A stretch of 36,765 nt of DNA, from contig JAIDOW010000005.1 in the NCBI GenBank assembly GCA_029063085.1, positions 13,606 through 50,370 on the forward strand, written 5' to 3'. The translations under genes were made by a program, and so were the position numbers. The stretch is from Lachnospiraceae bacterium (GTDB lineage: Bacteria; Bacillota; Clostridia; Lachnospirales; Lachnospiraceae). The notes under the pieces are model-generated. The model ran no database searches, was not told where the DNA came from, and worked only from the letters and a program-made list of their open reading frames with translations. Shown here one piece after another: positions 1-36,765 of this stretch (position 1 is the first letter of the stretch; every line of letters begins with the position of its first letter).

Positions 1-200
1 TCTCGGTCACGGCTGTCGCCGTATCGTCCAATATTAGCATACAGCCAACAGAGAGCAAGCTCCCTGTGTCTGATACTGATGTTGGGAGACATGCTCCTCG
101 AAAGCGAAGCTTTCTCGGTCACGGCTGTCGCCGTATCGTCCAATATTAGCATACAGCCAACAGAGAGCAAGCTCCCTGTGTCTGATACTAATATTGGACG
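1..200. repeat. Two tandem copies of a 112-bp-period intergenic repeat
   Basis: The first ~88 bases, beginning TCTCGGTCACGGCTGTCGCC, recur nearly perfectly from 113 to 200, giving a period of 112 bases. Only a few bases differ near the end of each copy (GATGTTGG versus AATATTGG). Each unit holds a long imperfect inverted repeat: CCAATATTAG near the left end pairs with CTAATATTGG at the right end of copy 2, with an inner stem around CAGAGAG and CTCCCTG. The window starts inside the first copy, so the array may extend to the left. No convincing ORF occupies it. A multicopy hairpin element is an inference. Confidence 0.85.
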
Positions 201-238
201 GCATGTCTCGTAGCAGACGTGGAAATTGTCTGAAAATT

Positions 239-265
239 TTAGCACTCACCTATTGACAGTGCTAA
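239..265 (+). promoter_or_regulatory. CIRCE operator (HrcA binding site) upstream of clpB
   Basis: TTAGCACTC at 239-247 and CAGTGCTAA at 257-265 are separated by nine bases. This matches the CIRCE consensus TTAGCACTC-N9-GAGTGCTAA with one mismatch (C for G at the first base of the right arm). CIRCE is bound by the heat-shock repressor HrcA. It overlaps the -35 box of the clpB promoter, so repression by occlusion is expected. Confidence 0.92.
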
Positions 266-281
266 CAAAAGGTGATATCTT
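253..281 (+). promoter_or_regulatory. Sigma-A promoter of clpB
   Basis: TTGACA at 253-258 is followed by a 17-base spacer and TATCTT at 276-281. The -35 hexamer lies inside the CIRCE operator. Transcription would start near 288, leaving a leader of about 60 bases before clpB. Confidence 0.75.
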
Positions 282-347
282 ATGATTAGCATAAAGATAT
301 ATTCTTGTGTTTAACAATCACTGAATGGAAGGAAAGGTGGGATTTAT

Positions 348-2924
348 ATGAACGCAGAAAAGTTTACAAGGAAATCATTAGAAGTTGTTGAGAATTGTGA
401 AAAGATTGCGTATGAATATAATAATCAGGAAATTGATCAGGAACATATTTTATATAGCCTGCTTACGGTAGAAGAGAGCCTGATTGCCAAGTTAATCGAG
501 AAGATGGACATAGATTTAGAATATTTTTCGAAAGAGGCAGAAAAATTAGTGGCTTACAGACCGAAGGTTTCCGGGGGCAATCTGTTTACCAGTTCTGATT
601 TTCAAAAAACTTTTGTGAATGCGGAAAAAGAAGCAAAGCAGATGGGGGACACCTATATTTCTGTAGAGCACATTTTTCTGGCACTCTTAAAGCATCCCAA
701 TAAAGCATTAAAAGGACTTTTTATGGGATATGGGATTACACAGGACAGATTTCTTAAAGTATTGGCAGAAGTAAGAGGGAACCAGCGGGTAGAAAGTGAT
801 AATCCGGAGGCAGTCTATGACAGTCTTGAAAAATACGGCTATGATCTGGTGAAGCGTGCGAGGGAACAGAAGCTGGACCCGGTGATTGGCAGGGATTCGG
901 AGATTCGGAATATTATCAGGATTCTTTCGAGAAAGACGAAGAATAATCCGGTATTGATCGGAGAGCCGGGAGTAGGAAAAACTGCCGCAGTAGAAGGTCT
1001 GGCACAGAGAATTGTAAGGGGAGACGTGCCTGAAGGTTTAAAGGATAAACAGATATTTGCATTGGATATGGGTGCGTTAATTGCAGGTGCCAAATATCGC
1101 GGTGAGTTTGAAGAACGCCTGAAAGCTGTGTTGGACGAGATAAAAAAATCAGAAGGAGAAATTATTCTTTTTATTGATGAACTGCATACGATTGTAGGTG
1201 CAGGTAAAACAGACGGAGCGCTGGATGCGGGGAATATGTTAAAGCCGATGCTGGCAAGAGGAGAGCTTCACTGTATTGGTGCTACGACCCTTGATGAATA
1301 CCGGAAATATATTGAAACCGATGCGGCATTGGAACGTCGTTTTCAACCGGTAACGGTGAATGAACCCACGGTGGAGGATACCATTTCCATTTTAAGGGGT
1401 TTAAAGAACCGATATGAGGTATACCATGGTGTCAAGATCAGTGACAGTGCAATTGTAGCGGCAGCAACGTTGTCTAACCGTTATATTTCAGATCGTTTTC
1501 TTCCAGATAAGGCAATTGACTTGGTAGACGAAGCCTGTGCATTGATTAAAACGGAACTGGATTCCATGCCAGTAGAATTAGATGAGATCAGCCGACGGAT
1601 GATGCAGTTAGAGATTGAGGAGGCAGCTCTTAAGAATGAGGAAGACCGGCTAAGTAAAGAGAGGCTGGAAAAGCTTCAGGAGGAGCTGAGGGAACTGCAT
1701 GAGAGGTTTGCATCCATGAAAGCAGATTGGGATAATGAGAAAATGGGTGTAGACAAGGTTCGGACGGTAAAAGAGGAGATAGAGCAGGTTAATAATGAAA
1801 TACAGATTGCTCAGCGTAATTATGACTTGAATAAAGCGGCAGAATTGCAATATGGCAGACTTCCGCAGCTTAAAAAACAGTTGTCGGAACTGGAAGAAAA
1901 GGAAGGAACAAAGGAGAAGAGCCTGGTACATGAAAATGTTTCGGAAGAAGAGATAGCAGGAATTGTTTCCAAATGGACAGGGATTCCGGTATCCAGACTT
2001 ACGGAAAGCGAGAGGAATAAGACACTGCATTTAGCGGATGCCCTTCATCAAAGAGTAGTGGGGCAGAATGAGGCAGTGGAACTGGTTTCCGATTCCATTA
2101 TCCGTTCCAAGGCAGGAGTGAAAGACCCAACGAAACCAATCGGTTCCTTTTTATTCTTAGGTCCCACCGGTGTTGGAAAGACAGAACTGGCAAAAACATT
2201 GGCACATGCATTGTTTGATAACGAAACCAATATGGTGCGGATCGATATGAGTGAATATATGGAGAAACATTCTGTGGCCAGATTGATAGGGGCGCCTCCG
2301 GGATATATAGGATATGATGAGGGAGGTCAGCTGACGGAAGCAGTCAGAAGAAAGCCATATTCGGTTGTATTGTTTGATGAGATTGAAAAAGCACACCCTG
2401 ATGTATTCAATGTTTTGCTACAGGTATTGGATGATGGGCGGATTACTGATTCCAAGGGCAAGACTGTTGATTTTAAAAATACCATTTTGATTATGACATC
2501 CAATATTGGCTCTGCTTATCTTTTAGACGGAATTGGTGAAAATGGGGAGATAACAGGGGAAACGAAAGAGCGGGTATTTGAAGAGCTGAAGCTTCATTTC
2601 AGACCGGAGTTCTTAAACCGTCTGGATGAGACTATATTATTTAAACCTCTTTCAAAAGATAATATTGACAATATTATTGATTTGCTGGTAATGGATCTGA
2701 ATAAAAGACTTGAGGAAAAAGAGCTTTCCCTTGTGATTACTGGAACGGCAAAAAGATATATTGTGGAGCACGGCTATGACCCGGTATATGGGGCAAGACC
2801 ATTGAAGAGATATCTGCAAAAAAATGTGGATACGCTGGTAGCAAGGCTGATACTAAATGGTAATGCTGGTGTAGGGGATACTATTACTGTCGACATAAAG
2901 GATGGGAAATTAACGGCAGAATAA
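348..2924 (+). CDS. clpB: ATP-dependent protein disaggregase ClpB
   Basis: ClpB is a hexameric cytoplasmic AAA+ chaperone that, with DnaK, extracts polypeptides from aggregates. The 858 residues are the usual ClpB length. In order they show the N-terminal Clp repeat domain (about 1-145), AAA-1 with Walker A GEPGVGKT near residue 205 and Walker B LFIDELH, the long charged middle coiled coil (about 395-530) that separates ClpB from ClpA/C-type proteins, and AAA-2 with Walker A GPTGVGKT near 605 and the [14 protein letters not shown] segment. The C-terminal D2 small domain includes GARPLKR. A GGAAGGAAAGG ribosome site precedes the ATG. The CIRCE site and promoter upstream indicate HrcA control and a monocistronic heat-shock gene. 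Nothing is truncated. Confidence 0.97.
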
Positions 2925-2986
2925 GAAAAATAAATTCTTTTAGAAGACATCATTTATGGTTTTTTACTTGTCATTTTGTAGTCTCT

Positions 2987-3013
2987 TTGTTACAATTTAA
3001 GAAAACGTATACT
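2987..3013 (+). promoter_or_regulatory. Possible promoter of the EAL gene
   Basis: TTGTTA at 2987-2992 and TATACT at 3008-3013 resemble -35 and -10 boxes, but the spacer is only 15 bases. If used, transcription would begin near 3020, inside the loop of the following hairpin, so the new transcript would lack the left arm. Weak call. Confidence 0.3.
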
Positions 3014-3050
3014 TCCTTTTTGAAAGTTTCAGAAAGGAAGTTTTACTTTT
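3011..3050 (+). terminator. Rho-independent terminator after clpB
   Basis: ACTTCCTTT at 3011-3019 pairs with AAAGGAAGT at 3033-3041 around a partly paired loop, followed by TTTACTTTTATTT. It ends transcription from clpB just before the EAL gene's ribosome site. Confidence 0.75.
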
Positions 3051-3077
3051 ATTTATACAAAGAAAGGGGACGATTGA

Positions 3078-4286
3078 ATGGGAGAAGAAACATCAAGGGA
3101 AGAATTACTTTCTGAAGTTCGTGAAGCGTTAAAAAATCATGAACTAAAGGTGTATTACCAGCCGCAGTATGATTCAGTTACAAGCAGGCTGGCAGGTGCA
3201 GAGGCATTGGTGCGCTGGATAAAACCGGATGGTTCCGTAATTATGCCGGGAAGTTTTATCCCACAGTTAGAAGATGATCGTGCAATTCTTGAATTGGACT
3301 GGTATATGCTAAGGGAAGTATGCATTTTTCTGGCAAAACAGAAGAAAGAAAATATGTATAGTGTTACCGTTGCGGTAAATTTTTCAAGAATGCATGTACA
3401 TGAAGAAAATTTTGTGGAGCAATTGTGTGCGATCGTAGATGGGTATGATATGCCGAGAAAGATGGTGGAAGTGGAGATTACAGAATCTGCTTTTGTGGAT
3501 CAGTCTGAAATGATTGCAGACTGGATTGGAAAAATAAGAGCAGAAGGATTTCGTGTTGCCATAGATGATTTTGGAAGCGGATTATCTTCCCTGAGCTTTG
3601 TAAAAGATATTTCGGCAGATGTCTTAAAGATTGATAAGTCACTGCTGAGCAGAAACTGTGAGGATGAAAAAGAGCGGATTGTTTTAGAGAGCATATTCAA
3701 TTTTGCCCATCGCCTGAAGCTTACTACGGTGGCAGAGGGAGTAGAAACCAGAGAGCAGCTGGGATTTTTAAGGACCTGTTCCTGTAAGGTGATTCAGGGA
3801 TTCTTATTTGCAAAACCGATGCCGGAAGCAGAATTTATGCAGCTTTGCCAAAAGGGCTATGACGTGGACGATATGGAGGATATTTTGCTGGTACAGGCAC
3901 CATCTAGTGCAACACAGCTGCTATTAGAAGCGGTATTTACCAGATATCCGTTGGTTATTTTTGCTAATCTTACGAGAAATAGTTTTTATATGATGGCATA
4001 TGAGAATTTTACAGCACAGTCCTGTCCATCAACAGGTGTTTTTGAGGAATTGATTGCTCATGGTACGTCTACTATGCATCCTGAGGATCAGGATTTGTTC
4101 CGTAACACATTTAGTATTTCTAATCTATTATCGGCCTATGAAAGAGGAGATAAATTCGTCAGTGTGGTTACTAGGCAGATAGGAGATGACGGCATATACC
4201 GCAGAGTGGAAACCACAGATTATTTTGTGAAAAATCCGTCAGTGGAAGATGTATTAGTGATTGCTCTTTGCCATAACCTGGATTAA
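3078..4286 (+). CDS. EAL-domain c-di-GMP phosphodiesterase with C-terminal PAS-like domain
   Basis: EAL proteins hydrolyse cyclic di-GMP to pGpG. Residues about 8-260 form a full EAL domain: AEALVRW (Glu42), VNFS, EITES, IDDFGSGLSS (Asp163/164), LKIDKSLL, VAEGVET and IQGFLFAKPM. The metal- and catalysis-associated motifs are all present, so activity is expected. Residues about 275-402 resemble a PAS-type fold (MHPEDQDLF, RQIGDDGIYRRVET), which is known family behaviour in clostridial signalling proteins but is inferred here. No transmembrane segment or GGDEF domain is visible, so the protein is probably cytosolic. The start has an AAAGAAAGGGG ribosome site. The gene stands alone between clpB and a DUF551-like gene. 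A diguanylate cyclase that could oppose it lies at 29.3 kb. Confidence 0.93.
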   Translation: MGEETSREELLSEVREALKNHELKVYYQPQYDSVTSRLAGAEALVRWIKPDGSVIMPGSFIPQLEDDRAILELDWYMLREVCIFLAKQKKENMYSVTVAVNFSRMHVHEENFVEQLCAIVDGYDMPRKMVEVEITESAFVDQSEMIADWIGKIRAEGFRVAIDDFGSGLSSLSFVKDISADVLKIDKSLLSRNCEDEKERIVLESIFNFAHRLKLTTVAEGVETREQLGFLRTCSCKVIQGFLFAKPMPEAEFMQLCQKGYDVDDMEDILLVQAPSSATQLLLEAVFTRYPLVIFANLTRNSFYMMAYENFTAQSCPSTGVFEELIAHGTSTMHPEDQDLFRNTFSISNLLSAYERGDKFVSVVTRQIGDDGIYRRVETTDYFVKNPSVEDVLVIALCHNLD

Positions 4287-4307
4287 AAATGTTAAAACAG
4301 AAAGGCT

Positions 4308-4319
4308 GAGAATATTCTC
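4308..4319. promoter_or_regulatory. 12-bp palindrome just upstream of a -35 box
   Basis: GAGAATATTCTC is a perfect 12-base palindrome lying two bases before the TTGCAC -35 hexamer of the next promoter. This placement fits an activator or repressor site, but no regulator can be named. Confidence 0.35.
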
Positions 4320-4321
4320 TC

Positions 4322-4350
4322 TTGCACAAACGGTAAAATCAGTGTAAAAT
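4322..4350 (+). promoter_or_regulatory. Promoter for the DUF551-like gene and probably glyA
   Basis: TTGCAC at 4322-4327, a 17-base spacer and TAAAAT at 4345-4350 form a good sigma-A promoter. The start of transcription would be near 4357. No terminator separates the two genes that follow. Confidence 0.65.
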
Positions 4351-4420
4351 ATTACATAAACTATTTTTGAATGACAGGATTATTGTTATATATTTATGAT
4401 TTTTAGGAGGAGCGTAAGTT

Positions 4421-4642
4421 ATGGATCAGTGGATTTTATGCAGTGACAGAGAACCCAGTGTCGAAGAGATTCGCAGGAACAATACCTTTATCTGTAGTAA
4501 CGGGAACAGTACTTTTATACGTAGTTATAGTTTCCGGTTACATGGTTTTGCTATAGAGACGAGAGGAAGAGAGAGCAAAGATAGAAGTGTGATAGCATGG
4601 ATGCCTTTACCAGAACCTTATAAAGAAGGTCTTGCAGAATAG
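4421..4642 (+). CDS. Small DUF551-like protein
   Basis: This 73-residue protein opens MDQWILCSDREPS and closes VIAWMPLPEPYKEG. The pair resembles the W-I-x3-D-R-x-P start and W-M-P-L-P-E-P end of DUF551 proteins, a small family of unknown function common in phages and bacteria. The ribosome site TTAGGAGGAG is strong and well spaced. The gene is 43 bases upstream of glyA and probably shares its promoter. There is no signal peptide or membrane segment. No biochemical role is known to me; the family call rests on the terminal motifs. Confidence 0.72.
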   Translation: MDQWILCSDREPSVEEIRRNNTFICSNGNSTFIRSYSFRLHGFAIETRGRESKDRSVIAWMPLPEPYKEGLAE

Positions 4643-4685
4643 AGGAAACAAGAGTACAATTATGTCATAATGATGGAGGTGCAGG

Positions 4686-5921
4686 ATGTACAGTTTTGAA
4701 GAAGTTAATAATTTTGATCCCGAAGTAGCAAAGGCAATGACTGATGAGATTAATAGACAGGATGAGAATATCGAGTTGATCGCATCAGAGAACATTGTAA
4801 GCAAAGCAGTAATGGCGGCAATGGGAAGCCCTCTTACCAATAAATATGCAGAAGGTTATCCGGGAAAGAGATACTATGGTGGATGTGAACATGTGGATGT
4901 TGTTGAGGATTTAGCAAGAGAAAGGGCAAAAGAGTTATTTGGATGTGAATATGTAAATGTTCAGCCGCATTCTGGTGCACAGGCTAATATGGCTGCATTT
5001 TTTGCTATTATGGAACCCGGAGATACGTTTATGGGAATGAATCTCGCACATGGAGGTCATTTAACTCATGGTTCACCGGTTAATATGTCAGGAAAATATT
5101 TTAATGTTGTACCGTATGGTGTAAACGATGACGGAGTGATTGATTATGATGAAGTACTTCGGATTGCAAAGGAATGTACCCCAAAATTAATCGTGGCAGG
5201 GGCATCCGCTTATGCAAGAGCGATTGATTTTAAGCGTTTTCGTGAGATTGCTGATGAAGTAGGAGCTGTGTTGATGGTAGATATGGCACACATTGCAGGT
5301 CTGGTAGCAGCAGGCTTACATATGAGCCCGATTCCGTATGCGCATGTTACGACTACTACAACCCATAAGACTTTAAGAGGACCGAGAGGCGGTATGATAT
5401 TGTCCAGCAATGAGGTAAATGAGAAGTATAACTTCAACAAAGCAGTATTTCCGGGAATCCAGGGAGGTCCTTTGATGCATGTGATTGCAGCAAAGGCAGT
5501 CTGCTTTAAAGAAGCATTATCTGATGAGTATAAGGCTTATCAGACACAGGTAGTTAAGAATGCAGCTGCACTGTCTGCGGCATTGATGGAAAGAGGCTTT
5601 AATATCGTTTCAGGTGGTACGGACAATCATTTGATGTTAGTGGATCTGCAAAATCTCGATATGACAGGCAAGGAAGTGGAGAAATTATTAGACAGTGTCC
5701 ATATTACAGCCAATAAGAACACTGTACCAAATGATCCGAAGTCTCCGTTTGTGACAAGCGGTATCCGGCTGGGAACCCCGGCTATTACAACTCGAGGTGC
5801 AAAAGAAGAAGATATGATCGTGATTGCAGATGCTATCAAGGCTGCGGTTATTGATAAGGATGAGGCAAAGGCAAAAGAGCTTGTGAAGTCAATTACTTCC
5901 AAATACCCGCTTTATGCATAG
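4686..5921 (+). CDS. glyA: Serine hydroxymethyltransferase
   Basis: GlyA is a cytosolic PLP enzyme that interconverts serine and glycine and loads tetrahydrofolate with a one-carbon unit. The 411 residues match the family's length. Visible hallmarks are [10 protein letters not shown] near the N terminus, [25 protein letters not shown], and [15 protein letters not shown], where Lys228 should bind PLP. The C-terminal part has [16 protein letters not shown]. The start is supported by a GGAGGTG ribosome site seven bases upstream. It follows the DUF551-like gene on the same strand and ends at a strong terminator. No purine or glycine riboswitch was recognised upstream. Confidence 0.97.
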
Positions 5922-5965
5922 ATAGTGTGAAAGAGAGATCATCAATAGAATAGAGGCGGAAGAAA

Positions 5966-6005
5966 ATGGCACCAGAATTGTATTTTTCTGGTGTCATTTT
6001 TATAT
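5966..6005 (+). terminator. Rho-independent terminator of glyA
   Basis: ATGGCACCAGAA pairs with TTCTGGTGTCAT (one internal mismatch) around a short loop and is followed by TTTTTATAT. Confidence 0.85.
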
Positions 6006-6063
6006 AGTGTACAGCCTGTTTTTATAAATTTAAGGATATAGTAAAATGACCGGAGGAAATATT

Positions 6064-8550
6064 ATGGTGGGTCGTAAAACTGCTAATTTAATTGAAATTA
6101 TAGAATTTATTCTTTTTGTGATGGCACATGTGGTGTATTCAGCGAATTTTCTGGACTGGGAAGTAACAAAGCATGTTTTGGTCTATGCGGTAGGGATGTC
6201 TGCTATTGCAGCAATATGTTTACTGTTAATTAAGGATTTGGTATGGTCTCAGACAGGCTTTATTATCTGTATTATGGTTGCAACTTATCTGATTGGAAGA
6301 GAAATGAATTCCCTTGTTTTTGCTATATGTATTTATATGGTTTCGGGTGCATTGATTTCCATTATCGGAAATATGCAGCTGAATATGAGGTATATCTTAA
6401 TTGTTAATCTTGCTATTGCGTTCAGCATTATAACAGAGTATTCAGTTATAGTCAGTCAGCTGCGTATTGGCTATTATTTCATGATGATTTTGTTTTGTGA
6501 GGCATTTCTGGTTACAGAGAATCTTATGGTGTTATTTTATCAGCAAAAGGTAGAGGAGATAGAAACACAGAATACTCTTTTAAATATTGCCCAGAAGAGT
6601 AAAGACGAGTTTCTGGCAAATATGTCTCACGAGATCCGTACCCCGATGAATGCCATTGTAGGTATGAGCGAATTGATTATGAGGGAAGAGGATATCAGTG
6701 ACAAAGTAAAAGAGTACTGTTATAACATACAGTCTTCAGGGGAGAATTTGTTAGGTATTATCAATGATATATTGGATTTTTCAAAAATTGAATCAGGTAA
6801 AATGGATATTATATATGAGCCGTATTCCATTGCATCAGTAATTCAGGATATTGCCAATACTGCTATGTTCAGAAAAGGATTTAAGGATATCGATATTATT
6901 GTTGACTGTAGTCCGAATATGCCAAGACAGTTGTATGGAGATGTTTTGAGAAATCGCCAGATTTTAATGAATTTTGTCAGTAACGCAGTAAAGTTTACGG
7001 AAGAGGGATATGTATTTATTTCCGTGTCCTGCCATGAAAAGGATGGTGAGAACTGGCTGAAGATGCAGGTGAAGGATACGGGGATTGGAATTAAGAAGGA
7101 AGAGCAGGTTCATTTGTTTGAATCTTTTACCCGTATGGATTCCAAAAGAAACCGCTCTATTGAAGGAACCGGGCTTGGACTGGTTATCTGCAAACGTCTG
7201 GTGGAGACAATGCATGGAACGATTAAGATATACAGTGAGTATGGCGAAGGAACCACGATTGTTGCGGATATTCCCCAGCGGATTGCAGATTCGGCACCAT
7301 TTCTGACGTTGAAGGGAAATGAGGATATCAAGGTGGTCCTGTATGAAGACGGCGAGCAGGAGAATACAAAGGGAATTCCTTATTATAAGCTGGTTAACCG
7401 GCATATCTGGGAGGAATTGAAGATTTCTTACCGTACAATCCATAGTTTCGAGGAAGTGTTGAAAGTGGTTGAGGAAGGTAAAATGACCCATATTTTTATG
7501 GGTGTGGCAGAGTATACCGATCAGAGAAATTATTTTGATCAGATTTCAGGGGATATAAAAGTATTTGTAGTATTTGATCCGCAGTATCCGGTCAGACTGG
7601 GAGAAAATATATATGGTGTCAATATGCCGTTTTATTCCATGAACGTGTTGTCTGCATTAAACGGAGAAGCATTTTATAATCAGTTTATAGATGAAAAAGC
7701 GGTAAAGATTGCATTTAAAGCACCATTTGCAAGAGCACTGGTAGTAGATGATAATGAAATCAACCTGCGTGTGGCAGAGGGAATATTAAAGCTATATGAT
7801 ATCACCTGTACTTTGGCAAGGAGTGGGAAAGAGGCGATAGAACTTTTAAAGGACCAGGATATGGATATTGTATTTATGGATCATATGATGCCGGAATTAG
7901 ACGGAATAGAGACTACTGAGATTATCAGGAGAACCGGTGGTGAATATGGCAGGAATCTTCCTATTATTGCACTTACGGCTAATGTGGCAAATGGTGCAAG
8001 GGAGATGTTTTTACAGCAGGGTTTTCAGGGCTTTTTGCCTAAACCGGTTGGCTTGAAGACCGTGGATAAGATTTTAAGAAGATGGCTGCCTGCTTCTAAA
8101 ATTGAGATGATTGATGAGGAAGAGGAAAAAGAGTCAGAACAGGCAGATGACAGTCTGTTAAAAGAGCCGGAAATCAAGACGACCGTGCAGAGGAATTTTC
8201 CGTATATGGACATAAATGAAAAGCAGGCACTGGAAAATATGGGTGGTCAGAGGGATCTGTATAAAGAATTATTGGAATACTGTCTGGAATTTGAAGTTCA
8301 GCGGAAGGGTGAGATTGAAGAAAAATTCAGGGAGCAGGATTGGCAGGAATATACTATATTGGTCCATGCATTAAAGGGCGGGATGAGGAGTCTTGGGATT
8401 GAAGAGATTGCACGGCTTGCTCAGACTCAGGAATTTGCCTGCAAGGAGAACCGCATTGAAGATGTGATAGCAGGACATGCCCATTTGATGGAAGAATATG
8501 ACAGGGCACATAGGAGTATTGAGGCTTATGTCGCGGATATGGAGATTTAA
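6064..8550 (+). CDS. Membrane hybrid histidine kinase (HisKA-HATPase-REC-Hpt)
   Basis: This is a tripartite phosphorelay sensor kinase of about 828 residues. I prefer the ATG at 6064 because GGAGG lies nine bases before it; an upstream in-frame ATG at 6046 would contain that site. Six hydrophobic segments fill residues ~8-158, with no large external sensor loop. A short coiled linker leads to the H-box MSHEIRTPMNAIVG (His189). The ATPase domain shows NFVSNAVKF, DTGIGI and GTGLGL. Residues ~420-550 look like a degenerate receiver without the acidic pocket. A true receiver follows (LVVDDNEIN, FMDHMMPELDG with Asp606, LTAN, PKPVG). The C-terminal Hpt domain has VHALKGGMRSLG (His768). No output regulator lies nearby, so it is an orphan. 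Confidence 0.94.
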   Translation: MVGRKTANLIEIIEFILFVMAHVVYSANFLDWEVTKHVLVYAVGMSAIAAICLLLIKDLVWSQTGFIICIMVATYLIGREMNSLVFAICIYMVSGALISIIGNMQLNMRYILIVNLAIAFSIITEYSVIVSQLRIGYYFMMILFCEAFLVTENLMVLFYQQKVEEIETQNTLLNIAQKSKDEFLANMSHEIRTPMNAIVGMSELIMREEDISDKVKEYCYNIQSSGENLLGIINDILDFSKIESGKMDIIYEPYSIASVIQDIANTAMFRKGFKDIDIIVDCSPNMPRQLYGDVLRNRQILMNFVSNAVKFTEEGYVFISVSCHEKDGENWLKMQVKDTGIGIKKEEQVHLFESFTRMDSKRNRSIEGTGLGLVICKRLVETMHGTIKIYSEYGEGTTIVADIPQRIADSAPFLTLKGNEDIKVVLYEDGEQENTKGIPYYKLVNRHIWEELKISYRTIHSFEEVLKVVEEGKMTHIFMGVAEYTDQRNYFDQISGDIKVFVVFDPQYPVRLGENIYGVNMPFYSMNVLSALNGEAFYNQFIDEKAVKIAFKAPFARALVVDDNEINLRVAEGILKLYDITCTLARSGKEAIELLKDQDMDIVFMDHMMPELDGIETTEIIRRTGGEYGRNLPIIALTANVANGAREMFLQQGFQGFLPKPVGLKTVDKILRRWLPASKIEMIDEEEEKESEQADDSLLKEPEIKTTVQRNFPYMDINEKQALENMGGQRDLYKELLEYCLEFEVQRKGEIEEKFREQDWQEYTILVHALKGGMRSLGIEEIARLAQTQEFACKENRIEDVIAGHAHLMEEYDRAHRSIEAYVADMEI

Positions 8551-8553
8551 TTA

Positions 8554-8610
8554 ACGGGACTGTCGCATTAAGTTATATTTTCATTTTGCTTAATGCGACA
8601 GCCCCGTTTT
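8554..8610. terminator. Strong terminator between convergent kinase and leuA genes
   Basis: ACGGGACTGTCGCATTAAG pairs with CTTAATGCGACAGCCCCGT, leaving one A-C mismatch and a ~17-base loop, then TTTT. It sits between convergent genes and may work for both. Its core resembles the hairpin near 14787. Confidence 0.9.
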
Positions 8611-8658
8611 GTCATGTTGTAGATGGAATAAAGTTCTGTATAGTACTTAAAAGTGGAG

Positions 8659-10338
8659 TTACTTGATATTTTTTTTATCTAATACTTTATTTACAGCAGA
8701 TAACAATGCACATACGGAGGCGTCAATAATATCATTTTTGATACCGCATCCCCAGGTAACAACACCTTCCGGTGCTTCAATTCCGACATAGGCACAAGCC
8801 TGGGAGTTGGAGCCGTGCTGTAAAGCATGTTCTTCGTAACAGATTAATTTAAATTCAACATGGAAGTGTTTTTTAACGGCATTAGCAACTGCATCCAGAC
8901 GTCCGTTTCCGGTACCATGGTATATCTTTGGCGTTCCGTCACGTTTGATGGTAATAGCAGTGGAGAAGACACCATTTCCTTCCTGCACAAAATGGCATTC
9001 ATCTAATTTGATTGCAGTTTTGATATTGACATACTCTTTGTTATAAATCCCAAGAATTTCTTCAGGTGACAGTTCCTTGTGCATATGGTCAGATACGCTC
9101 TTGACAGCATAGCCCAGATCTTCACGCATTTTTGCGGGTAAGTTGAAACCATAACGCTGTTCTAAGATATAGCCGATACCGCCTTTTCCTGATTGGGAAT
9201 TGATACGAATGACATCACCGTCATATTCCCTGCCTACGTCGTGTGGATCAAGTGGTAAATAAGGAACAGTCCAGTCTTTTAAATTTTTTTCCTCTCTCCA
9301 GTGCATGCCTTTTGCAATGGCATCCTGATGGGAGCCGGAAAAAGCTGCAAATACCAGTTTGCCGGTATATGGTGAACGTTCATATACGTGCATGCCTGTA
9401 ACATGTTCATACAGCTCTGTAATTTTAGGAATATCACTAAAATCAAGTCTAGGGTCTACGCCGTGGGTATACATATTCATTGCCAGTGTAATGATGTCCA
9501 CATTGCCGGTACGTTCTCCGTTTCCGAATAAGGTGCCCTCGATACGGTCTGCACCTGCAAGTACTCCTAACTCGGCATCTGCAACACCACAGCCACGGTC
9601 ATTATGTGGGTGTAATGATAAAATCACATTTTCTCTCATGGACAGATGCTTGCTCATGTATTCAATCTGGCTGGCATACACATGGGGTAATGACATTTCC
9701 ACGGTAGCTGGCAGGTTTATGATCACCTTATTATCAGGAGTTGGTTTCCATATATCAATAACGGCATTGCAGATTTCCAGAGCAAAATCAACCTCGGTTC
9801 CGGTAAAGCTTTCCGGTGAGTACTCGAACTGATAATTGCCTCCGTCCTGCTTGGTCAGATCCAGTAACATTTTGGCACCCTCTACTGCAATATCAATAAT
9901 TTCTTCCCTGGATTTTTTGAATACCTGCTCGCGCTGGGCCAGTGATGTAGAGTTGTATAAATGAATAACTGCATGTTTACAGCCTCTTACAGCTTCAAAC
10001 GTTTTTTGAATAATATGCGGTCTTGCCTGGGTAAGCACCTGAACTGTTACATCATCAGGAATTAAGTTTCTGTCGATCAATGCCCTTAAAAATTCGTATT
10101 CTGTCTCGGATGCGGCAGGAAAGCCAACTTCGATTTCTTTAAATCCCACTGCGACTAACATTTTGAAAAATTCTATTTTATCTTCTAAGTTCATTGGTAC
10201 GATTAAGGCCTGATTGCCATCTCTCAAATCAACCGAACACCAAGCAGGTGCTTTGTCAATATATTCTTTTTTGGTCCATTCCAGAGATTCCTCCGGCGGC
10301 ATAAAATAATTTCTCTTATACTTAGTTGCATCCATCAT
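8659..10338 (-). CDS. leuA: 2-isopropylmalate synthase (long, yeast/actinobacterial-type)
   Basis: LeuA condenses acetyl-CoA with 2-oxoisovalerate, the committed step of leucine synthesis, in the cytosol. The DRE-TIM barrel signature reads VDLRDGNQAL near residue 38, and the metal-binding HxH appears as SLHPHNDRG. ELGVLAGADRIEGTLFGNGERTGNVD is characteristic of the family. At 559 residues, with an N terminus built around YMPPEESLEW-like sequence (here FMPPEESLEW), it belongs to the longer LeuA group. The C-terminal ~120 residues fit the leucine-sensing LeuA dimer domain. The start has an AGAGAGG ribosome site. A T-box leader with a leucine specifier precedes it, which independently supports the call. 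No leuB/C/D follow in the window. Confidence 0.95.
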   Translation of the reverse strand: MMDATKYKRNYFMPPEESLEWTKKEYIDKAPAWCSVDLRDGNQALIVPMNLEDKIEFFKMLVAVGFKEIEVGFPAASETEYEFLRALIDRNLIPDDVTVQVLTQARPHIIQKTFEAVRGCKHAVIHLYNSTSLAQREQVFKKSREEIIDIAVEGAKMLLDLTKQDGGNYQFEYSPESFTGTEVDFALEICNAVIDIWKPTPDNKVIINLPATVEMSLPHVYASQIEYMSKHLSMRENVILSLHPHNDRGCGVADAELGVLAGADRIEGTLFGNGERTGNVDIITLAMNMYTHGVDPRLDFSDIPKITELYEHVTGMHVYERSPYTGKLVFAAFSGSHQDAIAKGMHWREEKNLKDWTVPYLPLDPHDVGREYDGDVIRINSQSGKGGIGYILEQRYGFNLPAKMREDLGYAVKSVSDHMHKELSPEEILGIYNKEYVNIKTAIKLDECHFVQEGNGVFSTAITIKRDGTPKIYHGTGNGRLDAVANAVKKHFHVEFKLICYEEHALQHGSNSQACAYVGIEAPEGVVTWGCGIKNDIIDASVCALLSAVNKVLDKKNIK

Positions 10339-10432
10339 AATATAATACCTCTCTTTCTTTAATAGAATATGATTGTTTTCCCGGATATATATCGCAATAT
10401 AAGAGCATTCTGCTTATTGAGGGGCTGCTAAA

Positions 10433-10740
10433 GTAAAAAAAGCCTTACGTCTCCTGTCTAGAGACGTAAGACTGACACTTACGCGGTACCACTCTAATTC
10501 ATACATTGCTGTATGCACTTATTGCAGATACGGATTCTTAAGAATCTTATATCCTCCCTGTCATAACGGCTGGGCTCCGTCCTCACCTACTTATCTGATC
10601 AGATATGTTCAGCGGGCTACTCAAAGGCGAGTTCAAATCTCTTTCGTAACTGCTTCACACCTGCCAGCAGCTCTCTGAATACTCCGGAAATCCTACTATT
10701 CCTTATCACAGTATTTAAAAATGATTATATAATTGCTGTA
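10433..10740 (-). ncRNA. T-box leader (tRNA-Leu sensing) controlling leuA
   Basis: On the minus strand the T-box motif AGAGTGGTACCGCG lies at 10482-10495. Stem I contains the distal-loop type motif GAGAGCTGCTGGCAGG and the specifier region GAACTCGCC, with CTC (leucine) at 10629-10631. An intrinsic terminator follows: CTTACGTCTC pairs with GAGACGTAAG (10444-10453 and 10461-10470), then a run of Ts. Uncharged tRNA-Leu should stabilise the antiterminator and turn leuA on. The specifier position follows the usual T-box layout and was not checked by alignment. Confidence 0.94.
10444..10470 (-). terminator. T-box intrinsic terminator
   Basis: The minus strand reads CTTACGTCTC, a seven-base loop, GAGACGTAAG, then GC and seven Ts. 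The left arm lies just downstream of the T-box motif, so terminator and antiterminator can compete. Confidence 0.9.
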
Positions 10741-10749
10741 ACTAAGAGA

Positions 10750-10778
10750 AGATTACCACATTGATGAAGAAGTGTCAA
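10750..10778 (-). promoter_or_regulatory. Promoter of the leuA T-box transcript
   Basis: On the minus strand TTGACA (10773-10778) is followed by a 17-base spacer and TAATCT (10750-10755). The transcript would begin close to 10743, just upstream of Stem I. Confidence 0.8.
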
Positions 10779-10817
10779 CCCGGTTTTAAAAAATTGTATA
10801 TATGGTTGTATAACAAC

Positions 10818-10846
10818 TTGACATTTCTGTAAATCATTGTTATATT
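10818..10846 (+). promoter_or_regulatory. Promoter of the padR operon
   Basis: TTGACA at 10818-10823, a 17-base spacer and TATATT at 10841-10846 form a near-consensus sigma-A promoter. It is divergent from the leuA promoter, with about 40 bases between the two -35 boxes. Confidence 0.82.
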
Positions 10847-10899
10847 ATTACTACGCCAGCCGTAGTACGACAGTCGTACCAATGTCTGACGTAGTAATA
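10846..10899. promoter_or_regulatory. Nested palindromes at the padR start site, likely operator
   Basis: TATTACTACG at 10846-10855 is mirrored by CGTAGTAATA at 10890-10899. Inside lie TACTACG/CGTAGTA (10849-10855 and 10861-10867, 5-base gap) and GTACGAC/GTCGTAC (10865-10871 and 10873-10879, 1-base gap). The cluster begins at the -10 box and covers the probable start site. Autoregulation by the PadR-family product is the simplest reading; this is inference. Confidence 0.6.
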
Positions 10900-10953
10900 T
10901 AGTATTTTTACTTATCAATCTAAAAACAATCAAAATTAAGGAAAGGAGAATCT

Positions 10954-11304
10954 ATGATAACAATAAGCAGTGACGTTATCCGCGGATATAACGATACGAT
11001 TATTCTTTATCTGCTTTTGGAAAAACCTTCCTATGGTTATGAGATATCCAAACAGATTAAGTGTCTGTCTGATGAAAAGTATATTATTAAAGAGACAACA
11101 CTTTATTCCGCATTTAACCGCATGGAAAAGAACAGCTATATTGAATCTTTTCAGAATGAAGATGTAGCAGGTGGCAAGCGGAGAACCTATTACCGTATCA
11201 CCGATGCCGGACGGCAGTATTATCAGGAAAAATGTGAGGAATGGATGCTTACCAAAGAGGTGATAGAGAAATTTATTACAGAAAGCGGCGGGTTAACCTG
11301 TTAA
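10954..11304 (+). CDS. PadR-family transcriptional regulator
   Basis: This 116-residue protein has the PadR winged-helix pattern: ILYLLLEKPSYGYEISKQI, then TLYSAFNRMEKNSYIESF, GGKRRTYYRITDAGRQYY. Such proteins bind palindromic DNA as dimers through the N-terminal domain, often repressing their own operon. Here the C-terminal helix is short, as in subfamily 2. The ribosome site AAGGAAAGGAG is strong. The gene leads an operon with a DUF1700-like and a DUF4097 protein, a known association in Firmicutes linked to envelope stress or antimicrobial sensing. The palindromes between its promoter and start codon are its probable operator. The ligand is unknown. Confidence 0.92.
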   Translation: MITISSDVIRGYNDTIILYLLLEKPSYGYEISKQIKCLSDEKYIIKETTLYSAFNRMEKNSYIESFQNEDVAGGKRRTYYRITDAGRQYYQEKCEEWMLTKEVIEKFITESGGLTC

Positions 11305-11331
11305 AAATGAAATCGGGAAAGGAGTATAATC

Positions 11332-12330
11332 ATGAAGACCCTGAAAGATTATTTGGAAAATATGTTTTTGAATTTGCCGGATACTCCGGAGGTTCGAAAA
11401 GCAAAAAGAGAACTTTTGCAGATGATGGAGGATAAATACACAGAACTGAAAAATGAAGGGAAGGCAGAAAATGAAGCCATTGGTATTGTCATTTCCGAAT
11501 TTGGCAATCTGGAAGAATTAGCGGAGAATCTGGGCATTAAGACTTATGTGGAAGAGGAGGTCGTACCTTCAGAGATACTTTCATTAGAAGATGCAAAGGA
11601 ATTTTTAAAAGATATGGTGACAAGAAGCCGGCTGATTGCGATCGGTGTGATGCTCTGTATTCTTTCACCGGTTCCGGTAATTTGTATTGATGCATTTTCA
11701 GATGCATGGCGTGACAGCCGTAATATTGCTTTAATGGCAGAAATGGATGCCCTTTTTATGTTTTTACTGGTTGCGATTGCCGTGGCACTTTTCATTTTCT
11801 CTGGTACGATGACACGCAAGTGGCAGAAAATCAAAAACCATGCAGTGGGAATTGATTTTCAGACAACGGATTATGTCAGAAAACAGTTTGAAAATGTCCG
11901 CATCAGCCATACCCTGCATTTATGTATTGGATGTATGCTCTGTATTTTATGTGTGGTACCTGCCATTTTCCTTGATGCTATATTTCCTGCGGGTTTCTGG
12001 TATCAATGTTCAGGGGCGTTTATGTTTGTTTCAGTTGCAATCGGTGTGTATCTGATCGTTTTTACCGGCAACCGGAATAAAGGATATCAGTCTCTGCTGG
12101 CTCTGAATGCAAAGGGAACAATGGGAAATGCAAATGTACCGGAGCGTGCTCAGGAAGTGGAGTATACCAGTCAGGTGGTTGCTGACATAATGGATGTTTA
12201 CTGGCAGACAGTTACCTGTATTTATCTCTGTATCAGTTTTTTGACCTTTGACTGGGACATGACGTGGATAATCTGGCCGGTTGCTGCTTGTGTACATGCT
12301 ATTATAAAAACTAATTTTCGGAAAATGTAG
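11332..12330 (+). CDS. Membrane protein with permease-prefix (DUF1700-like) N-terminal domain
   Basis: The first ~75 residues form a soluble helical segment (TPEVRKAKRELLQMMEDKYTELKNEGKAENEAIGIVISEFGN) like the 'permease prefix domain 1' found in DUF1700-type proteins. After it come about six hydrophobic segments in two similar halves: IGVMLCILSPVPVICIDAF and IGCMLCILCVVPAIFLDAIF match each other closely, suggesting an internal duplication. It starts 27 bases after padR with an AAAGGAG ribosome site and is followed 21 bases later by the DUF4097 gene, so all three are likely cotranscribed. The molecular function is not known. 332 residues; no truncation is apparent. Confidence 0.8.
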   Translation: MKTLKDYLENMFLNLPDTPEVRKAKRELLQMMEDKYTELKNEGKAENEAIGIVISEFGNLEELAENLGIKTYVEEEVVPSEILSLEDAKEFLKDMVTRSRLIAIGVMLCILSPVPVICIDAFSDAWRDSRNIALMAEMDALFMFLLVAIAVALFIFSGTMTRKWQKIKNHAVGIDFQTTDYVRKQFENVRISHTLHLCIGCMLCILCVVPAIFLDAIFPAGFWYQCSGAFMFVSVAIGVYLIVFTGNRNKGYQSLLALNAKGTMGNANVPERAQEVEYTSQVVADIMDVYWQTVTCIYLCISFLTFDWDMTWIIWPVAACVHAIIKTNFRKM

Positions 12331-12351
12331 AAGAGAAGGAGGGAAAGTATC

Positions 12352-13119
12352 ATGAAAAAAAGTATTTATCTTACTGTAATATGGATTATAACGATTTTTT
12401 GTATAATCGGTGGAAGCTGTTATCGGTTCATGGGCTGGGGTCAGGATTTTTTTGAGCGCTTTGAAACAGGTTCTTCCCGTTCCGGGAAAATTAGTGATCA
12501 GGAAACCTTGGATGAATTTCATAATATTTCTTTTGATATTGATTTGTCTGAAGTAACGATTGAAGTGGGAAACAGTTACCATATTTCATATCATTGTACG
12601 AAGAATCAGGTTGTGGAATACAAGGTAGAAAATGATACGTTAACGGTTACGGAGACCTCTAAAAATCCAAATTTTCCTAAAAGGAATGGGAATGATGGCT
12701 GTGATATTGTCATTACGGTACCAAGGGATACCCGGTTGACAGATGTTTCAGGAAGCTGTGACCTCGGTGATGTAGAGATTTCAGGTTTAACTGCCGACAA
12801 GGTGGAGATAAGCTGCGATTTAGGAGAGGCTTCCGTTTCGAATGTAACTGCCGCATCCATTATCTGTACCTGTAATCTGGGAAACTGTGAAATTGAAGAC
12901 TGTATTTTTGATGATCTGACGGTCAGCAATGACCTTGGAAATGTTGATTTATCCAGTAATCGGTCTATTTCCGACTATACATTGGATTTGCAGGTATCCC
13001 TTGGAAGCATTGAAATAAATGATGATGTATATTATTCTCAATATAGACGGGATGGAGACAGTGATAAAAATATTAAAATCACATGTAGCTTGGGGAGTAT
13101 TGAAATTGATGATGATTGA
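12352..13119 (+). CDS. DUF4097-family beta-repeat surface protein
   Basis: This 255-residue protein has an N-terminal hydrophobic anchor (YLTVIWIITIFCIIGGSCY) and an extracytoplasmic beta-rich part. Residues ~130-255 carry a repeated turn, CDLGDVEIS, CDLGEASVS, CNLGNCEIE, NDLGNVDLS, VSLGSIEIN and CSLGSIEID, spaced about 18-25 residues apart, as in the right-handed beta-solenoid of DUF4097/LiaG-like putative adhesins. It closes the padR operon. LiaG-type proteins sit in envelope-stress operons, but their exact role is not established. Several repeat cysteines could face each other in the stack. GAGAAGGAGGG is the ribosome site. No clear terminator follows. Confidence 0.85.
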   Translation: MKKSIYLTVIWIITIFCIIGGSCYRFMGWGQDFFERFETGSSRSGKISDQETLDEFHNISFDIDLSEVTIEVGNSYHISYHCTKNQVVEYKVENDTLTVTETSKNPNFPKRNGNDGCDIVITVPRDTRLTDVSGSCDLGDVEISGLTADKVEISCDLGEASVSNVTAASIICTCNLGNCEIEDCIFDDLTVSNDLGNVDLSSNRSISDYTLDLQVSLGSIEINDDVYYSQYRRDGDSDKNIKITCSLGSIEIDDD

Positions 13120-13233
13120 TGCATATTGATTAAGAAACAGTAATACCTCCTTATGTAACATTATCATATTTTAAGTGAACCTTTTTTTCTGTTTTGACAA
13201 TATGTTATTAGAAGGGTATTTGGAGGTGTTCAA

Positions 13234-13776
13234 ATGACAGCAGACGAGATGGAACGGCTAATAACATTATATGGGCAATCAATATATAGTTTTTGTTGTC
13301 ATTTGACAGGAAGCAGGCAGACTGCTGATGATCTTTATCAGGATACTCTTTTGAAAGCTGTTGAGTTATGCCACAAACTTAATGGCGGTGGCAAAGCAGA
13401 AGAATTGAAAGCGGTCAGGAATTATCTAATCGGAATTGCAGTCAGGTTATGGAAAAATCAAAGTCGTAAAAATTATTCCCGAAGACTGGATATTTCTTTG
13501 GATGATGAATCAAATGGAAGTGCGTCTACTTTAAGTTCAATGCAGAATGTGGAAGCGGAGATAGAAAATAGGGAGTTAATCTTAAAACTTCGTCAAAGTG
13601 TAAAAAAGCTTCCAGAGAAATTGAGAGTAGTTATTTATATGTATTATACAGTTGGCATGGATATTAAAGAAATAGCAGAAGAATTGCACATTCCACAAGG
13701 GACAGTAAAGAGCCGGATGCATAAAGCAAGGATAAAAATTATGTATGAGTTGGAGGCGGATGGATATGAAATATGA
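13234..13776 (+). CDS. ECF-like sigma-70 family RNA polymerase sigma factor
   Basis: This 180-residue protein has a region 2 helix set (LYGQSIYSFCCHLTGSRQTADDLYQDTLLKAVE) and a region 4 helix-turn-helix (LPEKLRVVIYMYYTVGMDIKEIAEELHIPQGTVKSRMHKARIKI) joined by a short linker, the two-domain layout of extracytoplasmic-function sigma factors. GGAGGT precedes the ATG by six bases. TTGACA at 13194-13199 could be a -35 box, but the -10 candidate (TATTTG) would overlap the ribosome site, so the promoter is uncertain; GTGAAC near 13175 could belong to an autoregulated promoter. The 3' end overlaps the next gene by 11 bases, pointing to a sigma/anti-sigma pair. Confidence 0.93.
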   Translation: MTADEMERLITLYGQSIYSFCCHLTGSRQTADDLYQDTLLKAVELCHKLNGGGKAEELKAVRNYLIGIAVRLWKNQSRKNYSRRLDISLDDESNGSASTLSSMQNVEAEIENRELILKLRQSVKKLPEKLRVVIYMYYTVGMDIKEIAEELHIPQGTVKSRMHKARIKIMYELEADGYEI

Positions 13777-14719
13777 TTATGAAGAGTGGATGAAAAAGGC
13801 ATTTTATGCGGACGCAGAGCCTGATAAAGAAATTAATAAGATGATTTTAGGACAGTGTAAGGAGGAATGCTATATGGGATTTTTAAGGAGAAATAAAAAG
13901 GCAATTGCAATTGCGACATGTTGTTTGGTTTTAGCAGGAGGAACAACTGTGGATGCGGCAACAGGAGGAGAAATTCACAAAGCAGTTGGACGTTTTTTCT
14001 CATCTGTGGTGTATGATACCTCAAGCGATGAAGCAATACAAAAATATCAGGATGTGAATGGTAATTATGTGATTGGTGCAGGGAGTATAGATGAAGAGCT
14101 GGCAGGTGATGAATTATCTCAGTCTGATTCCGTTATGGAATCGGTTGAGCAATTACAGGATTCGGCAGATGGTATAGAATCAGAGGGCTGGCGAATTATT
14201 ACAAGTGAAGATAAAGAAATGGCAATATTAAAGTTTGTAATAAATAATCGAAATTATTATAGTATTACGACAGCGTTTGAAAAATGGATGGATGAGGAAG
14301 ATCGGATATGGGAGTTGAGAAGCAATTTATACAATTTTTTGTATAACGATAAAGAACTGATAAAAGAAAAGCAGTCCTATATTGATAAACTTCTGGAACT
14401 GGAAAATAAGATAGATAAAGAATATGTAAAAGAAGCGGTTGCTCTTGCCATATCGGATATTCAGTCAGGAAAACAGTTGATTTTTGACCAATTTCCGTTG
14501 TCAGCAAAGGAGATGAATCTGGAATCAGAAGATCCTGATGAGATTGTAGATGCAGCATGGACGTTGATTGATCTTGACGAGATTGATTTGATAAACGATA
14601 GGGGAGAAATTATAAAAGAAAGTTCACAGGGGGTGAAAAAGACAATTAAATTTGTTGTAGAGAAAGATAGCGATATAGAGGGGAAATATGTTGTACGGTC
14701 TGCTGAACTGGTCAAGTAA
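13766..14719 (+). CDS. Membrane protein, probable anti-sigma partner
   Basis: I place the start at ATG 13766, where GGAGGC lies eight bases upstream; a longer reading from 13745 lacks such a site. The 317 residues comprise a cytosolic N-terminal stretch of ~45 residues (MKYDYEEWMKKAF...), one membrane segment (AIAIATCCLVLAGGTTVDAA) and a ~250-residue acidic external domain. This topology and the 11-base overlap with the sigma gene fit an anti-sigma factor that holds the sigma until an external signal is sensed. No zinc-binding HxxxCxxC motif is seen and the external domain is not recognised, so the role comes from context. Confidence 0.7.
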   Translation: MKYDYEEWMKKAFYADAEPDKEINKMILGQCKEECYMGFLRRNKKAIAIATCCLVLAGGTTVDAATGGEIHKAVGRFFSSVVYDTSSDEAIQKYQDVNGNYVIGAGSIDEELAGDELSQSDSVMESVEQLQDSADGIESEGWRIITSEDKEMAILKFVINNRNYYSITTAFEKWMDEEDRIWELRSNLYNFLYNDKELIKEKQSYIDKLLELENKIDKEYVKEAVALAISDIQSGKQLIFDQFPLSAKEMNLESEDPDEIVDAAWTLIDLDEIDLINDRGEIIKESSQGVKKTIKFVVEKDSDIEGKYVVRSAELVK

Positions 14720-14785
14720 GTCATTACTTTGATAAACACTGGTATTGGCAGATGCAATAGATAGAAAGTATTAGGTTGTTTTAGT

Positions 14786-14831
14786 ACTGCCACATTAAGT
14801 AATATTTTGCTTAATGTGGCAGTTTTATTTA
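14786..14831 (+). terminator. Terminator of the sigma/anti-sigma operon
   Basis: CTGCCACATTAAG pairs perfectly with CTTAATGTGGCAG around a ten-base loop, then TTTTATTT. Its arms are a covarying version of the core of the terminator at 8554-8610. Confidence 0.9.
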
Positions 14832-14838
14832 TATTAAG

Positions 14839-14867
14839 TGGAAAAATGTAATGAAAATTGCTATAAT
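14839..14867 (+). promoter_or_regulatory. Extended -10 promoter of the VOC gene
   Basis: TATAAT at 14862-14867 is preceded by TTGC, giving an extended TGn -10 element. The -35 position reads TGGAAA at 14839-14844 with a 17-base spacer. The leader to the VOC gene is about 130 bases. Confidence 0.6.
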
Positions 14868-14907
14868 AAGACAATAGTAAGCATTTATGATAGTGTGAAA
14901 TTAAATA

Positions 14908-14971
14908 CCCCGCAGCAAGCTACAGCGCATGACTTAACTTTTTTAAGCAAGTTTGCCCCAAGCTTTGCGGG
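14908..14971 (+). other. Structured 5' leader of the VOC gene
   Basis: CCCGCA (909-914 of the 14000 block) plus AAGC pair with GCTT plus TGCGGG at 14962-14971 as a bulged stem, and CTTAA/TTAAG forms an inner hairpin at about 14933-14946. The RNA lies between the promoter and ribosome site. No known riboswitch class was recognised. Confidence 0.4.
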
Positions 14972-15005
14972 AATAAAAAGCTATATATCTAAAAAGGAGT
15001 AACAT

Positions 15006-15464
15006 ATGCGGCTTAAAAACATACTGATCGTAGTAAATGATATAGAGAGGGCAAAAGCATTTTATAAAGATTTATTTGGTCTTATAGTGGTTGCAGATTT
15101 TGGTGAAAATGTGATACTCACAGAAGGACTGGCACTTCAGGAACAGAAGCTTTGGGAAAGCTTTATTGGGAAAAAGGCTGTTACTGGCGGCAACGATGCG
15201 GAACTATATTTTGAAGAAAATGATATAGACGGGTTTTTGAAAAGGCTGGATGATAGTGAATATTCCATAGAATATCTGAACCGATGCAAGGAGCATGATT
15301 GGGGACAGAGGGTTATCCGTATTTATGACCCGGATAGACATGTGATAGAAATCGGTGAATCCATGGAATATGTCGCACGCAGGTTTTTAGACAGCGGAAT
15401 GACGGCAGAACAGGTTGCGGAGAAAACCCAGCTGCCTTTGTCCCAAATTGAGGAATTTATATAG
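15006..15464 (+). CDS. VOC-family (glyoxalase/bleomycin-resistance fold) protein
   Basis: This 152-residue protein has the paired beta-alpha-beta-beta-beta pattern of the vicinal oxygen chelate fold: KNILIVVNDIERAKAFYKDLFGL opens the first module and VIRIYDPDRHVIEIGES ends the second. The Glu in VIEIGE is the usual metal ligand position. The final ~35 residues (FLDSGMTAEQVAEKTQLPLSQIEEFI) extend beyond the fold and resemble a short helical tail. Substrates in this family range from methylglyoxal adducts to antibiotics, and nothing here selects one. The gene has an AAAAAGGAG ribosome site and is followed 25 bases later by a small membrane-protein gene. Confidence 0.87.
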   Translation: MRLKNILIVVNDIERAKAFYKDLFGLIVVADFGENVILTEGLALQEQKLWESFIGKKAVTGGNDAELYFEENDIDGFLKRLDDSEYSIEYLNRCKEHDWGQRVIRIYDPDRHVIEIGESMEYVARRFLDSGMTAEQVAEKTQLPLSQIEEFI

Positions 15465-15489
15465 AAAGGCTGATAAGGAGGAGATACGG

Positions 15490-15861
15490 ATGGCAGACAG
15501 AATCAGGCAGTATATGGCATACATTGATAATTTGTTAGATACACAGGAAGAAGGAATCAACTGGGAGGAGGAAATACAAAAGCACCTGGTACAGATTGCA
15601 TTTTTTGCCCACGAGAGACTGATTCATCTGATTGTAACAGTGACCTTTGCAATTTTAACGGTAATGGCATTTTTGTATACAATTGATAATTTTTCTGTTT
15701 CCATGGTTCTTCTGATTTTTGCACTGATGTGTCTGATGGTTCCGTATATCAAACATTATTTCCTGTTAGAGAACAGTGTACAGGATATGTATGAGCAGTA
15801 CGATAAGATGAAAGAAAAAACAGGACGGGCTTTTGTGCGAAAAGGAAAATATAAACGTTAG
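15490..15861 (+). CDS. Small two-TM membrane protein of unknown function
   Basis: The start is ATG 15490, seven bases after AAGGAGGAG; an upstream in-frame ATG lies inside the VOC gene. The 123 residues begin with a soluble amphipathic stretch (MADRIRQYMAYIDNLLDTQEE), then two adjacent hydrophobic segments (LIVTVTFAILTVMAFLYTI and MVLLIFALMCLMVPYI) and a basic charged tail ending KGKYKR. The fold and function are not recognised. It probably shares the VOC promoter and ends at a terminator. Confidence 0.75.
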   Translation: MADRIRQYMAYIDNLLDTQEEGINWEEEIQKHLVQIAFFAHERLIHLIVTVTFAILTVMAFLYTIDNFSVSMVLLIFALMCLMVPYIKHYFLLENSVQDMYEQYDKMKEKTGRAFVRKGKYKR

Positions 15862-15865
15862 GAAT

Positions 15866-15915
15866 AAAACTGCCGGATGAAGCAATAGATTACTGTTTTG
15901 TCCGGTAGTTTTGCT
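15866..15915 (+). terminator. Terminator after the small membrane-protein gene
   Basis: AAAACTGCCGGA (15866-15877) pairs with TCCGGTAGTTTT (15901-15912) with one G-T pair around a long loop, followed by TGCTGTTTT. Confidence 0.75.
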
Positions 15916-15954
15916 GTTTTAAGAAAAAAGTAAGAATTACAGCAGGATTTATTA

Positions 15955-15963
15955 TGATATAAT
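15955..15963 (+). promoter_or_regulatory. Extended -10 promoter of the MoxR/ABC/vWA operon
   Basis: TGATATAAT is an extended -10 element (TATAAT at 15958-15963). No good -35 box is visible, as is usual for extended -10 promoters. Transcription would begin near 15970. Confidence 0.55.
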
Positions 15964-15965
15964 GA

Positions 15966-16060
15966 AGAAAAATCACTTGCTCGCAAGGGTGATTTTTCTG
16001 AATGCTGATCATGAGCAGTGCTCATGATATAACCATCGAAGCAGAGTGCTATATCAGAAA
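15966..16060 (+). other. Leader with three inverted repeats, two mutually exclusive
   Basis: Hairpin A is AGAAAAATCACTTGC/GCAAGGGTGATTTTTCT (about 15966-15999). Hairpin B is ATCATGAGC/GCTCATGAT (16008-16016 and 16020-16028). Hairpin C is TGATATA/TATATCA (16025-16031 and 16050-16056). B and C share bases 16025-16028, so only one can form, and C ends just before the ribosome site AAAGGAGAGG. This suggests a switch on expression. No known riboswitch class matches. Confidence 0.5.
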
Positions 16061-16072
16061 AAGGAGAGGGAT

Positions 16073-18655
16073 ATGAAAAGGATAAGTAATAAAAGAATTC
16101 TGGCAATCATGACAATATTTGTGTTGCTGCAAGGGATTTTCTTTCCTGCATTTTTTGCAGAAGCAAAGGATACCAAAGAAAAAGGAACGAAGGAAAATGC
16201 GGATTTTAAAGTAGAAATGGAATATGGAATTGACGGATTTGCCGTTTATGATAATCCGGCAGTAGTGAAAGTAAAGGTAGAGAGCAGAAATAACTTTACA
16301 GGAACCCTGCGGGTAATACCAGTGGTAGATAGCGGGCAGAAAATAGCAGCTTACGGGGAAGAGATTTCTCTGGCAGCGGGAGAAGCAAAGACTTTTACAT
16401 TTATCCCGTCTTCTCTGGGAAACTCAGGAAAGATAAAGATTGAATTGCTGGATGAGAAGGAAAACCTTCTTTATTCTGAATCCAAGCAGCTTACGCTATC
16501 CAGTGTGGGAAATAGTGTTACGGTGGGGATCTTAAGTGATGATTATAGTGCTCTGAATTATTTTGACGGAATTGCAATAAATATAGCAGGTAATCAGGGA
16601 TTGCCGGCGGTACGGACATTGGAACTGACAAAGGATTCCATGCCGGCAGACAGTGGGGCATTGTCGGTATTAAATTATATCATTCTTGACAACTTTGATA
16701 CTGCAAGCCTTTCTGACGGGCAGTATATGGCATTAAAGGAATGGGTGAATAATGGAGGAGTGCTGGTTCTTGCATTAGGAAGTAATTATCAGAATGTATT
16801 GCATTGCTTCACGGATGATTTTATCACGGGAACATTAGGAAAGGTTGAAAAGAAGAATATTGGATGGGAATTTTCGGAATTGGAGGATTTCGGTGGGGCT
16901 GAAGGAGGGAATGCAGGAAAGAAAGACGATACTGCAAACGGAGAAAAAGACCAGTCAGAAGAAAATCCCGCAGGAGGAGAAAATGATCAGTCCGAGAGTG
17001 ATACTACAGAAGGAGAAAATGACCAGCCGGAAGGAGATGATAAAACAGCTGAGCAGCAGACGGACAGCGGAATCTCCGTTTCTAATGTAGAATGCGTAGA
17101 ATTTGCATTTACAGATGCTACAGAGATGTCTGGTTTTTCTGATGATAAAACAGCATACCAGAAGCGTATCGGAGCAGGCAGGGTTGTTGTATTATCTTAT
17201 GCTCTTGGCATGGAGCCGGTGACCAGTTGTTCTGTAAACAGAGATTTGGCAAAACTGCTGCTAGAGACATCGGCAGTAGAGGCGATAACAGCACGTTTAA
17301 ATGGAAGCGGAAATATGTCGGGAATGTGGTATAGCGGCATTAATCTGGCTAAGGCGGCAGACGAGAGTAAAAAACCAAGTGCTCTTTTATATGGCTGTAT
17401 TTTGCTGATTTATGTTATTTTCGTGGGACCTTTATTGTACCTGATATTAAAGGCGGTTAAGAGAAGGGAAAAAATATGGATTGCAGTTCCGGTTACGGCA
17501 TTTGTGTTTACTGGTATCATTTATCTGACAGGATTTATTTACCGGATCAGGATACCGCTTGTAAATACATTTTCCCTGATATCACTGGAAGATGAATATC
17601 AGGAAGAGGAAATATATACCAATGTTACATGTCCGAGAGCACAGAAATATAAGATTAAGATTAAGGAAGGGTATACAGCATTCCAATATAATTTTTTGGA
17701 TTACACCTATAGCCTGTTTGGAGTGGAAGATTCTCATAAACAATTTGATTATATGATCAATAAAACGGGCGGCGGGACAGAACTGACTCTGAATAATAGT
17801 GAAACATTTCAAGATACGGCATTTGCTGTGAAAAAAAACAGCGGGAATGACATTGGGACGATTGATTGTGATTTAAAATGTTATACAACAGGATTTGAAG
17901 GAACCATAACTAATAACACAAAATATGACCTGTCAGGAGTTGTGGTGACTTTTGAAAAGTATTTTTACCAGGCCGGTGATATAAAAAGGGGAGAGCAGAT
18001 AACGATCGATACCTCAAAACTGATAGAATCGATGGGATATGGTACTTTTGAGCAGATTTATAATGGCGTGAATCGTTTTAACAGTTCAGACCGTAAGCTT
18101 TATAGACAGTATCAGATTGATACAAGTATGGAATCCGGTTTTGTCAACACACAGGAATATAACAAGGGATATGTATGGGCGTCTGTTGAAGGTTATAAGC
18201 CAGATTTTATAGAAGAAGCCGAGGTAAAACAGTCAGGAATCAGTGTACTGTTTGAGACATATGAGGCAGAATATGAGGATGTAAAAGGTGTGTATTATTC
18301 CAGTCTGGATCCAATGATAGTGTCCAGTCAGGGAGAGTATGATACGCAAGACGGGATGATGTACAATGAAGCGGTAACAATTACGTATTCTTTTGAAAAC
18401 AGTCCGGGGATTACAGCTTTAGAAAATCTGTACTTTGGAGCGGAAGGGACAGTTAATGGTGGAAGTTATGCAAGAGTGTCGGCATACAACCCGGAAACAG
18501 GAGATTATGATTTGATCTTTGAAGATGGCAAAGTTTTGTCGGGAGAAGACTTAAAGAAATATATGTCAGGAAATATCATAGTACTACGTTATGATACGGT
18601 AAATACCGGGTACAGTGCTTATATACCTAGGATTATTGCAAGGGGGGATGAATAA
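16073..18655 (+). CDS. Large exported membrane protein at the head of the ABC/MoxR operon
   Basis: The start is ATG 16073 after AAAGGAGAGG. The ~860-residue protein begins with a signal peptide (ILAIMTIFVLLQGIFFPAFFAEA). Residues ~35-150 look like a beta-sandwich, and ~155-245 resemble a class I glutamine-amidotransferase-like or DUF4350-type segment (VGILSDDYSALNYFDGI, LKEWVNNGGVLVLALGS). An acidic, repetitive stretch with three GE(K/N)DQ units follows. Two membrane segments lie at about 440-500, and a ~360-residue, apparently extracytoplasmic, tail closes it. Its stop overlaps the ABC ATPase start by one base (TAATG). The arrangement resembles GldG-like proteins next to GldA/GldF-type transporters, but sequence identity to GldG is not claimed. 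Confidence 0.75.
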   Translation: MKRISNKRILAIMTIFVLLQGIFFPAFFAEAKDTKEKGTKENADFKVEMEYGIDGFAVYDNPAVVKVKVESRNNFTGTLRVIPVVDSGQKIAAYGEEISLAAGEAKTFTFIPSSLGNSGKIKIELLDEKENLLYSESKQLTLSSVGNSVTVGILSDDYSALNYFDGIAINIAGNQGLPAVRTLELTKDSMPADSGALSVLNYIILDNFDTASLSDGQYMALKEWVNNGGVLVLALGSNYQNVLHCFTDDFITGTLGKVEKKNIGWEFSELEDFGGAEGGNAGKKDDTANGEKDQSEENPAGGENDQSESDTTEGENDQPEGDDKTAEQQTDSGISVSNVECVEFAFTDATEMSGFSDDKTAYQKRIGAGRVVVLSYALGMEPVTSCSVNRDLAKLLLETSAVEAITARLNGSGNMSGMWYSGINLAKAADESKKPSALLYGCILLIYVIFVGPLLYLILKAVKRREKIWIAVPVTAFVFTGIIYLTGFIYRIRIPLVNTFSLISLEDEYQEEEIYTNVTCPRAQKYKIKIKEGYTAFQYNFLDYTYSLFGVEDSHKQFDYMINKTGGGTELTLNNSETFQDTAFAVKKNSGNDIGTIDCDLKCYTTGFEGTITNNTKYDLSGVVVTFEKYFYQAGDIKRGEQITIDTSKLIESMGYGTFEQIYNGVNRFNSSDRKLYRQYQIDTSMESGFVNTQEYNKGYVWASVEGYKPDFIEEAEVKQSGISVLFETYEAEYEDVKGVYYSSLDPMIVSSQGEYDTQDGMMYNEAVTITYSFENSPGITALENLYFGAEGTVNGGSYARVSAYNPETGDYDLIFEDGKVLSGEDLKKYMSGNIIVLRYDTVNTGYSAYIPRIIARGDE

Positions 18656-19605
18656 TGCTGCAAATTCAGGGTCTGACCAAAAAATATGGGAAATTCCTTG
18701 CATTAAATGATTTGAACCTTCACATAGAAAAAGGAGAAATATTTGGGTTTGTGGGTCCCAACGGTGCGGGAAAAACTACGACCATGCGGATTGTATGCGG
18801 TCTTTTAAAGGCAACCGGCGGAGAGGTGCTGGTAGATGGAATCAGTGCCATAAAAAATCCGGAGGATATTAAAAGAAAGGTTGGGTACGTGCCGGATTTC
18901 TTTGGTGTCTATGATAATCTTAAGGTTATGGAATATATGGAGTTTTACGGTTCCATGTATGGAATGAAGAAGGATGATGTGGACGAGATTGCCAAGGGGC
19001 TTTTGGAACTGGTAAATTTATCGGATAAAAAGGAAGAATTTGTAGATACCCTGTCCAGAGGAATGAAGCAGCGTCTTTGTGTGGCAAGGGCACTGATTCA
19101 TAATCCGGACCTGCTGGTTTTGGATGAACCCAATTCCGGTCTGGATCCAAGAGCCAGATTCGAGATGAAGGAGGTTCTAAAGAATCTGGGTTCCATGGGG
19201 AAAACCATTATCATCAGCTCTCATATCCTTCCGGAGCTTGCGGAAATGTGTACCAGTATCGGAATAATGGAACACGGACAGTTGATCATAAACGGGAAAG
19301 TAGAAGAGATTATGCAGAAATCCCAGGGAATCCGACCGATTTGTATGCGTGCATTTACACCGGATTATAATGAGGAAGAGGAGAGCCACCGATATATTTC
19401 CACGGTATTGAAGGAGCAGCCTAATGTGGGGAAGGTAACGTTTACAGAAGAGGAAATAAGGATTTCCTTTACGGGAGACGAGCAGGCTGCGGCACAGCTT
19501 TTAAAGAATCTGCTGGAACGGAATATTTTAGTCAGCAATTTTTACAGGGAAAAAGAAGATCTGGAATCTTTGTTCCTTGAAATAACGGGAGGAAAGCAGG
19601 CATGA
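18655..19605 (+). CDS. ABC transporter ATP-binding protein
   Basis: This 316-residue ATPase has Walker A GPNGAGKT (34-41), a YVPDFFGVYDNL Q-loop region lacking a Gln at the usual position, the signature LSRGMKQR (from 133), Walker B LLVLDEP (153-159) and the switch His in IIISSH. A ~90-residue C-terminal extension follows, as in ABC-2 exporters such as GldA, NatA and YxlF-like proteins. It starts one base inside the preceding stop and overlaps the permease gene by four bases (ATGA), so the three are translationally coupled. It should power export or mechanical work by the permease at 19602. The cargo is unknown. Confidence 0.94.
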   Translation: MLQIQGLTKKYGKFLALNDLNLHIEKGEIFGFVGPNGAGKTTTMRIVCGLLKATGGEVLVDGISAIKNPEDIKRKVGYVPDFFGVYDNLKVMEYMEFYGSMYGMKKDDVDEIAKGLLELVNLSDKKEEFVDTLSRGMKQRLCVARALIHNPDLLVLDEPNSGLDPRARFEMKEVLKNLGSMGKTIIISSHILPELAEMCTSIGIMEHGQLIINGKVEEIMQKSQGIRPICMRAFTPDYNEEEESHRYISTVLKEQPNVGKVTFTEEEIRISFTGDEQAAAQLLKNLLERNILVSNFYREKEDLESLFLEITGGKQA

Positions 19606-20501
19606 AAAATAGAATTCATATGAATCCAATCTTAAAAAAAGAACTGATGGTAGGTTCTAGAAGTATTAAGATGTCCTTTGCCATTATGGGAATTAATGCA
19701 TTCCTGACATTGATAGTAATTCTGGTCATTATATCTACCAATGCAATGGGCGGAGTGATCAGTTATGATTATTCATCCTTAAGTTCCCTGTTTCCCATTC
19801 TAGGATGCACGGAATGCGGACTGATCAGTCTGATTGTCCCGATTATTACATCAGGTTCTATTTCAGGGGAAAGGGAGCGGCAGACATTAGACATTATGTT
19901 AACAACGCCGGTATCTCCGTTGTATATCGCATTTGGAAAGCTTGGTTCTGCCATGATGGTGGTCATGATGTATATGATTACCAGTATACCGGTTATGGCA
20001 ATAGCATTTGTGCTTGGCGGAATGAGCTGGTTTGCCTTATTTGGATTAATTGCAATGCTTTTGTATCTTGGCATATATGTGGGGAGCGTGGGCATATTTT
20101 GTTCCAGTGTGGTTAAAAAATCAGTTATGGCAACTATTCTTACGATTGCCATTGGCGTCGGAATTATCGTGGTCACTTCCGTAATTTTTTATGCCGGACT
20201 GGCCATAAAGGCATATCAGGCAAATCTGCCTGGCAGTGTGGTATCATTTTCTCCGGGGGCAGTCCCCCTTGTGATGATGCTTAATCCGTATTCCCCGATT
20301 TTTGATTTTATGCTTCGGACTATGTCAAGTGCCAGTATATATGATATCATTGAGGAGGCCGGAAATACATCCATTACTCTGGGAAATCTCTATAAATACT
20401 GGATTCCCGTGTCAGTTATATTAAATTTGTTTATATCATTTGGATTTTTAAAGCTGGCAGCCAGAAATATCGCTGTGACAAGAAACCGGAAGGGGAAGTA
20501 A
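19602..20501 (+). CDS. ABC-2 type transporter permease
   Basis: This 299-residue integral membrane protein has about six hydrophobic segments and a cytosolic N terminus (NPILKKELMVGSRSIKMSF) followed by TM1. The loop GSISGERERQTLDIMLTTPVSPLYIAFGKL is the coupling region typical of ABC-2/GldF-like permeases. A longer external loop lies between residues ~205 and 265. Its ATG overlaps the ATPase stop, indicating translational coupling. Together with the ATPase it should form a homodimeric exporter or a GldA-GldF-like complex. Confidence 0.9.
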   Translation: MKNRIHMNPILKKELMVGSRSIKMSFAIMGINAFLTLIVILVIISTNAMGGVISYDYSSLSSLFPILGCTECGLISLIVPIITSGSISGERERQTLDIMLTTPVSPLYIAFGKLGSAMMVVMMYMITSIPVMAIAFVLGGMSWFALFGLIAMLLYLGIYVGSVGIFCSSVVKKSVMATILTIAIGVGIIVVTSVIFYAGLAIKAYQANLPGSVVSFSPGAVPLVMMLNPYSPIFDFMLRTMSSASIYDIIEEAGNTSITLGNLYKYWIPVSVILNLFISFGFLKLAARNIAVTRNRKGK

Positions 20502-20765
20502 ATGAAAAAGTATACTATTATTCAGCATATTGCAGATATTTCAAAGATTAATAACGGTTGGACCAAAGAACTCAATGTAGTGGCATGGGCAAATAGAGAG
20601 CCTGTATATGAGCTGCGTTCATGGAATGTAGATCATACGGAAATGGGAAAAGGGATTACTTTGACACCAAATGAATTAAGAAAATTAAAAGAGGTGTTAA
20701 ATGATATGGATTTGCGATGTATGTCAGCTGATATGTACCATGAGGATGAGAAATCAGGGGAATGA
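20502..20765 (+). CDS. PC4/YdbC-like single-stranded DNA-binding protein
   Basis: This 87-residue protein contains the YdbC/PC4 pattern: HIADISKINNGWTKELNVVAWANREPVYELRSWNVDHTEMGKGITLTPNELRKLKEVL. Members are small dimeric beta-alpha proteins that bind single-stranded DNA or RNA. It begins on the base after the permease stop (TAA then ATG) and its stop overlaps the next possible start (ATGA), so it is embedded in the ABC/MoxR operon. Its presence there is unexpected. It may be a regulator of the operon or a passenger; the sequence does not decide. Confidence 0.85.
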   Translation: MKKYTIIQHIADISKINNGWTKELNVVAWANREPVYELRSWNVDHTEMGKGITLTPNELRKLKEVLNDMDLRCMSADMYHEDEKSGE

Positions 20766-20788
20766 TATGGTTTGAAAGGAGAGTTATT

Positions 20789-22351
20789 TTGGATCACAAA
20801 ATCAGACAATTTGTATACCGTGTACGGGCAAGGCTCCGGGAGCAGAAGATAATTGAAAACATAATAAAGTTTGTGGTAATCGGCCTGCTGGTTGCAGTTA
20901 TTCTTTCTTTTGTTTCCATGATGGTTCCGTTTTATTATGCGGTGCCTGCCACAGCCGGAATAGTTGGAATTTGTTTTGTGGCGGGGATCATAATGGGTAT
21001 TTATAAAACCCCAACCCCAATGGAAGCGGCATTAAAGGCAGATTCCAAAGGTCATAAGGAAAAGATTTCCACTGCATTTTATCTGGAAGGGAAAGAGGAT
21101 TCCTTCAGCACTTTACAGAAGAAGGATGCATTGAAGGTCATGGAGGCTTTTCAAGTCCGCAAAGAATTTCCATTGCAGCTTTCATGGAAACAGATTTTAG
21201 CTGTATTAGGACTTTCCCTGGTGTTTGTGGCATGCAGTATGGTAGAGACTCCGGCAAGGGAAGCGGCAGAAATCAGAAAAGATATAGAAAAAGAAGCGAA
21301 GGAAGAGATTGCCCGTTTGGAAAAGGTGGAGAAGAAATTAGGGCAAAGCAGGGAGATTTCGGAGACAGAAACGGCTGAGATTAAGGAGCAGATTGAAAAT
21401 GCAAAGCGTGAATTATCAGAAGCCGGTTCCAGAGAAGAACTGAAAAAAGCACAGGAACGTATAACTAAAAAAATGGAGATGGCGGCTGAAAAGACCGAAA
21501 ATAAAACATTGAGCGAAACTATGCAAGATGCGGCAAAGGAAGCCGGGGATGCCGCTGGGAAAAAGGAAAGTGATCTGGCAAAGGAAGCCGAAGAAGCACT
21601 TGCGAAGGCCCAAAAAGGAAACCGTAAGGAAAAGCAGGATGCGTATAAGAAGTTAAAAAAATTAGCGGATGCCATGGGTGATGAAGCATTAAAAAAAGCA
21701 GCGGAGGATTACAAAGATTCCAGTTATTCTGACAGTGATTATGCGGGGGCACAGCAGGCATTGAATGAAGCTCTTGAGAACAGAGAGGCAGATCAGACAG
21801 ACTTGGCGGATAATCGGAGTAATACCGGTTCCAAGGACGATCAAGAGAAGTCTTCGGATAACATTAGTCAGGGTAATTCCCAAAATAACGGCGGTAATCA
21901 AAGTGATAAGGGGAATCAGAACAACAGCCAGAATGGTAATGCAAATCATAATCAGAATAATGGTCAAAACAGCGGGTCTGGAAACGGACAGGGAAATGCA
22001 GGACGAAACGGAAGCGGTTCCGGTAATGGCAGTGGTACAGGGAACGGTTCCGGAGGTGGCTGGAATCATGGCGGAAAGGAAGGTCAGGAGGGAGCCAGAA
22101 AGACGAATGAAAATATCACGGTCCCTGATGGGGAAACTGGCGATGACGGGAATTTAACAGGAAAAGCAAACGGAAACGATAGCAGTACAAAAGAAAAATC
22201 CGGTCAGTCCCAGACCTGGTCAGGTAATAAAGTAAGCTATGGGGAAGTTTCAGGAAGATATAAGGAAAAAGCGTATAAGAAGGTAAACGGCTCTAGTTAC
22301 CCGGGAAAGCTGAAAAATAAAATCCGGGATTATTTTGATGGACTGAATTAG
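20789..22351 (+). CDS. Membrane protein with coiled coil and low-complexity tail
   Basis: Two starts are possible. TTG 20789 has AAAGGAGAG six bases upstream, giving MDHKIRQFVYRV; ATG 20762 overlaps the previous stop but has a poorer site. I prefer the TTG. Two membrane segments follow (FVVIGLLVAVILSFVSMMV and YYAVPATAGIVGICFVAGIIMG), then a third near residue 130 (ILAVLGLSLVFVACSMV), about 200 residues of Glu/Lys/Ala-rich coiled coil, a Asn/Gly/Ser/Gln-rich stretch (~350-440) and a short basic end (YPGKLKNKIRDYFDGLN). No enzyme domain is recognised. Placed directly before moxR, it may be a scaffold of the complex. Confidence 0.75.
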   Translation: MDHKIRQFVYRVRARLREQKIIENIIKFVVIGLLVAVILSFVSMMVPFYYAVPATAGIVGICFVAGIIMGIYKTPTPMEAALKADSKGHKEKISTAFYLEGKEDSFSTLQKKDALKVMEAFQVRKEFPLQLSWKQILAVLGLSLVFVACSMVETPAREAAEIRKDIEKEAKEEIARLEKVEKKLGQSREISETETAEIKEQIENAKRELSEAGSREELKKAQERITKKMEMAAEKTENKTLSETMQDAAKEAGDAAGKKESDLAKEAEEALAKAQKGNRKEKQDAYKKLKKLADAMGDEALKKAAEDYKDSSYSDSDYAGAQQALNEALENREADQTDLADNRSNTGSKDDQEKSSDNISQGNSQNNGGNQSDKGNQNNSQNGNANHNQNNGQNSGSGNGQGNAGRNGSGSGNGSGTGNGSGGGWNHGGKEGQEGARKTNENITVPDGETGDDGNLTGKANGNDSSTKEKSGQSQTWSGNKVSYGEVSGRYKEKAYKKVNGSSYPGKLKNKIRDYFDGLN

Positions 22352-22376
22352 GGTTACAGTGATGAAAGGAGAAGAT

Positions 22377-23357
22377 ATGACAGACGAGACAAAGATACAG
22401 AATATGATAGAAAAAATAAAGTCCTGTGAGGAGGAGATTGGAAAAGGAATTATTGGACAGCGGGATATTATCAGACAGGTACTGCTGGCGATTCTTTCTG
22501 ACGGAAATGTGTTGTTAGAGGGTGTGCCGGGGCTTGGCAAGACGGAGCTTGTAAAAGCAATCTCAAAAGTGCTCTCTACCAGTTTTTCCAGAATTCAGTT
22601 TACACCAGATCTGATGCCAGCAGATGTTACCGGAACAAACCTGATCATAAAGGAAGAGGGAAATAATGTATTCCGGTTTGAGCCGGGACCGGTATTTGCC
22701 AATATTGTGTTAGCGGACGAGATTAACCGGGCAACACCCAAGACCCAGTCTGCATTGTTGGAGGCAATGCAGGAAAAGACGGTAACGGTGGGAAAAACGA
22801 CTTATGAGCTGCCCAGTCCCTTCATGGTACTGGCGACACAGAATCCCATTGAGAATGAAGGTACGTATCCGCTGCCGGAGGCACAGCTGGATCGTTTTTT
22901 ATTAAAACTTCTGGTAGAATTTCCCAGTAAGGAAGAACTGAAGGCAATCATGGATATTACTGTGACTAATAAAACTACGGAGCTACAACCTGTCATAAAC
23001 GGAGAGGATATCATAGAAATCAGAACGGCAGTGAGGGATATGCCGATTGCAGATGCTGTAATGGATTATGCTTTGTCCCTTGTTGTGTCTACCCATCCGG
23101 ATAACCGGGAGGCACCAGAGGTTGTAAAGAAGTATATACAAAATGGTGCAAGCCCCCGTGGGGCACAGGCAATCATCAAAACGGCAAAAGCAAGAGCATT
23201 TATGGAGGGAAGATATAATGTTGCCTTTGAAGATATTCGGTTTGTTGCCTGCCCGGCATTAAGGCATCGTCTTGCTCTTAATTTTGAGGCAGTTTCCGAC
23301 GGTGTGACGACAGATGATGTGGTCAGGCAGATAATAGAAGGAATGAAGACTGTGTGA
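22377..23357 (+). CDS. MoxR-family AAA+ ATPase
   Basis: MoxR proteins are AAA+ chaperones thought to insert cofactors into, or remodel, partner proteins containing vWA domains. The 326 residues (start ATG 22377, GGAGAAGAT upstream) show Walker A GVPGLGKT (49-56), Walker B VLADEINRATPK with Asp114/Glu115, sensor ATQNPIENEGTYPLPEAQLDRF, and the C-terminal ASPRGAQAIIKTAKARAF lid. It is followed by a DUF58 gene and a vWA gene, the standard MoxR-DUF58-vWA order. It is near the family's usual ~320 residues and intact. Confidence 0.95.
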   Translation: MTDETKIQNMIEKIKSCEEEIGKGIIGQRDIIRQVLLAILSDGNVLLEGVPGLGKTELVKAISKVLSTSFSRIQFTPDLMPADVTGTNLIIKEEGNNVFRFEPGPVFANIVLADEINRATPKTQSALLEAMQEKTVTVGKTTYELPSPFMVLATQNPIENEGTYPLPEAQLDRFLLKLLVEFPSKEELKAIMDITVTNKTTELQPVINGEDIIEIRTAVRDMPIADAVMDYALSLVVSTHPDNREAPEVVKKYIQNGASPRGAQAIIKTAKARAFMEGRYNVAFEDIRFVACPALRHRLALNFEAVSDGVTTDDVVRQIIEGMKTV

Positions 23358-23428
23358 AGCAGGCGGAAAAGGAATTGACAGTGATTTGATCGTTTTGTGA
23401 TTGGTACAAACTGACGAAGGGGATATGA

Positions 23429-24304
23429 ATGGAATCAGCAATTTTTGATAATGCTTTTTTTAAAAAACTGAATACGCTTAAGATGAGCCTTAATATGCAG
23501 TTAAGCCAGGGAGTGAGCGGTGTACGCAAATCCAGTGCAAAAGGTTCCTCGGTAGAATTTTCTGATTTCAGGGAATATATGCTTGGGGATGATATCCGGC
23601 GGATTGACTGGAATGCTTATGGGCGTACCGATAAGCTTTATATCAAGCAGTTTATGGAAGAAAAGGAAGGTATTTTCAGAATTTTTATAGATACCAGTCG
23701 TTCCATGTGTTTTGGAGAAGCTTCGAAATCCACAATGGCATTGCAGACTGCGGGTGCACTTTCTTATATTATATTAAATAATCTGGATCGTGTCTATATT
23801 AATGAAATGAAGGAAAATTCTTTGGTAAAAGGAAAGGGAGTGACAGGTACGGCGGCCTTTTCCCATATATTAAAGGATTTGGAACGTATTACCTTTGACG
23901 GAAAAACAACACTGAATAGAACGATCTTATCCTGTCCGGTGCAGGCAGGAGGGGTATCTGTCATTATCAGTGATTTCCTTGACAAAGAGGGGATTGAGGA
24001 GGCAATAAAATATCTGGCATATCGGAAACAGACTATCGTTCTGATTCAGATTCTTGCAGAAGAAGAACTGCGGGTGAATTATGAGGGAACGCTCAACATC
24101 CTGGATATGGAAACAGGGGAAAAAGTTAAGATTACTATGTCTAATGCGACAATCAGGGAATATACAAAGCAGCTGGAGAATATGCAGGCAGGATTACAGA
24201 AGCTAGTCCGGAAATATGGTGCATATTATATTTTTATGCAGTCGGATGAAGACTTAGTTTATGAAATGCTGCATGGATTTGCAGGAATATTACAGAAATT
24301 GTAA
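23429..24304 (+). CDS. DUF58-domain protein (vWA-like, MoxR partner)
   Basis: This 291-residue protein contains the DUF58 core EFSDFREYMLGDDIRRIDWNAYGRTDKLYIKQF near residues 45-75, followed by FRIFIDTSRSM, a vWA-type MIDAS DxSxS motif, and VSVIISDFLD. DUF58 proteins are usual neighbours of MoxR. Many members have two N-terminal TM segments; this one lacks them and begins almost at the core, so it is probably cytosolic. It starts 71 bases after moxR, the largest gap in the operon, with GAAGGGG as ribosome site. Confidence 0.93.
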   Translation: MESAIFDNAFFKKLNTLKMSLNMQLSQGVSGVRKSSAKGSSVEFSDFREYMLGDDIRRIDWNAYGRTDKLYIKQFMEEKEGIFRIFIDTSRSMCFGEASKSTMALQTAGALSYIILNNLDRVYINEMKENSLVKGKGVTGTAAFSHILKDLERITFDGKTTLNRTILSCPVQAGGVSVIISDFLDKEGIEEAIKYLAYRKQTIVLIQILAEEELRVNYEGTLNILDMETGEKVKITMSNATIREYTKQLENMQAGLQKLVRKYGAYYIFMQSDEDLVYEMLHGFAGILQKL

Positions 24305-24338
24305 AGGCTGCAATAAAGGAATGCCTAGGAGGATTATT

Positions 24339-24740
24339 ATGGGGAAAGGGACGGCATTTAGAAAAATCGTCGTTTTGGGAAAACAGTATAAGTGGAGATA
24401 CTGCTATGATGACCTGGAATTTGTAAAGTATCCGTTTTCATATTACCTGTTCGTGCCAGATGAAAATAAGAAATTAATGGTTAAAGTGATCTTCAGAGAA
24501 CTGGAACCATCCATGCTGATTGAGAAAGATTATGGAACACAGGCAAAATATGGAGATAGGGAAGTCTGGATAAATTTAAATAGACCCAGATATGCGGCCT
24601 TAGTTATTGCAGAAGTGTTTGAGCGAATGGTGGATATAAAGAATGATTTTGGCACAAAAGAATTAAATGGTGAAAATATTTTGCGGAGTCTGGGATATGA
24701 ATTTCAGAATTTTTCAGATAGGATAGGGAGGAAAGCATGA
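24339..24740 (+). CDS. Unrecognised 133-residue cytosolic protein in MoxR/vWA operon
   Basis: The start is ATG 24339, right after AGGAGG; upstream in-frame starts have poorer sites. The protein (MGKGTAFRKIVVLGKQYKWRYCYDDLEFVKYPF...) has no membrane segment, signal or recognised motif, but mixes beta-like and helical stretches and is rich in Tyr/Lys. Its stop overlaps the start of the 1488-aa vWA gene by four bases (ATGA), so it is translationally coupled to it. Its place between DUF58 and vWA genes suggests an adaptor. Confidence 0.7.
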   Translation: MGKGTAFRKIVVLGKQYKWRYCYDDLEFVKYPFSYYLFVPDENKKLMVKVIFRELEPSMLIEKDYGTQAKYGDREVWINLNRPRYAALVIAEVFERMVDIKNDFGTKELNGENILRSLGYEFQNFSDRIGRKA

Positions 24741-27700
24741 CAGTACAAAATCTATGGCCGCTGGCATTTTTAAGTGTAGTACCGGTTATCATTTTACTAT
24801 ATCTGTTAAAGCAAAAGGTCAAAGACCAGTCTTTTTCCTCCATTATGCTTTGGCAGGAGATTTATAAGAATCTGGAGGCAAAGACCCCTTTTGAGAAATT
24901 AAAACAGAATATCCTTATGTATATGCAGATTCTGCTTATGCTGCTCCTTATTTTTGCCTTGATGGCTCCTACGTTAAAAAAAGGCGGCGTCTTACAGGAG
25001 AATACTGTTATCGTCATTGATAACAGTGCCAGTATGCAGTATTTATATGATGAACATGATACCAGATTAGAACATAGTATCAAGGAGGCGAAAAAGGAAA
25101 TAGACCGATTAAGCGAGAATGCTATGGTTACCCTTATTTCCGCAGGAAAAGATGCAGCAGTTGTTTATCAGGGAAGGGATAAATCCACATTAAAAAAGCG
25201 CCTGAACGGAATAGAAGCAACGATGGAGGCGGGAACTTTTGACGTGGCGGCAGGAGTTGTCAATTCCGTGATTGCAGAGCTTAACCATGTTCAGATCATA
25301 TGTTATACGGATACTTCTTTTAACAGTAATGATTGGATAAAGAACAATAAAAATGCGGCACTTATCGTGGAAAATGTATATTCCAAAGGAGAAAACTGCT
25401 CTTTGGATTATATAAACTATTCCGTGACGGAGGACGGGGTAGAAGTTCTTTGCAGAATCACTAATTATGGTGAGAGGGAGATTACGCAGGATGTCAGTCT
25501 TTATGCAGGTTCGGATATTGCGGATGTTCAGACAGTAACGGTAAAGTCAAAGGAAAGCGAAATCGTATATTTTGAAAAACAGAATGTTGCCGTAGACGGC
25601 AGTGTAGTTCTTCGCGGAGAATTAAGTGAAAAAGACAGCCTGACGGCAGATAACAGTCAGAGTATTGCGGTAACGTCAGACACAGAGAAAAAAGTACTGC
25701 TTTTGTCAGAGGGAAATGTATTTCTGGAAAAAGTACTGGCATTGGATGATAATGTAACCGTGTATAAATCAGATGATGTCAATGTACTAAATCAGGCAGT
25801 AGGTGACAACGGACAAAATGAAACGTTTGACCTCTATGTTTTTGACGGGATAGAACTGCCCGAAGATTTTGATGTCATGCAGTTCCCGGAATCTGCCGGT
25901 TTTTTATTTTTCAATTATGCAAAAGACTTCTATGATTCCGGGTATATAGTAAAAGATTCAGAGGTATCCGATACGGTTTTGTATTTTGATAAAAGCCCGG
26001 TTACCGGATATATCGAGGAATATTCCTTTGGGATTGTGAAAGCCTATACTTATGTACTTCCCGACTGGGGACACCCCTTTTTAAAAACAGGGGAAGGCGG
26101 TATTACCGGTTATTATGGGACGGATGGGAAGCATAATATCGGAGTGATTGGATTTGATATCCACAATACGGATTTTGCGTTGCAGACAGAGTTCCCGATT
26201 TTTATGTCGCAGCTTGGGGATATGCTTTTGGGAACAGGAATAGAAGAAACTGAGATTGCCAATTTTCCTGTTGGTGAGGAATCAGATGTGATACCGGTGG
26301 ACAGCGTCACGGTAAAGGGAAACGGAAATCATAAGAAAACCGGTGGCAGGGCAATCCGTAATCTGTTATTGCTGGCAGTAGTCTTATTATTGGCAGTAGA
26401 GTGGATCATATATATCAGGCAGGTAAACAGTACAAAGAAGAAACAATTTTTGGCAGTCCGTATCCTTGTACTTTGTGCGGTTATCTTAGCAATGGCAGGG
26501 GTATCTGTGTCCAGAAAACAGAAAAAGACGGAAACCATTTTTCTGGTGGATGTATCTGACAGTATGTCAGGCAATCTGGAGAAAGCAGAGCAGTATTTAA
26601 AGGATGTTGTAAAAGAGATGCCGGAAAAGAATCTTCTGGGCATTGTAGCATTTGGAAAGGATACAGCAGTCGATCAGTTTCTTTCTGATAAAAAATCATT
26701 TTCTGGATTTACAGTGAATCCTGTCATGACAGCCACCAATATCGAGAAGGCAGTTACCAATTCCTGCTCTATGTTTGATGAAGGAGTAACGAAACGTCTG
26801 GTACTGATTACGGATGGAAGTGAAAATGAGGGCAGCATGAGTCTGGCGGCAGCGGCATTAAAGGGAAGTGATGTGGAACTTCTTGCACTTACCATGGAGG
26901 ACAGTATCGGAGGAAATCATGAAGTATATGTCAGCGGGGTATCCGTGCCCAATGTGATACATGCCGGTGACCACTACAATGTTACGGTTTCCGTGACTTC
27001 CAATGTGGAAACCGATGCACTGCTTTCCCTGTATGCCGGCAGAAACACCAAGGGGCAACAGAGCATTCATTTAAATAAGGGGGAGAATCAGTTTGTTTTT
27101 GAAGATGTGGGGGAAGAGGGAGATATTGCCCGTTATAAAGCAGTGATCGAGCCGGAAGAGGATACTATCTCAATCAATAACACGTACGTGGCCTTCGCTG
27201 AGATCGAAGCCAGACCAAGGGTGCTGCTGATCGAAGGAATGGCAGGAGAGGGCAGTGAGTTTGAAAAAATTCTGGCTGCTGCTAATATAGAGTATGACAA
27301 GGTTACCCCTAAGGGAGTACCGGTCACTTTGTCGGGGCTTAATCAGTATAAGGCAGTTATCACCTTAAACGTGCATTATGAAGATTTACGGGCAGGTTTT
27401 ACAAAGATACTGGAACCCTATGTAAAGGATTTTGCCGGAGGTTATATCTGTATCGGGGGTGAGAATAGTTTTGCACTGGGAAATTACCGGAATACGGTAT
27501 TGGAAGAAATTCTTCCGGTCAACATGGATTTACAGGGCGAAAAAGAAATACCGAAGATGGCGATGGCAATGGCGATTGACCAGTCCGGAAGTATGACATC
27601 TCCTTCAGAGGAAAATACTTCCGTAACAGGGCTGGATCTGGCAAAGCAGGCGGCACTTTCCGGCGTATCAGAGTTAAGAAGCAGTGATGAGATAGGCATA

Positions 27701-29203
27701 CTGGCATTTGATGATACCTATCATTGGATTGTTCCAGTACAGGAAGCCTCTGATATAGAACAGATTAAGGATGATATCAGTTCTATCGGATATGGTGGCG
27801 GCACCAGCATTTATCCAGCATTACAGCAGGCATATGAACAGATTTTAAAGAGCAGTGCAAAGATCAAGCATATTATACTGCTGACGGACGGTCAGGATGG
27901 ATTTAATCAGTACGATGGGCTTTTAAAACAGATTAATGAGGCGGGTATTACCGTATCCACGGTTGCTGTAGGCAGTGATTCGGATCAGGCAACGCTTCGA
28001 TATATAGCTGAAACATGCGGGGGAAGGTTTTACTATACGGATGTGAATAATTCAATTCCGAGGATTTTTGCCCAGGAAGTTTACCTGTCCACTAAGACAT
28101 ATCTGATCAATGAGGAGTTTTATCCGTCTGTTACAAGCAACCATGAAATACTGGAAGGTGTTATGGATGAAGGGTGTCCGGCACTCCTTGGTTATGTGGC
28201 GGCAACGCTGAAACAGACAGCCGATGTTATTTTGGAGTCAGACAGGGAGGATCCGGTGCTCAGTACATGGCAGTGCGGTCTGGGAAGGACCGTGGCATGG
28301 AACAGTGACGGGAATAACGAATGGACGGCACAGTATGCCGGCTGGGATAATTATCCGATGCTGTGGTCTAATATCATTCACTATGTCATTTCGGATTCGG
28401 AACTGGGGGAGGATAACCTTGAGGTGGTAAAAGAAGGGAACACTGCATCCATTACCTATGAAACAAAGGATTATGATAAGGATACAAAGGTAACGGCAGT
28501 GGTGACGGATGAAAACGGAACTGCAAAAGAAGTGTCTTTGGACGCTGTAAAACCGGGTGTATTTGAGACGGAACTGGATATGGCGGAAATTGGTGTTTAC
28601 AATGTAAGTGTAAGAAAACTGTCAGGGGAAGAGGTCGTAAAAAATTATAATACAGCATATGCAAACCAGTATTCGGCAGAATATCAGTTTGCTGATACGG
28701 ATGCAGATTTTGCATCCTTTGTGAAGCAGGCCGGAGGCAGGGAGATATCTTTTAATGATAATATCTGGAAGGGGAATCCTAATACAGTAAAGGCAAGGAT
28801 ATCCCTTACCGTTCCGCTGCTGGTCTTTGCAATTTTGATGTTTCTGTTTGATATCATAATCAGAAGATTTTCCATAGATTTACTGGTATATGTGAGAAGA
28901 GGAGAAAATGCAGTCAGAACACAGTTGAAGGGATATACAGAAAAAAGAAAGCGTACATTTGTGCAGACTGAACATGTAGGAGATCATGAGGAAGCAGGTC
29001 TTACAACGCAAAAAGAGCAGGTGGCTTTGCAGTCTCAGGATGTAGAATCAGAGGGTAAGCGTGAAAGTAAAAAGATACTGAAAAAAACAGGGGATATGTT
29101 ACAGCAAAAGGAACAAAAACAGGAAGAAAGAGAGCCAGCTCCGGTAGATTCCGATAAGCTTGATATGAACCAATTACTTAAAAAGAAACGGGAGAGAGAG
29201 TAA
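24737..29203 (+). CDS. Giant triple-vWA membrane protein (BatA N-terminal / GATase-like)
   Basis: This 1488-residue protein has a BatA-type N terminus (LWPLAFLSVVPVIILLYLL and a second TM near 58-78), then vWA-1 with MIDAS DNSAS (Asp95). Residues ~220-530 are beta-rich and probably external. Two more TM segments (~540-590) precede vWA-2 with DVSDS (Asp605) and LITDGSEN. Residues ~820-935 match the glutamine-amidotransferase-like domain with IGGENSFALGNY, next to vWA-3 with DQSGS (Asp948), GGTS and LLTDGQD. A last TM lies at ~1358-1376, ahead of a charged cytosolic tail of ~110 residues. It looks like a fusion of two vWA proteins separately encoded elsewhere. MIDAS sites bind metal and partner proteins, so it is the likely MoxR client. 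Confidence 0.88.
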   Translation: MTVQNLWPLAFLSVVPVIILLYLLKQKVKDQSFSSIMLWQEIYKNLEAKTPFEKLKQNILMYMQILLMLLLIFALMAPTLKKGGVLQENTVIVIDNSASMQYLYDEHDTRLEHSIKEAKKEIDRLSENAMVTLISAGKDAAVVYQGRDKSTLKKRLNGIEATMEAGTFDVAAGVVNSVIAELNHVQIICYTDTSFNSNDWIKNNKNAALIVENVYSKGENCSLDYINYSVTEDGVEVLCRITNYGEREITQDVSLYAGSDIADVQTVTVKSKESEIVYFEKQNVAVDGSVVLRGELSEKDSLTADNSQSIAVTSDTEKKVLLLSEGNVFLEKVLALDDNVTVYKSDDVNVLNQAVGDNGQNETFDLYVFDGIELPEDFDVMQFPESAGFLFFNYAKDFYDSGYIVKDSEVSDTVLYFDKSPVTGYIEEYSFGIVKAYTYVLPDWGHPFLKTGEGGITGYYGTDGKHNIGVIGFDIHNTDFALQTEFPIFMSQLGDMLLGTGIEETEIANFPVGEESDVIPVDSVTVKGNGNHKKTGGRAIRNLLLLAVVLLLAVEWIIYIRQVNSTKKKQFLAVRILVLCAVILAMAGVSVSRKQKKTETIFLVDVSDSMSGNLEKAEQYLKDVVKEMPEKNLLGIVAFGKDTAVDQFLSDKKSFSGFTVNPVMTATNIEKAVTNSCSMFDEGVTKRLVLITDGSENEGSMSLAAAALKGSDVELLALTMEDSIGGNHEVYVSGVSVPNVIHAGDHYNVTVSVTSNVETDALLSLYAGRNTKGQQSIHLNKGENQFVFEDVGEEGDIARYKAVIEPEEDTISINNTYVAFAEIEARPRVLLIEGMAGEGSEFEKILAAANIEYDKVTPKGVPVTLSGLNQYKAVITLNVHYEDLRAGFTKILEPYVKDFAGGYICIGGENSFALGNYRNTVLEEILPVNMDLQGEKEIPKMAMAMAIDQSGSMTSPSEENTSVTGLDLAKQAALSGVSELRSSDEIGILAFDDTYHWIVPVQEASDIEQIKDDISSIGYGGGTSIYPALQQAYEQILKSSAKIKHIILLTDGQDGFNQYDGLLKQINEAGITVSTVAVGSDSDQATLRYIAETCGGRFYYTDVNNSIPRIFAQEVYLSTKTYLINEEFYPSVTSNHEILEGVMDEGCPALLGYVAATLKQTADVILESDREDPVLSTWQCGLGRTVAWNSDGNNEWTAQYAGWDNYPMLWSNIIHYVISDSELGEDNLEVVKEGNTASITYETKDYDKDTKVTAVVTDENGTAKEVSLDAVKPGVFETELDMAEIGVYNVSVRKLSGEEVVKNYNTAYANQYSAEYQFADTDADFASFVKQAGGREISFNDNIWKGNPNTVKARISLTVPLLVFAILMFLFDIIIRRFSIDLLVYVRRGENAVRTQLKGYTEKRKRTFVQTEHVGDHEEAGLTTQKEQVALQSQDVESEGKRESKKILKKTGDMLQQKEQKQEEREPAPVDSDKLDMNQLLKKKRERE

Positions 29204-29217
29204 ATATTGTGGGAAAC

Positions 29218-29246
29218 TTGTGTTTAGATGCTATATATAGTATAAT
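29218..29246 (+). promoter_or_regulatory. Promoter of the GGDEF gene
   Basis: TTGTGT at 29218-29223, a 17-base spacer and TATAAT at 29241-29246. No terminator separates it from the upstream operon, so read-through is also possible. Confidence 0.65.
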
Positions 29247-29293
29247 GCGTTTATAGTATAGCTTGAAAAGACAGATTTTGAAGAGGAGAAGAA

Positions 29294-30418
29294 ATGACAT
29301 CATTTTATCATAGAGTAAGGCAGGTTTTTAACGGTACAAGTGCCATCAATGCTAAGATCAAGTATATAATAATGGGAATCAGTATTGCACTCATTCATTT
29401 CTTTTTTACCATTGCTTTCTATTTTTTTCATGTTACCCTGCTGTTTTATTATAACATGGCGATCACCGTATTTTATTCTTATCTGAGTGCCGTGGTGGTA
29501 AAAAAGGAGCGTTATGAGTCTATTTTTATATTAGCATTTGTAGAGATTTTGTTTCACTCCTCTATGGCGTCTATATTACTTGGATGGAACTGGGGATTTA
29601 TGATTTATACAATGGCGTTGATTCCGGTAAGCTTCTATCTTACCTATACCCTTCCGTATTTTAAGGGGAGCGTTTTTGCACCGATTACGGCATCTGCTAT
29701 TGTCTGTATCTGTTACATTGCAATTAGAGCAGTTACCAATAATATTTTACCGGTATATGGCGGCGGCCGGCCACAAGGACTTAGTACATTTTTTTACTAT
29801 TTTAATACCATGGTGGCATTGGGGATGCAGATTTTTTGTTCCATACTGTTTGCTCTGGAAATTCGGCATATGAAGCGGCAGTTAGAAGAGGAAAATCGTA
29901 CACTGGGTGAGATTGCGAGTCATGATCCGCTGACGCATTTATTAAATCGTAGGAGTATGAATACATATTTAAAGAGTGCATTGGAAAACGGTGTCGGACG
30001 GGGGCAGCCGTTTTGTCTCATTTTGGCAGATATCGATAACTTTAAGAACGTGAATGATACCTATGGGCATGATTGCGGAGACGAGGTGTTGATTGCCGTG
30101 GCAGAAGTGATATCCGGAAATGTGCGTGAAGAGGACCATGTCTGCCGTTGGGGCGGAGAAGAGATATTAATTCTGTTACAGGCAGATCTGGAGACAGCAG
30201 TTCAGGCTGCAAACCGTATTCGAAGGGAAATTGCCGGTACTATTGTAAAATATAAGGAAAAAGAGGTCAGTGTCACTATAACAATGGGAATTTCCAGGTA
30301 TATGCAGGGAGAGACGATTCGTTCCATGATGGATGAGGCAGACCGGAATCTGTATTATGGTAAAAAACATGGGAAAAACCAGGTAGTCACTTCGGACAGT
30401 AATTCTGATGCTGAGTGA
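29294..30418 (+). CDS. Membrane diguanylate cyclase (GGDEF domain)
   Basis: GGDEF enzymes make c-di-GMP from two GTP. Residues ~20-190 contain about six hydrophobic segments, forming a compact membrane sensor. A short coiled linker follows (EIRHMKRQLEEENRTLGEIASHDPLTHLLNRRSM), then the cyclase: LADIDNFKNVNDTYGHDCGDEVL and the active-site loop RWGGEEI (Gly287-Glu290), with Ile in place of the usual Phe. RxxD at 278-281, five residues before GGEE, is a product-inhibition site. The enzyme should be active and feedback-inhibited. An EAL phosphodiesterase lies at 3.1 kb. Confidence 0.93.
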   Translation: MTSFYHRVRQVFNGTSAINAKIKYIIMGISIALIHFFFTIAFYFFHVTLLFYYNMAITVFYSYLSAVVVKKERYESIFILAFVEILFHSSMASILLGWNWGFMIYTMALIPVSFYLTYTLPYFKGSVFAPITASAIVCICYIAIRAVTNNILPVYGGGRPQGLSTFFYYFNTMVALGMQIFCSILFALEIRHMKRQLEEENRTLGEIASHDPLTHLLNRRSMNTYLKSALENGVGRGQPFCLILADIDNFKNVNDTYGHDCGDEVLIAVAEVISGNVREEDHVCRWGGEEILILLQADLETAVQAANRIRREIAGTIVKYKEKEVSVTITMGISRYMQGETIRSMMDEADRNLYYGKKHGKNQVVTSDSNSDAE

Positions 30419-30461
30419 AACGGCATATGCCATAAAATAGACAGAGAGAGGAATTAAAGCT

Positions 30462-31124
30462 ATGAAACGGAATATTGACATATCAGAGGTGTCGGATGGA
30501 AAACGCTATGGTATCCATGATATGGTAAGAGCGGGATGTGATGATTGCAGGGGATGTTCCGCTTGTTGCCGGGGAATGGGAAATTCTATCATATTGGATC
30601 CTTATGATGTTTATCGTCTGACTACCGGATTGAATTGCAGATTTGAGGATTTATTGACAGATAAATTGGATTTAAATGTTGTAGACGGCATTATTCTTCC
30701 CAATTTGAAAATGTCAGGGGAAGATTTTAGCTGTGTATTTTTAAATACAGAGGGAAGATGCAGCATTCATACATTGCGTCCCGGAATCTGCCGTATTTTT
30801 CCGTTGGGACGTATTTATGAGAATGGTTCCTTTCAGTATTTTTTGCAAGTGCATGAGTGTAAAAAACCAAACCGGACCAAAGTAAAGGTTAAAAAATGGA
30901 TTGACACACCGGATATTGTTAAAAATGAGAATTTTATTAACCAGTGGCATTATTTTCTAAAGGAAATCAGTGAAAAGCTTCCAGCTTTATCTGAGGAGAG
31001 AGTAAAGCAGATTAATATGTATATACTGAATGTGTTCTTTATAACACTATACGAGGGAAAAAGAGATTTTTATGAACAGTTTGGAGAGAGAATGCAATCG
31101 GCACAAAGAGAACTTCTTCTATAG
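30462..31124 (+). CDS. YkgJ-like CxxCxxCC cluster protein
   Basis: This 220-residue protein has C26-x2-C29-x2-C32-x2-C35-C36 near the N terminus, followed by CVFLNTEGRCSIHTLRPGICRIFPLG. These are the paired cysteine segments of the YkgJ (CxxCxxCC) family, predicted zinc- or iron-binding proteins of unclear role. The extra N-terminal CDDC adds one cysteine pair. The C-terminal ~90 residues are helical and not recognised. AGAGAGG precedes the ATG. It lies 43 bases after the diguanylate cyclase gene and may be cotranscribed. Confidence 0.88.
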   Translation: MKRNIDISEVSDGKRYGIHDMVRAGCDDCRGCSACCRGMGNSIILDPYDVYRLTTGLNCRFEDLLTDKLDLNVVDGIILPNLKMSGEDFSCVFLNTEGRCSIHTLRPGICRIFPLGRIYENGSFQYFLQVHECKKPNRTKVKVKKWIDTPDIVKNENFINQWHYFLKEISEKLPALSEERVKQINMYILNVFFITLYEGKRDFYEQFGERMQSAQRELLL

Positions 31125-31218
31125 CCGGACTGTATAGATTTTAGGGGAAAAGGGAATGATAAAACAGGACTTGAGCCGGCATTTTATAGAATGAATTTAA
31201 AAGGAGGAAGATATTTTT

Positions 31219-32208
31219 ATGAAAATTCTATTTTATGATGCAACTCCATATGATAAAGAATCTTTTGACAAAGAATTAAGCAAATATCAGGGAATTGAGA
31301 TTACTTATCAGGAAATTGATATTTCTTTAAAAACGGTTTCCCTTGCAAAGGGATATGATGCCATCTGTGCATTTGTCAATTCGGATCTGAGTGCACCGGT
31401 TATTGACAAGCTGAATGAAATGGGAATTAAACTGATTTTACTCCGCTGTGCAGGATTTAACAATGTTGCTCTTGATAAAACGGCAGAATATGGCATGACG
31501 ATCTTACGTGTACCGGGATACTCGCCGGAGGCTGTGGCGGAACATGCCATGACGCTGGCACTTGCGGTAAACCGGCATTTACACAAAAGTTATATAAAGG
31601 TAAGAGAGAATAATTTCAGTCTGGTGGGCCTTACTGGAATCAATTTTTACCAGAAGACCGCAGGTATCATCGGAACCGGAAAGATTGGTGCAGCGATGTG
31701 CAGGCTTTGTAAAGGTTTTGGTATGCGGGTGATAGCCTATGATATGTATCCGAACAAGAGTCTTGATTTTGTGGAATATATGCCGTTAGATGAGGTGCTA
31801 AGGGAAAGCGATTTAATTTCACTGCATTGTCCATTAACGGAGGAAACCCATCATTTGATCAACAAAGATACCATTGAAGAGATGAAAGATAATGTGATAT
31901 TAGTCAACACTTCCAGAGGAGCCTTAGTGAAGACAGAGGATTTGATTCAGGGAATCCGGAGCAGGAAGTTTTTCGGAGTAGGTCTGGATGTATATGAGGA
32001 GGAAGGCAGTAACGTGTTTGAAAACCGTGAAGATGAACTGCTGGAACATTCCGTAACTGCAAGATTGTTGTCGTTTCCTAATGTAATTGTAACCTCTCAC
32101 CAAGGTTTCCTGACATATGAAGCCTTGTCGGCAATCAGCCAGGTGACCCTTCAAAATGCATTGGATTATGAGAATGGTAACATTGAAAAAGGAAACCTTG
32201 TGAAATAA
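31219..32208 (+). CDS. ldhA: D-lactate dehydrogenase (D-2-hydroxyacid dehydrogenase)
   Basis: This NAD-dependent enzyme reduces pyruvate to D-lactate in the cytosol during fermentation. The 329 residues equal the length of E. coli LdhA and share its signature segments: LRCAGFNNV, GYSPEAVAEHA, FSLVGLTG, the Rossmann GTGKIGAAM, SLHCPLTEETHHLI, NTSRGALV (catalytic Arg), LDVYEEE (Glu) and SHQGFLTYEAL (His). AAAAGGAGGAAG is a strong ribosome site. It stands alone and ends at a bidirectional terminator. Related D-2-hydroxyacid dehydrogenases are possible, but the match to LdhA is close. Confidence 0.93.
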   Translation: MKILFYDATPYDKESFDKELSKYQGIEITYQEIDISLKTVSLAKGYDAICAFVNSDLSAPVIDKLNEMGIKLILLRCAGFNNVALDKTAEYGMTILRVPGYSPEAVAEHAMTLALAVNRHLHKSYIKVRENNFSLVGLTGINFYQKTAGIIGTGKIGAAMCRLCKGFGMRVIAYDMYPNKSLDFVEYMPLDEVLRESDLISLHCPLTEETHHLINKDTIEEMKDNVILVNTSRGALVKTEDLIQGIRSRKFFGVGLDVYEEEGSNVFENREDELLEHSVTARLLSFPNVIVTSHQGFLTYEALSAISQVTLQNALDYENGNIEKGNLVK

Positions 32209-32212
32209 CAAA

Positions 32213-32255
32213 AAACCTCCAAACTGATATTACATCGGTTTGGAGATTTTTTATT
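32213..32255. terminator. Bidirectional terminator between ldhA and the lipoprotein gene
   Basis: CTCCAAACTGAT (32217-32228) pairs with ATCGGTTTGGAG (32234-32245) with a single mismatch. A run of As precedes and a run of Ts follows, so it works on both strands and serves the two convergent genes. Confidence 0.9.
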
Positions 32256-32273
32256 ATCCTGGTGTAGCACCTG

Positions 32274-32837
32274 TTATCTGCTTTTGGTTGTACTCATGTT
32301 GGAAGCACCCTTGTTGCTTGAAGTAGCATTATTATTTCCGGTATTGTTTGAATTACCGGAGGTCTTGTTTCCGGGATATTCTTCAATACTGTTATTGCTT
32401 CCTTTTTTGTAGATGGTGCCAGATGTTGCGTCTACATAGAATTCTCCGAATAATTCACCCTGATCATTTTTGCTGGTATCGTAAAGATTAAAGTGGTATC
32501 CCTTGGAGCCTTCCTGATAATCGTTTAGTTCTTTATCTTCATCACGGATTTCAAATTTTGAATCTGCATGATAGGATCCCATTGTATCCATAAAATAATC
32601 ATGGGCATCATTGTAGTTGTCGAATCCACCATTTCCTACCAGATCATCAACAGCATCTCCGACTCCGTTTGCCAAATCGTCGGCAGCATCTCCCACATCA
32701 TCAGCTACATCTTCTGCAACACCATTGTCGTTGTTGCCGCTGGTAGAAGCGTTATCCTTATTCCCGCAGCCGGTCAGGATAAAGCAGAATACACAGGCAG
32801 TTGCAGCAAGACGAAGACAATTTTTAAATTTTTTCAT
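32274..32837 (-). CDS. Putative lipoprotein with repeated acidic helix
   Basis: This 187-residue protein has a lipoprotein signal with lipobox LTGC (Cys near residue 24). A short repetitive acidic/hydrophobic region follows (DVADDVGDAADDLANGVGDAVDDLVGN), in which V/A-x-D-D-x-x-G/N units recur. A middle part (~90-140) is beta-like (GYHFNLYDTSKNDQGELFGEFYVDATSGTIYKK), and the end is Asn/Ser/Thr-rich. The tail may be flexible. AAGGAG precedes the ATG on the minus strand. The function is unknown. Confidence 0.78.
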   Translation of the reverse strand: MKKFKNCLRLAATACVFCFILTGCGNKDNASTSGNNDNGVAEDVADDVGDAADDLANGVGDAVDDLVGNGGFDNYNDAHDYFMDTMGSYHADSKFEIRDEDKELNDYQEGSKGYHFNLYDTSKNDQGELFGEFYVDATSGTIYKKGSNNSIEEYPGNKTSGNSNNTGNNNATSSNKGASNMSTTKSR

Positions 32838-32929
32838 AATAAATCTCCTTCTTATAGTTAAATTAGTTTTATGATTTTTATGGATAAAATCACAAACCTT
32901 TTCATTGGTATTATGTGTATTTGGGCTTT

Positions 32930-32952
32930 TTTATATTCAAAAGGAATATAAA
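32930..32952. other. Perfect hairpin upstream of the lipoprotein gene
   Basis: TTTATATTC at 32930-32938 and GAATATAAA at 32944-32952 are separated by AAAAG. On the minus strand the hairpin is followed by As rather than Ts, so it is a poor terminator for the deacetylase gene and may be regulatory or stabilise the 3' end. Confidence 0.4.
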
Positions 32953-32959
32953 GGAAAAT

Positions 32960-33745
32960 TTATTCATTTTTTAAAAATTGTTTGCCGGTATGGTCTAAGT
33001 AATAATTGGAAGTGTAGATAAGGGAAGATAATTTTACAAAGGAATATCCCTGTTCTTCTAATTTTGTTAACATAACATCGAGAGCGTCTTTCGTATAGGT
33101 TGCTCCGTTGTGTAATAAAATAATGCTGCCGTTTTCCAGGTTTTTGTGTTCACATACGGTACGTATGATAGAATCAATACCGTAATCTTTCCAGTCGAGA
33201 CTGTCCACGGACTGATTGATGGCGGAATACCCCATGGCATGGGCAACATCTACTACTTCATCATTCCAGTCACTATAAGGTGCACGAAATAAAGTCATAT
33301 CCTTTCCGATCAAGTCATATACCGTATTATGACAGCCTTGTATTTCGGCAGCCATTTCTTCTTTGGAAATCTGTGGCATATGTTTATGGGAATTGCCATG
33401 ATTGGCAACCTCATGCCCTGCCTGATCGATTGCGATAATGGCATCAGGATATTTTTCGGCCCATTCACCAGTTACAAAAAAGGCGGCGGGGGCATTGTGT
33501 TTTTTTAAAATAGCAAGAATATCCGCTAAATCTTCATTGCCCCATGCACTGTCAAATGTTAGGGCAAGAACCGGTTTTTCCGTATTGACACAATAAATCG
33601 GAAGTTCATTTGCAAAAAACGAGGAAGTAGCGATTGCATTTTTTGTTTTGACAGTATCATGAATACTATATAAAAAGACGGAAATCAGAAGGAACAGGGT
33701 GATATATTTCATATAGTTGATTTTGAGATGAGAAATCATAGACAT
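32960..33745 (-). CDS. PdaB-like polysaccharide deacetylase
   Basis: NodB-fold deacetylases remove acetyl groups from GlcNAc or MurNAc in cell wall glycans. This 261-residue protein has an N-terminal membrane anchor (ITLFLLISVFLYSI) and motifs TFDSAW (in place of TFDDGP), HGNSHKHMPQIS, RAPYSDWND and ILLHNG (in place of LLHDG). The altered first motif, with one Asp retained, resembles sporulation-type PdaB proteins (TFDISWG). Activity is therefore uncertain. The ATG at 33745 has a weak AGGT site, with an alternative ATG two codons later. It is transcribed divergently from the 360-aa gene at 33900. Confidence 0.88.
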   Translation of the reverse strand: MSMISHLKINYMKYITLFLLISVFLYSIHDTVKTKNAIATSSFFANELPIYCVNTEKPVLALTFDSAWGNEDLADILAILKKHNAPAAFFVTGEWAEKYPDAIIAIDQAGHEVANHGNSHKHMPQISKEEMAAEIQGCHNTVYDLIGKDMTLFRAPYSDWNDEVVDVAHAMGYSAINQSVDSLDWKDYGIDSIIRTVCEHKNLENGSIILLHNGATYTKDALDVMLTKLEEQGYSFVKLSSLIYTSNYYLDHTGKQFLKNE

Positions 33746-33899
33746 ACCTGTAGATTTATGTTTTTTAAATGTATGACATAAGATGATAAGATAGAACCTG
33801 ATAAAAACATATTTTTAATGAAAAATAAGGAGAATTGTAGTAAAATAAATATAAAGACCTATGGGGCAGAATCGGTGCAGGGAATAGAAGGTGATTGGA

Positions 33900-34982
33900 A
33901 TGAAAAGGATTTGGAATGCACTGCGTTATGGAGATGCAGAGACGAGAAAATGTATAGGAAGCGTAATCCTGTTTTCGGTAGTGGCAATAGGCATAATTGC
34001 CATAGCAGGGCTTTTGGGTCGTTTTTATCTGTTTGTTTTCGGTATGCTGGCAGGGATTGTCGCAATCATGGTATCCCAGACCTTTACACTGGTAGATGAT
34101 GATTTTGTGGCTGAGATAAACCGTGATGGTGAAAAAGATACTGTAAAGACAGTTTCTGTCAGGAAAAACAGCGTGATATATGGCAGAGGGAACGAAAAAA
34201 AGAAGGAAAAAGAAGAACAAAAAGAGAAGGGCAGTTCTGACACCGATGATGGGAAAATCCGTGCTGCCCAGTTTGAACATTATAATGCAGTGGTACTTAA
34301 GAAAATAAAGAAAAAATATCGTCTTAAAAGAGACCATAGACCTATCATTATAGATTATTCAAAATCTTACAGGATTAAGGAATGTCCGGCATTTATCTGG
34401 CGGATACACAATAAAGTATATTTACTTTTATTAGAAAAAGAGCCCCGCAGACTTAGTATTTCCAGAGAGTTAATTCGAAATATGGGATATCAGCCAGGTA
34501 TAAAGTCTGATCCCGCAAAGGAATACGAGGCATTTAAAAAAGATAATCTTGTTACCGGGGTATTTAAAGAATATCTACCGGATTATTATGATTCCAAGGT
34601 GAAAAACGATACGCTAAAGTATAAAAATCTGTATACAATTTATCCTGATATCTGCATTTCAAACCGTTCTGCCGCAGATGTGATGGATCTGCTCTATCTT
34701 AACTTTATGCCTCAGGATAAGATTACAAAATCGGAAAAGATAAACGGATTTTTCAAACGCATTTATGCCGCAAACATTTTGTATAGAGACAGGGTATACA
34801 GCATTACGGAATATAAAGAAGCAGTAGAAAAGGCTCTTGGGGAAATGTGTTATGCCGAGATTCCGGAGAGAGAATTTGTGATCACATTAGAGAACCTTAT
34901 GAAAGGAAAGTTCATCTCCCAGGAGTATGTTGACCATTATATGGATATGAGGGATAAGATCGTTTCAAACAACTCTCATTAA
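33900..34982 (+). CDS. Membrane protein of unknown function (two TM plus large cytosolic domain)
   Basis: The start is ATG 33900 after AGAAGGTG; an upstream GTG is less likely. The 360 residues begin with a short basic helix (MKRIWNALRYGDAETRKC), then two membrane segments (IGSVILFSVVAIGIIAIAGLLG and FYLFVFGMLAGIVAIMV). A highly charged stretch (GNEKKKEKEEQKEKGSSDTDD) leads into a ~230-residue soluble domain that I do not recognise. Conserved-looking parts are RPIIIDYSKSYRIKECPAFIWRIHNKVYLLLLEKEPRRLSI and FISQEYVDHYMDMRDKI. The 3' end overlaps the convergent kinase gene by 18 bases. A minus-strand ORF opposite it is a shadow. Confidence 0.78.
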   Translation: MKRIWNALRYGDAETRKCIGSVILFSVVAIGIIAIAGLLGRFYLFVFGMLAGIVAIMVSQTFTLVDDDFVAEINRDGEKDTVKTVSVRKNSVIYGRGNEKKKEKEEQKEKGSSDTDDGKIRAAQFEHYNAVVLKKIKKKYRLKRDHRPIIIDYSKSYRIKECPAFIWRIHNKVYLLLLEKEPRRLSISRELIRNMGYQPGIKSDPAKEYEAFKKDNLVTGVFKEYLPDYYDSKVKNDTLKYKNLYTIYPDICISNRSAADVMDLLYLNFMPQDKITKSEKINGFFKRIYAANILYRDRVYSITEYKEAVEKALGEMCYAEIPEREFVITLENLMKGKFISQEYVDHYMDMRDKIVSNNSH

Positions 34983-35786
34983 CATTTCCAAATGTTCTTC
35001 GAAACAGACTCCATCATTGATGGGTATTTTTAGCTTGGCAGAGGTAATGAGACAGGTGCGGATAAATTCGGAGGCTGTCATAACGGATTTTCTGAGTGGG
35101 ATATTATGTAAACTTCCGCCTGCTAAAATAGAGGCAAAAACGTCTCCGGTACCTGGACGAAGAGGAAGGATTTTTAATCCGTATACAATCTCAAAATTAC
35201 CATTTTCATAAATTGCATTTCCAATTTCATTTTCTTTTTCAATCCCTGTTACCACAATCTGGCTGACGCCTGTCCTGGCAAGGGTTTTGCACATTTCATA
35301 AATGTCTGATTCGGTGATATTCTCGCGGTATGGTGTGTCTGTAAGAAGACAAAGCTCTGTTATGTTCGGAGTGGTAAGAGTGGAATGGGCTACCAGCTGT
35401 TTCATGGATTGACACATTTCAGTTGTGTAAGAATCATAAATAGTCCCGTGATCTCCCATAACAGGATCTACGATTATCTTTTTAAAGGAAAATTCTTTAA
35501 GCATATCTGATATAATGGCAAGCTGTTTTTCAGACCCCAGAAAGCCAGTATATATGCCCTGAAAGGAAAATTGCAGGGATTTCCATTTTTCCAGATATTT
35601 TTTCATGTAAGGAGTAAAATCCAGCATAAAATAATCAGGATATTCTGTCTGATTGGATAAAACAGCAGTTGGGACAATGCCGCATTGTATTTTCATGGCA
35701 GATAAGATGGGAAGTGCTACAGCTGCTGAACAACGTCCGAATCCGGATATATCATTTACAATCGCAATGGAAAGTTGTTTGTTCAT
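34965..35786 (-). CDS. pdxY: Pyridoxine/pyridoxamine kinase (vitamin B6 salvage)
   Basis: PdxK/PdxY kinases phosphorylate pyridoxal, pyridoxine or pyridoxamine with ATP. The 273 residues show the ribokinase-fold motifs VNDISGFGRCS near the start, IIVDPVMGDHG, TPNITELCLLT and the catalytic anion hole LPLRPGTGDVFASILAGG. Length and motifs fit the pyridoxamine kinase group common in Clostridia; the substrate preference among B6 vitamers is not readable from sequence. The ATG has an AGGAG site on the minus strand. It faces an ECF-transporter S-component gene across a shared intergenic region, which fits a B6 uptake-and-salvage pair. Confidence 0.92.
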   Translation of the reverse strand: MNKQLSIAIVNDISGFGRCSAAVALPILSAMKIQCGIVPTAVLSNQTEYPDYFMLDFTPYMKKYLEKWKSLQFSFQGIYTGFLGSEKQLAIISDMLKEFSFKKIIVDPVMGDHGTIYDSYTTEMCQSMKQLVAHSTLTTPNITELCLLTDTPYRENITESDIYEMCKTLARTGVSQIVVTGIEKENEIGNAIYENGNFEIVYGLKILPLRPGTGDVFASILAGGSLHNIPLRKSVMTASEFIRTCLITSAKLKIPINDGVCFEEHLEMLMRVV

Positions 35787-35920
35787 TAAATATCTCCTTT
35801 TGTGCCGGAAACACTTTGAAATAAAAGAATTCCGCGGGCATCTAAAATAGTTCTTCTAAAGTTTCGTTATCTAAGATAGTACATTTACCGGAAAAATGCA
35901 AGTAAAAAGAAAAATAAAAA

Positions 35921-35956
35921 CTGGCACTGTTAAAAATAATAAAACTGGCAGTTTTA
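35921..35956. promoter_or_regulatory. Tandem AACTGGCA repeats with a 17-bp palindrome, possible operator
   Basis: AAAACTGGCA occurs at about 35917-35926 and again at 35941-35950. The second copy is part of a perfect palindrome, TAAAACTG-G-CAGTTTTA (35940-35956). It lies between the kinase and ECF genes, where a shared regulator would bind. No PdxR-type gene is in the window. Confidence 0.45.
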
Positions 35957-36072
35957 AAAGTTCCAAACAAAGAGTATGGTATCAGAGTAGCATCTGAACA
36001 GGAGAATTATAAGCAGAGTAAAAAGATGCAGCAATGTAAGCAGAGCAGGTCTAAAAGAAAGGGTTGGGAATT

Positions 36073-36636
36073 ATGGAAAAAATATTGGAACATGACAAGT
36101 TGAAAATGAAAGCAGGAGGTCAGGCAAAGAGCCAGGCAAGACAGATAGCTCTGGATGCAATGTTTGTCGCACTCACACTGGTATTTACAGCATTTGTAAA
36201 TATTCAGATTCCTGGTTTTGGCGGTGCCGGAGGTTTGATCCATTTAGGAAATGTGCCATTATTTGTTGCCGCTATGGTCTATGGAAAGCGTACAGGAGCT
36301 TTGGCCGGAGCATTGGGAATGGGATTGTTTGACGTTTTGAGCGGATGGGCTGCATGGGCACCCTGTACGATCATTACATGCGGACTAATGGGATTCATTG
36401 TGGGAGCAGTCTGCAAAAACAGAAAAAGTATATTGTCTAAAGTTATAGCGATAGCTGTGGCACTGATCATTAAAATAGCAGGTTATTTTATCTTCGAGAG
36501 TTTTGTCATGGGAAACGGAACGGCAGCAGCTTTAAAATCGATACCGGGTAATATCATTCAGATTGCAGTGGCAGCCATAATCGTATTCATCATGATTACT
36601 CCCCTTGAAAGGGGCCTCCAAACAATAGAGGGATAA
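36073..36636 (+). CDS. ECF transporter S component, possibly for vitamin B6
   Basis: The start is ATG 36073 with a modest AAAGGGTTGGG site. The 187 residues have a cytosolic N terminus (MEKILEHDKLKMKAGGQAKSQARQIA) and about six membrane segments, including FVALTLVFTAFVNIQIP, GGLIHLGNVPLFVAAMVYGKRTGALAGALGMGLFDVLSGW and IIKIAGYFIFESFVMG. The GLIHLGNVPLFVAA...G...G...D pattern is typical of energy-coupling-factor substrate-binding (S) subunits, which share a separate EcfAA'T module. Adjacency to a divergent B6 kinase suggests pyridoxine or a related vitamer as substrate; other vitamins or pyrimidines are possible. Confidence 0.86.
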   Translation: MEKILEHDKLKMKAGGQAKSQARQIALDAMFVALTLVFTAFVNIQIPGFGGAGGLIHLGNVPLFVAAMVYGKRTGALAGALGMGLFDVLSGWAAWAPCTIITCGLMGFIVGAVCKNRKSILSKVIAIAVALIIKIAGYFIFESFVMGNGTAAALKSIPGNIIQIAVAAIIVFIMITPLERGLQTIEG

Positions 36637-36765
36637 ATTCCTGTTTATCGTACTAGAGGACGCTTTCAACATGAGGGGCTGGTGGGGGTCGCTGTGGAGA
36701 TATTATAGGATTCACGTTCCGTCCCCGCTTCCGCTCCATCTCATGCGTAACGGTACATAAGCTGC
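36637..36765. other. 3' end of window without recognised gene
   Basis: No ORF, RNA gene or terminator with a clear U-tract was found in these last bases. The GC content appears higher than in the rest of the window. Confidence 0.4.

What the first reader, a model, noticed from the sequence alone, without database searches (positions are those of the whole stretch)
16073..29203. Nine-gene operon joining a Gld-like ABC exporter to a MoxR/DUF58/vWA chaperone system
ABC ATPase, permease, large exported partner, MoxR, DUF58 and vWA genes are tightly packed with several overlapping starts and stops, under one predicted promoter. MoxR systems normally act on vWA partners, and GldA/F-type ABC systems act in envelope processes. 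Their union in a Firmicute, with extra unknown parts, could be an envelope-remodelling or secretion machine whose function is not described to my knowledge.
Basis: partly seen in the sequence, partly recalled or inferred. Interest (0 to 1): 0.75.

Follow-up and report, generated by a model that had tools for sequence, protein, structure and literature searches.

The report
Conserved clostridial ABC-MoxR membrane operon
This is a seven-gene operon, kept together in many clostridia, that seems to encode one cell-surface machine driven by two different ATP-burning engines; two further genes in this copy are probably passengers, and no study of it was found.

Summary
Nine packed + strand genes lie at 16073-29203. 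Seven (GldG-like exported protein, ABC ATPase, ABC-2 permease, coiled-coil/Asn-Gly-rich membrane protein, MoxR, DUF58, BatA-vWA protein) are a conserved unit: all seven in 12 of 15 family loci, 12 of 26 phylum loci and 55 of 80 further loci, in one order except L071, where permease and GldG are fused. Orf4 (YdbC/PC4-like) and orf8 (orphan) match nothing in those loci and are probably passengers.

History: the GldG-ABC-permease trio also stands alone behind a two-component system (14 of 14 loci fetched). The MoxR-DUF58-vWA half also occurs without this ABC ATPase and resembles rhizobial RL3499-RL3502 in order. Operon ABC ATPases form one clade (81 tips, support 0.78); six of the seven parts show correlated divergence (r 0.84-0.95).

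Best mechanism (inferred): one membrane complex; the ABC transporter works on orf1's GATase/GIFT-fold ectodomain, and MoxR with cytosolic DUF58 assembles or resets the complex through orf9. Likely job: envelope maintenance or surface export; substrate unknown. True Gld membership fails by NCBIfam cut-offs.

The parts
16073..18655 (+). orf1, core: GldG/DUF4350-like membrane protein, 860 aa: signal/TM, extracytoplasmic beta-sandwich plus GATase1/ThuA/IFT52-GIFT-fold domain (model residues about 147-403), two TM segments, second extracytoplasmic part
18655..19605 (+). orf2, core: ABC ATPase (DrrA/GldA type) with Walker A, signature, Walker B and H-loop
19602..20501 (+). orf3, core: ABC-2 type permease, six hydrophobic segments
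20502..20765 (+). orf4, probable passenger: PC4/YdbC-like small protein; relatives lie elsewhere in other genomes
20762..22351 (+). orf5, core: N-terminal TM segments, coiled coil (by eye), Asn/Gly/Ser/Gln-rich linker, conserved C-terminal motif; no Pfam family
22362..23357 (+). orf6, core: MoxR AAA+ ATPase
23429..24304 (+). orf7, core: DUF58 protein with vWA-type DxSxS site, no TM segment (so probably cytosolic)
24336..24740 (+). orf8, probable passenger: 134-aa orphan (ORF open from 24261)
24737..29203 (+). orf9, core: 1488 aa; BatA double TM, vWA1, double TM, vWA2, GATase1-like domain interrupted by vWA3, TM, disordered tail ending in a short basic Leu-rich helix. Split into two genes (9N, 9C) in about half of the loci
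15936..15963 (+). promoter-like site (ATTACA-16-TATAAT, TG before -10); consensus match only
15966..15999 (+). hairpin with U-rich 3' side between promoter-like site and orf1; possible attenuator

Best explanation
Orfs 1-2-3-5-6-7-9 encode one membrane-spanning, two-ATPase envelope complex. Step 1 (inferred): the ABC ATPase (orf2) and permease (orf3) form the membrane engine, coupled to the GldG-like orf1, whose large extracytoplasmic GATase/GIFT-fold and beta-sandwich domains hold or hand over a surface substrate. Step 2 (inferred): orf9, with three metal-site vWA domains and a second GATase1-like domain outside, and orf5, with a long flexible outside arm, form the rest of the surface assembly. 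Step 3 (inferred from NorQ/NorD): the MoxR ring, with the cytosolic vWA protein DUF58 as adaptor, acts from inside, perhaps through the basic tail of orf9, to assemble, gate or reset the complex. Shown here: conservation as a unit, ATPase and metal-site motifs, predicted topology and folds. Not shown: any physical contact, substrate or phenotype. The likely role is envelope maintenance or export/insertion of a surface component. Orf4 and orf8 are not needed.
Against: No physical, expression or phenotype data. The ABC ATPase is not essential to the scheme: L028 and L038-L041 have an orf1-like gene, MoxR, DUF58 and orf9 but no same-strand ABC ATPase hit, with 13 kb or more of upstream DNA in view; the orf1 match is weak in L038, L039 and L041 (E 2e-6 to 2e-5), and the permease place gives at most weak hits. 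L042, L043 and L045 lack orfs 1-3 and 5 hits altogether. L107 keeps only 7-9 in 8.3 kb. The trio also occurs apart from MoxR: no orf5, 6, 7 or 9 hit in the 14 stand-alone loci. In Deinococcus a different, importer-type ABC run lies directly before the MoxR genes, so ABC genes beside MoxR need not mean this coupling. Correlated distances are also expected from plain vertical descent. In the midpoint-rooted ABC tree the stand-alone ones do not form a clade of their own. Motif scans are not perfect: ABC Walker B 61/82, DUF58 core 84/109, vWA1 DxSxS 90/110, strict tail motif 41/112. The orf9C model has pTM 0.59, so domain placement is unsure.
Confidence: 0.5

Rival explanations
1. Stress-export reading: the GldG-ABC trio is a regulated exporter (detoxification or envelope stress) that happens to need MoxR/DUF58 as a maturation chaperone. 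Orf9 and orf5 are only scaffolds for that maturation.
For: The stand-alone trio sits behind a response regulator and histidine kinase in 14 of 14 loci fetched (queries taken from one of them, L142), and 5 family operon loci (L007, L008, L009, L011, L020) keep that pair upstream. The best-scoring NCBIfam model of orf2 is DrrA (250 bits, cut-off 312).
Against: The stand-alone trio has no MoxR beside it. Orf1 and orf9 carry large outside domains untypical of simple exporters (recalled). No resistance or export phenotype is known to me.
Confidence: 0.22
2. Two independent modules share one transcript without physical or functional coupling.
For: Each half occurs alone elsewhere: stand-alone trio; MoxR-DUF58-vWA without this trio in Deinococcus, Ketogulonicigenium and (with DUF4159 in place of vWA) Sinorhizobium records.
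Against: Fixed order with orf5 in the middle across many families, a single operon ABC clade, both halves kept when split in G004. Orf1-like genes stay beside MoxR even where the ATPase is missing (L028, L038-L041).
Confidence: 0.18
3. A true gliding or type IX secretion part, as the Gld label suggests.
For: GldA is the second-best NCBIfam model of orf2 (226 bits) and GldF the best of orf3 (43 bits); GIFT-type fold in orf1.
Against: Scores far under cut-off (402.6 and 288.5), no NCBIfam hit for orf1. Flagellin is about equally common with and without the operon (10/16 and 72/134). Other gld/spr genes were not searched for.
Confidence: 0.03
4. A MoxR-vWA biological-conflict (defence) system.
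For: PMC7159879 (search listing only) treats MoxR-vWA in conflict systems; the bpMoxR model matches orf6 at 56 bits, cut-off 27.
Against: No beta-propeller match in the nine proteins; AAA_3 scores far better (211 bits); correlated divergence of parts. The PADLOC library was not searched.
Confidence: 0.05

Closest known systems
RL3499-RL3502 (cmdA-D) operon of Rhizobium leguminosarum and its rhizobial relatives
   Same: Gene order MoxR, DUF58, BatA-headed membrane protein, GATase-region protein in a Sinorhizobium meliloti pSymB stretch that I take as a relative; profile E 1e-103, 8e-13 and 1e-12 for parts 6, 7 and 9C. Published mutants have morphology and envelope defects (title and citing passages only).
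   Different: No ABC or orf5-like gene annotated in the 10 kb before MoxR (that gene table is incomplete). The third protein ends in DUF4159 and shows no vWA match. R. leguminosarum itself was not compared.
Bacteroides aerotolerance (Bat) operon
   Same: MoxR, DUF58, BatA/BatB-type vWA proteins (as described in PMC5700661 passages); orf9C vWA2 matches BatB 3ibs and BatA 4jdu.
   Different: No BatD/TPR/SH3 match in the unit; three vWA domains and a GATase1-like domain in one protein; ABC trio added.
Archaeal arCOG01314 (DUF4350/GldG-like) neighbourhood, Makarova et al. 2015, PMC5898192 (section 3.2 and passages read)
   Same: GldG-like ectodomain protein with MoxR-type ATPase and secreted vWA protein; predicted secretion or membrane-remodelling complex.
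   Different: Section 3.2 names no ABC ATPase, permease or DUF58 among its partners; S-layer and Ig-like proteins are prominent. Its Figure 2 and full Table 2 were not seen.
GldA-GldF-GldG ABC transporter of gliding Bacteroidota
   Same: ABC ATPase, ABC-2 permease and a partner with this kind of fold.
   Different: Under the family cut-offs; no MoxR half there (recalled).
NorQ/NorD (MoxR + vWA) of Paracoccus denitrificans, PMC9976466 (passages)
   Same: MoxR ring with a cytosolic vWA adaptor acting on a membrane protein.
   Different: A two-protein chaperone; its target is nitric oxide reductase.

Membership tests
MoxR-DUF58-vWA module | MoxR AAA+ core with Walker A/B, sensors and Arg finger | tested here: met
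   AAA_3 210.7 bits, cut-off 27; motifs in 88-99 of 103 relatives
MoxR-DUF58-vWA module | Adjacent DUF58 gene | tested here: met
   113 bits, cut-off 23.4; order 6-7 kept in the loci
MoxR-DUF58-vWA module | Membrane vWA protein with intact metal site | tested here: met
   BatA 44 bits, VWA 114 bits; DxSxS 60/60 in vWA2 and vWA3, 90/110 in vWA1
Bat operon | BatD/BatE (TPR, SH3) genes in the unit | tested here: not met
   No such Pfam match among the nine proteins at E 1
RL3499-RL3502 (cmd) operon | Order MoxR-DUF58-BatA protein-GATase protein | tested here: met
   (S. meliloti stretch, not R. leguminosarum itself)
RL3499-RL3502 (cmd) operon | DUF4159 in the third protein | tested here: not met
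   Present in L156; not in orf9
Gliding-motility ABC (GldAFG) | GldA equivalog model | tested here: not met
   225.7 bits, cut-off 402.6
Gliding-motility ABC (GldAFG) | GldF equivalog model | tested here: not met
   42.6 bits, cut-off 288.5
Gliding-motility ABC (GldAFG) | GldG model | tested here: not met
   no NCBIfam match for orf1 at E 0.1
Gliding-motility ABC (GldAFG) | Loss of gliding on mutation | not testable with these tools
   needs mutants
arCOG01314 complex | DUF4350 domain protein beside MoxR and vWA genes | tested here: inconclusive
   DUF4350 in 6 of 13 orf1 relatives, best E 0.018, window copy none
ABC-2 type transporter | ABC ATPase motifs plus ABC-2 permease | tested here: met
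   (Walker B regex 61 of 82 relatives)
bpMoxR ternary conflict system | beta-propeller third component | tested here: not met
   no such Pfam match among the nine proteins

The most novel reading that the evidence does not exclude
A new class of Gram-positive envelope machine in which a MoxR ring and an ABC transporter are two motors of one complex: MoxR/DUF58 loads or resets a GldG-type ABC transporter through the basic tail of a triple-vWA membrane protein, while paired GATase-fold domains outside (orf1 and orf9) handle a surface substrate.
Probability: 0.25. Interest if true: 0.8.

Novelty: new variant of a known kind. Interest (0 to 1): 0.5.

Why it matters
MoxR-vWA modules are common but most of their targets are unknown (recalled; stated in part in the papers). 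Here the module is stably tied to a defined GldG-type ABC transporter, which gives a concrete candidate target and makes the question 'what does MoxR act on?' testable in culturable clostridia. The stand-alone transporter without MoxR gives a natural control. If the coupling is physical, it would link two large, poorly understood systems (MoxR/Bat and GldG-type ABC) in one machine of gut and rumen bacteria.

Tried and rejected
Nine-gene unit: rejected. Orf4 and orf8 single-sequence profiles matched none of 147 fetched loci (L007-L153) except the window's own orf8 copy in L134 (all hits checked, not only those in the printed tables). The same slots hold unrelated genes elsewhere (LD-carboxypeptidase-like, NUDIX, HD, radical-SAM-like and others, named by eye). 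Orf4 relatives occur in 23 other family genomes of 150, away from the operon in three operon genomes (G002, G092, G106). Orf8: itself plus one weak 28% match, G015.

'Missing' genes in L023, L036 and L065 in the first gene-order tables were faults of my ORF picker; counts were redone from all hits. G120 looked like a giant MoxR fusion, but the long frame is withheld sequence read as N. Dropped; G120's orf9 therefore could not be judged.

A C-terminal motif like LDTxxLLKKK, suggested by the first alignment, does not hold across the phylum: my regex hit 38 of 60; a looser form does better. Active glutamine amidotransferase: no column of A5 has Cys in 40 or more of 60 rows. Motility link: none. 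Foldseek alone gave poor matches for orf1; VIA-align, a second look at Foldseek's list, put the GATase1/ThuA/IFT52 group on top. Orf5 matched no family consistently. Pfam found no permease family in the permease place of L028, L038, L039, L044, L046. My first guess that the Deinococcus ABC genes were unrelated bystanders was checked: they are importer-type (NMT1-like binding protein, BPD_transp_1 permease) but packed directly before the MoxR genes. BLASTP with L156 failed because that frame holds stops; its open pieces were scored apart.

Not done: PADLOC or PHROGs scans, sampling of other phyla, complex modelling, conservation of the leader hairpin.

Full report
What is there. The window is G000:C57:13606-50370 of a 3.34 Mb assembly; its nearest named relatives are mostly Lachnospiraceae records. 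Nine + strand genes fill 16073-29203. By Pfam they are an unassigned exported protein, an ABC ATPase, an ABC-2 permease, a PC4-like protein, an unassigned low-complexity membrane protein, MoxR, DUF58, an unassigned 134-159 aa protein and a 1488-aa BatA/vWA/GATase1-like protein.

Which genes belong. Of 18 family genomes of 150 with an orf9 match, three match weakly (short stretches only) and 15, the window's own included, match strongly. I took the 14 others (15 loci, L007-L021). In 13 of the 14 the order 1-2-3-5-6-7-9 is kept as far as contigs allow: 12 loci complete, plus G092 with 9C on another contig; L010 has about 5 kb of other genes between 5 and 6. The fourteenth, G004, has 1-2-3-5-6 at one place (contigs C16 and C13, ends falling in orf5) and 7-9 at another. 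Orf4 and orf8 occur in none. In about half of all loci orf9 is two genes, 9N and 9C: 61 split, 57 fused.

How widespread. The orf9C profile finds 52 of 398 phylum genomes at 1e-30, in 35 of 267 genera. I fetched 26 loci, chosen to spread over families: 12 have all seven genes. Of the other 14, three end too soon (L024, L025, L037) and one is a short fragment hit (L047). The other ten have no ABC ATPase hit on the operon strand and at most weak permease hits (L038, L044, L046, E 7e-6 to 4e-5); L028 and L038-L041 still have an orf1-like gene. L044 and L046 show under 8 kb upstream. Fifty-four of these keep the order; L071 has the permease fused in front of GldG, followed by the ATPase. The sets overlap in part. 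One family genome in ten carries the operon (15 of 150), so it is sporadic but kept whole.

All or none. In 150 family genomes orf5 is found in 17: the 15 operon genomes, G120 (whose continuation is withheld) and one weak low-complexity hit, G100. The orf1 profile is broader: 52 of 150 genomes. Fourteen further orf1 loci that I fetched (L136-L138, L141-L146, L149-L153; one of them in an operon genome, G096) are a stand-alone operon: response regulator, histidine kinase, GldG-like, ABC ATPase, permease. The two-component pair is directly upstream in 14 of 14 (queries from L142), and no orf5, 6, 7 or 9 hit lies in any of them. Five operon loci keep the same pair upstream. In a tree of 100 ABC ATPases the 81 operon ones are one clade (support 0.78) without the 14 stand-alone ones and 5 others; the root is by midpoint, and the stand-alone ones form no clade of their own. 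This fits a single joining (or a single separation). Distances between six parts correlate at 0.84-0.95 over 73 loci, as expected for parts inherited together, though vertical descent alone gives the same.

How it may work. The NorQ/NorD study (passages read) shows a MoxR ring using a cytosolic vWA adaptor on a membrane target. By analogy MoxR with DUF58 would act on orf9 and through it on the ABC-GldG part. The analogy is functional; nothing here shows contact. The order of the MoxR half matches a Sinorhizobium meliloti stretch that I take as a relative of RL3499-RL3502, an operon reported to affect cell morphology and envelope integrity (title and citing passages; the paper itself is not held). 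That is the main ground for an envelope role.

Against. ABC-less versions show that the ATPase is not universal. The stand-alone trio shows that GldG-ABC can do without MoxR. In Deinococcus aetherius an importer-type ABC run (NMT1-like binding protein, BPD_transp_1 permease, ATPase) is packed directly before two unassigned genes, MoxR, DUF58 and a vWA protein: another kind of ABC beside MoxR, so adjacency alone is not proof of this coupling. No expression or phenotype data exist here. Gliding is not supported: family cut-offs are missed and flagellin is about as common with as without the operon (10 of 16, 72 of 134; G120 counted as operon).

Literature. Searches for MoxR with DUF58, vWA, ABC transporter, GldG, Clostridium, BatA, for DUF4350, the RL genes, MoxR subfamily names and GldG with Lachnospiraceae gave no title or abstract describing this operon in the held open-licence papers; few of the listed papers were opened. 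Subscription papers are mostly not held, so this is not proof of absence.

Verdict. A real, conserved seven-gene operon joining two known kinds of module; a new variant, uncharacterised as far as I could find, worth a knock-out. Interest 0.5.

Noticed in passing
L136-L138, L141-L146, L149-L153: A separate operon, response regulator, histidine kinase, GldG-like protein, ABC ATPase, permease, with the two-component pair directly upstream in 14 of 14 loci fetched. Not searched for in print under that name.
   Followed up: partly
window 15966-15999: Hairpin ending in U-rich sequence between the promoter-like site and orf1 (-14.9 kcal/mol): possible attenuator. Conservation not tested.
   Followed up: partly
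window 10457-10718, - strand: T-box leader (Rfam RF00230, 132.6 bits) upstream of a 2-isopropylmalate synthase-like gene (named by eye) at 8659-10338; ordinary.
   Followed up: no
L071:130-3573: ABC-2 permease and GldG-like protein in one 1147-aa ORF.
   Followed up: yes
L010/L072, L052, L055, L057, L060, L097, L027: Unrelated genes or insertions sit between core operon genes in several genomes while the core order is kept.
   Followed up: partly
L132:3256-9718: In Deinococcus aetherius an importer-type ABC run is packed directly before two unassigned genes, MoxR and DUF58.
   Followed up: partly
L045: Two divergent MoxR-DUF58 clusters lie back to back.
   Followed up: no
L028, L038-L041: Operon versions with an orf1-like gene and the MoxR half but no same-strand ABC ATPase hit; a 222-298 aa protein of no Pfam family sits in the permease place in L028, L038 and L039.
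   Followed up: partly
L140, L154 (G120:C13): Sequence from within MoxR onward is withheld (reads N); looked at first like a giant fusion.
   Followed up: no
window 13234-14719: ECF sigma factor gene followed by an overlapping gene for a protein with one hydrophobic segment (by eye), perhaps a sigma/anti-sigma pair.
   Followed up: no
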